Positions 1 to 64,000 of a stretch of DNA of 64,000 nt are shown here, piece by piece. Positions within the stretch are counted from its first letter, which is position 1; each line of letters opens with the position of its first letter. Made by a program: the position numbers and the translations under genes. The notes beneath the pieces were generated by a model. The model did not search any database. It was not told where the DNA came from and was given only the letters and a program-made list of their open reading frames with translations. Origin of the DNA: Gracilaria domingensis (Eukaryota; Rhodophyta; Florideophyceae; Gracilariales; Gracilariaceae); assembly GCA_022539475.1 (NCBI GenBank), contig VCMS01000155.1:103210-167209 (forward strand), in the 5' to 3' direction.

Positions 1-127
1 CGAGGCAGTTCCCATGGAGGAAGTTCCCACGCCAATCAGGTCCCAGTACACAGAGATGCGCCAGGTTTGCTCGATGAACATCTAGCCGGAGCCGAGAACT
101 GTTCTCCAACATCTTCACGAGTCATCC

Positions 128-469
128 ATGACAGATGCGGCGCAGGACTTCTCCGACGACGGCACTTATCTCTCTGGGCGAGTGTATAAGGCGTATCAGA
201 GCCTTAACGAATGCTGCCAGCAGCTCGGAGAACCGATTTCGGACAGCTTAGTGCAAGCCCTGCAGCGTGGCAGAAAATGGGTTGAAACCGCCAAACGTCT
301 TGACCGTTTCCGGGAGACGGTTGCAGAAGATTTCGCAACCATTATAGATCCCGCGGAGGCGGGTGCGGAGACGGTAATGCGCGACGAAGAGATTCGCGAA
401 GTGACCTCAATGCAGCCAGGAAACAGAACATCGGAGATGGCAACAAAAATACCAAACACGGAGCACTAG
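128..469 (+). CDS. Unrecognised small ORF, possibly the end of a longer gene
   Basis: A 113-codon open frame of ordinary composition (acidic and helical, with runs such as RLDRFRETVAEDF). I do not recognise the family. An AATAAA-type signal about 50 bases after the stop (around 521) would suit a 3' end. The same frame upstream is closed by a stop near 83, so any upstream exon would lie outside the window. It lies beyond the 3' end of gypsy element A and could be part of an older transposon. Confidence 0.3.
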   Translation: MTDAAQDFSDDGTYLSGRVYKAYQSLNECCQQLGEPISDSLVQALQRGRKWVETAKRLDRFRETVAEDFATIIDPAEAGAETVMRDEEIREVTSMQPGNRTSEMATKIPNTEH

Positions 470-1090
470 ATCGTGTCAGTCGATAGCGGTAACCCACTCT
501 GTACCCAGTAATGCTGCTCAAATAAACTCTTTGATTTTTCGAGAGCTCCTGCGCCGCCATGGACAAGCGCACGCTGGGTAACCGATTCGATAATCAGTAA
601 TGTGAGTAGGGCCTGCGCGCTGGCACTCAAAAAATCTTAAGTATTTTGAGCGTGCCAGAAGCGCAAATTGCGTGTTTTCAGCCTCTGAAACGGCTTCGTT
701 TCCGAAATATCGGGCAAACAAGTAATCGCCGTTTTTGACCGTTTGCGGAGGGGTAATTTCCGCCGCAAATATTTTGATTATCCTTGCAAGTAGCCATTGG
801 CGCTTCAAGGCGCAACCTGCCGTATACGGGCCCAGAGAGCATGCATGCATGGTGTTGCCGCTCTCCGAGGCGTGGCGCGTCGTTGCTGGGCGCTCCCGTG
901 CGTGCCGCGCGTTGCGGAAAGTGTTGGGAAGCCTTCCAGGTGACTTCTTCTTCAATGTTCTTCCGAATTCGGCTCAATTTGTTGTAAACCAGTTGTGTCT
1001 GATGCTGCGCGTAATGTCACCAAGAGCTGACGCGAAAAGTGGCTCGCTGGGTATCAATCGAATCAGACAAAGAGCACGGTTGGTATCCTG
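470..1090. other. Stretch without a recognised gene; contains one imperfect hairpin
   Basis: No convincing gene on either strand. At 620-658 there is an imperfect inverted repeat with arms of about 18 bases (CTGGCACTCAAAA against TTTTGAGCGTGCCAG). The 3' LTR of element A would be expected here, but I cannot match it to the sequence at the element's other end. Confidence 0.5.
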
Positions 1091-1105
1091 TTGGGTGGGG
1101 ATGCA

Positions 1106-1648
1106 CTACCGTTTCGGAGTTTCTGGGTTCCGAGATGTTCGGCGTCTGCTACCCCCCTTCTTAGGTTGCGATGCGCCCTCGCGAGCGGTGCGCCGGAAGT
1201 ACCTCTCCACAAAGTTGTGTGGAATGTTCCGTCTCGGTTCCCATGTGGGCTTCTTGAAACCAAACCACTTCACGCGTACAAGTTCCAAACCGTCCTCGGC
1301 TGTACTGTGACCGGTGACCTTCTCAACAACCCATTCTTTCTCCGTCTCCGGGGGAATAGAAGCCGTGGTCGGGTAAGATGTAGGCGGAATCTCGTGTGCG
1401 ACCACCGGCGTTTCGGAGGTACTGTCTTCAACGGGAGTGGATCCTTCCAGCCGCGGTGCAGGGCTGGACTCCGATTTTGGCGCTCCTGGGTGAAAGTTCG
1501 GTTCCATATCGGCTTTACCATCATTGGAGGTATCAGCTGAGTTGTCCCGCTCCTCGGAGACAGGAGGGGTGGCCGATACGAGATTAGGTTCCGTGACGGA
1601 GCGTGGGCCTGCGCTCTCCTCGAAAATGGGAGCGGGCGCCACGGTCAC
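1106..1648 (-). pseudogene. Element A: C-terminal chromodomain region of pol
   Basis: The minus-strand translation has an acidic linker followed by a chromodomain-like block (KEWVVEKVTGH, then VRVKWFGF, KPTWEPRRNI and VERYF). The aromatic cage and W-E-P pattern are typical of chromoviral integrase tails. This domain directs integration to marked chromatin in the family. It is part of the broken element A. Confidence 0.75.
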
Positions 1649-1939
1649 ACGGTTAATACTAACAATATCGTGTTACCCGTCAATATCCAGTGTGACCGTT
1701 GTGTCGGTAACACGAACGACCTTATACGGGTCTTCCGAAGCCGGCAACAATTTCTTCACGATATCCTCGTATTCGGTAGAGTTCTTCTTCCGAGGCGGAG
1801 CGTCCAAGTAAACCATATCCCCTTCCTCAAAGTTTGGAGTGTACCGTATCCAGGAATCAAAGGATCCTTTGTAGCGCTCCTGCGCTTTGCCTAATTTTGG
1901 TGTAGGTGAGCTTTATTAGTTACGATATGCGGGCGCGTG

Positions 1940-2669
1940 TTACGCGACGGGTCTCAGCCGTTGTCGGGTGAATAGATGGCCTTTGCGGAGGGCTGACGTG
2001 GGTTCGTCGAGCACAACCCCGGGAGGGTGCCGCGTGAGGGAGAGTTGGCAGGGTGTGAATCCGGTTGAACGGTGAACTTGCAAGTTGTATCCGTACGCCA
2101 CCGGTTGTACCAGCTTGTCACAGTTCTTCTGGTCTTTAGATACATAATGCCGCAAGCGGGTTGCTAAAACCTTATTAAACCTTTCGGCGTGTCCGTTCCT
2201 CTACGGGTGATACGCAGTGGTCAGGGCGTGCGTGATACCGGGATCGGCGGCAAGGGATTCAAAATACTTCGCAACGAACTGTGGGCCGTTTTCGGTGAGA
2301 AGATAGGTAGGAATCCCGTAAGGGTACACCCAGTTCTCAAGAAAGGCGATAGCGATATCAGTCGCCTTTGTGTTTGACAGCGGTATTTCTCTAGTAAGTT
2401 TTGTGAAGCGATCCGTTATCACCAGTATGTACTTCTTTCCGCGTCCGGTTTTCGGCAAAAGGACCTAGTATTTCCATAGCCACGAACTCGAAAGGGCCCG
2501 CTGACGGGAACAACGTCAAGTACTTCTGGTTCTTGAAGTGGGTTCCGCGAACTGCCCGGCAAGGTTCACACCGAGAAACGGTCTCAAACACATGCTGTGA
2601 CATGAGGGGCCAGTAAAAATCCCGACGCAGGTTGTAGTACATCCTGATCGAGGCTGGGTGTCCAGCCAA
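1940..2669 (-). pseudogene. Element A: integrase
   Basis: From high to low coordinates the region shows the HHCC zinc-binding region (MAGHPASIRMYYNLRRDFYW, then CEPC), the RNase H-like catalytic core (VITDRFTKL, later a TENGPQF block) and a downstream stretch ending in STGFTPCQLSL, which matches the TGxTPF region of gypsy integrases. It is a fossil piece of element A. Confidence 0.75.
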
Positions 2670-2672
2670 ACG

Positions 2673-4130
2673 TTAGAAATGAGCCAATTCGAGAACTCTT
2701 TCCCGTAGGGACTCCGGTACGACTCTCTGTACGGCTCCGTCAATTGGCGAAATTCTGCACAGTATCCCGGAAGGGTTGTAATCAAACTGTGACTTACGGT
2801 CTCCGACGGATTCGGCTTTTGCATTGGAGGAGGGATCTTTCGTCTGAGCGGCAAGGAACTCCTCAACCGTTATCGGGGTGACGTCCGGTTGTTCCGGGAT
2901 GGTTGTGAATACATGTAGCGGCTCACCGTCGTCGGTGATCGTAGACAAGTTGATCAAGGCCTCCTCTATGACTTCTCCGTTCACAAGTATATCCGCGACG
3001 GCGTATTCCGTATCTTTATCTATCTCATTCACAAGTAGGCACGGAATCTCATCCTCCAAAGGCGTTTCGTCTTCTCCGTCAGTTGGCATCCGCGAAACTG
3101 CATCGGCAGGGAAATGCTTAATACTGGGTCGGTATTGCACCTCGAAGTCAAACTCGGCAAGACGTAGGCGCCATCTTGCGAGAATTCCCGTAGCATCGGT
3201 TATATTCAGGAGCCGACGCAAAGCGTTGTGATCTGTTCGAACAATAAACCTCTGCCCTTCCAGGTATGGCCTCAGAAGCAGCATGTTCCATACTATGGCA
3301 AGACATTCCCGTTGAGAGGTACTGTAGTTCCTTTCTGGGGCGGTCAGCGAACGGCTCCAATATCCGATGGGGCGGTAATCTTTCTCATCTTCTTGCTGCT
3401 GAAGCAAAGTACATCCGATCTGACGGTCGCAAGCATCCGTCTCCAAGATATAGGGCTTTCCCGGTTTCGGTAGAGACAGGATTGGAGGGGTGGTGAGCCT
3501 CTTCTTCAGCTCTTCGAAAGCGTCCATATCCTCTTCCGAAAACAGTTCGAGGTCGACAGGTCGGTTCTTCTCAAGCTTCCGGTTCAGAGGGTGGGCGATC
3601 CTTGCTAAATTCGGTACGAAGCGTCTGTAGACATTGCAGAGGTCTAGAAACGCCCGAAGCTCAGTCTTTGTCCGTGGCTGTCTAGCTTTTGTCACAGCGT
3701 CACAAGTTTTCGACGCCACCTGGAGCTTCCCGGGTCGGATCACATGTCCCAGGTAATCAACTGCTGACTGGAAGAAGAAGCACTTCTTCAGCTTCAATGT
3801 TATTCCGGCTTCTTGGAGTAGATTGAGTACCTTAGCCAAGTGTCGATAATGGTCCTTTACAGAGCTCGAGTAGATTATGACATCGTCGAGGTACACGATA
3901 GCAAATTGCCAACGAATCTTATTCAAGATGACATCTATAGCTCTTTGAAACGTCGCAGGGGCGTTTTTCAAGCCAAATGGCATCCGAATAAAGCGGTAGA
4001 GACACACATGGGAGGTGGAGGTAGTTTTGTCCCTATCGGGCTTGTCTATTTCTACTTTCCAATACCCAGAGTTGGCGTCAAACAAAGAGAACACTTTTGC
4101 GTGTCCCAGGGAATCAATGCATTCATCCAT
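2673..4130 (-). pseudogene. Element A: reverse transcriptase palm/thumb and RNase H
   Basis: A 485-residue minus-strand frame. RT motifs are visible: SLFDANSGYWKVEID, FGLKNAPATFQRAID, and the catalytic YLDDVIIYS (YxDD box). RNase H follows (ILETDACDRQIGCTLL; later RTDHNALRRLL), then a linker toward integrase. Length and order are normal for Ty3/gypsy pol. It belongs to the broken element A. Confidence 0.85.
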
Positions 4131-5350
4131 CCGTCGTATCGGGTAAGAGTCCCGAACTGTAACGGCATTAAGTTTTTTGTAATCGATGCAGAAGCGCCAG
4201 GAGCCATCTTTTTCAGGGCGATGACCACAGGATTAGCCCACTCTGCCCACGACGGTTTAATTACTCCTTCCCTCAACATCTTTGTGACCTGCTCCTTCTC
4301 CCATTTTCGGGCTTTCTGACCGGATCGGTAGGGGGCTCGGTGCACTCGGTATGCATCAGGATCCAGTTCAATTAGATTTTTTGCGGCTGAGATTGTTCCT
4401 AAGTGTCCGTCCCACATCTCAGCGTATTCGGAAATGAGCTGAATGATCTTACTTCGTTGCGGCTCGTACTCTCCACCGATTTGTACTGTTGATATCCAGT
4501 CCGTTTCGGGTGACCCACTCTCGTGTTTTGCACCCCCCTTTTTAAGGTTTTCGACGTCCTCGTCGACTTGCTGTGGGTTCAAGTGCGTGGCGGACAAGAG
4601 AGCGGCTGGGGCTGGTTGAGCTTCGCCGACTGCAATGTTTTTCGATAAATGTGTGGGTCGTTCACTCCTGTTGGCGACCAATACGTAGAACTGCCGGTTC
4701 GGAAGGACTTCCATTATACCATTAGCCAGCAGTTTTAGGTTCCGGCGAAAGGTATCAATCTTGTTTTGCAAGTAAGCCATTCCGCATGTACCGGTTTGAA
4801 CCAAGACTGCCGTTTCGGACATAGAAGGGAGTGTGATGGCGCGGGCCACGCGGAGCTTCTGCGATACCGTATGTCTCGGAATGCTGGCAGGGATGGACGT
4901 CCCGTAGCGAGAACCTTTATAGGCATCGAGAATAGCCACGGGTGGTGAGTTGTAGAACGAATTTTTCCGCTCCGCGGGGTAGATCGCCTTCACGTAACGG
5001 TCTATAAAGGACGTGCCCAATATACAATCCACAGCCAGATTGGAAGATACCAGGAACCGAATACGGACCTTTAAGTTACCGAGTCCGATATCCCACGGTA
5101 TTACGCCGAGGATATTCATCGATCGGTTGGAGGCATCCGACACACGGGGGGCTGCTATGGGTAACAGTATCGACTCCCATTCGGGTGGTAATGCACGAGT
5201 TTGTACCACGTTCGGAGATGCTCTGGTGTCCACAACACCTGTTGCAATCCGAGTTAGGCGCGGCTTGTGATAGAAGGCTGTCAGGACTTCATAGTTCTGA
5301 CTTCGAAATAAGTAGACTAGCTCAGAAGTGTCGATCTCACAGTTCAACAC
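4052..5350 (-). pseudogene. Element A: aspartic protease and N-terminal part of reverse transcriptase
   Basis: Near its N-terminus the frame has a retropepsin-like block (GVVDTRASPNVVQTRALP). Near its C-terminus it has the RT entry region (LREGVIKPSWAEWANPVV). The two are separated by a long connector, as in chromoviral polyproteins. It overlaps the RT-RNase H piece in another frame. Fossil part of element A. Confidence 0.75.
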
Positions 5351-5439
5351 TTCATGATGGATTCCTTCTTCCGCAACGGCATTCCGTTCAAAGGTTGGAC
5401 CTTCATTGAAGCTGTCATCAGTGACAGGGCGCGTCGCCT

Positions 5440-6666
5440 CTACGCGTCCTGTTGAGCCTTTTCCTCCTCGTCAGGATGATGGGTTGGGTTTTCTTCCAGT
5501 ATAAAGGCCGAACGACGGGAACCTTTATTGGCTGGTTGAAGACTTTTGGGGATCCGAGCGCTATTGTCGGCGCGACTTCCCTGGCTACCGATATTACTGG
5601 GCCGACTTCCCTGGCCTCCAGTAAATGGCATTCGACGGCGGAAATAACCTTCATCAACCTGGTGGGAGTAGTTCTGCTCACGTTGCTGGAGCAACTTGTT
5701 CCGGATCTCGGCAGGCATCCACTCGCAACAAGGGCGAGTAGTTGACAAGCATAGACGACATGCTGGGTTCCGGTTCGGTTCAAAGGATTCTCGTGGTGTC
5801 TGGTATGCCGAGTATGGCGTTGAAGGTACCGTACTCTGATTCATATGAGAAGGTGAGGCGGTACTAGTCGTCTGTATCGATGGGAAGGAGACGCTAGGCG
5901 AGGGCAACACTGCAAGGGCCTCTCCAGCCTGGCCTTCGAGTAACCCAGACTCCGTACTAGTATCCTTTTCGGTAAGGAGAGCTCGAGTACGTGTCTTGCG
6001 TGCGTCACCGGCCTTCTCGACCGTAGAGTAAACTTTCTTTCCACCGCGATGAGTAGCTCCTAAGCCTTCGGCAAACAGCTCCAACTGCCTGTATCCGATT
6101 TTCGAGTGCATCGCGGAATAGTTGCGGACCGAGGCGGGGATCGCAAGTAGTAGAACTTCCACGAATAAAGCCTTCAAACGCGAATCAGTGAATATGTTAC
6201 CGCAGCGGAGATTCTTCTTCCACAAGCGGTCAGCGAATTCGGTTTCCGTAATTCCGGAACTCTGCCGGTAAGTGGTGATATCGTGGTACGCTTCCGCGAT
6301 AGCTTCATCGGTAGCGTACTTCTCCAGGAGATGGTTCATGACCTCCGGATAGGATCGTAGAAGCTCATCGTCTTCATCCGAATCTACCGCTCCTGACTCG
6401 CCAGAAATACGGTTCTTGACGAGCTCTAAAGCCGAGCCGGATGTGAAGAACTGAAAGAGCCAGATGGCGGCTCCTTCATGAATGCCGTTCTGGTTAGATG
6501 CGGATTGAAACACACTCAGAAACTTAAGAACCGTGATCGGATCGTTCCCAGTGAACTTTTCGGGAATCTGCATTGCAATCCGTTTAGCGAACTTGGCGAC
6601 TGTCCGTGCCACTTTGGCATTGTAAGTTCCGGAACGATTCATCAAGCGGTAGGTCTTGAAGTTCAA
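5440..6666 (-). pseudogene. Element A: gag, with CCHC-like cysteines
   Basis: A 408-residue frame resembling gypsy gag: a helical capsid-like region (IPEKFTGNDPITVLKFLSVF, then a helical stretch with EAYHDITTYRQ), a low-complexity linker, and a cysteine-containing segment (CRLCLSTTRPCCEWMP) where a zinc knuckle is expected. It lies just upstream of the protease in element A. Confidence 0.7.
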
Positions 6667-6744
6667 AACCTTGGCGAACTCGCGTTTGTTCGGTTTGATT
6701 CGCCGGATACGGGAGACATCGGATTCGTCTTCCGTATCACTGGA

Positions 6745-7697
6745 TTAACTCATATCAGAGCGAGAGTTCTCCGATTCGGAATCGGAGTCGGAGCTTCTAT
6801 AACGAGAATAGCGAGACCCTCGACGATTCCTGCTACGGTTTTTTCTCTTGTTACGCTTCTTTTTCTCCGGGTTCCGGATGACGTTCGACGTGCCCCGCGC
6901 AGTCTCCCTACTGCGAAGGAGGCGATCCGAATCCGGTACCAGAACTAGATTGACGTTCGACGTGCCCACCATAAGTTCTCTGTTACGTGGGAGACCGCCC
7001 AAGTTCGGGTTCACCCGAGTCGGTAAGGGGTTCGACGTGCCTCGAACGGTATTTGCATCATTGAGGAGCCCTTCTGTTCTCGGATTTCGAGCGACGTTCG
7101 ACGTGCCCACCGCGATCTGCCCATCACGGGGGAGGCCGCCCGCATTAAATACTTCATCGCTTAAGGGTTGGGCGAGAGTTTCTCTGTAGGGGTGACCGAG
7201 TTGTTGCACCACTTCCCTTGCGGGTTGAGGTTGAGGGTATGTTTCGGCAGGCAGTAAGAGATGCCTGCGGAGTTGGTTCGCGACTTCACTTTCCACAGTT
7301 TCAACCACCGCGTTGGTTATAACCGAAGCATTCCGAAGACGGGTCGACACAGTTTCCACGATTTCAGGAAGCTTGTTTCAATACCGGACCGGACTCGTTG
7401 TTCAAGGACACTATGAACGTGAACAGGCACACTATTAGGGAGTTCCTCCATCAACCACCTCTTCAAGTGGGGAAGAGGGGAGGCAAAGCCAGAGACGGTT
7501 GATGCGTCTAGCATGGTGGAGATTGCCGATTCGGGGCCACGAGTCTGCACACGAGGTGCTGGTCCAGAGTCTCCGCTTCCGACTTCCGTGTCCGAAGGTG
7601 CTTCCCCGGTGCGGCGGAGCAAGCGTTCCGGGTTATCCACTTGTGGCATGAGTCCGCGCGGCTCACTGCGGCTACTCTTCGACCGCGGAGGTGGCAA
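6745..7697 (-). pseudogene. Element A: N-terminal gag region with short internal repeats
   Basis: Two minus-strand frames upstream of the main gag carry an Arg/Ser-rich tail and a repeated GTSNV/GTSNP peptide, four copies at roughly 20-26-residue spacing. In DNA the repeat unit contains GTTCGACGTGCC at about 6,883, 6,955, 7,030 and 7,095. This is most simply the N-terminal extension of gag or a leader ORF of element A. Confidence 0.5.
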
Positions 7698-7882
7698 ACA
7701 GAGCGCAGGTGGGTTCGCTTCAGCTCGTCGAGTACTGTCGCGAGCCGAAACGGACTTCGGACAAGCGAGCTCGTCAAGCCGAGAGGATTTCGACTTTGAA
7801 AACGTAAGGGGTTGTGCAGCTTTTAGGCTACTCTTTACTTCCGATACGGCGAATATGGGTCTGATCTTCCACGAGAAACCGT

Positions 7883-7901
7883 TCTAGATCGGGAGACTAG
7901 T
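7883..7901 (-). other. Element A: likely primer-binding site
   Basis: On the minus strand the sequence contains TCTCCCGATCTAGAA a few bases after a putative LTR end. The same word follows the 5' LTR of element B (10,023-10,040). Sharing it at the expected position in two elements suggests both are primed by the same host tRNA. The 5' LTR of element A would then extend from about 7,902 to about 8,500. Confidence 0.5.
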
Positions 7902-8749
7902 TGTGAAATAGTACGCGCGGGCGTATACTCAATGAATATGTCCAGGAACGGTGGTGGGGATGGGCGGCACACGGGATGTAAGACCGTGCGAGCTGCCGAG
8001 TCGGAAAAGCCGGTCGTTGAAGATGCTGAGAAGCTCACGGCACTCTGTGCCGAAACCGAGTACGGAGACACGTGCAGTCCACGCTGGTACCACACGCCTA
8101 AGCAGAGAGGCGGTGCAACGGTAGTGATATCGCTGCTGAACAGTCTGTACAGTTCTTAGACAAGCTGAGTTCCTACTACGACTTAGAATCCGTGCCACGG
8201 GAAACAAAACGATGAACCTAGTAGGAAGCACCTTGGTTTACGGTATTGGGGGCTAGCGCCGACCTGGCGAAAATAAATATCTAGTCTGGTGCCCCCACAC
8301 ACGTGTACGACTCACCGACTATGGGGCACTAGTTCCCCCCGGCTTACACGTGGACTACTACTACTATGTCTACTACAACAACAACCTCCGACCAGCCGGT
8401 TTGCTTACAGTGCCACCACTGCACCCGTCACGGCTCAGTATCTTACATATATTGCAGTCACATCTGTATTGCAACGCTTTAGTGGTCACTTAAGCAATGT
8501 GAAGCTGTAGATTCCTCCATGCGTACATATTCATTAAGGCTATCTGTGGCACACCCATACGCCAAGAAACCAAGAGAAGCGCTGAAGTTTTGCCCCGGAG
8601 TGAAGCAAGCCCGACCGGCACAATCTAGTTTCCGGACAAAGTACGAGTCTATCTCCGACAATGATGAGCAAATCTTAAGGAAACTGTTGTCGAAATGCAA
8701 AATCAGCGCCGAAGGAAGCCTTCATCGTACACAGAAGTGCGTCACGTAG

Positions 8750-9029
8750 TCCCAGTAGAGCTGCTGGGCGATGCAATTTGGCTCCACACCGCATTCTCTG
8801 AATTTTGCTCACGTAGAATCTCCTCCAAATCGGCAAACTGTTCAATAGTACAGAACAATATAAAATGACCGCCAAGGCGAAGCAGTGAGGCCACCATTTC
8901 TGCAGTATTAACTATATCTTCGTACAGAAGCTCATCATGCTCACGGTCACGGATACCGTAAGGTTGATCCGTGAGTACGAGTTGGAAATTTTACTCCAGG
9001 GAAAAATCGGAAGGCAACAGTGTATCATG
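8750..9029 (-). pseudogene. Decayed DNA methyltransferase gene, downstream half (cut by element B)
   Basis: The minus strand encodes QLVLTDQPYGIRDRE followed by a LLRLGGHFILFCT block. The gene at 42,350-43,711 has QLVLTDPPFNTRR and RSGGHFIIFCA at the same spacing. The residues just before (HDTL, against HETF in the better copy) also match. The catalytic DPPF/Y motif reads DQPY here, and stop codons interrupt the frame, so it is a pseudogene. The sequence is cut off at 9,029 by element B's 5' LTR. The expected upstream half is found immediately beyond the other LTR. Confidence 0.75.
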
Positions 9030-10018
9030 TGTGTAGCAACGCATCCCGGTACTTGGGCACTAATTGTAGTGCTCTAGAAAGATGGAATCCTTGTAGAAAG
9101 ATGCTCTGTGATGTGAACTTTGGCCAAAGTACTTGGGAGAATTCTTGACTGTTCTCTTGAACCTTCTCAGCTGGAATGTGTATTGGGACCTATTCGTAGT
9201 TGTAGTAGTAGTCCACGTGTTGGATCTGGCATGCAGATATTTGTACCATCCTCGCTGGGACGTATATGGCACCCCGGCAGTGGTTGGTGCACGTGCACCG
9301 ACCTCGGGAGGTGTGCTTCGCAGTTTTCGTTACTGTAGTAGTAGTACATATGCTCGGGTGATCGCACCTTGGAGCCTCGAAGTAAATAGCTAACTGAGGC
9401 CGCCTTCTTCAACCCAAGGCTTGGTTCTAGGTCGTGCAACCTTCGTAGGTTTACAACCGCTTCGGGCCGGTAACCACGTGTGGTTCTTGCATCACTATCC
9501 CCTCAGGATCACTTAGTAACCCTTACCAGGTATATTTCTGTTGTTATTGTTGTTTTTGTTTGTGTTTCTGTTTGTTATTTGTTCCGTTTTGTATACGGCG
9601 TGTCCCTGTGAGGCATATTCTTTCTGTTTGTTTTCTTTGGTTGAGGTATCGTTTCCGGCGCAGTATTGGGTTCATTTCAGCACCACTGTGGTGTGTCGCT
9701 CCGCTTTCGGCCCTGTTCCCGCCGGTTGGCACGGGCCTTGCTCCGCTCCGGGTTGGATTCCCTGAAGGGATCTCGGGTCCTTTCCGCTTTCTTTTCCCGT
9801 TTCTCTGGGTTTCCTCACCACTTTTGGCTACTCATTCCTTCTCTGTTTACACCTCTGTAGGTATACCCGGGCACCGTCTCCGGTCTTACACCCGGCTTAT
9901 CACTGGACTCGAGTACGGACAGAGGGCTCTTCTGCTGAGTCTATCCCTCTTAGGGAGTAAGACTAGAACATCCTAGTGGAGATTTCCCATAACGTTCATC
10001 GCAGGGTTTTGCTCAACA
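9030..10018 (+). repeat. Element B: 5' LTR
   Basis: 989-bp terminal repeat, TGTGTAGC...CTCAACA, nearly identical to 18,280-19,269. A thymine-rich tract near the middle (around 9,540-9,580) varies by one base between copies. Substitutions cluster in the last 200 bases. Confidence 0.93.
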
Positions 10019-10020
10019 TT

Positions 10021-10040
10021 TTGGTCTCCCGATCTAGAAA
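10021..10040 (+). other. Element B: likely primer-binding site
   Basis: Two to three bases after the LTR end the sequence reads TTGGTCTCCCGATCTAG, starting with the TGG expected for pairing with a tRNA 3' CCA end. The same word occurs at the equivalent position in element A. I cannot name the tRNA. Confidence 0.55.
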
Positions 10041-10959
10041 GGATTGCATCAATTGCGAAGTGCTCTTTTGATTTTGAAATCTTTGAGATTGGGATTCCCC
10101 TTTTCGGGAGATTGATTTCGATTGACACCGAATATCGGTTGATTGAAGTCATTCTCTTGTTGTTTTCCGCTTTTCGGAAGTTGTGGTGAACCGTTTTCGC
10201 TCGCACCGAATCTTCTGTTTATCCTCACGATGTTTACGTTGTCATCAGACGACACCGATAACGATTCGACCCATTCGGGAGATTTTGACGACTCTCCAAG
10301 TATGGATTTGCAAACTATTCCCCAAGGGATTTGTGTTGACGAAGTTTCATCACACTCTCGGAAATTATGGTCCGTCTTGTCAGTTTCAGAAGCCGGATGG
10401 TGTGTAGCTGCCACGCACGTGGTTCATGAAGCATCCGACTGTCGAAATACTGACACTAGTTGGTTCTCCAGAATGGATTCGGCTAACAGAGGTTTTGGTT
10501 CGTGGTCAGGCCGTCCAGGTGGAGATGCTGTCGAATCACAGACGAGATATTTCTGATCTCAACCTCCGAGATGTGTCGGCAGATATTCGCGAGTTGCGAC
10601 TCAATATTTTCTCTTTTCTTCAATGGTTTCTTTTCTCAGAAGTCTCCTTTGAGGATCTTAATTTTAAGTAAAACCGTATCGGTAAGCGTTTGGATTCTTT
10701 GGAGAAGTCCACTAGTGGCCGGAGTGGCTTCCCGGAATCGTCAGTTGTTTTCGGTTCGAGTTCTCGGAAGAGAAACCGAAAGTTCGGTTCATACCGTAGT
10801 TCTTCTCCAAAGAGATCTGCTCGCTATGAGACTTCAACATCCGATACTGAATCATCTTCTTTGGATTGAAGTTCATCCTCCGATTCATCGGATACAGAGC
10901 TCCGTTTCCGGAAAGTTGGCAAGCGTTCTGGTTCGCGCGCTTATGGTTCTCGAAAGAGA

Positions 10960-11619
10960 TTGAAGGAAAAGCTTACCAAGTCGTCTGGTTTTGTTGCTGG
11001 TCACCGGAAGTCGATAAAGTCTCCTGTGAGCATGTCCGACAGGGAGACATCTATGTCAGATTCATTGACATCTTCTATGGATTTGAAAACTCACTGTGGT
11101 TCTCCCCAGTTCTTTCGGTTCGTTCCGAGGCCGGAAGTTCCGGAGAGGTCGGCGTTAGAAATGGTGACTGATCCCACGTTTTACGGTGAAAATACCCATG
11201 TAGGGGTTCGGAACAATCCTTCTGCAATGGACTCTTGTGAGTACAGCACACCTGAGGTGAGGTACGCTACGCCGCAACACGCTGTGCATGTTCGTTATGA
11301 TAAAGAACCGACCACGGTGATATGCTCCAATTGTTACGGATTTGGGCATACGGCATCGCTTTGCACGCTCCCTATTCGGGAGAGGTTCACCACTATTGGG
11401 AATTTTGAATCTCTCCCATCTCAGGGCAGAACTCGTTTTTTGAGTGTGCCTTATGAAATCGCCGATATTACCCGAGACGACGATGGATATGATGCAAACA
11501 CCGTCACGGTTCAGGACCAAGATGTGGTAGAGCGATTCATTCCCAAGACCGGGGATTTTTCAGCTTCCCAGGATGGGTTTCACCGGACTCATTCAGTTGT
11601 ACCTTCTCCGGAAAACTGA
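10960..11619 (+). pseudogene. Element B: gag C-terminal part with zinc knuckle
   Basis: A 219-residue frame containing CSNCYGFGHTASLC, a CCHC nucleocapsid knuckle (C-x2-C-x4-H-x4-C), preceded by Ser/Lys/Arg-rich sequence. Shorter frames between 10,143 and 10,963 probably belong to the same gag region. Fossil part of element B. Confidence 0.65.
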
Positions 11620-11645
11620 TTGGGGAAGCTTTCCAATCGGGAGAG

Positions 11646-12551
11646 GTGACCTTTGAACAGGGGTTATTCACACCTGAGGCTTCACCGCCTCGCTCCCCGA
11701 TGAAGATCCTTTGGAGGAAGATATCTTTATTCTGTGCGGATTCGCACGCTGATATGGGTCAAGTGGTTCGGCCTTGGATAAGGAAGATTGATCCGAAAGG
11801 TCCGGAACGTTTGATGCTTCTCTCTAAGAGAAGTTACAAAGTTCACGCCGATATCGGATTTTCCCATCATATTATGGTTCGTCATGTCGCTCTACTGGAC
11901 ACTGGAGCTGCGCCCAACTGTACTCGGGAATCGTTCCTACCGCAAGAGAGTCGCGCTTGTATCCGTTACGGATCCCTGATGGAAATCGCTGAGGCGAATG
12001 ATCACCCAGTTGTTATGATGGATATAATACCAATTATGGTTCGCTTAGGAAAAACCGTTGTGTCGATTGAATTTGTTGTTTACAAGGAGCTTGCTGTCCC
12101 GATTGTTCTCGGTTGTGACTTTTGTGACTTTCATGTGGAGTCAATCCAACCCAGACTTTCGTTGGTAGAGATGGTCGACGGTTCGTCAGTTCCATTTGCT
12201 GGAAAACCGTGGGAACGGGCGAAGAAGCGCTCCGCACGAAACGCGGCTCCGTTGCCTCCTGCGCAGCAATATGTCTCACCAGTTCCTGGTTCAACGAAGT
12301 TACGTGTCCGTGAGTTCGTACGGATTCCTCCGATTTCCCAAGCTTGGGTTACTGTCTCGACAGAGAAACGTGGACTCTTGATGGTTCATCGCTTGCCCTC
12401 TCTCTTGGAGAAAAATGGTCTCGCTGTTGCCCGAAGCATGGCTCTTTGCGAAGAAGGAAAACATTTTCAAGTTCTTGTTGCGAATTTCTCGCGTTCCGCG
12501 CAAACCTTACAGCACCAGCAGGTGGTAGGTCAGATCACTTGGCAACCTTAA
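11646..12551 (+). pseudogene. Element B: aspartic protease region
   Basis: A 301-residue frame with the retropepsin signature VALLDTGAAPNCTRESFLP and a later hydrophobic-hydrophobic-G block (IVLGCDFCD). It corresponds to the protease/connector region of element A (DTRASPNV), so the two elements are distant relatives. Confidence 0.7.
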
Positions 12552-12554
12552 GGT

Positions 12555-13412
12555 TTGTTCGCCACTGGCCTGGATGTTTCTGATGTTGTCGACTTATCCA
12601 GTACGATGAAAGCTGAAACGTTGAACTTTCTTTGGGATGCGGACACGCTGAAGTCTGATTTTGTTGATGCGCGTACGCAAATATTGGTTCCTAAACAGGA
12701 TTTGAATTTGGATGCCCGCCGTCGGTTTGGAAGTTTGGAAGTTGAGAAGCCTGGATCACTGCTTGAGGTTTTTACCAATGAGTGGTCTTCTGTTGTGAAT
12801 AACCTGAAAGGGAGAACTCAGTTGAGTTTCGTCCCGTTTATACGCTCGATTTTCGATTTTACTCCTGTTTGTGGTTCTGTCTCACCAGTTGTGGTCGTTT
12901 CTTTGAAGGACAATTCTTTCCATTTCTGTCTCGATTACAGGTATGTTACCCCAAATGCGCTGGATGTGTACAGCATGTATCTGATGAAAAACGGTGTATA
13001 CCCCGAGTCTGAGTTCGTTTATCCTGTTCCTGACTATCCGATAGTGGTGGAGAGATCTTGGACACCGGAAATACGGGAGAACGTCTTGTACGTCTGGTTT
13101 CGAAACCCGGTTGAGTCGGTTCTTACTCCAGTAGAAGGTGCTCACATCGAGGAAAACGTTTTGAGAAGTAGAAGGATGATTGCCACTGTTGTGGAGCCAC
13201 AGTTCGGAAGAGATGCCCCTGCAAGGTTGGTCGAGTTCAAACCTCTTGCTGAAGGTACAACTGTAGATGTTGATGCCCACCCGGGAAGTAAAAGCGCTTT
13301 TCTGACACCGATCCTGGGTAATTCTGCTGATACCCGCATTGGGGAAGCCTGTAGCTCAATTGGTGATCCGCGAGAGGAAAGAATTCAAGTAAGAACCCAT
13401 ATAGGTGTATGA
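12555..13412 (+). pseudogene. Element B: remnant pol (weak RT and chromodomain similarity)
   Basis: A 285-residue frame. Near residues 105-135, VVVVSLKDNSFHFCLDYRYV resembles the RT block that reads KKDGSxRFCVDYRxLN in gypsy elements. Further on, VVERSWTPEIRENVLYVWF loosely resembles a chromoviral chromodomain. The catalytic YxDD box and integrase motifs were not found. Assignment is tentative. Confidence 0.5.
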
Positions 13413-16400
13413 CTGATTCCTATTGTAAGGGTTGTTTTGGTTGTTTGTTTGTATCGTAATTTCAGAGCAAATCACTGCTCAATCACCGTATGACGGTTCT
13501 TTCCCCGTGAAAGGTCTGTTCCTAATTGAGGGAGGAGTTGCGATGCTCGCATGTTTGTGTTTTGTTTTTGTTTGACACCCTACTGGGGTTGTGTGAATAT
13601 GTTTTTTTTTGGTTTAAATGGTGGAAACTTTCACCAACTTTCCGGGGTACGCTTCCCCGCAGGTGCGGTTTTTTTCTATCATGGGAGATTGTTTCGTCTC
13701 ATCTGAGAAATCTCTGGACCATGAAGTATGGTATAGTCTTGCTCGATATGCTTTTGTCATGTTTGGCAATGTGGGAATGGTTCTCGAACTCTTTCTGAGT
13801 TGTTCACATCGATCTGGTATTTGGTTTCTACTACACTTGACTTGTACTGTGTTTATCTGTTCTTGGACTACCCCGAGAATATTATGTTTACTTGAAGTTT
13901 CATCTTTGATATTGATCTCCTTTGGAAAGAATGTACGGATGGATACGGTTATTCTAGTGTTCAATGTCTATTCATGGATTTGGTTCATTCTGTGGAGTTG
14001 ATTTGTAATGTTTGGAATACTTCTGTGAGGTTTATCACCAATTGGAAATGGTAGTGGTATTGGTTTCGGAATGTATGGTATGTTAAGCCGTATGGGTTTG
14101 GAATCCGTGAACGGAATATACTGTTCACTCTTGTTGAGTTCATACCACCAGTAGTGGCTCCGTCTAGTAAGGGGAGAGTGGCTGTGGTACGTTTTTCATT
14201 TGTTCGGCGTCCCCGTCTGGTCCGGTTTCTGGAAGCTCTCGTACCCACGAGCTGATATTCTACTGACCGAAAACGGTGGTATCGATTTTAAAAAATGCCC
14301 TATGGGATAATCTAAGAGAACTGGATCGGTTGCAAGAACTGGTCTTTCTGAAGTTTGAACCCTGATTGGGGATGTTATCACCGAGTTTTACGGTGTCCCG
14401 TTTGGGATATTCATGACGTATGTCGGGTGGTTTCGCTCGCACAACGCGCTCGTGAACTACCCCGAACACGGTGTTGAACCATTTGATTTATGTTATTGGT
14501 GATTAACCGCATGCGTTGAAAGGTTTGTATGATGTAGGACCGTATGTCGGGTGGTTTCGCTCGCACAACGCGCTCGTGAACTACCCCGAACACGGTGTTG
14601 AACCATTTGATTTATGTTATTGGTGATTAACAGCACGCGTTGAAAGGTTTGTATGATGTGGGACCGCGCTTGGGAAGGTTTGATGTTGATCTAGAACCCT
14701 ACTGGGTGGATAAAGATGATGTTCAGACTCGTTCCGCAGTTCCTGTGGAAGTACCGAAGTTCGGTTTGAATAGCTCCTCTACGTCGGATGGTGTCGCGTT
14801 TGCACCGTACGCTCGGTTTTTGTAAGCCCTATGCACGGGAGAGAAGTTGAGAAAGTCATAAAAGACACCCTCAGCAAGGTCGAGGTCGCGACTATCCGTC
14901 TACGGAATGCTGTTTCGATCCCCTCTGAGATGGTTAAGAGTTCTCGCCGCCGCACTAGGAAATTCTCGCTCCTACCGCAAGGATTCTATTAACGCTAATG
15001 CATTCGTCGCCATAAAATGAAGAATCAGTACAAGTTCTCTCATGAAGGTCTGTGTGGAAGAAAAACCGTTACCGGGAAATGCTGTGGCTACGCTGATGAT
15101 ACTCTGTTGCATTGGTTTCACCGAACTCGGTTCGTGATGTTAATACTCTGCTGCTGTCGATAATGCACGTTACAGTACCGTAAAGTCGGGTTGAGATGTT
15201 CACGACAACGCGCCACGCAGTGGAATGTGAGCCTGAGTCACCTGAATACCGGTTTGTTGAAGAAAGAACCGTCGTTGGTGGGCCGATGTGCCGTAGGCAG
15301 CTTGTCTCATTTGCGGGAGAGAAGAGATGATGAACACCTCAGAAGGTTCGCTGCAGTACAGCGCTGATGTCTAACTAAGTGCCCTATAATCGAGAGATGT
15401 TCCGTTGGAATGCCGCATGGCTGAGCGCGCGCGTGCACCGGCGGCCGGTCAAAAAATGCAATTTATTTGAAGTGCAAAGCGTTGCCGGTTCATGCTGCGT
15501 AATATGCCCCACCCTGATTGCCGCCCTACTGAGAGCGTCAAACTAATTTATTTGACTTTTTGGCTTGCCACCGCGCGTGGACCATCCGGAATCGGACGAT
15601 AGTGCACATGAACACTTGGTATGTATCTGCACAATGGGGATGTGGTGAACACCGCCACGTGTGGAAAGGCAGAGCCAATGAGATCAGACTGCATTGCTGT
15701 CATGCCGAATGGACCGGATGAGCCACTAAGTGGATATTTTAGGAATTCTGGCACCTGGCGCAGGTATTTTGGGACAACACGACGTGAAGCAAAACGTCGC
15801 AACGGTGCAGGGAGTGCAGTAACTGCATGTTACCCGTACACACGGTAGTTATTGATGAAGAAGCTTTTGAATAGAATGTGAGGCATTACTGTTTGTCGGT
15901 TTAATGCTCATTTGAGATAAAGTGATACTTTTGTGCTCCGAACGTGGCGGGATCTATATTTATGGTACTCTGTGAGAGTCTTTACGCAAAGGACTAATGT
16001 TTCGAGTCCGCTTTCAGAGAAAGGTGAACCCGATGGATAATGTTCATTGAAGCGCCGTGCGGGCGGATTGCGCATGGAGTTTAACGTCCCGCATGTCGGT
16101 TTCTTGTTGTATATACCGGTAAATGGTGAGAAGTAGTAGTTAGCCGGAGAGTACGGTCTGTGCACTGTATCGGGGAGTGTCGAAACGAGTTACATCATGG
16201 GTAACAGCTACGAGTGGAATTGTTGTGTACGATGTTAACTCCGACCATCCGGAAAGCTCTCATATGAGATTTGACGTGTATGAAGTGTATCTGTTTCCGA
16301 CAGAAGTTCGTGAAGATTTGAAAAAGCCCGGAACGGTAGTGACCCTAGTTGTTGGAGTACGTGGGGAGGTGCAGGAACGTCTCGCGCGTTGCACTATCAC

Positions 16401-18279
16401 CGAGAATTGGTTACGAAGGATCCCATGAAGGGAAGAGATGAAGTTCTTGCTTACCAATGTTGGTACTATGTTACCTATTGTAAGGTTTGAGAAAAGTGCA
16501 TCCGTATTGATATAGTATATGTCCTGTTGCAGGAAAACGTTCAATAGACCCTAGTGGGTCTGTGAAGTGGAATCGATACGCACTGCTGTTGATGGGAAAC
16601 CCGGCTCACGGTGCACATTGTTGTCGAACCGGAAGCTTCGGTGCGTAACCGTTGTTGGTGAGTTCTGAAATGACTCAAAGCCATTTGTTCCGTTTGAGGA
16701 AGATTGTCAAGGCCGTTGAAACGGATGCATCTCTTGCGAGAGTTCATGTCGGAGGAAACCTTGGAGAGAGAAGATGTTGTTTGGAAGTGAAGTGGTCCTG
16801 ATGGGAATTAATTCAGATTGTTGGAAGTTCTCGTTGTTCACACTAGAGATTTTTGTGCTATATGGAAACCGAGTTTTCGATATTGGGAAGCCCCATCTCG
16901 GGAGACGACGTTATGGAAACTGTGGATGTCACCCTGTTGTGGGGTTTGGAAAAGAAGAATCCCGGTGGATACGTGAAGAAATCCTGTCGTAGGAAGGTGA
17001 TTGGAGAACCCTTGAGGGTAATGAAAGATGAAGTGGCATGCACCGCAGTCTTCTGTAATCGAGTATGCGGGGTTCTCTACCAGCTTGGTCGGTAGCTGTG
17101 GCTCTGTTTCGGAAGATTTTCGGTTGCGAACGCGTCCTGCGCTCTGGCAGTCACATGTCGGTGTTTGTGGAATAATTTTACAGTGGTCGGTGTGCATCGA
17201 TCTTGCGCGCTATCCCAGACCTTATAATGTGGAACACCACAATGTGGGCGGGTTATTCTTTCGCCCTGTGTTGGGAATGCTGGAAACTGCTTCGCCGCCC
17301 TAACTGATATTTCTCGGAAAGAGAACTCAGCAGTTGAGTATCGAAAGCTACCACTCATCGTTGTGTCGCCCGTTTGGGATTGGAAATGGTTCACCAGAAT
17401 CGAGATGTTGTGAAATTGTGTCTTGTTCATTGTTGAATGATATGATGTCAGTGACGGGAGGTTGTAACTCTCCGTCATGACGTAATACATGTGTTGACGT
17501 CATATGTGTCCGCTGTCAGAGCAATATCGAGATGACATCGTGGGTAGTGGTTGACGAAGCATCCCATTGTCGGGATACGTTTGACTACCGTATAAAGTTG
17601 TGTCTGTTGTTCATTGCCTTTTCAGGAAGATATGCGAGGCTAACCGCAGTAACTGGATTGTGTTTGAGCTAACCATGTAGAGTGTTGCCCCCACGTATGA
17701 AAAACAATAGGACAGTGTCCCTGCGCAAAACTGGACTCTGCTGCAATCGTCGGAACTCCCAAGCGGGCAGTGACTTGACGGATTGAACCGGTCACTGCTT
17801 TGTTGATTATCCCGCATTCGGTTCTCCCCGACGTGGAGTGAACTTAAACAGGCGCCCAGTGAGGGATACGAACCTTCGCAGGTTAGGACCCTGAACGGTT
17901 CCGTGAATTGCTCTAGGAGCTCTGGAATGGAACTGATGTTCGGACAACCCCGGCTGTGGTGGTGTATCGTCCCTGTTCGGGAAGATTGGTTGGAATCCGA
18001 GTTCGGAATGATGTCTGATAACAGAAGCTCTAAGTTTGGTTGTTCGGGTAATGAACCCGTGTCCTCAGGAGGAGAAGTCTCGTAGAGAAAAAGAGAAGAG
18101 GAGCACCGCAGTGCGGAGGAGTACTGAAGAGCGGAATGCCGCTTTGCGGAACATGATGATTGTGAGGAACCGAACGGCGGGTGATGATGAAGTTTGATAC
18201 TCTTCGTACGAGGTGGAAGTTGGGTTGTTCCCGCTTTCGGGCGTATGCACCCTAGGCTTAGAGGCTAGAAAGTGGGGTA
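13413..18279. other. Element B: long interior tract without recognised coding sequence
   Basis: About 4.9 kb before the 3' LTR. The short frames present have no recognisable motif. The tract may be a 3' untranslated spacer, unrelated sequence captured by the element, or coding sequence decayed beyond recognition. It contains a 124-bp tandem duplication, annotated separately. Confidence 0.5.
14417..14664 (+). repeat. Two-copy tandem repeat, 124-bp unit, inside element B
   Basis: The block starting CGTATGTCGGGTGG at 14,417 is repeated exactly 124 bases on, at 14,541. The copies differ at only about three positions, so the duplication is recent. Confidence 0.9.
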
Positions 18280-19269
18280 TGTGGAGCAACGCATCTCCGT
18301 ACTTGGGCACTAATTGTAGTGCTCTAGAAAGATGGAATACTTGTAGAAAGATGCTCTGTGATGTGAACTTTGGCCAAAGTACTTGGGAGAATTCTTGACT
18401 GTTCTCTTGAACCTTCTCAGCTGGAATGTGTATTGGGACCTATTCGTAGTTGTAGTAGTAGTCCACGTGTTGGATCTGGCATGCAGATATTTGTACCATC
18501 CTCGCTGGGACGTATATGGCACCCCGGCAGTGGTTGGTGCACGTGCACCGACCTCGGGAGGTGTGCTTCGCAGTTTTCGTTACTGTAGTAGTAGTACATA
18601 TGCTCGGGTGATCGCACCTTGGAGCCTCGAAGTAAATAGCTAACTGAGGCCGCCTTCTTCAACCCAAGGCTTGGTTCTAGGTCGTGCAACCTTCGTAGGT
18701 TTACAACCGCTTCGGGCCGGTAACCACGTGTGGTTCTTGCATCACTATCCCCTCAGGATCACTTAGTAACCCTTACCAGGTATATTTCTGTTGTTATTGT
18801 TGTTTTTGTTTGTTGTTTCTGTTTGTTATTTGTTCCGTTTTGTATACGGCGTGTCCCTGTGAGGCATATTCTTTCTGTTTGTTTTCTTTGGTTGAGGTAT
18901 CGTTTCCGGCGCAGTATTGGGTTCATTTCAGCACCACTGTGGTGTGTCGCTCCGCTTTCGGCCCTGTTCCCGCCGGTTGGCACGGGCCTTGCTCCGCTCC
19001 GGGTTGGATTCCCTGAAGGGATCTCGGGTCCTTTCCGCTTTCTTTTCCCGTTTCTCTGGGTTTCCTCACCACTTTTGGCTACTCATTCCTTCTCTGTTCA
19101 CACCTCTGTAGGTATATCCAGGCACCGTCTCCGGTCTTACACTCGGCTTATCACTCGACTCGAGTACGGACAGAGGGCTCTTCTGCTGAGTCTATCCCTC
19201 ATAGAGAGTAGGAATCGGACATCCTAGTGGAGATTTCCTATAACGTTCATCGCAGGGTTTTGCTCTACA
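18280..19269 (+). repeat. Element B: 3' LTR
   Basis: 990-bp partner of the 5' LTR, starting TGTGGAGC and ending CTCTACA. It is followed by CCATG, the probable target-site duplicate of TCATG before the 5' LTR. Confidence 0.93.
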
Positions 19270-20807
19270 CCATGAGCCTCCAATAACTTTTCATAACCAA
19301 CGCAATGCATCGAGAACTGTTGCTGCAGGTTTTTCTACTATACCAAGATCCTTTGTCGTGTTCACATCGCCAAAGTCGTGAGGTGGAAGAATACCATCAC
19401 AAACAGTAGAAGCATGATGTGGACCATCTTCATCAGCTTCCCTATCGTCTATGAAAATTACATCCACTGGACCGGGGTCTGCGCCGGATGTTTTACCGGA
19501 TGTTTTTCCCACAGCGCTAGACGTAAAACTGGAGGAAGCAGTTCTCTGTGCAGTAATCGTATCCTCAATCCTTACCGTTACGGTGTTGCTTCCTTCCTGA
19601 CATCCTGACATCCTGACAGAGTGGCCCTCGATGCCTGCTGCAAAATTCTCAGGTTCAGCTGGACAATAGCTGTACGAAAAGTAGCCAAATACTCATCGGA
19701 TAACGCATCAAAACCGAAGGAAAAAAGTGTTCGAGGTTTCTTTCGAAAGCCTTCTAGCAGTTTCCACTTCGTATAAGCGGCCATTTTGGAACAGAAATCC
19801 GTTTAAGAGAACTTCGTTCAAATCGGAAACGAACGCTTTTGAGAAATCCTTTAATTTGGTATCGATATCATTCGAAATGGTATGAACCCAAGGCGTAGAA
19901 GCGCTCACATCTGTGGTTAGCACCACTTCGGTCCCCACTGTTCTAAAAGCCGATGCCGGACTGTATTCGTAAGAACGGGACTTAATTGTGACAAAAGAAA
20001 GCGTCGATTTCTCCATGTCAAGATAGAGTAGCAGCATTTTTTCTGCGTCACGGAATCAAAGATCAGAAGCAAAAAACTCCCATCTTAGACGTCCCATTTG
20101 GACCGCATAACCCACCAGCCTTATATGCGTTTGGTTTGACATGACAAAACCATCCAAAAAGGCACCTGTCTCCGAGAACCAGTTGCAGTCTTCGACTACT
20201 TAGCATCCGGGAGGCGCCTCTCCATAGTGATACGCTTCACGAGTGAGAAATAGAGCAACTGTCGAAAAGTAGCAGGCTCAATCGGGAAGGTAGTTTTCTT
20301 CGTCTGCTTGGATCCGGGACCGTGCTCTTCGAATAAGTCCTTCGAGAACACACGTTCCATAAAAAATTTCCCGCCATTCCCATCCTTATCCAAACTCCAT
20401 TCGATGAGCTCCCTCATCTGGTGATTCTGACTCCACTCATTCACGTCAATGAAAGGGATATACTTGTAAACCCGACTCGTGAACCTAAGATTGGTACACA
20501 TATTAACCAGCTCCTGTGGCGTATAATTTGTGTGCATGCTCTTTGTCACTTCAGTGAGAATTTCCCATGCACAAACCAAACTGGTACGGTTTGCGAAAGC
20601 GTACTGGAAGAGAGGCGTTTACTAAACCTTACGAAAGGGACCAATGCCGCCTCGCAAAGTTGCAAGTGAGTCTTTCAGCTCGAGAAGTATGTTGAACAAA
20701 ACGGAGAAAGCTCGTCGCCATAGTATTTTTCTCACCTGAGCTATAGCTACACTGCATAGACGCCATGGAAGATGCGGTAGAAGACATTGCACTGCTTTTA
20801 AGACCAC
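19270..20807 (-). pseudogene. Decayed methyltransferase gene, upstream half (cut by element B)
   Basis: Read on the minus strand, this matches the region upstream of the methyltransferase motifs in the gene at 41,273-43,711, in the same order. AFSVLFNILLELKDSLA (near 20,680) matches AFHAYVKLFLVLRDALA there. RLVGYAVQMGRLRWEFFASDL (near 20,080) parallels RLGFAISEFVWEWSCFAAHL. An acidic linker and a short helix near 19,300 also agree. Several stops and frame changes interrupt it. Its continuation is the fragment at 8,750-9,029, on the other side of element B. The homology rests on short matched blocks, so confidence is moderate. Confidence 0.65.
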
Positions 20808-21083
20808 GGGGGGTATTTTGCCGACGGTTGCCTTGTCATTTTCGCAAGAACTCGCGAAACGGAAATAAACGGTGGCGATTAAACTTGCTCAAGAAGCTCT
20901 CGAAAGCGTAGCCGATGGTGGTGATAAAAAGGTTTTTTAAATTCGTATTTGAGAACGTGCCCGTCGTAAGCAGGGATGTTTGCCAGAGCGAATGTGGTAT
21001 GCAGACTTGTGTAGAATCACCTCTAGTAGTCGAACATCCTGGTAGCATGATGCGACGTGTTCACACCGCGGTCTGGACTGCGG
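20808..21083. other. Stretch without a recognised gene
   Basis: Probably the former promoter side of the decayed minus-strand methyltransferase gene. I see no copy of the 85-bp promoter repeat that accompanies the better copy. Confidence 0.4.
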
Positions 21084-21902
21084 GGTAGAGCAAAACCCCA
21101 GCGATGGCATCGTCTCTCAAGGCGTTCGAGTCCTTGCCATCTAGACGAGGTGAACTCAAGGGTGAGCCCTCCGAACACGGATAATGCGGGTGGAAGACCG
21201 CCCGTGGTACTGGATATACCTACGGAGGTTGAGAGGTGAACGGGCCTGACCCAGGAGTCCGGCGAAAAGTGACGGAATAGTCGAGAGGAAAGGTCCCATA
21301 GAGCGTTATAAGCCCTAGGTAGAAGGGGAAAAAGAAGGGAAAAACAACGGAGGAACCCTCTGCGGGGCGTACGACAAGCGGCAACAGACCCGGCGACGGG
21401 AGACGGGGGTTGTGTATTAAGCCCATGCTGTAGTAACTCTGTACAGAGACGTAAAAACCACCTGACACAGGTAAGCAGCAATCTGCAAGTGAAGACGAGT
21501 AAAATAGTGGTCCAAAGACGGAAATAAGCCCGAAGGCGACAGCTGTGTAGATCAGTAGTGCCTGAATAATCGCCGAAGGGATGTAAGCCAGTTCGTAGCG
21601 TACGCGGTGACCTCTGAAGGCAGTTGTCTATGCAACTTTCTCTTTAGTCAACAGGAACGCAGCATTCTTTTTGAACGTATGAAAAAGGCAGTATACTAGT
21701 TCTCTAGAGAAAGTCACAATGATCAAAGTTCAAGAACAGACGCTATTGCCTAGAGAATACTACAAATCTAAACGTGCAAGAAACAGCTCTGTTGTCTTCC
21801 GGGAATACAGTCGGCGTACAACCCCAGGAAAGTGATCGGATCCAAAATCTCCAATGGCGTGAAATGTGTAGTGCCCAGAGTGAGACCCACCTAGTTACGA
21901 CA
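21084..21902 (-). repeat. Old lone LTR-like relic related to element B's LTR
   Basis: On the minus strand this stretch opens with TGTCGTAAC and contains CTGGGCACTA near its start. Near its end it has CCTCCGTAGGTATATCCAG and GGGGTTTTGCTCTACC. Element B's LTR has the same landmarks in order (TTGGGCACTA; CCTCTGTAGGTATATCCAG; AGGGTTTTGCTCTACA). I see no internal element sequence or target duplication on either side, so it is most simply a diverged solo LTR. Confidence 0.55.
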
Positions 21903-22960
21903 AGCTTCCGATGCCAGATATCTCATATGCTAGACGGTTTTCGCTAGATTCTATACTTTGGACCTGCGGCGGCGGCCCTGAGGTGCCGCTCGCGGTGACA
22001 GTAGGCGGGCAAGCAGCTGATTGCCATCAGCTACTGATGAGCTCCGCGTGGCATGTCTATCACATCAAGTACGTCAAATATCATAACAGCGCTCATTCCT
22101 CACCTCTCTAACTCCATACTTCTATACATTTACTTATCCGCAAGCTACAGTGGAAAAGAGGAAAGGAATGCGATTTTGTCTCGTGAAATATCGAACGCAA
22201 ACAATCAATTTACTCAGTAATGCCCAGCGAAAACTGGTGCAACCGAATTGAATTCGAATTTCAATGTATATTCAGCTGATGTTAGTTCAAATTTCAATAC
22301 ACCAAGTCGTGCGTTATTTGGTAGTCATTACATCAACATGTAATGAAAATCTGTTGAATGCAAATTTCCTAAAAAACTCAATCGAATGAAAATGCCTTGA
22401 GAATATAAGAGAAAAGCCCTAGTAAGCGAGAAGTGTATGAAGATTGTATGACGAAAAGTTCTGCCAGGGATATCGGGCGTCGGGACAGACTCATCGACAG
22501 TCTCGGTGGTTCAAGATGTGTTTTGGCAAAAGTACTGCCAGGAATAGGCTTTGATCGGTGCTTGTATCTATTCCATGAGACTATCATAGTATCATTGAAT
22601 TGACACCATTATGCTTGCTTTCTGATGCTTTCGCCGGTCTATAGTAGTTGTTTTCCGCCATCAATGACCTTTACGAAGTTGATTCCTTCCGTAGCCGCCA
22701 GAACAGCGGTGGCGTCTGATTGGTGTGCAAGGGCTCTGTGAAGAACGTCGTTTACCTCCAAACCACAAAGAAGTACTAACGAAAGTACTCTTCTACAAGT
22801 GTGGCTTCCAAGGGTGAACTTGATGAATCGCCTCCACTCAAATCAGGGAACACCGCTGTCTGCATCGGCGTAAAAATGATCCTGAACTTTAGACTTTTAT
22901 AAAATAAGTGGTGAATCGTAATATTAATGCGCGACGAAGGAAAGAGAGAAAAGCTTTAGA
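21903..22960. other. AT-leaning stretch without a recognised gene
   Basis: Only short frames, none with recognisable motifs. The sequence is unremarkable apart from short direct words (for example AATTTCAAT around 22,258 and 22,292). Confidence 0.4.
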
Positions 22961-22964
22961 AGTT

Positions 22965-23431
22965 TTGACTCAAATCAACATTAATATCAAAACGACCAGC
23001 CTTGAACCCATCAGCCTTAGCAAACTGAAGAGTGTTTCGGGTTGAGATGAAAACCTTGCGATCCAACCTAGCGTTTACTACAAATTTAATTTCGGTCGCG
23101 ATAGTACAGACAGATGATACATGTCTCTTTCCTCGAGGCCTGTAATATGAAGACCAACATCTCCTCTATCCATTTCTGACGCCATTTTGAGTCTATAATA
23201 CTCTTCTGTGTACAAATTGCTTTCCTCCGAGTGCTTAATTTGAAGGGAAAAGGCTTTTGCGGCTTTCTTGTGCCTGGACGCGCCGCGCCGTCCATAACAT
23301 GTTTTGTTCACTAAAAACTGTGGCCATGCGCTCGGGTTTCTGTCCTTTCCCGCTCCGTCGAGCCCTTCATTCATGCGCCTTCGCTCATTCACGCAGGGCG
23401 CCTTTATTTGTATAGTGTGTTCATCTGTCAT
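22965..23431 (-). CDS. Unrecognised minus-strand coding candidate
   Basis: A 117-codon frame (23,078-23,431) with charged, protein-like composition. In a neighbouring frame just downstream, RLDRKVFISTRNTLQFAKAD and GFKAGRFDINVDLSQNF run to a stop near 22,965. The two frames suggest one gene with a frame change or a small intron. I do not recognise the family. Confidence 0.3.
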
Positions 23432-23439
23432 TACTCGGA

Positions 23440-24325
23440 ATGTGCTTAATCGATGATATAGAACTGCCTTCTACTTGCCTCTACAACAAACTGTCCGTGA
23501 TATATGTTCATGATTCCCATGCTTCTCCCACGTGTTGTTTGAAGAACGCGGCCTTTCATCGAGATCATCGTCAAACGCAATGGCGTGCTTTCAGACTACT
23601 CGATAGCAAATACAAAATCTTGCCCGGCTTTCTTTCTTACCTGACACCCCGCAATCGCCGCCCACGTCGTTGCGCTCTTCGTTTATTCCACCACGCTACT
23701 TTAGCAATGTCGCCGTCCAGCGCACCTCCTCCATGTTTTTTGTTGTAAAGAGTTTGTAGTACCCATCTCTGGGCGCTGAGCTTTTCTTCTATCAAGATAT
23801 CCTACCACAGCGGCTACCTTTCTTCTGAAGATTGCTTGATCTCTATGAGACAAGGCACCTCAACCACACTATTTGTACAATCGTGCTCGAGTACTAACAT
23901 GTCTCATATTCTCACCAGTGCCTGTTTGACCAAAACGAACATTGACGACCTTTCACAAACGCTCTACAACATGCACTTCACCAATACCGCCGTAATCCGA
24001 AAAGAATCGATGCTGAGATACAACTACATCCGTAAGATTCACCAAAGATACATCAGCGGCAAGTCGCTCTATTATGCCCATGGCGTCAAGAAAAGTTGAT
24101 ACTGACCTGTTGTGCTATTACTTTCGTGGGCATATACCCCTCCGCTCAATTGTGATTCATGGCCAAACTGTATTTGTCAATGTCCTATACAACGGGGTTG
24201 ATAGATCTGTGGTCTTCCTTGACGTGCGCGATGCGCAAAGAGTGTTGCATATAACTTCTGGCGATGTGTATTACGATCTATCAAAGGTACCGCAATCCCT
24301 TGGCGGAAATGTTCTTTTCGAATAG
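23440..24325 (+). CDS. Unrecognised plus-strand coding candidates (several short frames)
   Basis: Three successive short frames (23,440-23,748; 23,836-24,099; 24,074-24,325). The last (VDTDLLCYYFRGHIPLRSIV, ending in a YYDLSKVP block) has the hydrophobic alternation of a folded protein. It overlaps the 3' end of the hAT transposase on the other strand. No family recognised. They may be the remains of one gene or chance frames. Confidence 0.25.
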
Positions 24326-26393
24326 ATGACGCATAAGTCCGATGTCCGGAAGCTCCCCTCTTTCATCTTTGTTTTCATTTAGATATGCGAAGTCATATTC
24401 TGTGTTGGCTGCTTCCTCAACTACGCCTTCGTCGTAGGTTTCAATTGCCTTGCTCACCTCGAAGTACGACCCAAACTTTCCAGTGTTTCCGGCTGTCATC
24501 CCCGGTGCCTGTGCTTCTGTTGCAGGCCCTTCGGCCACCGTAGACCTCAGACCTTGTGAGGCAGTTCCAGTACCGCTCTGAAGAACTGCTCCAGACAAAC
24601 GTTGTTCGGTAGGATTACCAGCATTCGTTCTACATCTTACTTCAATGAAGTTTCGTTTCCGCGACGTGAGGGCTCTATTCGATGCACTAAAGATCATCTT
24701 CTCCACATTCACTGGGTGAAGCGTGTCTCGAGTTGGAGTTCGTATCCTCCCATGGAGGCTGAAACTTCTCTCTACGCTGGAGGAGGATGACCTAACTGAT
24801 AATATACGAAGCGCGAAATCCCGTAGCCAAGGGCTATTTCCGTACTTCCTCCAATAAACCACGGGGATATTCTTGAAAGCCATAAGTACGTCTCTCTGAG
24901 CAGGGTTGTCTGCTTGCGCTCTCCAAGATAGGCGAACATAATTAAGCTCCTCATAGAGACGGTGAACGGCCCTATCTACACTTCCGGAGCTCGTTAGCTT
25001 CTGCGTCGCTGGAAGCACATTAGATTCGACGTATGCTCGGGTATATTTCAGAATTGCCGCGCTATATTCACTGTACTCATCATTAATACTTCATATGTCC
25101 AAGAAGTACGCGACATAATGCAGAGATGTTAGCAGTGGTATCTTCCTACCTTTATCATCCAGACGACGACGAAAGCAACTCATGATGTGCTCCTTCCTCT
25201 CTGCCGTAAAAAGCGGAGTTCCCTAGAAAGTACGTGGTCCTCGACCTCTCTATACCCGTTATAGTTAGAAGTACATTAGTGACACGCTCAGAGCTAGCGT
25301 TCGTCAAGCCGTCGAAGATTAAAGTGCCATTTTCTTGCTTTAATGACGGTGCGATTGCAGACATGGCATAGTTCGTTTGTTTCTCTTAGTATGGGCTGAT
25401 GTTTTTACCTGGCATAACTGATATAGTAGGTACGTGACCTTCCATGCCCTGGTAATAATTTTGGTGGTATATGGACTATCTGTGCCTCACAAAAGGGTTC
25501 AAGTGTCTACTATGTGGCTGCTATGGGCGCAAAACTGATGTAGGCCGTATGGTTGTCGTATCTATGGCGTGCGCATGGTTGGTTTATGGATGGTTTTCGC
25601 AGACAAAAGGAACAGTGCCAATCTCAAAAAATTACGTTTTTTTTTCCGTTACATCTGCCATCATCCGTCATGCACCAGGCATTCATACGGCACAAATGCG
25701 ACGCAGATACCACTTATATACGACATTGTGCCAAATATGGTACAGAGTAGGCACCTGAACCCCCATATCAGACATGAAGCGTACATACACCACCGAAATG
25801 TTCCCCTGGGATGTGAGGATGAAGCAGCATTATCATCTGAAAGAGCTCATCTTCACTCTCCTTCCGTGTCAATTTCTTGAACGGCAGCACATCATTCACA
25901 ACCAGCTTCGTGAGCGACTCGTGGAAGCGGGAGACTTTTGCGGCAAACGCGTTCTGCGCCTGACTCATTGAATTTCCATGAATGGTACTATCCGCAACAA
26001 GCCAGTGGAGGGCCCAGGAAGCGAAGGAGGAGAAGGACCACGACGTTTCTTCATATACGTAAGCGGTATTCAGAAGCATTGGGATGGTGTTCCACGCTTT
26101 TGAAATGAGCGGGCCATAGAAGTCGATGATTTCAAAAGTCAGACCACTGTATCGGGTGGGCTAGTCAGGCAATGTAGGAGATGTTGACCAAGCTTGGTGG
26201 CATTCATTTGGTTTGATTTTGTCTGCCAACAATACCCATTGCCGGTGGTAAGAAGAATGTCTGTCGAAGAGGAATTGTCAGCATTACGTTGCAATGTGAA
26301 ACACTCGGAAGGGCACCAACTTAGTTTATGATCTGCTTTGCGAGAAGTGGAAGACTGCGATTCACGAGCTACACTGTTGTCGTTTGTTCCCAT
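24281..26393 (-). pseudogene. Decayed hAT-family transposase
   Basis: Minus-strand pieces occur in hAT order. A BED-like zinc-finger remnant lies near 26,200 (YCWQTKSNQMNATKLGQHLL, then HC). A helical region follows at 25,768-26,079. A catalytic-core fragment lies at 25,155-25,364 (LIFDGLTNASSERVTNVLL; D-G-x-x-N as in hAT cores). The C-terminal dimerisation domain is at 24,281-25,018 (PVVYWRKYG, then ILSVRSSSSSVERSFSLHG and LHPVNVEKMIF). Stops and frame changes separate the pieces. I did not find terminal inverted repeats or the 8-bp target duplication. Confidence 0.75.
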
Positions 26394-26953
26394 GTATAAA
26401 TATGTAGATCACTAAAGTAGTGCAAAACACAGTTAGATTGTTTTCCAATCACCGCAAAGAAAGTGAAATATTAAGTAGGGAAAGATACCAACTGGATTGG
26501 TGGAGAGGTGCATTATGGTGAAGAGAACAATGATTTTGCGATGCATATCATTTGAGCGCCCTAGCAAAACCCATTTTCATCGAACGATCATGCGGCGGTA
26601 AATGAAATCGATGCCTTTCAATAAATTGTAACGGCACTTTGGAAAGTTTTAACTGTTTCAAAAAATCACACTCATGGAAATGTCAGTGAAACAAAAACTT
26701 ATTTCTTTTTTAATGACGTTGTTCATATTACCTTACTACAGCAGTCATCTTTTCTGCAAGTCTACTAAAAAAACCCTTTTAGATTTCCGCTAACGCGTTT
26801 TGCCTGAAGTGATGTACAAAAGCTGCCGCGCCAGTGCACTCAACTACGATTTCTGAGCAAATTAGGCTCTTTTGTAAACAGCGTCGTATGACTGATATAA
26901 TTGTGCGACTCGTGGTGCGTTTGTTGGGACCGTAGTTGTTGAATTCGTCAAAC
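26394..26953. other. AT-rich stretch without a recognised gene
   Basis: Contains the end of a minus-strand frame (26,779-27,045) encoding a hydrophobic segment (SCLYFVLVVGWVMYLFAIVM) that could be a membrane helix. That frame overlaps the 80-bp repeat at 26,954-27,033. Confidence 0.35.
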
Positions 26954-27033
26954 AACATCACAATAGCGAAAAGATACATAACCCAGCCGACGACGAGAAC
27001 GAAGTAAAGACAGGACATTGCCTTCTTCCACAG
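26954..27033 (+). repeat. 80-bp direct repeat, left copy, flanking the split copia element
   Basis: Matches 55,166-55,245 in the same orientation at about 85% identity (12 mismatches by my count). Both copies can encode a similar hydrophobic minus-strand peptide starting LWKKA. The position at the outer edges of the two copia halves suggests short or truncated LTRs, or a duplicated host segment. Confidence 0.65.
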
Positions 27034-28410
27034 GTTATAAGCCACACGCTCGCAGACGCTTGAACGAAAGCACTCACGCCAACACTCTTCACGCCAACAG
27101 TCCTCTCATTCTCCCCCGCCTCTCTCACAAATCAGCACTCCTCCACAAAGAAACAATAAATCACAACGGAGCCTCAAACACCTCGCTACCAAAGGCGCCT
27201 GAACCGCCAATACAAACAAGCACTGAACCAAATCACATCAGGACTCTACCGCAACGACATCATCACATCCAACGACACACGTACTCCTCTCGATACCACC
27301 CAAAAATTCACAACTGACACTGAGAGCAGCGTTATAAAGATAACCGAGATTGACATATCCAACTTTACACGCTTGTATCTCTCTGTGAAAACATACGCAA
27401 ACTACATCGGTGCACTTCCGCACGTGGGAGGCAATTCTCCGGCTTCAATCGACCCAGCAGCACTCAAACAACATCATCTTAGAAAGAATAGAGTTCTAGA
27501 AGGCATACTCAACAGTGCTCCCAAAGACATAATAAGCCTTTTTCTCGTGCCACGCCAGCGCGCCACACCACACGAACTAGTCAACCGCATCATAGAACAC
27601 ATCAACCAATCAAGCAAAGAAGACCACGAAAACCTTGTAGTCGAAGCAGAAAGGATTGAATTTACGGAAAACATGACCATCGACGACTACATAGAGCTTT
27701 ACAACAAAGTCCGCAGAAAGATGATCTAATCTCTTTACCCTAATATCACTGAGAAAGAAACGAAGCTCGACTTCATTATAGCAGGTCTCAAGAAGATTAC
27801 GTCTCTAGCACCCATACTATTCCCTATAATAGTGCACCAACCCAAAACGGTCAAAGCTTTCGTTCGGGAATTCAAGGAACTCCAAATCCTTCTTCAACTA
27901 CCTACTGCGTCTCAAAGATTTACCCGGGACTATAGTCAACCAGGACCTTCCTCCCAGACACGACACTATCCGCCGCCAGTAGCCTACAGAGGTAGACCAT
28001 ACTACCCCAGACGACCATACTGACGCAATTATCAACCCCCGCAACAAGTAGTTCCTCATTATCGGCTTTGCTGCTTTCACAGAAGTCTTGAAATTTCTTG
28101 GAATCACACCGATACACAATGTCGTGACCAACGTCACCCTAAATTCCGATCCATCAAGCCCCAGGCTAATTACGCATACGCAGCCAATATTTACCCCCCC
28201 CATGACCTATGCAGTTCCATCATTGCCACCTCCCCATCAGCCGCAAGTGCTACAGCCACCACCACCGCCACCTGTTGACGTTCAGAGTGAAACATACACC
28301 GACACAAGTGGTACGCTCATACTCGACAGCGGAGCGAGCCCCACACACATCGGATACAAGACAGAGGATATCGTCTGTGTTCTGCAAAGTGGAATATAGT
28401 CTGTTCGCTT
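27034..28410 (+). mobile_element. Ty1/copia element, front part (gag and protease), broken
   Basis: Plus-strand frames resemble copia gag (27,373-27,729, a UBN2-type helical block with RIEFTENMTIDDYIELYNKV). A Pro/Tyr/Arg-rich gag tail follows (27,832-28,023), then the protease signature TLILDSGASPTHIGY (about 28,315-28,360). Homology stops shortly after the protease motif. The sequence expected next is found at about 52,040. Broken in several places. Confidence 0.75.
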
Positions 28411-28439
28411 TGAAAACTAAGCTAGTTTTGGGGCTATTT

Positions 28440-29771
28440 GGGTCGGGTGAAGGGATGGCAGAGGGTGGCACTCAAAAAATTAAGAAATTTGAGGACATTA
28501 AATTCCATCTCGCGCAGTTTAATTATTGGGTCTCCTAGGTTTTGTAGAGGTTCTACTTTGCCGCACCACCCCATCCACTCTTTTCCGCGACCCTCTCTCA
28601 AAACTGCGCTTGTGCTAGTTTGCGTTTCCTTTTTCTCCCATGTTGCAATGCCAATCGCAACTCATCCCACCTCAATCATCCCATCACTTCTTCCCAGTCC
28701 ACACCACCCCCGCTATTTACCCATTTCTCGCCCATCACGCGTTCGCATCCTCTCTCTCCGTCTCCGCAAACGTCATTTTGTAGAAGTCAGGTGCACAACT
28801 CTCCCCCTTCTCGTATACCCGCCTCGCCCCAAAACGGCTTCAAATCCCTCCCATCCTTCTATACTCCTGTCCCCTCATAATCCCCTTCGCAGTCCGCACT
28901 ACCTCCGCCGCACTCCTAAACCCAGTCACTACTGGAGCTCCGACTCCCTCCCGCGGCACCTCCTCCACCACCTTCTTCATCTCCTTACGTCTCTTCTTCA
29001 GACGGCTCTTCCCATCCCCAACCCCACGACCCTTTGTCTTCGGTGTCGCAGGGGACCCCTTCCTGCACCGCCACCCTTTCCGCACTTCCCTTCTCCGTCT
29101 TTCCCTCCACACCTCCTTTCACCGTCTTCTTTTCCACCAATCTTTTCCTCTTGCCCAGCTCCTTCACCTCCTTCTCCAGCATGTCCAACCTCTCGTTCCG
29201 AACCATATTCTCCTCTCGCAACTCTCCAACCTTCCTTCTCGCACACTCCACTATCCCATACACATGATTCGTCATCTCCACTCCCAATACCGACAACGAA
29301 TTCCGCAGGCTCGAAATCGCCTCAACCGAAACACGACTACCACCCCCACTCAGCACCACACCGCCCATTTCCGTTACAATCTCCTCAATCCCATCATCCA
29401 GTTGCTCCTTCATCACCAACCCCAACATCCCCACCGTCGCCTTCATCTACTGCACAAACCGCATCTCCCTGTCACCCTTTCAGCCCCCACTCTCTATCTG
29501 GTCTCCAACCTCTAACTGACTCAGATGCACCGCACCCCTTCTCTCCATTGCGACCCCCTCCACCTCCAATTCTACCCCCTTCTCCACCTCATCACCATCC
29601 CCTCTCCTCGCCTCACACTTCTTTCCTTCATCAGCCACTTCCTTCTTCTGCGACATGCGACCAGCCGCCGTAATCACGTCCTCTTCCCGCTTTGGTGACG
29701 GCGTCTGCGCTACCTCCTTCCCCTCCAACAGCGCCAACAGCTCCTCATCCTTCACGTATCCGTTCGACATC
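28440..29771 (-). pseudogene. Decayed gene for an acidic/basic coiled-coil protein, function unknown
   Basis: The minus strand starts at MSNGYVKDEELLALLEG (about 29,771) and reads through charged, low-complexity sequence into a heptad-like coiled coil (VGELREENMVRNERLDMLEK, then a VKELGKRKR stretch, about 29,150-29,200). Two stop codons in the same frame near 29,450-29,480, and a frame change near 29,000, break it. A TTAAATAG motif upstream (about 29,955) could be a TATA box. Pyrimidine skew on the plus strand creates a long Pro/Ser frame there, which I regard as a shadow. No family recognised. Confidence 0.45.
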
Positions 29772-30016
29772 TTCAGAAGAAGAAGTAGTAGTTGGATCGA
29801 AGTTTCCGCTGCGATACAGTGCAATCGAGCTAAACTGTGCTGTCCACCCCCACTGTCCAACCACACGGGCTATATCCAACACTAAGATTGTCCGTGTTTC
29901 CCTCATCACATTTCCCGCCAAAACATCTACTGTACACCTCCGCACCTTCCACTATTTAAGCGCCACCCCCTCTGTCCCCTCTTTCGCGCTCACATAGTCC
30001 CCACGCACCTCGCCTC

Positions 30017-30338
30017 GACCGGCGATATTTTTCTCTTCCGCCATAACCTCACTCGGTGGTTATGGCAAAACAGGAAGATCTCGCCCGTAGAGGCAAGCTG
30101 GGGAGTAGTGATTGTACTTAAAGTAGCTCACCCTTCGTCTCGACTGGGTGTATTTTCTTCTTCTGTCACATCCTGTGTGGGTTGTGACAGAAAATGAATA
30201 TGTCACCAATCGACACCGGATGGGTAACAATGATAGCACGTAGAGTAGTTCACCCTCCCTCTCAGCATCCACTGGAGATATATTGATGTTCTCTCACATC
30301 CTTTCTCGGTTGTGACACAAGAGAAATACATCTCCAAT
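30017..30338 (+). repeat. Three tandem long hairpins
   Basis: Three successive imperfect stem-loops of about 70-80 nt lie at about 30,017-30,095, 30,139-30,213 and 30,272-30,338, roughly 125 bases apart. Each has an inner stem (CCATAACC/GGTTATGG; TGTCACA/TGTGACA; CTCACA/TGTGAC) and an outer stem. The spacers share GTAG-AGTAGTTCACCCT-like sequence, so the units are related, yet the stems differ while remaining paired. They lie between the 3' end of the epimerase gene and the start of the coiled-coil gene. Confidence 0.7.
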
Positions 30339-30411
30339 GGAGACGTAGAATATAGTCGTGATAACACGTAAAGGTAACAATGTAATAAAAAATAATTTTA
30401 TGCCACTATCT

Positions 30412-31119
30412 CTACCCAACCTTTCGAAAACCAGCTATGACATGAGCTGGGTTCCTCGAGCCAAAAATGGCAGACCCTGCAACTAAAATGTTTGCACTGG
30501 CCTTCATTACTTCTTTCACAGTACTCAGCCCAATACTCCCATCCACCTGTATCCCTATTCTTGGGTACAACTCCCTTGCATGTCTCACCTTATCAAGACC
30601 AACCTCCATAAATGCCTGTCCTCCAAACCCTGGCTCCACCGTGATCAACAATAACATATCCACAACTCCTTCCTTCATAAGTACTTCTACGACCTTTATA
30701 GACGTATTCGGGCGCAACGCAACTCCAACCTGCATTCCCATCCTTTTAATTCGGTTACATAATTCCTTCAACATCACGTTCTCCTCCTCAGTTGGTACCT
30801 CGCACTTTTCTAGTCCCTTAGCCACACTCTCGATATGAAATGTGACTCCGTCTGCGCCTGCTTCTGCAAGGTCTTTAATCCATCGCCCAGTATCTGATAC
30901 CATCAGATGACAGTCCAAAAACAATTTCGTATGCCTCTGCAACGCTTTCACAATAGGCGGTCCAACAGTAAGGTTCGCCACAAAATGACCATCCATTACA
31001 TCTACATGCAGCCACTCCGCTCCAGCCTCTTCCATTGAACTCGCTTCATCTGAAAGGCGATCAAAGTCTGAAGCCGAAATTGATGGCGTTATAATTAAAC
31101 CAGAATACATACTGAACAT
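30412..31119 (-). CDS. RPE: Ribulose-phosphate 3-epimerase
   Basis: Interconverts ribulose-5-phosphate and xylulose-5-phosphate in the pentose phosphate or Calvin cycle. The frame opens at 31,200, but the family start (a short N-terminus followed by an IITPSISASDF block) favours Met at 31,119, giving 235 residues, the normal length. Family motifs are present in order: WLHVDVMDGHFV (catalytic Asp and metal ligands), DCHLMVSD, VGVALRPNTS, LITVEPGFGGQAFM and IQVDGSIG (second catalytic Asp). It is uninterrupted. No plastid-targeting peptide is evident, so the cytosol is likely. The second motif reads VDGSI rather than the usual VDGG. It is diverged from the next gene by about 455 bp and lies within the segment that splits the copia element. 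Confidence 0.9.
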   Translation of the reverse strand: MFSMYSGLIITPSISASDFDRLSDEASSMEEAGAEWLHVDVMDGHFVANLTVGPPIVKALQRHTKLFLDCHLMVSDTGRWIKDLAEAGADGVTFHIESVAKGLEKCEVPTEEENVMLKELCNRIKRMGMQVGVALRPNTSIKVVEVLMKEGVVDMLLLITVEPGFGGQAFMEVGLDKVRHARELYPRIGIQVDGSIGLSTVKEVMKASANILVAGSAIFGSRNPAHVIAGFRKVG

Positions 31120-31573
31120 TGATAACTTCAGTAACGCCCAACACGTCCCTCCCGGACATACTCCCCTTTTGTACCTCAATAAGGAAGAAGAGTATGGCAA
31201 TCCGAGTGAAGCTATAGAACCCGTTCACGTCATTTATGAAGCCAAAATGGCTCCTTTCATCCTGTATTCAAGCTCCTCGTAACTCGTACTTTACAACTCA
31301 GGTTCGAATTCTGTTTCATTCATTGTACACTTTCTACTCTTCCACCTCCTTTTCATAAAACATCATCACACTTTGTGGCATGTCGTCTCATACAATCTTT
31401 ATCGTTCATTCAGTACAATCACATATCATACATTTCGCTCACTTTCACAAAGTGAACCATGTTCCCGTTCTGCGCTTCCTAACCGTTTTTACTTAAGTAT
31501 CACTCTTTACCCCAGCAGTTCTCCGCCCCATCTTCCATTTTTATCGTCACACAAAAACAATCGAACACTTGCA
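31120..31573. promoter_or_regulatory. Divergent intergenic region between the epimerase and Rossmann-protein genes
   Basis: About 455 bp separate the two likely start codons. I see no conserved operator. A B-box-like word (GGTTCGAATTC at about 31,293) has no matching A box, so it is not a tRNA gene. Confidence 0.35.
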
Positions 31574-32476
31574 ATGAACTCCCAGTCCGACATGTCTCTG
31601 ACTCCGCCCCCGAGTCCCAGATATTCTGACGTCCCTCAAGTCTCATCTCCCACCCGAAGGTCTCGGGCCGTTATTGTTGGAAGGGGGCGGATAGGTACCA
31701 TGCTGGCGAACGAACAAGATATGGTCATTTCTGCACAAGAATTCTGCAGCATGGCTGCTATCTCTCATCTTTCTGATGTACCGATACTAGTTTGTGGAAG
31801 AACGAACACCCTGGAGACCGTAATTCAGGCTTGCCTTTATTCGCTCAGAGAGAATCTCGTTTTCTTCCAGAATGAAGACATCATACCATTGCTTTCGAAG
31901 CTCGGTGTGGACAAATGTTCAAAAGTTGTCCTATACATTGGTGTTCTCTCAAGAAACGCAGCTCCGCAGGATGGTTTCACTCCTCAAAGTCCGGATGGTC
32001 TCACTGTCGCAACAGGAAAGTGGGCCTCCAACGTTGCAGACAGGTTTAGATCTATGGGTCTCACTTGCGGGGTTGTCGACGGAGACACATTTCTTGTAAG
32101 CTATGATGAGAAGCTCGTGTGGCTATCTGCGTTCAACATCGTCGGGGCCTCAAAAGGTTTCTTTTCTATGGACGTAGTCGCTATGGAGTGCAGTACGATT
32201 GTGCTCACAAAAATGAAAGAGCTGTTGAAGATAGTTTCGCTTAAGACAAATACTGCTTTCAACCTAGAAGAGACCGTTGGGCGACTTCTTGCATATCGGA
32301 AAACTCTCGTTGGCTTTGCTACTTCTTTTTCCGACTTTCAGTTTAGAAAGGCGTACTTCTACGACTTTTCCCGCCGAGAAAGAAAAATCGTAGGCGGTGA
32401 CCCCGGTCCTTTTCATACAAACTACGTCAAAGTTGTTAAGGAAAAGTTATGCCCCTCCCCATTCCCCCAGCTTTGA
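31574..32476 (+). CDS. Rossmann-fold oxidoreductase-like protein (ketopantoate-reductase-like, tentative)
   Basis: A 300-residue frame from the Met at 31,574 (MNSQSDMSLTPPPSPRYSD). The open frame extends upstream, but the low-complexity Ser/Pro start looks like a natural N-terminus. Residues 30-45 form an RAVIVGRGRIGTML nucleotide-binding loop (G-x-G-x-x-G). A middle VPILVCGRTNTL strand-turn fits NAD(P)-binding proteins of the 6-phosphogluconate dehydrogenase/ketopantoate reductase type. A helical C-terminal half (VWLSAFNIVGASKG) loosely resembles their second domain. I cannot name the substrate. It could be a lineage-specific protein. Confidence 0.5.
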   Translation: MNSQSDMSLTPPPSPRYSDVPQVSSPTRRSRAVIVGRGRIGTMLANEQDMVISAQEFCSMAAISHLSDVPILVCGRTNTLETVIQACLYSLRENLVFFQNEDIIPLLSKLGVDKCSKVVLYIGVLSRNAAPQDGFTPQSPDGLTVATGKWASNVADRFRSMGLTCGVVDGDTFLVSYDEKLVWLSAFNIVGASKGFFSMDVVAMECSTIVLTKMKELLKIVSLKTNTAFNLEETVGRLLAYRKTLVGFATSFSDFQFRKAYFYDFSRRERKIVGGDPGPFHTNYVKVVKEKLCPSPFPQL

Positions 32477-33102
32477 GGTTAGAACACATGACTTTTCCGT
32501 GTTGTAAACCTTTTAGAGATAGTTAAACATAAAAGTTACTTTATCGAAATGACCTGTTCCTATTACATTACTTATATTGTTCGTCCTTTTGTGGTTCAAA
32601 TATGCCACTTTAAATCCTACATCCCTTATCACTAATACCTGGCTAAGTTTTTGCTAGATGGAAAAGGGTCATTCCACATCATTAAAGTGCACGATACTAG
32701 TAAGGAAACAAGTACAAAATTGTGATATTTCTGAAGAACTAAGCCTTTGCAATACTTGGGGCACCCGTATAAAGTAAGATAAACCTTTTATGGGTTTCAA
32801 CCCCTAATGGAGGTTGTTTTACTCTTCTTGATTTCAAAGCTCATGTTGAAGATATTCATAGTTTTCTTTACCCACTTGAACCCGTACATATAATTTATGA
32901 CTAAATCATCCTTTCTTTTCTGCAAATCGATGCAAAAGCTTCTCGTCCTGGTAACGTTTTAAAACAGTACTACAATACCCGTATATGGTCGTTCGTAGAC
33001 TCTTTTTATACTACGAAACACCTTGTGAACATCAATCACATCCTTCTCATTCGTATACTCACACCCATTTGCAAAACGAACCCTTTCGAAAGCTTTCAAA
33101 AC
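32477..33102. other. AT-rich intergenic stretch
   Basis: No gene recognised. It holds the 3' flank of the Rossmann-protein gene and the 5' flank of the HAD phosphatase gene. Confidence 0.5.
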
Positions 33103-33975
33103 ATGTATAACTCAGAAGTTAGAGCCCAAGAAGTAACTCCTCAGCAGCTGGCTAACGAAATATTCGAAAATGGCTACGCCGTGATGAGTGATATTGACGG
33201 TACTCTGAAAAGAGCTGGGGACAACATTCTTGCCGAAACAGTCAAATGTATGAAGTACATCAATGCACGCGTTGGTTTCGGAATTGCTACTGGGCGAGAT
33301 ATAGAGGATGCCGAGAGTTTCATGGAGCACCTGGGTGGCTACACTTCTGGCATCTCTGGAAACCAAGGCGCACGGGTGAGATTATCCAATGGTACCGAAA
33401 TTGATCAAGACCTTAACGGGAAATGCTACGAAAGATGTGCAGCCGAACTTGAGAGACTTGCATTCTCCTTAAATGAATCGCACGGACTTCACGAAGAGAT
33501 TCAACAAGCACTTGTGAGCACTAGAAAAGACAGTGGACTCCTTAACTTCACTTACAATGGACTGTCGAATTGGAAAACAGAAGTTAACTCCGGTATTTCA
33601 AAAGTGTTGACATTCTTTCCGAACCTGGTTGCGTACCCTCAAGATGAAAACTGTGACATAGGGGACATTCGTTTCACGAAAAATAGTGGGGCGCTAGCCT
33701 TGGTTGAAAACGACCCCCAGTTCGACACACATTTAATCGTTACTTTCGGGAATGCTTCCAATGATGGTCCTCTATATGAAATGACAACCCTGGCAGTTCA
33801 TGTGAATGGAGACGACCCTCCAGCAGCGGTAACATATCTTGTTGATGGGGTGGAGGACGTGCATGAGACCATCAGAAGGGTGGCAGAACTGTACGGGTAC
33901 ACAAAATGCAAGTGTCAATGGTTTAAAACTGCTCTTGGAATTTGTTTCAAGTGCTACGATACCTGTAATACGTAG
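33103..33975 (+). CDS. HAD-superfamily phosphatase (trehalose/sucrose-phosphatase-like)
   Basis: The Met at 33,103 gives 290 residues. The frame opens earlier, but that extension is hydrophobic and unlike the family. Motif I is SDIDGTLKRAGD (nucleophile Asp in D-x-D-G-T). A motif II region appears as GFGIATGRD (the T/S before G-R). Motif IV is FGNASNDGPLYEM (N-D acidic pair). This is the pattern of the HAD IIB-type sugar-phosphate phosphatases. The substrate is not decidable. The gene looks intact and is tail-to-tail with a decayed paralogue. Confidence 0.75.
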   Translation: MYNSEVRAQEVTPQQLANEIFENGYAVMSDIDGTLKRAGDNILAETVKCMKYINARVGFGIATGRDIEDAESFMEHLGGYTSGISGNQGARVRLSNGTEIDQDLNGKCYERCAAELERLAFSLNESHGLHEEIQQALVSTRKDSGLLNFTYNGLSNWKTEVNSGISKVLTFFPNLVAYPQDENCDIGDIRFTKNSGALALVENDPQFDTHLIVTFGNASNDGPLYEMTTLAVHVNGDDPPAAVTYLVDGVEDVHETIRRVAELYGYTKCKCQWFKTALGICFKCYDTCNT

Positions 33976-34071
33976 CTAGGATATGAGATCTCAGCCATAA
34001 AAGGGTAGTATATATCTCAAAACCCTTTTATAATTCATGGTGGTTTTTATCGTGCTTTTTTCCTCGTAGCC

Positions 34072-34865
34072 CTACAACAGAGCCACCAGCATAATTTTCG
34101 AATGTACATCCTCCACGCTTTTGAACAGGTTGTGTACTCCACCCGGGATACAATCTTCTTTGACGTGAACGCCGTACACGCCTACCTCAGGCAAAGGCAC
34201 GTCGCTCAAAGCACTTCCGAACGTCACGACGTCATCCGTATCAATAAATCTCGGTTCATTATCCACAAGATTTGCTCCTCCGCTTCCTTTTGTGTATCGC
34301 TTGTCCACAATTTCGCAACTTTTATCGCCGGGATAGATAACAAACCCATCCATTTTCTGCAACAGGTCCCCAATAGCAGAATCCACTTCTTCTCTCCACT
34401 GCCACAGTTTGTTGTACACGAAATTGGGAAGGCCACTATCACTTCTGGTCTCCACGAACCCCTTCTCATCATCATTCACAATACCATGCTTCCTATTCAA
34501 ATCCCTTGCCAGGAACAGTAGTCCGTCAACAGTGTGGTCAAGGGTGTGATCATTGAATGCACCCTTAATTCCCTCTCGTCAGAGAAACGGAGGAAAGCCC
34601 CATGATTCGCCCAGACACCAAACTTATAGTCTCCGAGTCCTTCCATTTTCCCCTCCACGTCGCCCACATCACCCCCTGTGACAAGTCCGAAACCAACACG
34701 TTCGTCAATGAACTTCATACACTTCACAACTTCTTCTGGAATTGACTCTCCTTCTCTTCTCAACGTTCCATCAACGGAACTTAATGTACCGTAACTATTG
34801 GCATATATGAACTTAGACAAAGTATTGGGTGAAATTTCCGTCAAGTCTCTCTGTTCCTCTGCCAT
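34072..34865 (-). pseudogene. Decayed HAD phosphatase paralogue
   Basis: Two minus-strand frames (34,497-34,865 and 34,072-34,500) align along their length with the intact phosphatase at 33,103-33,975. IPEEVVKCMKFIDERVGFGL matches ILAETVKCMKYINARVGFGI, and VVTFGSALSDVPL matches IVTFGNASNDGPL. The nucleophile region reads SSVDGTLR instead of SDIDGTLK, so the first Asp is lost. The acidic pair in motif IV is also altered, and the frame shifts near 34,500. It is not expected to be catalytic. The two genes form an inverted, tail-to-tail duplication about 100 bp apart. Confidence 0.8.
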
Positions 34866-34883
34866 TTTTCGTGATACAGTCAC

Positions 34884-35201
34884 AATACTGCCACAAGTAC
34901 CCTATAGACAGGAACTGCATAGACTTCTCAGTTTCATACTTCTCTTCAAAGCAACCTTAAGTGCAGTTTCAGAAGTGGTAGGACGCTTCATGTTCAATTG
35001 CGAATTGAATGGTGCCACCAATGATGTTAACGATACCGAGCATGTTGCATGTTGCAATTAGACGCAACTGGACCCAAGACGTATGACATTTGTTCAATTA
35101 CTAGCCTGCCGCACCTTTTCTATATTCATATGTATAGCCTTACAATAGTATACTACTCTTAATACTCGAAAGACACTCATAATTTACTAATCATCTCATT
35201 C
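34884..35201. other. Intergenic stretch; possible left side of the large DNA element
   Basis: AT-leaning, no gene. If the Plavaka-type element has its own terminus on this side it should be here or further left. I could not find an inverted repeat matching the sequence near 50.4-51.5 kb. Confidence 0.35.
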
Positions 35202-36875
35202 TCATCCACTTCGAAGCGCTCGCAACCTCATTATTGGCAAATCGTCATCCCTAATGCTCTCGAGCACTTCGGTTCTACCGTCCTCCGCTTCCACACCAAT
35301 CTCCAGGACCACTTGGTCTTCTTCCATTTCAACCGGCCCATCCTCCTTATCGGACAACAGTTCATCCTCCGCCTCCTTTTCCTCATCACCATTGACAAAC
35401 GTGGGTCGGAAATCCCGTACCCGATGAACAGCATCAGGTAGTGCGTAGCCCTCTGGTACCATGTACATGTCGTATCTAACCAGCAAATGCATAGACTCAG
35501 GCCTATCCACCTTGTCCTTCCCACTTGCTCCAGCATGTGTCACATCACCACGGCCCACGAATACAGAGTACGGTGGGATGATTATCTTCTTCGCTGGATA
35601 CACCTCCGACATCACTCGCAACTGTTGGTTGTTCATCCCCACCAGTTGATGGCTTCCAGCGCTCACCCAGAGAGGAAAGCCCTCTTTCCCAGAGGCCCTT
35701 ACAAAGAATCCGGGGTTACCAGAATTCATTGTTTCCTTCGTAACCAGACCACTGAAGTCGGTGTGCAGCGTCTGGCGCTTGCACTTTCTCGGGGTCCCCA
35801 GAAATCGACCACCAATTTTCGGAGTGTACATCTTCACAGCTTCCGTTTCATTGTCCCATAGTCCTAAAACCGCAGCAATTGTACCCATTCGAACATCAAG
35901 TAAAGCACGCGACCTTACAACCCACCTGAGCTCCTCAATATCCTCCGGCTTCTCCACCGTACCCCAACGTGTCGACATCACTCTCCCCTCAAATGGTCCA
36001 TCGCTCCCGTCTTTCCGTCCTTCATCATCGTTGATGATTTGAAAAAACGACTTCTGTTCCTCCCCTTTCCGTATATCCGGCATCGCTCCATACTCATTCT
36101 CGAAGAAGTGCACCAACTTCCCCGACACATCTCCGAACTCCCGAACTTCTTCTAACTCCTCCCATTTAGGAACACCATTATCCGTCGCAAAGCCGTCAAG
36201 CACGCAATATCCATTCTGCCTTAGCTCAGCTTGCATTCGGGCGAAGAAAATTTGCCCAAATTCGTCATGCTCCTTCGCAGCAACCCACAGCACCTCTTCA
36301 TCATCCATACCTGTCGGCCGACTACGAGGATACTGCATACCAAATGTCTCCGCCCGTAGGCGATGTTCGGCCCTTGCAGCGTGCCAAAACACAAGATGGT
36401 GTACATCTCTGAGATCTGATGTACTTAGCAGCTCCGACCTATGTGCCTTCGGCAAGTGAATGACTCTGAGCCAGGGGTCCTTGCGCTCAATTACGTTCTT
36501 CCCTTTCCATTCCTGCGGTCTCAGCCTGACATACTCGCACCATGATGGGTCTGGTGGGCCATCATATGGGTCTCCTCGAACAAGTCCGTGCTCCTCAGAT
36601 TCCGGAAGAGCTGTAGGTAACTCGTCATTAAATGACCCCCCACCTGTCTCTTGCTGTTCGTCTGTCGCAGCATCTTTCTCGACGGAGACAAACCTTGGAA
36701 CTGTCACAGCAAGAAGCTCTTCGTCATCCACAAATGCAGAACTGCCTGCATTCTCTGCATTCCCTTCCTCTTTCAATGACACGAACTGAACCTTCATCGA
36801 CCTTCCTCTCAGCACATGTTCATTTAGTTGAGACATCAGGGCATCCGGTGTCATGCTGTTCAGAGTAGATCTCAT
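35202..36875 (-). CDS. 2-oxoglutarate/Fe(II)-dependent dioxygenase-like protein
   Basis: A 557-residue frame. The C-terminal half has the double-stranded beta-helix signature: HTDFSGLV (the H-x-D iron ligands, about residue 370), LWVSAGSHQLVGM, then GRGDVTHAGAS (distal His), followed by an Arg (MHLLVRYDMY) in the position that binds 2-oxoglutarate. The N-terminal half is acidic and unrecognised. Enzymes of this fold oxidise methyl groups on nucleic acids or proteins, among many substrates. TET/JBP relatives accompany KDZ transposons in fungi and some algae, but I cannot show this one belongs to that group. Immediately upstream, a TGA separates it in frame from the preceding ORF, so it may be the C-terminal part of a longer ParB-dioxygenase protein. 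Confidence 0.65.
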   Translation of the reverse strand: MRSTLNSMTPDALMSQLNEHVLRGRSMKVQFVSLKEEGNAENAGSSAFVDDEELLAVTVPRFVSVEKDAATDEQQETGGGSFNDELPTALPESEEHGLVRGDPYDGPPDPSWCEYVRLRPQEWKGKNVIERKDPWLRVIHLPKAHRSELLSTSDLRDVHHLVFWHAARAEHRLRAETFGMQYPRSRPTGMDDEEVLWVAAKEHDEFGQIFFARMQAELRQNGYCVLDGFATDNGVPKWEELEEVREFGDVSGKLVHFFENEYGAMPDIRKGEEQKSFFQIINDDEGRKDGSDGPFEGRVMSTRWGTVEKPEDIEELRWVVRSRALLDVRMGTIAAVLGLWDNETEAVKMYTPKIGGRFLGTPRKCKRQTLHTDFSGLVTKETMNSGNPGFFVRASGKEGFPLWVSAGSHQLVGMNNQQLRVMSEVYPAKKIIIPPYSVFVGRGDVTHAGASGKDKVDRPESMHLLVRYDMYMVPEGYALPDAVHRVRDFRPTFVNGDEEKEAEDELLSDKEDGPVEMEEDQVVLEIGVEAEDGRTEVLESIRDDDLPIMRLRALRSG

Positions 36876-36893
36876 CTGTTGTGTGAAAGTCTT

Positions 36894-37226
36894 TCACTGT
36901 TTCGTCCTCGGCGGAGCCCGTTGTTCTTCTTCAGAGCTATCCAGAACTTCTATGGCACCTCGATTTCGGCCGTGCTCAATTTCCCCATAACTCTCCTGCG
37001 CCCGTTCTCGTGCACTTCTTCGCGGCTCCCCTTCTTCACTGGCAGATTTTGCAGCAGCAGCAGCGGGAGTCCTCCTCTTCGTCACGGACTGCTTCACTGG
37101 TGCGGGGGGCGGATTTACCTTGAGCATCGTCCGCAATCGATTCTGAACGGAAGTCGTGGCAGTTCTAATTGAGTTCGTCCTGCTCCGAACACGCGGCAAT
37201 GTGTTGAAGTTCACAACTTGTCCCAA
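36894..37226 (-). pseudogene. Linker region between the ParB-like region and the dioxygenase
   Basis: A 110-residue frame, basic and Ala/Ser-rich (AAAAAKSASEEGEPRRSARE), without a known domain. Its TGA stop (CAG TGA AAG) is in frame with the dioxygenase start a few codons later. A CGA-to-TGA change would explain the break. Its upstream end overlaps the next frame by 16 bases. Confidence 0.45.
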
Positions 37227-37651
37227 AGGAACTGATACGCAGCTGCGTTGTTGTCTGGGTCTTTAACGTCATCTTCATTCGATGGAGCATAAAGAGTGAC
37301 TTCGCGTTTCAGGAACACTTCCATGGACTCTTCCTCGTTCAGTTCATTTCTCACTGCTCGAGAAAGGCGGAACAGAGACACTGCTCTATCATAAAAGAAA
37401 CCTCGAGCCTCCTCAAAGCTTTTCCATTGCTTTGTCTTCGTCGACTTGCCCTTCAATAGAAACATTTGAACAGAATCAAGAATGAAGGAAAAATCCTCGG
37501 CATCCAAAACATATAGCGGAGTATGGGACAGATGTGTGAGACCTATGTCACTCACACTCTCACATATATCCTGGAAATGGGCAAGCATTCCCTCACGAGA
37601 CATGAGTTGCAGGGCGACATTGGCATATCTCAGATACTGACGCTCTTGCAC
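37211..37651 (-). pseudogene. Helical segment of the ParB-associated protein
   Basis: A 146-residue frame, mainly helical (SFILDSVQMFLLKGKSTKTK; FEEARGFFYDRAVSLFRLSR). No family recognised. It directly continues the ParB-like region on the same strand after a short frame change near 37,655, and is best read as part of the same former protein. Confidence 0.45.
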
Positions 37652-37663
37652 AGTCCCAATCAG

Positions 37664-38200
37664 TTAGCTCTCTTTCAACACCTCTGTCACTTCTGCAGGA
37701 TCCACGTCTGCCGTCGTCAGCCCCTCAACATCTTCAATTAGAATGGCGACCACACTAACTGTAGAGTGTATCTTGTCTGCAAACATCATCCTTCGCATGG
37801 TACTCGTCGACTCATTGAGGTACGAAGCAACACATAACAATTCCTTCATCCCAATGGGCCTTCCATCTCTTCGTATCAGCAGATTGCAACGCCAAAACTT
37901 GGCTAATCGCTAACACTTCGGTGCACCAGTCGCAGCCAAATATTGTATACCATTCAGACGATGCAAACCATCTACAATGAAGCACTTCTTCGTTAGGCGT
38001 CCCTTGTCAGTATCCCTCTCTCCCGTAGTAGCATCTTGTAAGGCCACCACTGGAGAACCCATCGACTGCAATATCCCCCGCTCCTTCATACTCTTCACAA
38101 GAGCTTCAACGTGGCGTTTACTTACTCCATGGAGTAAATTGGGAAAAGTGTTCACAAGAGTGATGTCAACAGTAACAACACCATCCGGTAGTGATTGAGG
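37664..38200 (-). pseudogene. ParB/sulfiredoxin-like domain
   Basis: Minus-strand pieces show a ParB N-terminal-type fold. A strand-turn (GVVTVDITLVNTF) is followed by a helix with the spacing of ParB box I (VSKRHVEALVKSMKERGIL). A second strand then carries KCFIVDGLHRLNGIQYLAA, the counterpart of the V-x-D-G-x-H-R motif of the ParB/Srx superfamily. A following helical part (SYLNESTSTMRRMMFADKIH) could be the helix-turn-helix side. ParB proteins bind palindromic parS sites and hydrolyse CTP, or act as nucleases. Four palindromes lie 1.4-2.7 kb away. Interrupted at two or three points. Confidence 0.6.
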
Positions 38201-39117
38201 TTCACCTTTGGAACCTTCTGACGAACTCGTCTGTACGCCTTGCTCCGAGTAGGTGTCCCTTGTGTTCCAGACGGCTCGCCAGAAACACTTGAACGTGCTA
38301 TTCTTGCGGACAGAAGCACAACGTCATCGTCCTGCTGCTCCGCAGTTTGTGGTGGAGTTTGGGGTAGAGATGGACCAGCTCCTTGTGTGGATTGCGCATC
38401 TGCGTCTGGAAGGGGACCTTTTATGATCTCATCTTCTTCTTCTTGCACAACCGTCCCGTGCTGAACCGTCTGTTTCGACGCAGAAGGTCCCCTTGTGTCG
38501 ACGGACTGATTTATCGCACGAGATGCCCTTCTCGACGCAGTGGGCTTCGTAGCGGAGGTAGACTTTGTTTGGCCTGTCCGCTTCGTATCTGGGGATGATC
38601 TCGTCTCCTTAGTCCGCTTCGTAACAGACGACGGACCGGCCCGCGGAGGTGCTACTGATGCGCTACCTCTCGGTGTTAATGAACTTCGAATTGGCTCCGT
38701 GCGGCTTGTGGGCGTCATCACCTCACTCATAGCGCTCATCGTTCGTCGCTTGGACGCCGGAATGCTGGCTGCCACCGGTTCCATCATTTTCTCATCCCAA
38801 GAAGCGGCCGTCCGGAGATCCTGGATGTCTTGTGAAAGATCCAGGCTCTCCGCCCGGTAAGGATAGAACTTCTGACCGCTTCGACTGATGAGAATATTAT
38901 GAACCACCACAAGACCTGAACCCAATTGCTTCCCGTTCAACTCGCGGCGTAGAACACTTCCAATTCCATGCAACAAAGCTTCCCCGACTATCACCTTTCC
39001 TTCATTCTCAATATCCATCTGCAGAGGAACCCGCATTCCACCTTGCAATGATCGAGTGCTCCGCCGAGTGCGAGGAGTCACGCTTTGCATAAGCTTTCGA
39101 ACACGAGTTGGCTTCAT
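38152..39117 (-). CDS. N-terminal region of the ParB-associated protein
   Basis: A 321-residue frame starting at the ATG at 39,117, about 66 bp from the 85-bp promoter repeat. Residues 20-110 look folded (KVIVGEALLHGIGSVLRREL; GLVVVHNILISRSGQKFY). The rest is basic, Thr/Ser/Lys-rich low complexity (SVTKRTKETRSSPDTKRTGQ), perhaps a DNA- or chromatin-binding tail. It runs into the ParB-like region at its C-terminus, where the frame changes at about 38,160-38,200. Confidence 0.55.
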   Translation of the reverse strand: MKPTRVRKLMQSVTPRTRRSTRSLQGGMRVPLQMDIENEGKVIVGEALLHGIGSVLRRELNGKQLGSGLVVVHNILISRSGQKFYPYRAESLDLSQDIQDLRTAASWDEKMMEPVAASIPASKRRTMSAMSEVMTPTSRTEPIRSSLTPRGSASVAPPRAGPSSVTKRTKETRSSPDTKRTGQTKSTSATKPTASRRASRAINQSVDTRGPSASKQTVQHGTVVQEEEDEIIKGPLPDADAQSTQGAGPSLPQTPPQTAEQQDDDVVLLSARIARSSVSGEPSGTQGTPTRSKAYRRVRQKVPKVNLNHYRMVLLLLTSLL

Positions 39118-39183
39118 GTTGAACAGCTATTGCAGTGAAAGGTGTATATCAACAATACGCTCGCTCTGGACGATACAACAACA

Positions 39184-39268
39184 GAGGCGAGCCTTTAAAT
39201 GGCGACTTATGCTGGGCACCCCCGCTTTCGGCAGCTTCTCCCAGCGCACTGCCAGTCTCGTCCGTGTC
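39184..39268 (-). promoter_or_regulatory. 85-bp promoter repeat, left arm
   Basis: Reverse complement of 41,169-41,253 with four mismatches in 85 positions. It includes GTCGCCATTTAAAGGCTCG, with a TATA-like TTTAAA about 80 bp upstream of the minus-strand ATG at 39,117. Confidence 0.85.
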
Positions 39269-39571
39269 CTGTCTGTGGCCGCTCGCACGCTGATTGTACG
39301 CTTTAGAGTCCTGAAGCTCGCGCAATGATGACTCACGCGAGCAACGGTCGCGCTCTCTAATCGTGCTCTTCAAATGCTTTCCATAGTACTCAAGAGTACA
39401 CTCATTCACATTCATGTACAGCCTACTCCCGCTAATACACGTGGACAGCGGCGCCAACGTACCGGCGGTCGGGTGTAGCGAAAACACTGGTGGGGGGGCG
39501 TGTTATGGGAGGTCCCGGGAAGGCGCTAGAATGTGACCAGAACGTGCCCGCGGGCGGGGGGGGAGGGGGTT

Positions 39572-39603
39572 GGTCGTGTTAGGGTAGGTACCCTAACACG
39601 ACC
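39572..39603. repeat. Palindrome 1
   Basis: 15-bp perfect arms (GGTCGTGTTAGGGTA) around a GG loop, inside a longer imperfect inverted repeat with G-rich and C-rich shoulders. Confidence 0.95.
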
Positions 39604-39680
39604 GGACCCCCCCGCCCGCTGGCACGTTTGGGCGATTTTTTGAAAAATGTGTGATTTTATGCCCGCGGGCGAGGGGGTCC

Positions 39681-39712
39681 GGTCGTGTTGGGGTATTTAC
39701 CCCAACACGACC
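39681..39712. repeat. Palindrome 2
   Basis: 15-bp perfect arms (GGTCGTGTTGGGGTA) around a TT loop. It differs from palindrome 1 at one arm position, and the opposite arm has changed to match. Confidence 0.95.
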
Positions 39713-40161
39713 CACCCCCCCTTCGCTCGCGGGCACGTTTTGGGCACATTCTGTCACCCTCCAGAGACCTCCCAAAACACTCCTTCCGGCTATTCCGGCA
39801 CCCACCGCGTCACCTCAATGCACCAACGCGTCTTCTCCATCCATCAAACGCTCCCTAACTCCCACGCGCACCACACCTACTCTCTCTGCGATCACCATCT
39901 TCCCATCCGAGGTGCTACACTTCACTGAATTAGTGACCGAATCTGTACTATTGAGTGGTTCCCATCTGTTCTACATGCTGCAGCAGTATATGCACCAGGC
40001 TGCCCTAATGTGCAACATGGCATTTGACCGGCGAGCGCGCGAGGGAGGTGTTCCACTACAGAATCTCCGGGAGCACAGGAGGCTGCGATAGAGGCTAGGA
40101 ACTGTGACGCTTTGTGTTTGTGGCCTAAAGGTGGTACGACGAGAGGGAGATCACGTACGGA

Positions 40162-40198
40162 AGGGTGTGAAGCGCGTTCACAACGCCCTTCACACCCT
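40162..40198. repeat. Central hairpin of the control region
   Basis: 11-bp arms AGGGTGTGAAG / CTTCACACCCT around a 15-base centre, near the symmetry axis of the region. Confidence 0.8.
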
Positions 40199-40739
40199 GG
40201 TGTCAGCAGCGGTCGGTGTCGTGGGTTCGGAGCGAGAATGTTGTTGCGCGCGGTCGCTGGCGAGCACAGCGGCGGCCCTCCGATGGACTGCATGCTCGTA
40301 ACGAACTTACGGCTCCGGGATGGAATTGCGTCATGTGCAGTCGATGAGTGGCGTAAAGATTAGTTAACTGAAAGTTATAAGTTGTTTCATACCTTACCAC
40401 TAGACTACCAAAGACTGCTATCGATGGCGCTCTTAAGCATTGATGCTCCAGGGGCGGCCGCCGTGCCGTCGGTGGTGCATCCAGTATATCAGCCCCCGTC
40501 GTGGAACACGGCGCAGAATGCATAGAATCCCCCACATCATTGACTCTCGACACCATCCTCTTCTCTAGAGTAGGTGTGGTGCGCGTGGAAATTAGGGAGT
40601 TTCTGGAGGGTCGAGAAGACGGGATGGTGCACTGAGGTGACGCAGTGGGTAAAGGAAGTGCCGGGGGGTATGTTTTGGGAGGTCCCGGGAACGCGCAAGA
40701 ATGTGGCCAAAACGTGCCTGCGGGCAAGGGGGGGGGGTC

Positions 40740-40771
40740 GGTCGTGTTAGGGTAGGTACCCTAACACGACC
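40740..40771. repeat. Palindrome 3
   Basis: Same 15-bp arms as palindrome 1, GG loop, with G-run and C-run shoulders. Confidence 0.95.
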
Positions 40772-40850
40772 GGACCCCCCCCGCACGCGGGCATAAAATC
40801 GCACATTTTTCAAAAAATCACCCAAAACGTGCCCGCGGGCGGGGGTGTCC

Positions 40851-40882
40851 GGTCGTGTTAGGGTACCTACCCTAACACGACC
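40851..40882. repeat. Palindrome 4
   Basis: Same arms as palindromes 1 and 3, with a CC loop, i.e. the opposite orientation. Confidence 0.95.
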
Positions 40883-41168
40883 GAACTCCCCCCCCCCCTC
40901 TGCCCGCGGGCACGTTCTCGCCACATTCTGGCACCCTCTGGAGACTCACAAAACATCCCTCCCAGCACTCCCGGCAGTGATTTCGCTGCACACGCCGTGC
41001 AAATATATCAAACTAGAGAAAACTATCGCTTCATACCCACTTGGTCCGCGACTATTAGCACAAGACGCGACCTTTGTAATAGCTCCGAATCGCGACCTGG
41101 CCGACACGCGACGCTGTCGCACCCGCTCAAAGCGGCACGGACACCGACCTCAGAAGGGAGCGGACACG

Positions 41169-41253
41169 GACACGGACGAGACTAGCAGTGCGCTGGGAGG
41201 AGCTGCCGAAAGCGGGGGTGCCCAGCGTAAGTCGCCATTTAAAGGCTCGTCTC
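41169..41253 (+). promoter_or_regulatory. 85-bp promoter repeat, right arm
   Basis: Inverted partner of 39,184-39,268. Its TTTAAA lies about 30 bp upstream of the ATG at 41,273, a plausible core-promoter distance, so the two divergent genes are probably expressed together. Confidence 0.85.
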
Positions 41254-41272
41254 CGTTCTTTGCACTGAGGCG

Positions 41273-42331
41273 ATGGATTCGACCGACGATGGAGAGGAGA
41301 TACATCCTATCGACATGAGTGCTCCGCCTCCGGCGTTCCATGCATATGTCAAACTTTTCTTGGTTCTTCGCGATGCTTTGGCAAACAGCGATTGAGGCCC
41401 TGATCGGCCACGGGACGTGGGGTTTAGATGGCTAATAGAGTTCTGCGCCGAGAACTATAAGGATATTCCGGAGGCAAGGAAGATGTTTGAGGAGGCCACT
41501 AACTCCAAGAACCTGCAGAACTTGACACTGCAACAGCTGCGAAAGAGTGTTGTGAATAACAAACCTGTGGAACAACGATATCTTGTAACGAAGCTTCTTG
41601 ACAAGAAGGACGGGGATGAGGACCAGAGACTGCGCGATTTTTTTCTTCTCTCTATGGATATGGGTATATACCTACCGGTGCGATGCATGGTTGTTTATTT
41701 CATGACCAGGAGAAAGCAGGTTCTGAAGATGACAGTGTTCATACCACCAACAGCTGCGAACCCATTTGAGGTCATTATATACTTACCATACCTCTGCCAC
41801 ATAATGGGAGAGAACGACAACATCAGAATGATGAAGAAGAAACAACCGAAAAAGGAACGAAAAGTGAACCATGCACCATCTGTGTACATATCCACTTTTA
41901 CGTCGTTCTCCAAAGACAACTGTGATCGACTGGGATTCGCTATCAGTGAGTTCGTATGGGAATGGAGTTGTTTTGCCGCTCATCTTGGATACACGAACGT
42001 TCAGCACATGGTGAAACCATACATTTGCATGAATATGCAGACCTTGAAGTATACAGCGCTAGAGACACGGGAGTCTGGTTATGCCCCGCCAAGCCAGAGT
42101 ACTCGATTCAACACACAGGATGTGCCCCAGAGCAGTACTAGTGGATCGGTGGAGACCTTGAGTGATGAATGCTATACAAACCTCCGAATACTGGCTAAGG
42201 AATTTTTGACAGACCTCGAAACCATATGCACCCACGATAGCCTCCATAGCTTACGGGTTGATCAGATGAGAAACCGGATAGAGTTTTCGGAGATACGGAT
42301 GGATACTGACTCCGGTGAGTTGCCTGCATGA
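41273..42331 (+). pseudogene. N-terminal region of the methyltransferase protein
   Basis: Starts at the ATG at 41,273 (MDSTDDGEEIHPIDMSAPPP). The frame is closed by TGA at 41,394 (GAT TGA GGC) and again by TGA at 42,329 (GCA TGA CTT). It continues unchanged into the methyltransferase frame, so all three segments lie in one reading frame. Residues after the first stop form a helical, unrecognised domain (FRWLIEFCAENYKDIPEARK; LGFAISEFVWEWSCFAAHLG). The decayed homologue at 19,270-20,807 aligns with this part, which shows it belongs to the same gene. Each TGA could come from CGA by one C-to-T change. TGA readthrough is a less likely alternative. Confidence 0.65.
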
Positions 42332-42349
42332 CTTCAGAACTTTTCGGAG

Positions 42350-43711
42350 TTGCTATGGAAACCGATACAGGATATGCGTCAAGCGGCAGGATTCAATGTG
42401 GGCATTCACGCGAAATTCGATATTGAACTGACGAAAAACCCTAAAACTTCCGGTAATGCCGAACCTTCTTCGACCAAGTCTGAACCACCCCTACCTCGTC
42501 GAGAGTATATGCACCTCGTGAGCTCCGATAGCGACGACTTCGAGAAGCCGGTGAATCGTGCGGAGCATGAATCTCGGGTTGCCGGGTACAACATCCAAAA
42601 GACAGGTATTGAGCCGCCCATGAAGGAGATATCCAGTCTCCTTCGAATGAATATGGATAAGGTGTGGAAGGGGATGAGAAAGTCACACTTTGTAGCGTAC
42701 AACTGTGACATGAAGGACCTGAGGCACACACACGAAACATTTGTGAATCAGAGTGAGATTTTATGGGGTGAGGCACAGCTTGTCCTAACAGACCCTCCCT
42801 TTAACACTCGGAGGAAGAGGAACAAACGGAATAGTGCTCACGATGTCTTCAGTGAGGATGACATGATCAGTACGGCATACTTAATAAGTTCCGCGCTTCG
42901 GTCTGGTGGGCACTTCATTATATTCTGTGCCATGGGACAGTTTCATGTTTGGCACAGGATACTCTCGGAAACGGCGAGTAGAAAAGATGACGCTGGAAGC
43001 GAAGGTAAACCAGAACTCATGCCTTCGTTTAAAGTGGATGGGAATCCACTGGTGTTCATCCGGGATCGAAGTAATGTTGGCGGGAATCCACGGAAGTTTG
43101 GGATACAGCCCGTAACGGAGTACGCCGTTCATGGGGTGAAGCGTGGATTGCGACCATCCGAGGAAGCCAGTCTTACTCCATTTGAGGATAACAATTTCAT
43201 TCCTTCTACTTTCCCGGCTAATAGGAATGTAATTGATCGGGTGCCGAAAGCGAGAGCGGGGGAGGGGTTGACAGGGAAGGTAAATGAGCCAGGTAGTTCA
43301 GTACCAAATGCGCAGTACATCAGACTGGAGCAGAAGTCCAGGGAGTTGATGAAAGAGTTGATATGTCGGTTCACAAGACCGGGTGATCTTGTCATGGACA
43401 TGTTCCCGGGAACTCTTTCTACGGGTATGGCGTGCCTATCGCTGACAAAGCATAGGAAGTTCTTGGCGTGCGCGAAGAATAAGCCATGCTTCAGCCATGC
43501 GAAGCACAATATAACAACTCTTATGGCCGAAGTTCTTCGCGGGGGGAAGAATGACATCCTGGTTGAACAGGAGGTGGTGGATGCTGCTTCAACGACTTAT
43601 GAACGGGTTCCACATCGGGACCGAGGTCGGCTTGAATGGGAGACTCCATTTGGATACCCCCAGTACCAAGTGATGCCTGCACATATTACTCAATTCCTAG
43701 GAAGATACTAG
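42350..43711 (+). pseudogene. Beta-class DNA amino-methyltransferase (N6-adenine or N4-cytosine)
   Basis: About 450 residues. AQLVLTDPPFNTRR carries catalytic motif IV (DPPF). SGGHFIIFCAMGQF follows as motif V. The AdoMet-binding motif I comes later, as GDLVMDMFPGTLSTGMAC (counterpart of DPFxGxGTT). The order motif IV before motif I marks the beta class, as in bacterial CcrM/HinfI-type enzymes, not MT-A70 proteins such as METTL3. Motif I is degenerate (M-F-P-G for D-P-F-x-G). The frame is open from the TGA at 42,329 to TAG at 43,711 and has no ATG of its own at the start, so it is the C-terminal part of the 41,273 protein. A decayed homologue lies at 8,750-9,029. It would act on DNA in the nucleus. 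Confidence 0.75.
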
Positions 43712-44424
43712 AAGGACTGGGAGTTTGTCGACAAGTGTGGACAGCATACTGTAGATCTTTGGGACGAGAAGTACCGAGGAGCTCTGAATCTAATGGATAT
43801 GCATATGCTGTTGACTGTTGAAGCCAATCGCTATCGCTTACATGTAGTATCTTCTAAGATTCGACATCCCCGTGTTGGTATGGGGGTGTTCATGAACAAA
43901 AGATATTGGCTGGGGAAACTATCTGTCATTTTTATGGAACTTTGGTATACACGGATCTGACGAACCGGAAGGAAAGACACTTAACGTATGGAAGTGGCTG
44001 TCTCGGAGCAACTCCTGTGCGGTACAAGTTGTTTTCTATGATGGTCACTGTGACTGGTTCGGAGTTTCTGCACCTGAGGAACAGACCAGGACAGGCTCAG
44101 GACAGAGAGGTGAGCGAAGTCTACATTGTCCCGGCGCCTTTTTGTATCTCGGACTACATTAACGACGCCGGATATCATGCTGGGGATCCCGATTTATCGC
44201 AGCTTCCGTCGAACAGGACTCGAAGTGCCATTGTGCAGATGTTGGAAGCAAAGTCCGTGATACAGTTTAAGCCCGATCTTTCTAACTATGCTCTACTTCG
44301 TTGTAGAGCAGTAAGAGATATTGAGAGGGGCGAAGAGTTGTATTTCAACTACGGAGAGCAGTACGCCTGGCATTGGGCTCTGACATTGGAGCAATACATG
44401 AGTGCAGTACCGAATAGAAAGTAA
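43712..44424 (+). pseudogene. SET-domain protein (histone lysine methyltransferase-like)
   Basis: The frame directly downstream of the methyltransferase stop runs to SSKIRHPRVGMGVFMNKRYW. The neighbouring frame (43,906-44,424) continues with AGETICHFYGTLVYTDL. Together they cover the SET start (G-x-G-V-F, then G-E-x-I). Further on are FCISDYINDAGYHAGD (position of the N-H/N-D cofactor motif) and RDIERGEELYFNYGEQYAWH, with the conserved Tyr of F-N-Y-G. No pre-SET or post-SET cysteines are seen. A single-base frame change near 43,900 breaks it. Because only TAG (TAC TAG AAG) separates it from the methyltransferase, the two may once have been one fused protein. Confidence 0.7.
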
Positions 44425-44652
44425 ATATGCTTGTGAATGTTGCAGCTGCCTGCAATACGCGTTGTACATGTACACTGGAGCTCTTAATCTATTTGTAACG
44501 GCGATATTTGCGACCCATTGGGCACCTGAAAGTCCTAAAAAGCAATATCTGCGGAGTCTCCCGGAATATCTGAACCATGCTTCCCCCCCCCCCCCCCCAC
44601 ACCCCCTCTCCCCCCAACAATTTCGTTTCATTACCCCATTTATCTCCACAAC
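44425..44652. other. Short intergenic stretch with a poly-C tract
   Basis: Holds a run of about 17 cytosines (44,583-44,599), followed by C-rich sequence up to the next start codon. This is a likely length-variable microsatellite. Confidence 0.7.
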
Positions 44653-47047
44653 ATGGGTATAACGCCGAGAAAGCGAAATAGTACGCAGCGGAACAAGATT
44701 GGACAGAAGAAGAGAAGAGCATCGGATGATACGAATCAGGGTACAAGCCCCGCACTTCCTAAACGGAAGTCGTCCTCGACGAAGGGGAGAGTCAGTGGAC
44801 GTTCTTCTACAGTACTGTCTCGCCCATCTTGCAGCGGAGTGTCTTCCGGGATTGCGTCAAGAATTCGTGGATCAGCGAACGATGTTGTGCCGTCAACTGC
44901 CGATAATGCAAATCGTGCATCTGTCTCTGCTCCCCAAGAAGATGAGGTAACTTGGCCCAGCCGGTCAGGACAGGAGGCCATGACAACTGGAACTGAAGAG
45001 GTTCGTATGACACCAAAACCTTCACGTCCCCGGCCGATATCGAAGACCGGAGCTACCGGGGCGCGGGTTACGCCACCCAGTGGATCTGGACCACAAGGGA
45101 CAATGACGAGAAGTCGTGTGAACCCTAATATATTAACATCATCACGTCCCTCCCTGTCTTCTAGAACTGGGGTCGCTATGAATCGCATTATGCCTCGCAA
45201 TGGGTCCGGACAAGAGAGAAAGACAATAAGAAATCGAGAGACGACTGATAGGCGAGTTACTCCTCGACCTTTCTCTCTTTCCAGAACGGGGGCCGTTGCA
45301 GCTCGTGCGAGGCCCAATTCGTCTGATATACGATGCCATGGAGGAGGACAGACACGGGAGTTGGAGCTCGGAGCCGTGCCAAGAGTGGACACAGAACGCC
45401 TGCAACCTCTCGTGTCTAAGGGCATGGCAAATGAGAATAGTTCCGATAACGAAATAACACCGAATCCTGCGGCATTACCAGGGCCTGTCGCCGAAGAGGC
45501 TAGGAAAATACCGGAAGATACCCACACTGGTGTGAATTCAACTTCCATGAACAGACGTGATCTTTTAAATGAACTGAATTGCTTGAAAGAAAAGGTTAAG
45601 ACGCTACAAAAGGACTTGATAGTTCGGGGTATTCTAGTGAAGGTCGCCCAAGAGCAGAGTACGGCTTTGAAAAAGAGGCTTTAGGAGAAGGATCTAGTCA
45701 TTGAAGGGCTAAGGGGGGCACTGAAACAGGAGGGAGGTAGGAGTACACGTGCTGGTGAACCTGGGCAGACAGGTCGAAAGAAGCATAAAATTGAGGTGTT
45801 TGACGAGTTTCCAGGGGTTGCTCGAGCAGTGTATCACAACATGCTGACGTGGGCAAGGAGAGAAACAAGTGAGCTATGGCTCGAGGGTGAGTCGCTCACC
45901 CGAAATTGAGGTAACCGTGCCGAGAAGGTGGAAGACGCAACTGAGAGTGGGGAAGGGCTTATTGAGCCGAAGGAAGGTGGTTCATACATGGTTCCTAAAA
46001 ACCCCGTGGAGCTCTTGGGCAGTTTTGGCATGTTCACACCGTCGGTAGAGGGGGGCCAGATGCTTTGCTGAAGAAAATGGTTGAAAGCGAGTTGAAGGAG
46101 TTGAGCTGGGAAGGTATTAGAAAAGCATCTCTTACCGACAGGTGTATACTGGAACTTTGTGCGGATATGTGCCTTAGGCAGAGAATGCGGCAGACCATGA
46201 GTGACTTCGTGGGCGTTCGGAAGAGAAATACGAGGGATAAACTATTTCTGCTCCTGGCGTAGGATCTCATTTGGAGAAGAACAAAGCTGGTAGAAGAGAA
46301 TGCTGACGAACTCACAATGCAGTTGAAGGAAGCACAGGAGAACATACTGCGTCTCGACGAAAATGGTGTACCCAACACTTCATGGTGGAGAAAAGCCCCA
46401 TTTGTTCGTCTAAAGTACTCCAATGCGGACAATGTGGAGGATATGCCGACGGAAGATGAATACTTGTTCTTCCGAAACCGTGTCGGGTACAAGTACTGAA
46501 GGAGTTTATTGGGTATGATGTGGAAGACGATGATACGGGCATCTTTTTAGATGGCACAATACTGTTGCTCGCACGTTTGGACGCTTGGGTGTTGACGGTT
46601 GTGAGCCTTCTAAGTACGGACGTGTCAAGGGGTGGCCAGAGACATAAACTGTTTACAAAGAAATTTGCCCAACTGCTACCTCTGTGTTTAAAGAATGTTC
46701 TGGGGGATGTTAGGCAACATGTCTTGAGGACCAATTCCAGCCAGTTTCATAATTATGGAACGATAACGGAAGCTTGGACTAAGGTTCTTGGTAATGACAT
46801 GAGAGAGGCTGCATTTCGATATCGAATTCCGTCGAACGGAAGACTTTACCTCACTGTGAAAGAACAATTTTTTATTGACAGTATGAGCCGAAGATTGGGG
46901 TCTACTAGCGATTGTTTCGTTGGTGAATGCGAGGAAGGGGATACGGAGTTCAAGGAAATGGACATGAACGATTTCGGAAGTAGCACAGAATCACGAGAAA
47001 AGGCATCACAAGGTGAACATGTAGAGGATGGAGCCCTTAATGTTTAA
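44653..47047 (+). pseudogene. Large repeat-rich coiled-coil protein, function unknown (element ORF)
   Basis: Starts at MGITPRKRNSTQRNKIGQKK (44,653), very basic. Residues about 100-240 hold three or four copies of a roughly 42-residue repeat built around SRTG-A and a G-S-G-Q/P motif. A coiled coil follows (LLNELNCLKEKVKTLQKDL, about 45,560-45,620), then a helical region (ELKELSWEGIRKASLTDRCI) and a C-terminal folded part (LDGTILLLARLDAWVLTVVS; EQFFIDSMSRRLG). About three stops and two frame changes interrupt it. Its stop (47,045-47,047) overlaps that of the convergent transposase. I do not recognise a family. By position it may be an accessory DNA-binding protein of the transposon. Confidence 0.55.
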
Positions 47048-50000
47048 GGCTGTACAAAATCAACGTGTTCAGTTGGTCCTTCATCTGAATCATGATAGAA
47101 TCGATTGATGTAGAATCGGTGTTGAAACCATTGAAGCGGAGGACAAAAAGGTGGAGCAGGATAGTTTGATCGAATAAAATGGACAGTTCCCTGTAGTGCA
47201 GAAGCCGGAACCATCCCGTACCAATGACTTAACTCTACGATAGTCTCCGCTTTGGAATGACGAGGGAACGGAAGAGTGTGGTTATTTTCATCGGTTTTAG
47301 CCCACCGTAAAGATATGCATTTCAATATGTGGTCGATGTTTGTTGCGGGGGGTAAAACCTCGAAATACCGGACGAATGCCACCTCTGGTGCGGTGAGTGC
47401 AGAATCAAGGAGAGATATTCGAATCAGAGCGACCACCTGGGCAAACCAAGTCTCTGAATCTTCTCCGCTTACCAATACAGTGGAAAAATTTGGCTTTCTA
47501 CTGGGACCAAATGCTGGAGAAGCGAAGACTCGTTGGATGATGGGGTATTTGGGTCGTCCAAGCTTAAGTGCCTTAGAAGATGAATCGAAGTGTTCAAGAG
47601 TCGGAACGAAACCGCCTTTCACGAGGGCCAAATTCACCAGAGTTACCCTTGTCTTTTCTGGGAAGTATCTAATACAGTGCTCATCCAGTGTTTGTTTCAC
47701 GAGAATGAGGAAAGGAGGAAGGGCCTGTTCACCAATTTGGTCAAGAATCGACCTTGTGTCCGTACTAGAGAACATCTCTCTAACAGCAGTCCATGTTTTT
47801 GAACTGGGCATACTTGAAACACAATGTTGAAGAGCTCGTAAAGTGAAAGAACGCCCTCTCATTGCAAATCAAGGGAGCTGTGTGGAAGTTCCTGGTAAAC
47901 CTGGATTACGCTGGTAAGGAGTATTACCATTCCATTGCTTTCTAACATGTCCGTGCTCATTGGAGCGAATAGTCTCCTCCACAGCCGTTGCTATTCTTCT
48001 GGACGTCTTTTTGTAGTGTCTCTTTAATAGCAGGTGTGCATGTTCGTATATGTCTGCGTCGTAGTACTTGATACTTCCCAGACGGCGAATATCGTCCACG
48101 AGATGATCGAGAAATTGAAACTTCAGATTCCCAGTCTGGAGGGATGAATATCCGCCAGAGTCTTTACTGCGGAACGCTTGAAGGCTTCAACCTCCAAACT
48201 AGGACACAGGAGAGAGCTTTCAATCCAATACGGGTCACGATTTTCTCTGAATAAAGTCGAAAGCAAGTCCGAGTACTGAGAGAAGATGGTTGTAATTGGG
48301 GCAATGTCCTGTTCCCGACAGCATATGTCAAAGAATTCTCTTATGAAGGGGAAGACCATGTCAAGTGCTTCGCAGTTTTTGGCCTCCAGCATTCCACGGA
48401 GACCGTCTTTCGTGAAGACACCATTCAAAGGTTTGCCTTTCTCCTGCGTGGAGAAATCGATATGTAAACCTTTGGCAGAAGAATCGCGTTCTATGGCAGC
48501 TAGAATTGCGTTTGCATGGTTCAGAAGTTGGGTGCGTATCGTTCGAAATGAACGCGATGCAGATGTTCCTATTGTGGTGCACAGGGTGTCTGACTGCAGT
48601 CTCTCGATTGTGGCCGTTTTTATCAGCTTTGAGATGCCGAGATGCAAGTTGTGTAATGGTTCGAATGAGAACAGACTGTATGGAGACAATCCCGGGATCA
48701 TTCCAAGGCTTACGGAAGTTTCGAGGAACCAAGGAATGAGAGATATGGAATTTGAACGCATCAGAGTATCCGCTTGAGATCTTCTCTCCCCCGCACGACG
48801 TGGACGTCTTTCCGCCTCGTCTTTTTGTGCATGTTGCAAGATAGCTGTGTATGTCTTTCGGATGCTTTTCGTGTGCTTTTGAGAACGTCCGTTGAATGAG
48901 GTGGGAATAGGACTGCATAAAGATGAGCGAGGGGCTTTGCATCTATGACACGGGCTTTCCGTTTTGGTCCCATGAAGAATGGACAGAATGTCCTTAGCCT
49001 CAGGAATATCCGCACAATAACTTGCAAGCAGAGGATGGCACACTCGACTTAGTCTGTCTTCGCCGATGAACTGAAAACCTTTCTGCCTGAGATTTAGAAT
49101 GGGCTCCAGGACTTGACGGAGAGATTCTTGAAGGATTTGCATCCTGGACTTGCGTAGAGACTTGCTAGAAACGAATGGCATTGCTCCTGCTTCAGATGCG
49201 GAAACCTCGATCAGTGTGGTAGGGAAGTATGCCACTACTGTGAGGTAATCAAAGATGCACTTACGGCGTAGCTCGTCGGAGACGTTGAGAAATATGAGTT
49301 GAAGAGGATAGGGGGTAACCAATGTTTGCTTTAGAGTTGTTGAAGACTTATCGGTGTATACCTGCAGAAGACCTACGAAAGATTCACTGTAACCTATTTC
49401 TTGGGAGTACTACACTATTCTACTATCCAAAGAGCCCAGGACCATTTCCTTAAGTTTTGAGGTGGCGTCTCTTGCGAGAGAGCCGGACATGGGGTGAGAT
49501 ATTTTCGTGAAGTGGGTCTGAAATATAGGGTGGAAGAATTTGTTTTCGTTGTTAGCCAACTGGACTTGTTTCACAAGTGTCTGAACGAGGTCTCTCGTGT
49601 AGAGGGTGGCGCTGAACTTACATCCTTCTGGCGAGACAATTCTTCGATTGAAACCGTCTTTTGAAGCATATCGTTCGAAAATGGCGTTCTTCAGTTCTGT
49701 ATAGCGCTTGGAACTTGTTATGGTCTCGTTGAATCGCTTTTGCGAGAATCGCGGGTCCCGAAGTAGCCCAGTTAGCTCTTTTGCTTCACGATGACCAAGG
49801 TTGGAAGCTACTAAAGCCAGACAAACCGTGAGATAATCCATATGCAAATCACCGAGGACCTCCTCAGAAGGCACTGGACGGGAACTGCTTCCGTGTTCTC
49901 GCTCTAATGACGGGGGATCCAGTGAAGGAGAAACACAATGCAAAGTGTCCGGAATGGGAGGGGCGCACGGAGTGGGATCAACGATGTCCTCGGACACCGG

Positions 50001-50222
50001 AGGCTCGGGAAAGCGACAAGGGGCAGTTACCGTTTCGGAAGATGCGGGGGCGGGCACGGAAAGCTTGAGACGCTTGCTTCTTCGAATGAGACGCCTATTG
50101 TGGTCTTCCAGCGAGGCTTTCAGACGAAACGGGCAATGGTTGACATGCTGTTGAAGAGATAACACTCCTCCGCCAGTAACGAACGGGCACCCACGCTTCT
50201 TATGTGTACAGCAGTAGACCAT
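47044..50222 (-). pseudogene. Plavaka-type transposase (KDZ/CMC-related), decayed
   Basis: Start Met at about 50,222 (MVYCCTHKKRGCPF). The N-terminus has a zinc-finger-like CPF...LQQHVNHCPFR, as in this family. A Pro/Ser linker and helical region follow (to 49,410). The catalytic start is VGLLQVYTDKSSTTLKQTLV (about 49,340; Y-x-D-K with the first acidic residue). Then come TPYPLQLIFLNVSDELRRKC, the Cys cluster PCHRCKAPRSSLC, and FEPLHNLHLGISKLI. The C-terminal WYGMVPASALQGTVHF and FYINRFY lie at 47,044-47,862. Total length of about 1,060 codons is normal for the group. At least two breaks occur (near 49,400 and 47,870-48,120). It presumably moved the surrounding element by cut-and-paste. Confidence 0.8.
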
Positions 50223-50601
50223 GGGAAGAAGAAATGAAGGAGAAACGACGACAAAAACGGCAAACGAAGGTCGTCCGAAGGGAGTAGGAGGCCGGGCGAC
50301 AGTCAAGATCGATATCAAGTTGAGAACGGAGAATATATTTTGAGTTTAAATCACGTGCTTTCGTTCAAGAAGGAACGTAGGTACACGTCGACCTCAACAA
50401 GAGGGTGTACTTCCCGTATTATCTACCACTGGTTATAAACCTGTGGTTTCGCAACGTCGTACGATGTACACCTGTCCAATCTCGCACAGAAAAATAAATC
50501 TCTTCCCTTCTCCGCCGCCGCCGTGCCTCCGACGTCCGACCTTCCGTTACCGTCGTGATCCGTGCTATCTACATCCTTGCGTTATACTCCGCTCCGTCCT
50601 T

Positions 50602-50656
50602 CTTTTTTACTCCCTCTACTTTATGGAGGCTCCATAAAGTAGAGGGCGGAAAAAAG
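50602..50656. repeat. Inverted repeat, 27-bp arms
   Basis: Core arms CCCTCTACTTTATGGAG / CTCCATAAAGTAGAGGG around a single G. Outer arms extend into T-run and A-run shoulders with three mismatches. Confidence 0.93.
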
Positions 50657-50908
50657 TAGAACCGAGCCATCCGTATCTTCTGGATGTATTCCGTGCAGTC
50701 TTTTTGTACGTTCTTCCACATCCTTCCACGTATCTTTGCTCTAAACTAACCAATCCTCGCGCTCTGCGACATGTAAACGGCAGGAAATAAGCTTCTCAGC
50801 TTCAACTTCTTCTATTTATTCAAGATACAGAATGAGTTGAAGGGTGAAAACGGGAACCCGGTAACCCAAAGCGAGGACTGTAAGTACGTGACCAATGGTT
50901 CTTTTCGT

Positions 50909-50989
50909 TGCGCCATAGGCTCTAGCTTCGCCTCTTGCGCTACTTTTCAAAAGTAACGCAATACGTGAGATGCCAGAGACTATGGCGCA
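50909..50989. repeat. Long imperfect palindrome
   Basis: Outer arms TGCGCCATAG / CTATGGCGCA (50,909-50,918 and 50,980-50,989). Inner arms TTGCG-TACTTTT / AAAAGTA-CGCAA around 50,948. Intervening CTCT/AGAG also pair. Confidence 0.85.
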
Positions 50990-51441
50990 CCAAACTAAGT
51001 TGGTTCCTTGGCGATCTTGGATCTCTGGCTGTTCGGGGTAGGCGATTCTGGTACTTGGTTGGGACATAGGCTGCTCTCTCGTTTATCGCATCTTGGGGTA
51101 TTTTTGCTGCATGGGCATTCTCGGTGTCGTTGCTTGTGACTTCTCGCTTCGAGACCTTTCGAGTTTTACGATGAATGGATTGCTGGTAAGCTAACCGATC
51201 TCTTTCCTTCTTCTTCTTCTTTTCGCGAGTTACTAGGTCCCTCGAATTTTCTAGCGCAACGTTTCTGTTTTGCTTTATCAATGGTACGTCCCATCGCATT
51301 TCAAATGTATCCAACAGAGCATTGACTAACTTATGGATACTTTCTGCTTGCGTATACAGGTAAATGATCTTTGATGCGGACGTAGCTCACGAGTTGCAGG
51401 TGCAAGTTCCTCAAATAGGGAACCATGCATCTGGGCATGGG

Positions 51442-51508
51442 TCCCTACTTGAGGAACCGAGACGATGAGGCGCTTCGCGCCTCATCCTCTCGGTTCCTCA
51501 AGTAGGGA
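51442..51508. repeat. Near-perfect hairpin, 32-bp arms, 3-nt loop
   Basis: Arms start TCCCTACTTGAGGAACCGAG and pair at 31 of 32 positions around TTC. A third partial copy (GTTCCTCAAATAGGGA) lies at 51,406-51,421. Confidence 0.95.
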
Positions 51509-51520
51509 TATATGTTCTAC

Positions 51521-52039
51521 CGATACCGCACTTTGGTACAGGTGCAGTCTGCGGCAGCTGCCGCAGATTGCGCCCACTCCGGCTCCATCATGGGGAAATG
51601 GTACATGTAATATAGCGAAGTAGTGGTTAGCAAAAGCGGTCGATAGAAGAATAGATACGAATAAAACGGTATGATTTCATAATGGGCATCATCTGTACTA
51701 GCAATAGTATTCCATGCGTTGCAGGGTATCATTCCGCGGAAGATATCGTGTAATGTGTACCTTAATGGAAACTGAACCTAGACTTCGCGAAATACCGTTC
51801 AGGTAGCCCTCGACTAAAGAACTAGCACGAGTGGAAAGCCCACCAGTATTTACTGCACAGCGATTCTGGACGACCCAAGCAATTATCTGCAAATTTTGAA
51901 ATAATTGATCTCGATATTTTTCCAAAAAATTTACTGGACGACCCTTGCCACTTTCTGGACGACCCTCGCCAAAAACTAGCATCTGCAAGAGACAGACGAT
52001 GCACCCACTCCAGTAGCCCACACTAACAGAAGCAGCTAC
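51521..52039 (-). other. Stretch with an unrecognised minus-strand frame and a triple short repeat
   Basis: A 107-codon minus-strand frame (51,698-52,021) has no recognised motif. CTGGACGACCC occurs three times on the plus strand (about 51,868, 51,934 and 51,956). This kind of subterminal repetition is known at transposon ends. It lies just before the resumption of copia homology. Confidence 0.4.
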
Positions 52040-55000
52040 TACTCAGTCGACCATGTGCACGGACCATGGAATCATCAACATCCAATACAGCAAGAGTAAG
52101 AATTCTATCCACACATATGCGGTAGCCAGCAGAAGCATACGCCACAACCTACTCTCCGTACACGATATAGCAGTCGTTAAGACCTGGTTATCTTCACAAC
52201 CACTCACAATCATATCATCAACACCCATTCCAACCACCACGAAAGATGCAACGGCAAAATACGGTCACAACCAGTATACACTCAAAGGTAACATAAAAAT
52301 TAACCCCAAAGCACACAAAGCACGCACATTTGAGTATAAATGGAAACGTGATCATAGCAAAACCAAAAGCACACACCCCTAACCCACCATGATGCCACAG
52401 CAACACAGCCATAACAGATCCCCTTCCCTAAAAAGTGAGACAGCTGCACCCGCAGTCAACGCATCCCGCGAGCACACCCAAACAACATTTCAGATTCACT
52501 CCTTCAGCATCCCTAGACCTCACCAGAAAAGATCCAAGGTACAAACAGTAATGCACAATTGGCATATTGCACTCAACCATGCCAGTCCGCACAAGCTAGA
52601 GTTAACAGCCAAACGACGGCTCATACCCACTCTTCCCGAAACGCTACCCACCGACATTTAACTGACGTGCACAGCCTGTCATCATGAAAGGCTCAAACCA
52701 GCACCGCACAAAATGAAACAGCATGACTACGCTCCGGGAGTATATCTCAGTTCAGACACATGCGAGCGGCTCACTCCAACCTCCCGACATAGCAATAACC
52801 ATATCCTCATCATTATCTGCGCAGCAACATGTTTTGTCGTCGCGCACTTCATTTCAAATCGCAAAGATATCCCACATTATATCGAACACACTCTCTACCA
52901 CATAGCAAACCGCATCGGCTTCCCTGTGCACCTTTTCCGAACGGACAATGCAAAAGAATATACGTCCAAGCATATCACCACGATATATACAAAGGTCAAG
53001 GGTAAACAAGAACTAAGAACGCCACACCAACCGCAAGAAAATGCAATAGCCGAACAGTATTACCAGACGCTAATGAATTCAGTCAGAGCAATCCTCCAGA
53101 CATTCAAACTCGACGACAATTACTGGGAAGACGCGGCACGTGACGTAGTTTTCAAATACAGCCTACTTGACTACCAGGCCATCAACACGTCCCCATACCG
53201 TCTATGGTACGGAAAACAACCGAAGCCAAAACGCATCTTCACATTTGGACAGTTAAGTACAAGTACTATATATGCACCAAAACGAAAACTGCAACCCAGA
53301 GCTGACCCCGTCCGTTATATGTACGCCACGTCATTCACCCATATCACCATCCTCAACCTTCGAACGGGACTGTACCAACAAGTCAGGACGCAGGGCTTCC
53401 ACCCATATCACCGCCACAGAGACCCTATCTGGCACACTTCTGTAGCCTTCAAGTCAAGAGCACACTACAAACAACCACTGCCGAACGAAGTCGAGATCAG
53501 CCTTGCCCAAGCTCGCAAGTACGCCGATGTGGAGCAGTGACAGACGGCACACGACAAAGAATTATGCAACATCGATAACGACAACAGCATCCAATGGCTT
53601 CCTCCATCGTTTAAACCCCCACCAGAATCAGTAATTCCACTTATGCTGTTGACCCGCTATAAAGAGGCAACGGATGGCACCATATCAGAGCGGAAAGCAC
53701 GATGCAATTTAAGGGAAGATCTAACGAAACCAGGAATTCACTACGATCCCAACCACATCACAACAGAAACCGCTGATAGAACAACACAAAGATTTCTCAT
53801 CGCGCTCGCAGCAACCCAGCAACTACCATTCGAACATTTTGACATTACGTCTGCCTACCTACATGAATTCTATACCCACTCTCGCTTGTTCTATGTCACT
53901 CAAGTGCCTTGCTTCAATGGGACCATTGCTCATAGCAGCCAATACGGCAAACTGAGGGGGAACCTATATGGTCCCCCCCTTGCAACATACTGTTAAAACT
54001 ACGGTCTCCAGGAATACCTGCGCTTATTACAATGCAAAGCCTCCAAATTTGACACCTGCTTGTACTTCAAGAACGCACCTCATGGTCACATTCTAGTGAG
54101 CACTACCATTGATGACTTCTTAGTCCTATCTTCTCACAAATCCATAATCGAGAACCTACACAAAGATGTTCTCAAGAACTACAAATTTAAGAGACTTGGA
54201 AAACATATCAGATTTCCAAATTTGACCATAAACTACTAGAAAACAGGCGGCATCCACGTCTCGTAGCCAGATGCCACAGACGCCATACTCACGCAAACAG
54301 GCATGTCACAGAGTAATACCTCAACATACACCGTACTCATGTACAACGCACATCGACCAACAACCAAACACAATATAACTCTCTTCAGAAGCAACCACCA
54401 AATATTGACGAATCCTCGGAAAACAGCGCTACATTGCAGATATCACTCGCCCTGATATAACTCACGGCGCAGACCGCTTAGCACAACACATTTAACAACC
54501 CCAAAAGCATCAACAACAAGCCTTGAAAGTACTCCTCCGATATCTGCCAGGTACAAGAACACATGTCCTACTGTTCACCGCGAAAATCCAATCGGAACAA
54601 ACAGCACCGCTTCTACAGACGTAGAGCAATGCCGATTTCCGAAACGCGGAGAACCGCAAATCAATCACAGGCACACTGCATACCATAAATGGAACGCCAA
54701 TATCATGGCTCTCACGAATGCAGAACATGGTAGCACTTTCTATGACGGAGGCTGAGTACATCTCAGCAACATCGGCGACCCACCACACCCAATGAGTGCG
54801 CAATCTTATGATCCACACATCCCATCGACAAAAGTGTCCGACCGCGCACGCAATCGACACTCGTTCAGCGATTCTTATCGCCAAAGAAACCAGGCACCCA
54901 CGAAGCGCAAGAAGTATATTGATATCAGGCACAACTGCCTCCAACACCATCTAGCCAATGGTACTACAGCATTGAACGGCATTCCGACTTACAACATGCT

Positions 55001-55165
55001 GGTAGACCTATTTACGAAACCGCTCCCGAGACTACGATTCACTCGACTTCGTCACGAGATGTACGTCAGAGCCCTCAAACCGACCATTTCAAAAATGTGT
55101 CACATCAACCCGGGACTGTCAAACAACACAGTGACTTGCTGCAACACATTTTCCAAAAGCCAAAA
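52040..55165 (+). mobile_element. Ty1/copia element, back part (GAG-pre-integrase, integrase, RT, RNase H), broken
   Basis: Plus-strand pieces in copia order. The post-protease region comes first (TYAVASRSIRHNLLSVHDI, about 52,110-52,165), then a GAG-pre-integrase block (MHNWHIALNHASPHKLEL). Integrase follows at 52,713-53,540 (FRTDNAKEYTSKH; PHQPQENAIAEQYYQTLMN), RT at 53,643-53,996 and beyond (FEHFDITSAYLHEF), and the RNase H end at 54,792-55,178 (YIDIRHNCLQHH; MLVDLFTKPLPRLRFTRL). It starts where the copia part at 27.0-28.4 kb stops. Broken in several places and old. Confidence 0.8.
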
Positions 55166-55245
55166 AACATTGCAGTAGCGAAAAGATACGTAACCTAGCC
55201 GACGATGAGTACGAAGTAAAGAGAGGTCAGTGCCTTCTTCCATAG
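55166..55245 (+). repeat. 80-bp direct repeat, right copy, flanking the split copia element
   Basis: Direct-orientation partner of 26,954-27,033 (about 85% identical), directly after the copia RNase H end. Confidence 0.65.
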
Positions 55246-55624
55246 AATTGGTTGGTGTTCGGACTTCTAACCTAGGAGGACCAAACGACCTACACGTGTA
55301 GGTAACTTTCGAGCTCACTCTGATGGTCAGTGTTCAATGGAATCAGTTTAGTCGGCGGCTCAGCGGTGCCGGTTGAGATTCATTACATACTATGATCCTT
55401 TGGTCGGCAATTTGTAAGGAAAAATACTGCTTCACTCGAACACAAACACGTGGGCTCGTATTCAATGTACAGTGTCTGAAACGCGTAGATATCTAAATTT
55501 CTTTTTTTCCCGCAAGCCAGAAGTAAACATTTTAACGTGTGGTCTGGCTTGCTGGTCAAAAAAAGAGCATACGAAGGCTATGTAGAATCAATAAAGCTCC
55601 ATTTGAACACAACGTTTAACATCT
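55246..55624. other. Stretch without a recognised gene; one hairpin
   Basis: Contains GCAAGCCAGA / TCTGGCTTGC inverted words around 55,513-55,554, close to the downstream end of the Tc1/mariner relic and possibly its inverted terminus. Confidence 0.4.
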
Positions 55625-56400
55625 TTATCTTGGATATAGCAACACGAAATAAATATAGAGCCGCCAACTTCTATACGATCCACAATATCTAAACGTGCCC
55701 ACAGATCTCATGAGTACTTTCTTAGTAGTCCCTTTACCCTCAATAGTCTTCAGTAGACCATTAGGCATAGAATGATATAAAGAAAGTATATATCCATCGC
55801 TGATTTCTTCCCAGCACTGCACCACCGTCTTAGCCAACTCCTCAATATCTTCAAACTGCCTGCCACCCTCATAAACCTTCCGGTCAAGCCATCCCCACAC
55901 GTTTTCGATAGAGTTTAAGTCCGGAGACTTAGCAGGCTAGTCCAAAACATCAACCTCTCTATCCAGCAACCACTCTTTTGTGTAGTTTGACCTGTGAAAA
56001 GAGGCATCATCATGCAAAAATTTCCATCTCTGCCCCACAACATTGCGAAGCAAAGGGTAAGAGCGTACGACCCAGAGTTTCACAGTACTTTTCCGAGTCT
56101 TACTTGCCTTCCAAATAACTCAGATCACTAACACTATAGTACGATATACCCTTCAAATCATCAACGATGCACCTCCTTGCTGTCGCTCCGAGAAAACGTC
56201 AGCAGAGATTTGTAAATCGTGTCGATAGTAAGCATGTCTGTCCGGACCATCAAGATTAAATTTCTTCTCGTTGCTGAAGAAAATTCGTTTCCACTTGATA
56301 TCCCCAAACTGTAGCTTTGAACGTGCCCATTCAACTGGACTTTCCCTATGAATGTTTTTCAAATACGGGTCCTTAGGCATGTTCTTGTAACGAAAGTGTG
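55625..56400 (-). pseudogene. Tc1/mariner transposase relic (DD34E)
   Basis: Minus-strand pieces. WKRIFFSNEKKFNLDGPDRH lies near 56,250 (first acidic motif, with N replacing the usual D in FSDE). HDDASFHRSNYTKEW lies near 56,000 (second Asp), and SPDLNSIENVWGWLDRK near 55,890 (Glu). The second Asp and the Glu are 34 residues apart, which indicates the Tc1 group. The N-terminal helix-turn-helix half is not found, and one or more stops interrupt the rest. The C-terminal part (55,625-55,900) is well preserved. Confidence 0.85.
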
Positions 56401-58278
56401 CAGTATTTAAAAAAATCTGTTGAACTCTTCAAACAGATATCGGCAATTCATATTAGTTCTGTATGTATGCCGCTATGCATTGAAAACGAGTGATTTGTGG
56501 AACAATTGCCCATGTGATACAGTACGTATCGGGAGAAAACCCGAAGCGGTCTTGAGGCGACGGAGTTGGCTGTGGCTCGAGGGAACGACTGTAATGAATC
56601 CGTACGGGGAGTAAGGAGGAAGCACCGGGCGGTCAGCGGGGAGAGTGGGCGGTTGGTATCACCAAGCACGTTCAGGAGCGTGCGAAAGGGTACAAACGGC
56701 CTAATAAACCTTATAGTACTTAGCCTAACGGTCTGTCGGTAGCGCTACTTGACGAACAAGACTTACGGCAAAGGGTGCTTGGTGTTTACAACGTAAGGTC
56801 ATGGCGAGGTTGGGGTTCACCTAAATATCGGGTAAACTGGCCTCTGTACGACCTCCAGGTAGTAACTTACAGTACTATACTACGCCCGTCAACGTCCGAC
56901 TGGCACACGTGTCCAACATACGCTTGGGTCCGACGTTTGATGTGGGGACAACTACGCGTTCAAGTAACCGCTCGGGCCAGCCCTACACGTACGACACGGC
57001 ACTCCTCACAACCCACTCCGTCCGCAGCGATCAACCAGATCGTACTATACGACAGCCCACACGGTAGTCTTGGACAGTTTAACATTTCTAGGCGCAAATG
57101 CGCGCATTTGGGCAGGGTGCGAGCGATTGAGGAACGTTTGGATACCTCCACGACTTTACCCAAGCCCTTCTGCGATGCTTCGCTGAAAAAGGCCGTGGCT
57201 GTGGTACGCGAAGATTAAACCTTTCTCAGTGTTGGTTAAAAGTTTGCCTCGATGCTTTTTTTTGCATTGTGGGACACTTCAAGTTGTTTTCGCGATTGCT
57301 CTTGTGACTCTATGTAAGTGCGGAAAATTAAAGTAATGATGGGCTTTTGATTGCAAAGTTAGGTTCAATAGAATTTCTTGGGTTGTAAAACCTTTTCTGG
57401 ATCTATATATGTTTTGATGCATTGTTCTTAAGTTTACTTGAAGGTTTTTTCGTCGTTTAGTGATTTACATAGCGATGTTTGTAGACTTTTATGCGCAGTG
57501 AGATTACATATGCTCATTTTCTCTCTATTGTTATCTGGTTCTCAATAGGACTTAAAAAGATTTTTGGATCTATAGCAATTTCGAGGACTGTAGACCCTCG
57601 AGCAGGGCGCCACACGTTGAGTAAAAGCAAAACTATCAGGCGTTTGCGAAGCCGTGACACCGTTACAGAAGACGAGGAGAGCACCACAATAAAATTTCTC
57701 TGGAGCCTATAAATTTATTGTTCTTGTGCAACGCTGCTTGCGACTTTTACACAAGGCCCGTGACACGGTGGCACGACCGTGGCACGCTGTAGCAATTTGA
57801 AAGTTTTGGAATGTATTGTTTAACGCTTACTTATTTTTTAGAAGTTTTGGACTTTTGAAGTTTAGGTAAAATATTAGGACTTTCAGATAGTTCCAGAATT
57901 TGTCTACGGACAACTAAATATTTCAGAAAAGAGTGGCTTGTCGGGGAGGCACTTCTAGCTTATCCTTCCGATCTGCACTTGAGCGGAGAGGAAGAGAGAC
58001 CGTGTGCGCCCTCCGCGCAACAGCTTAAATAAACTATATTTAATTAAGTAGGCGTACTGTACAAAGAGTAGTGTAACTATAGTAAACTTACTATACAAAT
58101 ACATGTAACAATAAACATTCGATCAAGTCCTAACAAAAATAATTAGATATATCCCAAATTCAATAAACATTTTGTTCTGAACAACTCCTTGTTTTGTCCT
58201 AGACAAAACCCAAATTAAGATTCATTACTACGGCTTTAAAGTCCTTAATCGTCTTCGATTAACGTCATATATAGGCAA
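56401..58278. other. Stretch without a recognised gene
   Basis: A 147-codon plus-strand frame (56,775-57,218) has no recognisable motif and biased composition. From about 57,230 on, the sequence is AT-rich with only short frames. The 3' LTR of gypsy element C may lie in the right part, but I cannot match it. Confidence 0.4.
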
Positions 58279-58317
58279 CAGCAATTAATCACTGATCCGA
58301 TCAGTGATTAATTGCTG
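58279..58317. repeat. Perfect palindrome, 19-bp arms
   Basis: CAGCAATTAATCACTGATC and its exact complement around a single C, at the end of a small minus-strand frame. It could be a terminator-like hairpin, a transposon end, or an inverted-duplication footprint. Confidence 0.95.
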
Positions 58318-58604
58318 TCCGACCCACCGTTCGCAATAGGATGATTCTCGAAGAGTCCGGGTGGATTAGGGAAGATAACCATATCAAGACGCGATTCGAG
58401 TTCAAGACAGAAATTGTAATCATCTGGAAGTTCTTCGAATTGTACAAAAGCATCTTCAATAGCATCCATGAATGTATCGTCACGTTCAGGGTGTAGATGA
58501 GCAAATTGTGACACAATAAAGCAGTAAAGGAATAAGATGAATTCCTCAGCTATAGTTTCCATAATACCATTATCATACGAATTGGAAAACCTACGGAGTA
58601 ACAA
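58308..58604 (-). CDS. Unrecognised small acidic ORF
   Basis: 98 codons, acidic (HPERDDTFMDAIEDAFVQFE), of plausible protein composition. No family recognised. It lies just beyond the chromodomain-like end of gypsy element C and overlaps the perfect palindrome at its 3' end. Confidence 0.3.
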   Translation of the reverse strand: MLLRRFSNSYDNGIMETIAEEFILFLYCFIVSQFAHLHPERDDTFMDAIEDAFVQFEELPDDYNFCLELESRLDMVIFPNPPGLFENHPIANGGSDSN

Positions 58605-58799
58605 AGCGGACTATTCCGTAAAGAATGGTCTTCGAAATTGTAAGTAAGCAAAGCAAATGTGACAAGAGGCCCACGCGAGACGGAATCTTTCGTTGAGATC
58701 CTCCGTAGTGCCCTTCAAACCTAAGCAACATCCTTTGTCCACCAAGATCAATACGTCCGTAGAATTAGCCCGCGATACAACAACGCCTGCTGATTGGTA

Positions 58800-59237
58800 T
58801 CAATTTGTTGTTTTCCACAATGATGTGTATTCCTCAATTAACTTCGGTTCGGCTGATGTGATAAGGGTTTCACTGTCGATCCATTGATTCTCAGTGTCGT
58901 CTGTGTTTTTATAGTGAACGAGGCATTGGAGACGACTGCTGCGAATGTGGTGGTCGAGAATCTTCTCAATGCGACTGTCAGGAACATTGATGAGCTTTTC
59001 TGCATTCGTCATGGTTGTATTCTTGCGACTAAACTTTGTTGTGTCATCTTGCTGTACAAATGGCTTAAGCAGTGATACATGGAAGGTGTGGTGAATTCGT
59101 TCCAACTGTTTCTGTAGTTCCAATTCACAAGACCTGTCTTCAGCTAGGACGTTACGTACGGCATATGGTCGTATACACTTCCTAGATAACTTCTTCGTTC
59201 GGCCTTTCTTCAAATTCAAGGTCTTTGTTGAAAGCAT
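58800..59237 (-). pseudogene. Element C: integrase C-terminal tail
   Basis: MLSTKTLNLKKGRTKKLSRK, then CIRPYAV and RIHHTFHVSLLKPF, match the gypsy integrase tail (L-S-T-K...K-L-S...I-G-P-Y...F-H-V-S-x-L-K-P). IEKILDHHIRSSRLQCLVHY then resembles a chromodomain. Confidence 0.8.
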
Positions 59238-59399
59238 AACCTTGTCACCAACTTTAAATGATTGTCACTGACGTGTGGCATTGATGTCGTCTGTCATTTT
59301 TAGATTGGTGGCTTCGATCGAGGCCTTTGCAACTTCGGTTGCATACTTGATGTTATCAATGAATTTTCCTATTGCATAATTGTTGATCTCGGTTTCGTC

Positions 59400-59884
59400 A
59401 TTATGGAGAAAATCCGAAATCGCCCAGAGAGGTGAACTGATGTCCGGATGATATCCCCCAGATAACCCATATCAGAAATACGAAACCTGAAGATTTCCAT
59501 TTGATCTCCTTAAGATGTCCACATGATATACGTAAATGATGCTCAGATGATGCATGAAGTATATCCAAATGATAACCGCCTGATATGCATATGATGTACG
59601 AAGAGATGTCCATTGGCTTTTGTGATGTCCAAATGATGCACCCTGGATTTTCGGACATCCATGGGACATATCTTCGTGCATCATATGAATATCTTTGGAA
59701 TATATTTTGTACATCCAAGGTACATGTAAAGGGCATCAATTAGGCGCATCCAACGGGGTACCACGGCATATCATTCGGATATCCTGGATGCGCAGGAGAT
59801 ATCCAACTGACATCCCATGGATGTCCCAAATTTTCATCCGATGGACATCCATTGCGCATCACTTTATCTCACAGGGTCGTGACT
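59400..59884. mobile_element. Fold-back/MITE-like insertion in element C's integrase
   Basis: About 480 bp of short inverted words (GGATATCC, GGACATCC, GATGTCC and ATGATAT variants, more than ten) that interrupt integrase homology. On the right the reading LKFGYNNDINDATNGTQFFL, then QYGQHP, stops near 59,882. The integrase tail resumes at about 59,400. The two ends have weak inverted similarity (GAGAGGTGAACTGATG against GAGATAAAGTGATG). No coding capacity. Confidence 0.65.
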
Positions 59885-60967
59885 GGATGTTGACCATACT
59901 GCAGGAAAAATTGTGTTCCATTGGTTGCATCATTTATATCATTATTGTACCCAAATTTAAGACCAGGGAGGTAGATGTCTCAATCGTTTTGAGTCTAACT
60001 GATGAAGAATCCTAACATTTCCTCCAATGTCTTAAAAGCACGTTCTGATTGTCCATCGGTATGTGGTTGAAACGTGGAAGAAAGATTTAGTTCTACGCGT
60101 AGGATTTGCATAAGTTCTTTCCCCAAGTTTTCTGTCAATCGTGAATCTCTGTCCGATATTATCTTTCGGGGTAAGCCATGATGTTTATAAACCTCTCGGT
60201 AGAAGACTTCGGCTGTATCTTTAGCATTAACATTGCTTTTAATGGCTATACAATGAGTTCGTTTTCATAATCTATCCACCACAACAAAGATTGAGCACAT
60301 TCCATCTTTGGTCTTTGGTAGATCAAATATGAAATCCATTGAGATAACTTCCCATCTCTTACTCGGTGGAGGGATCGCTGGAAGAAATCCCATCATCTTT
60401 TGATTGGTACTCTTGGCAGCTTGGCATTCAGGACAGTTTTCTTATAAATACTTTGATATCTTTATTCATTCCAGGCCAGAAGAAATATCTTTTTGTTAGA
60501 CATATAGTTCTTTGACTTCCTCTATGAGCACTAAGTATGGATTTATGGTTGTCATTCAAGATATGTTTTCTTATTTCTCCTTCAGGATTGCATAGGCGAT
60601 TTTCAAAATATAATCTCTTCTTTTTCAAATGAAATGATTCCGTGGTATTTTGAATTACATCTTTAAAGATTTCATCTTTTTCATAGCATTTTCGTAAATT
60701 TGTTAAAATGCCATCCTTTATCTTTATGAATGTAATATTCATAAATTTTGGGATGATCTCTGAAGAAATGTTCTGTTGTTCCTTGTGCTTTTTTGATAAA
60801 ACGGCAGCAACTGTATTATATTTACCTTTTATGTATTTGTTTTCGTAATCAATCCTTTGCATGAATCCCACCCATCTTGCTTGCTTTTTTGATAGCGCTT
60901 TTTGTGATTGTAAGTATTTCAGAGGGTGATGATCAGTATAAATTATAAATTTTGATCCATATAAATA

Positions 60968-61303
60968 TTATCTCCATTCTTCGAGAGCAAACACTGTAGC
61001 TCGTAGTTCGCGTTCATGCTTAGAATATCCTTGTTCCGCGCTAGATAGCTTTCTTGAAGCATATGCAACTGGCCGGCTTCCTTTCTCATCCGCTTGTGTA
61101 AGAACTGCATCAATGCCAATTTGGGATGCATCCGCTGTTATTTCATATGGTTTGGTTGGAGCTGCACACCTTAGCACTGATGCATTTCTTAATGCTTCCT
61201 TAAGAACACAAACGCTTTTTGTTGTTATTCTTTCCATTGAAAGCGAATATTTTTCTTTGTGAGATCTGATAATGGAGCTGCTTACATCAGGAGTCTTTGA
61301 CAA
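60968..61303 (-). pseudogene. Element C: RNase H
   Basis: EITADASQIGIDAVLTQADE has the D-A-S motif. RPVAYASRKLSSAEQGYSKH and ERELRATVFALEEWR follow, the standard gypsy RNase H blocks. Confidence 0.85.
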
Positions 61304-61367
61304 ATCCTGTATAATAGTTACACAATCCTAGAAAACTTTAGACCTCAGTACCATTAGAGGGTACTTC

Positions 61368-61964
61368 CTAATTGCCAACTGCTTCCGTTTTCTTGGAACT
61401 AACTCTTATGGCCTCCACAGTTATGATATGTCTAAGGTATTCAATTAAATTCTTTATGAAGGCACATTTAGATAGTTTTCCATAGAGCTCATGTTTCTTC
61501 AGATTTTCAAATACGGTTCTTAGGTGTTTTAGATGTTCTTCTTTCCTTTTACTGTAGATAAGAATATCGTCCAGATAAAGGAATAAGAATTCATCTAGAT
61601 GTTTACGGATTACTATATTCATGTATGTTTGAAAACATCCTGGGGCTCCTGTGAGTCCAAAGTGTGTTACTAGATATTCGAACTGTCCGTATCTTGTTCG
61701 AAAAGCAGTTTTTTCAATTTCGCCTTCTCTAACTTTTATCTGATTATACCCAGATCTTAGATCTATAGCAAAGAAATATTTTGCAGCTCCTATCTGATCC
61801 AATACTTCGTCGATTCTTGGAAGAGGCACTTGATTCTTAATTGTTTCTTTGTTTAATGCACGATAGTCAACACACATCCTTAAAGCCCCATCCTTTTTCT
61901 TTTCAAATGAAACTGAACTTCCCCAAGGACTTATACTTGGCCTTATGAAGCCATGATTTAACAC
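61368..61964 (-). pseudogene. Element C: reverse transcriptase
   Basis: A 198-residue frame with [51 protein letters not shown] and [20 protein letters not shown] (YxDD box). Well preserved at the motif level. Confidence 0.9.
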
Positions 61965-62023
61965 TTAAATTAACTGCTTTTTCATTTCTTGTAACTCCAA
62001 TTTGGATAGGTTATATCCCTACA

Positions 62024-62290
62024 AACCCCGGTCATGGCCGAAATATGGCCCATAATTGACCGAAATGTTGACGTATAAGTCGAAGTTTTGTGAGAACGCT
62101 TATCTCACCAAGATATGTATTTCTTGTTTTTTAATGAAGCCACATATGGGCCATATTTCGGCCATATTTGGGCCACATGAATGAAAACGAAAACCTCTTA
62201 TCTTGACCGTATATAAGCTTTCGCGAGGTTCTGACTTCTACGCCATCATTTCCATCACATATCGGCCATATTTTGGCCATAACCGGGGTT
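62024..62290. mobile_element. 267-bp MITE in element C
   Basis: Terminal inverted repeats of about 27 bp: AACCCCGGTCATGGCC at the left, and the complement of AACCCCGGTTATGGCC at the right, each followed by (A/G)AAATATGGCC. The interior repeats GGCCATATTT. No coding capacity. It sits between the protease side and the RT of element C. I could not define a target duplication with certainty. Confidence 0.85.
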
Positions 62291-63132
62291 CATAGTGTGT
62301 TTATATATATATACGTCCCATTTTAGGATTTGCTCTTTCTTTCAGATTGATTTTCGTTTCCATCTCACGACCAGGAGGCAACCTTTTTGGTAGTTCTTTA
62401 GGGACAACTACTTGATATTCTTCTAAAAACTCTTTTAGTTGGATATCCATTTCGTGTTTCTTAACTTCAGGATCCACTTGGTTCTTTTTAGGCTTCACCA
62501 TTATATGTTATACCATCTTATTTTTCTTTACAAGTGTTACGAATGGTTTACTGGTAAGTAAAAACGTCGGCCGGGATGACAAGCCATACTTGCCAGTCTC
62601 TGCGTTCAGAACTATCAACTCACGTCCTGTATTGACTAACATTTTATTCGACTTCCAATCAATGAGTGGATTGACATTCGATAACCAAGATTTATCTAAG
62701 ATAACGTCAAAAAAACTCGGGTCTACGACATATGGTTTAATATCGAATTTTAGTTTGTCAATTCAAACGGTAAGCTGATTTGAACGTTTGTCCATAGGGA
62801 CAAGAGTTCCATCCAACAACTCGCTTGTAATTCTGACTTGGTCCTTTTCAGATTCAATCTTTCTTCAAAATCTTTGGAGATAATCGTCTCCTGAGAACCT
62901 CTATCTACTAGGCTAAGGCATGCGTGTGGTTCTTGAATATCTATTTTCGCTTTGAAGATGAACAACGTCGGCCTCCGAAATATTTTTTCATACTTAAAAG
63001 GATGAAAAATACATACTTTGATAGCGCTTATATTTCTTTTTAATTATATATTTTTTATGTCTTTTTCAACAATTTCATAGTCATTACTTAATGCAACATC
63101 CCGCGCTAACATATTGGTGGTTAGCGCTTTGC

Positions 63133-63753
63133 TTAGTTTTTTGGCTTATAAGTTTTCTGAACCCTATTTTCATAGTGAGTCTTTGCAAAGCATCCTTTCT
63201 TTTTACAAATGAAACATAATTTGTTATTCCAACATCGTTTTTTATCGTCCGTAGATATTATTTGTCTCCTCATTTTTATATTGCCAATTTGCATAGGAAC
63301 AGGTCCTGGATTTTTACCATGTTCACCACCAGAGCGATTTATGTTCCAAGGACCGCTACGGAATATGTTGTCTAATTTATCGGCAAATTTCATAGCTTCC
63401 TGAACTGTTGATGGTTCTGCTCTTTCTACTCCAATTCGGGTGCTTGTTCTCAAGCCCTGGCTGTAATGAAATAACTGTTCTACTTGAGTCATTGTAGGAA
63501 TTTGCAATAGCAATCTTGTGCATTCTTGATTATAGGATCGCAGAGTACTAAACTTCCATATTGGTTCTAGTTCACATAGGTTTCTTCTAGCCGTCAACTC
63601 TCTATTGACTGGTTCGAAGTATTGTAAAAGGTTTTCTTTAAATTCATTAAATGATATAAGTTGGTCACCATCAATTGTAGTTAACTCCCACCACTGCAAT
63701 GCGTCTTCACTCATATAACTGACAGCATATTTTACTTTCTGTTCACTATTCAT
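63133..63753 (-). pseudogene. Element C: gag
   Basis: A 206-residue frame starting MNSEQKVKYAVSYMSEDALQ, with WWELTTIDGDQLISFNEFKE and then a LLQYFEP stretch (retrotransposon gag capsid block). The C-terminal CFICKKKGCFAKTH is a CCHC-like knuckle. Confidence 0.8.
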
Positions 63754-64000
63754 ACATAAAGTACATCTTATTTATATTTACTTAATGCTTAGTTGTAAAA
63801 TATTTGATGACGTCACTAATTGTATCAATTGTTTCCTTCGGATTCTGGTTGATCTTCGCAGTTGGATCACCCGTTGGCAACCTGGCGACGCTGGCAAACT
63901 CTCGGTAGGCGCTAACACGAAGCTAATGATCTTCTGTAAGGATATGATGGCAGTAAGCCAAAACGTCCTTACACCACAGGTCGTAAGAATGGCGGGTGTA
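63754..64000. other. Leader side of element C, window edge
   Basis: No gene. It should be the untranslated leader of element C. A primer-binding site and the 5' LTR could be here or beyond the edge. Confidence 0.4.

Follow-up and report, generated by a model that had tools for sequence, protein, structure and literature searches.

What does a transposon gain from carrying its own chromatin enzymes? The question is raised by a 64,000-nucleotide stretch of Gracilaria domingensis DNA (the window; contig VCMS01000155.1), where reading frames for a ParB-like DNA binder, a 2OG/Fe(II) dioxygenase, a DNA methyltransferase and a SET protein were noticed next to a Plavaka-type transposase. All four accessory domains and the transposase gene belong to one mobile element, bounded by short terminal inverted repeats (CGTCTGT...ACAGACG). 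The right terminus is common to L069–L072, which represent three distinct sites, and to L033, and the left terminus is also present in L076. The initial annotation had placed the reading frames correctly, on one mobile element with the whole gene set, as both the ends and the genome-wide co-occurrence of the genes confirm, but the span it gave the element, 35202..50222, was too short (Table 1). The window copy is inserted into a Copia-like element. Target site duplication could be viewed on both sides in the window copy only (AT/AT); in other copies the bases after the right end are TA, CG or AT. More than 100 related copies or copy fragments of the 23.6-kb element are found in the G. domingensis genome. 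The window copy is broken, with the ParB-like/dioxygenase-like, methyltransferase-SET and transposase genes all disrupted. In intact copies the four domains are not separate proteins, as had been supposed, but two divergent fusion genes, one joining the two candidate writers (methyltransferase and SET) and the other the binder and the candidate eraser (ParB-like and dioxygenase-like).

Table 1. Features of the transposon copy and its flanks (positions in the window).
Feature	Position	Strand	Remarks
Complete DNA transposon copy	28372..51998		23,627 bp; both termini matched in other copies
Left terminal inverted repeat, CGTCTGTGTTCTGCAAA..	28372..28390	+	Identical end in L076 (contig C102)
Right terminal inverted repeat, ..TGCAAGAGACAGACG	51980..51998	-	Identical end in L069–L072
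Target site duplication AT, left	28370..28371		
Target site duplication AT, right	51999..52000		A single AT restores the register of the interrupted Copia-like frame
Copia-like element, left half (flank)	27160..28369	+	gag, protease by eye
Copia-like element, right half (flank)	52001..55200 (far end approximate)	+	RVT_2 2e-7, rve 5.1e-5, both below Pfam cut-offs
Ribulose-phosphate 3-epimerase ORF (cargo)	30412..31224	-	Pfam 5.9e-61
ORF without known family (cargo)	31283..32476	+	Partly present in another copy, L049
HAD-IIB hydrolase ORF (cargo)	32905..33975	+	Pfam Hydrolase_3 5.8e-11; HAD-SF-IIB 6.6e-9, below cut-off
Second HAD-like gene, broken in window	34072..34901	-	Likeness to ORF 32905..33975 by eye
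ParB-like/dioxygenase-like fusion gene	35202..39117	-	Disrupted in window
Dioxygenase-like motifs LHTDFSG ... GDVTHAG ... LVRYHMY	35463..35768	-	Last reads LVRYDMY in window
ParB-like N-terminal region with VDGLHRL motif	37920..38200	-	PHROGs ParB 0.012 in window piece
Promoter-like 93-bp repeat, arm 1, with TTTAAA	39177..39269	-	94% complementary to 41168..41260 (87/93 positions)
32-bp palindrome 1, GGTCGTGTTAGGGTANNTACCCTAACACGACC	39572..39603		
32-bp palindrome 2	39681..39712		Symmetric change in both arms
32-bp palindrome 3	40740..40771		
32-bp palindrome 4	40851..40882		Found in 22/29 other loci
Promoter-like 93-bp repeat, arm 2	41168..41260	+	Directly upstream of methyltransferase-SET start codon
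DNA methyltransferase-SET fusion gene	41273..44397	+	Disrupted in window
N6_N4 methyltransferase domain	42776..43483	+	DPPF, then FPGT (FAGT in other copies)
SET domain	43897..44355	+	Profile match
Third gene, low-complexity, coiled-coil-like by eye	44653..47047	+	In pieces; no family
Plavaka transposase gene	47044..50222	-	Split into three ORFs in window; many other copies are open over about 1,100 aa

Profile searches upheld the Plavaka, N6_N4 methyltransferase and SET identities, each above its cut-off in the window or in an intact copy. The Plavaka transposase domain (PF18759) was matched in Pfam at 8.9e-15 (55.2 bits, cut-off 26.3). On the left arm, the epimerase reading frame scored 201.6 bits for NF004076 (cut-off 165) and 210.5 bits for TIGR01163, slightly below the cut-off of 212.6. 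The window piece of the second HAD-like gene had no match in Pfam; this gene is an open frame of 314–319 aa at 16 of 30 dioxygenase loci.

Genome-wide counts of gene pairs, which are lower bounds from the best matches listed per search, show the same layout again and again. Among the matches listed, SET lay about 1.2 kb downstream of the methyltransferase, sharing its strand, in at least 62 of 92 cases; relative to the methyltransferase, ParB was upstream and divergent in at least 35 of 92, and the dioxygenase upstream and divergent in at least 19 of 92; the dioxygenase occurred with ParB in at least 29 of 77, and SET had Plavaka downstream and convergent in at least 45 of 150. Shuffled placements gave mean pair counts of 0.23–1.37 and a maximum of 4. 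As the observed counts at fixed spacing far exceed these, chance adjacency is excluded; the search for the same genes at other loci, which the initial annotation had put forward as a way of exposing such an accident, returned recurrent pairs instead.

The methyltransferase-SET fusion is a single open frame of 1,055 codons in L013, L016, L017 and L027. Its N6_N4_Mtase profile match improves from 2.8e-10 in the window to 3.9e-15 in the intact copy P0001 (56.8 bits, cut-off 26.7) and that of SET from 2.3e-5 to 1.8e-7 (32.0 bits, cut-off 22.4); by profile both assignments are solid. In the intact copy, motif IV precedes motif I (DPPF at 521, FAGTFST at 725), the order of the beta class. Among solved structures, DpnA, CcrM and MboIIA, all adenine enzymes, are in the group of best matches, together with RsrI, and the N4-cytosine enzyme PvuII also matches, weakly (E 0.32); most likely, the domain is an adenine-N6 methyltransferase. 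The SET motif GEELYF(N/D)YG is present in 23 of 25 aligned copies, the window included. NH.C is the canonical motif of SET lysine methyltransferases; its position reads YINDAG in 22 of the 25, which we count against the explanation preferred below. There are signs of purifying selection on this gene, with a dN/dS of 0.345 (276 pairs, 24 copies), and for the pairs L013–L027 and L016–L027 the observed synonymous count was reached in none of 300 simulations. Six related proteins share 27–41% identity with it. Pfam SET is above cut-off in two of them (P0006, P0008), weak in P0009 and P0011, and absent from P0007 and P0010, which also counts against the preferred explanation. P0011 combines a ParB-like start (PHROGs 0.027), the methyltransferase and the weak SET match in one chain.

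The partner fusion is one stop-free open frame of 1,308 aa in at least two other copies (C81, C296). The ParB assignment of its N-terminal region is weak: the predicted binder is backed in the intact copy by a PHROGs ParB match (E=0.0015) and a DG.HR motif, with no profile match in Pfam, NCBIfam or PDB. GmrSD_N, which we take to be a ParB/Srx-like relative, gave 0.13, and profile comparison with phage ParB-methyltransferases gave probabilities of 0.2–0.9% (phage ParB 0.9%). The other part of the protein is probably a dioxygenase, judging from an HxD...H...R motif; LHTDFSG and GDVTHAG do not vary across the 26 aligned copies, the window among them. The 2OG/Fe(II) assignment comes from these motifs; no profile in Pfam, NCBIfam or PDB matched this part, and two AlphaFold predictions (mean pLDDT 31.8 and 29.8) gave no usable model and no usable dioxygenase-like fold. 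Nor was any similarity to TET/JBP detected in Pfam or PDB sequences, so that name cannot be given to it here; fungal PE-type TET/JBP are also described as almost undetectable by sequence (PMC12730594). A relative, P0005, with 39% identity, is again a ParB-like/dioxygenase-like fusion with DGLHRL and H.D motifs; PHROGs gave it no match to ParB. Of the six ParB-dioxygenase pairs simulated, four appear neutral (73, 103, 147 and 154 of 300 simulations).

Between the two divergent genes, a duplicated promoter-like repeat flanks four 32-bp palindromes, where none would be expected; the 15-nt arms match at 16 of the 22 palindrome-bearing loci. The palindromes could alternatively be promoter or terminator structures. 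We infer that the accessory genes most likely serve self-targeted epigenetic control, in keeping with the self-control or anti-silencing role first proposed. The reading we prefer, and hold tentatively, is that the methyltransferase-SET gene marks the element's own DNA and chromatin, and that the ParB-like/dioxygenase-like gene probably serves to bind the central promoter and clear marks there. The ParB-like part would bind the four palindromes, and the dioxygenase-like part, tethered there, would oxidise DNA methyl groups (either host-deposited 5mC or 6mA) and keep the shared promoter open. Element copies would receive a DNA mark from the methyltransferase and a lysine mark from the SET domain, and might then be distinguished from host chromatin or bound differently to it. 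Plant En/Spm TnpA achieves self-derepression. The same is true of Vandal anti-silencing proteins (cited in PMC12730594), and the Gracilaria element would represent an enzymatic version of both. It seems rather unlikely that the parts add up to a complete self-addressed epigenetic switch, in which a ParB-guided dioxygenase erases marks at parS-like palindromes of the element's own bidirectional promoter, opposed by a single writer of a DNA-methyl (probably 6mA) and a lysine mark, with chromatin state and identity set independently of the host.

A doubtful alternative is that both fusions are transposition machinery, with the ParB-like protein as a TnpA-like partner of Plavaka and methylation on donor or newly replicated copies timing excision. 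Fifteen compact Plavaka–ParB pairs keep the transposase and the ParB-like N-terminal part on one strand, as if a core pair, and because the space between them is too small for a whole methyltransferase-SET gene, that gene is probably not essential in cis. Host Dam DNA methylation times the transposition of bacterial Tn10/IS10, a precedent for such timing. The palindromes, however, are central, about 11.2–12.5 kb from the left end of the element and away from the inverted repeats, and the repeated motif that does lie close to the right end, CTGGACGACCC, differs from them in sequence. It is unlikely that the accessory genes act instead in trans against host silencing or rival elements, through histone methylation or a genome-wide oxidation of 5mC: the full gene set is not listed for many copies, compact copies exist, and untargeted oxidation of 5mC has been put forward as a speculation for the fungal AG-type TET/JBP of Kyakuja (PMC12730594), but the fusion of a ParB-like domain to the dioxygenase-like part and the four palindromes beside its start point to targeting. 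Passenger cargo of a giant transposon, with no role for the element, is improbable, since the metabolic-type genes on the left arm (ribulose-phosphate epimerase, HAD hydrolase) and the frames lost in the window copy are outweighed by a layout fixed in dozens of copies, purifying selection between copies on methyltransferase-SET and related fusions elsewhere at 27–41% identity.

With a polypeptide that joins a bacterial-type DNA methyltransferase to SET, encoded by a transposon that has intact copies and shows signs of purifying selection, two questions can be put cleanly: whether mobile elements set chromatin marks of their own, and whether 6mA or 4mC genuinely serves as a mark in a eukaryote. 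Assembled genomes exist for several Gracilaria species (PMC10388701), which makes species comparison and long-read methylation maps practical. In the four palindromes, the ParB-like protein has a candidate target that is already defined.

Among known systems, the giant EnSpm elements of Bostrychia are said to be one lineage of giant Plavaka. Those of Bostrychia moritziana (Petroll et al. 2025, doi 10.1016/j.cub.2025.04.044, cited in PMC12477816) are likewise giant, carry multiple accessory genes and reside in a red alga, though in a different host species. In the Amoebidium 'Plavaka giant repeats', as described in PMC11244446, many genes are tyrosine recombinases, unlike in the Gracilaria element. 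The fungal transposons that encode TET/JBP (Kojima 2025, PMC12730594) include, in PlavakaB, a Plavaka-type element that likewise carries a dioxygenase gene, whereas no resemblance to TET/JBP could be detected in the dioxygenase-like part from Gracilaria; as the host here is a red alga, the comparison with fungal KDZ and TET/JBP elements is an analogy only. 'ParB' is absent from the text of that paper, and no transposon-borne DNA methyltransferase appears in its sections 4, 18 and 26. By its termini, which match neither PlavakaA (TGT..ACA) nor PlavakaB (CATCA..TGATG) as given there, the Gracilaria element is neither described subgroup; its 2-bp AT duplication fits the lengths reported for PlavakaA (2 bp) and PlavakaB (2–3 bp) (PMC12730594).

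Section 4 of PMC12730594 cites SET genes in the HarbingerS and MuDR elements of Phytophthora and says nothing of a DNA methyltransferase fused to them. The bdelloid rotifer N4CMT (PMC8885841) also joins a bacterial-type amino methyltransferase to a chromatin domain, linking DNA and histone marks in a eukaryote, but it is a host gene with a chromodomain that helps to silence transposons, whereas the Gracilaria enzyme is transposon-borne and carries SET. Phage ParB-methyltransferases (L078, L082–L084; phrog_67) match the methyltransferase profile at 98.3% probability (E 1.6e-14); these are prokaryotic, and the two examined, L078 and L082, have ParB_N and N6_N4_Mtase in one chain with no SET or dioxygenase match. 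A brown-algal Sola transposon is reported to encode ParB-like and N6/N4 methyltransferase domains in one protein of 1,104 aa, with similar proteins on green and red algal transposons (PMC12477816), and with it comes the same idea of an element binding and modifying its own DNA. Giant red-algal EnSpm with accessory genes and a ParB-methyltransferase in algal transposons are already in print (PMC12477816), and of the novelty first claimed for the four-gene set it is probably this particular set of fusions that stands: Sola joins the ParB-like domain to the methyltransferase, whereas the Gracilaria Plavaka element joins the methyltransferase to SET and the ParB-like domain to the dioxygenase-like part.

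The four domains reported beside a Plavaka transposase by the initial annotation are not four genes: that arrangement is ruled out by the intact copies, in which they form two fused, divergent frames. The methyltransferase-SET gene (MTase-SET) is a single open frame of 1,055 codons at four other loci (L013, L016, L017 and L027) and encodes, in this order, an N-terminal domain, the methyltransferase and the SET domain. The ParB-like/dioxygenase-like gene (ParB-dioxygenase) is a stop-free frame of 1,308 amino acids in contigs C81 and C296, according to the open-frame data of the searches, and can be read for 1,063 amino acids in L064 and L065, to the edge of those loci. Pfam agreed with the earlier identification of the Plavaka transposase (8.9e-15) and, in the window, with those of the DNA methyltransferase (N6_N4 methyltransferase, 2.8e-10) and the SET domain (2.3e-5). 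The ParB-like and 2OG-dioxygenase proteins, the remaining two of the set placed at 35,202-50,222, have their open frames but both fall below every Pfam cut-off. The dioxygenase is putative, assigned by motif order, and the ParB-like part is likewise putative, based on a PHROGs match of 0.0015, the DG.HR motif and the MTase-SET relative P0011. No ParB profile match was found in PHROGs for the ParB-dioxygenase relative P0005, and a profile comparison of the ParB-like part against phage ParB was negative. Two structure predictions, with a mean pLDDT near 30 each, gave no support for any reading.

For alignment and selection analysis five of 29 other MTase loci (L015, L021, L026, L031 and L033, which are rearranged) were omitted, which left 24 to combine with the window; four of 29 other dioxygenase loci (L040, L056, L059 and L060) were omitted, which left 25. 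Catalytic-type motifs are present in all of these loci, which are best-scoring matches, several near-identical, and therefore not independent samples: DPPF of the methyltransferase in 25/25 and LHTDFSG and GDVTHAG of the dioxygenase-like part in 26/26. The ParB-like motif DGLHRLKA is spanned by 19 copies and conserved in 18, the exception being the window. Both fusion genes are disrupted in the window copy, with three stops each and gaps in the aligned part, and its methyltransferase, 88-92% identical in protein to most other copies, reads FPGT as against FAGT in 24/25 aligned copies and ACAKN as against GCEKN in 23/25. This copy is most likely dead. Over 24 copies the pairwise dN/dS of MTase-SET was 0.345, and by part it was 0.43 for the N-terminal domain, 0.31 for the methyltransferase and 0.29 for SET. 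Simulations with the same mutation classes were also run, 300 per pair, the score being the number of runs that reached the observed synonymous count. For MTase-SET this was 0/300 for L013-L027, L016-L027 and each of two pairs with the window, and 15/300 for L017-L022; for ParB-dioxygenase it was 1/300 (L065-window), 3/300 (L065-L041) and, in four other pairs, 73, 103, 147 and 154 of 300. On the dN/dS and simulation results, therefore, MTase-SET is clearly maintained by selection, while the constraint on ParB-dioxygenase is mixed, being seen in only two of six pairs. CpG-to-TpG changes were few (4/60, 5/67, 13/149 and 11/148 changes in four of the eleven simulated pairs).

In DNA searches of the own genome, homology to other copies extends beyond 35,202-50,222 on both sides; the whole of 33,700-36,000 is matched by 37 of the 40 places listed, the window counted, and rightward matches reach 51,600. 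The flanks belong to a split Copia-like element and, when rejoined with a single AT, give one frame across the site, bar one stop codon. Since the Copia-like flanks are split and the ends are matched in other copies, the element copy is taken as 28,372-51,998, 23,627 bp. Two of the loci sharing the right end, L069 and L070, have one common flank, and L069-L072 thus count as three distinct sites. At the right end CTGGACGACCC is repeated. Subterminal repeats are typical of CACTA elements, which this element resembles in that respect.

Features of the element and of its surroundings in the window
Feature	Position	Strand	Remarks
RT/RNase H element	2673-4232	-	other mobile element
hAT fragment	24281-25090	-	other mobile element
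Copia-like element	27160-55200		hosts the transposon
Split Copia-like element, first part	ends 28,369	+	gag and protease by eye
Left end of the element			CGTCTGTGTTCTGCA...; start base identical in L076
Ribulose-phosphate 3-epimerase	30412-31224	-	cargo in element
HAD-like hydrolase	32905-33975	+	cargo in element
Second HAD-like hydrolase	34072-34901	-	cargo in element
Right end of the element			...TGCAAGAGACAGACG; stop base identical in L069-L072 and L033
Split Copia-like element, integrase-RT part	resumes 52,001	+	RVT_2 2e-7, rve 5.1e-5, both below Pfam cut-offs

Deletion derivatives of the element are found at L017, L021, L026 and L031. Nesting also occurs: at L033 (3732-4212) a right-end fragment of about 480 bp, with a different left end and apparently a 2-bp duplication, lies within another copy, and at L071 a copy encloses the right end of a second one. 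Where the left ends of three copies were placed by spacing (L073-L075), the DNA is unlike the window or any other locus, and the left arm (28.4-33.7 kb) is therefore variable or interrupted in other places. It is assigned to the element because both ends enclose it in the window copy, and on the basis of L049, which joins 31,797-31,911 to 33,801, and of L071/L076. Near the left end, 28001-30000 is of low complexity and strongly C-rich, with a GC skew of -0.47. The epimerase and the two HAD-like hydrolases make up a sugar-phosphate-type cargo read in opposing directions; the epimerase frame is still open though the transposase of the same copy is broken. Other Plavaka copies in the genome (including L001-L008) show about 66% DNA identity to the window transposase over about 400 bp and have open frames of up to 1,110 amino acids.

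Gracilaria domingensis is a florideophyte red alga with a genome put at 78 Mb in a passage of PMC10388701, and the assembly containing the window has 77.9 Mb in 680 contigs. Own-genome matches number at least 92 for the MTase, 77 for the dioxygenase, 98 for Plavaka, 123 for ParB and 150 for SET. Among the 92 MTase matches listed, SET lies where expected (by side, strand and distance) in 62, ParB in 35, Plavaka in 24 and the dioxygenase in 19; the same holds for the dioxygenase-ParB pair in 29 of the 77 dioxygenase matches listed and for SET-Plavaka in 45 of the 150 SET matches listed. The counts used 92 of 93 MTase rows, the omitted row being a short fragment, the second of a match listed in two parts, and those for MTase-Plavaka and SET-Plavaka depend on a Plavaka pool of all 98 matches plus 49 of the 123 places of another Plavaka listing. 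In shuffled placements the same pairs had means of 0.23-1.37 and a maximum of 4. The comparison rules out that the genes are neighbours by chance, and the grouping seen in the initial annotation recurs at other loci, as ordered pairs, far beyond shuffled placements. SET, ParB and dioxygenase are all present at no fewer than 10 MTase copies, the window counted, with Plavaka as well at at least four. SET-Plavaka spacings cluster at about 4,613 and 5,073 bases, like copies of one element. A compact arrangement speaks against this: among the matches listed, 15 of the 19 Plavaka-ParB pairs closer than 6 kb lie 2.6-3.7 kb apart on one strand, measured from Plavaka to the N part of ParB, and therefore have no space for a complete MTase-SET gene.

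Between the divergent genes, at 39.1-41.3 kb, a 93-bp inverted repeat (87/93 identical) has one arm upstream of each gene. Four 32-bp palindromes lie between the genes as well, where shuffles predict 0, and one of those in the window carries a deviation that is mirrored from arm to arm. The fourth palindrome is found in 22 of 29 other loci, its 15-nt arms matching in 16 of the 22; of the seven loci missing the whole palindrome, five are truncated where the locus or contig ends, L031 carries a deletion and in L037 an arm is altered. The layout suggests that the two genes may share a bidirectional promoter under the element's own control, with candidate binding sites for the ParB-like protein. 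The vertebrate-type telomere word TTAGGG/CCCTAA occurs in three palindromes (39576-39599, 40744-40767 and 40855-40878).

When the ParB-dioxygenase frame of an intact copy was searched against proteins (7,990 candidates scored), at least three were listed, two of them nr entries from Gracilaria domingensis; with these a fungal host is rejected. The nr proteins of the element, P0003 and P0004, are labelled 'mediator subunit 15-like' and 'cell-wall-anchored protein SasA' (LPXTG protein), which look like misleading automatic names; in both the dioxygenase core is missing, apparently because predicted introns cut it out. Both halves of ParB-dioxygenase are retained in P0005, which comes from a 6.8-kb ENA contig and shares 39% identity with the fusion. 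With the whole MTase-SET fusion as query six relatives were found at 27-41% identity, and the single MTase ORF alone, used as query, recovered none. All six carry N6_N4_Mtase by Pfam and DPPY in the alignment; the Pfam SET match exceeds its cut-off for P0006 and P0008 and stays under it for P0009 and P0011, and no SET is listed for P0007 and P0010. P0011 (1,186 aa, on an 18.8-kb ENA contig) has a ParB-like start (DGAHRT, PHROGs 0.027) ahead of a methyltransferase and a weak SET in one chain, and ParB is therefore tied a second time to an MTase-SET enzyme.

The best-matching solved structures for the MTase include DpnA, CcrM, MboIIA and RsrI, and PvuII, an N4-cytosine enzyme, is a weak match (0.32); together with DPPF/DPPY, the best matches predict an adenine N6 enzyme. 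Motif types are contrasted in a passage of PMC8885841. Among viral contigs (viral_contigs) 60 stretches fit the ParB-dioxygenase pattern and none was confirmed as a relative. MTase-SET matched only three viral and two bacterial loci; among these, the frames inspected, of L077, L078 (by Pfam) and L080, are methyltransferases with no visible SET part. Phages have a form that combines ParB_N with N6_N4_Mtase. The element and phage methyltransferases match with 98.3% probability in profile comparison, and the phage form is likely ancestral.

A functional precedent is given by TnpA of En/Spm, which derepresses a methylated promoter. The giant red-algal EnSpm elements of Petroll et al. 2025 are reportedly giant Plavaka elements. 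TET/JBP is carried by many fungal transposons, PlavakaB among them, and SET on HarbingerS and MuDR is cited, in passages of PMC12730594. With these precedents and those in passages of PMC12477816, each ingredient was therefore known before, and the earlier claim that such a set had not been described is only partly true. In the open-access literature searched neither the MTase-SET nor the ParB-dioxygenase fusion was found in a transposon, nor was the palindrome array, and set against the known systems it is these that would be new.
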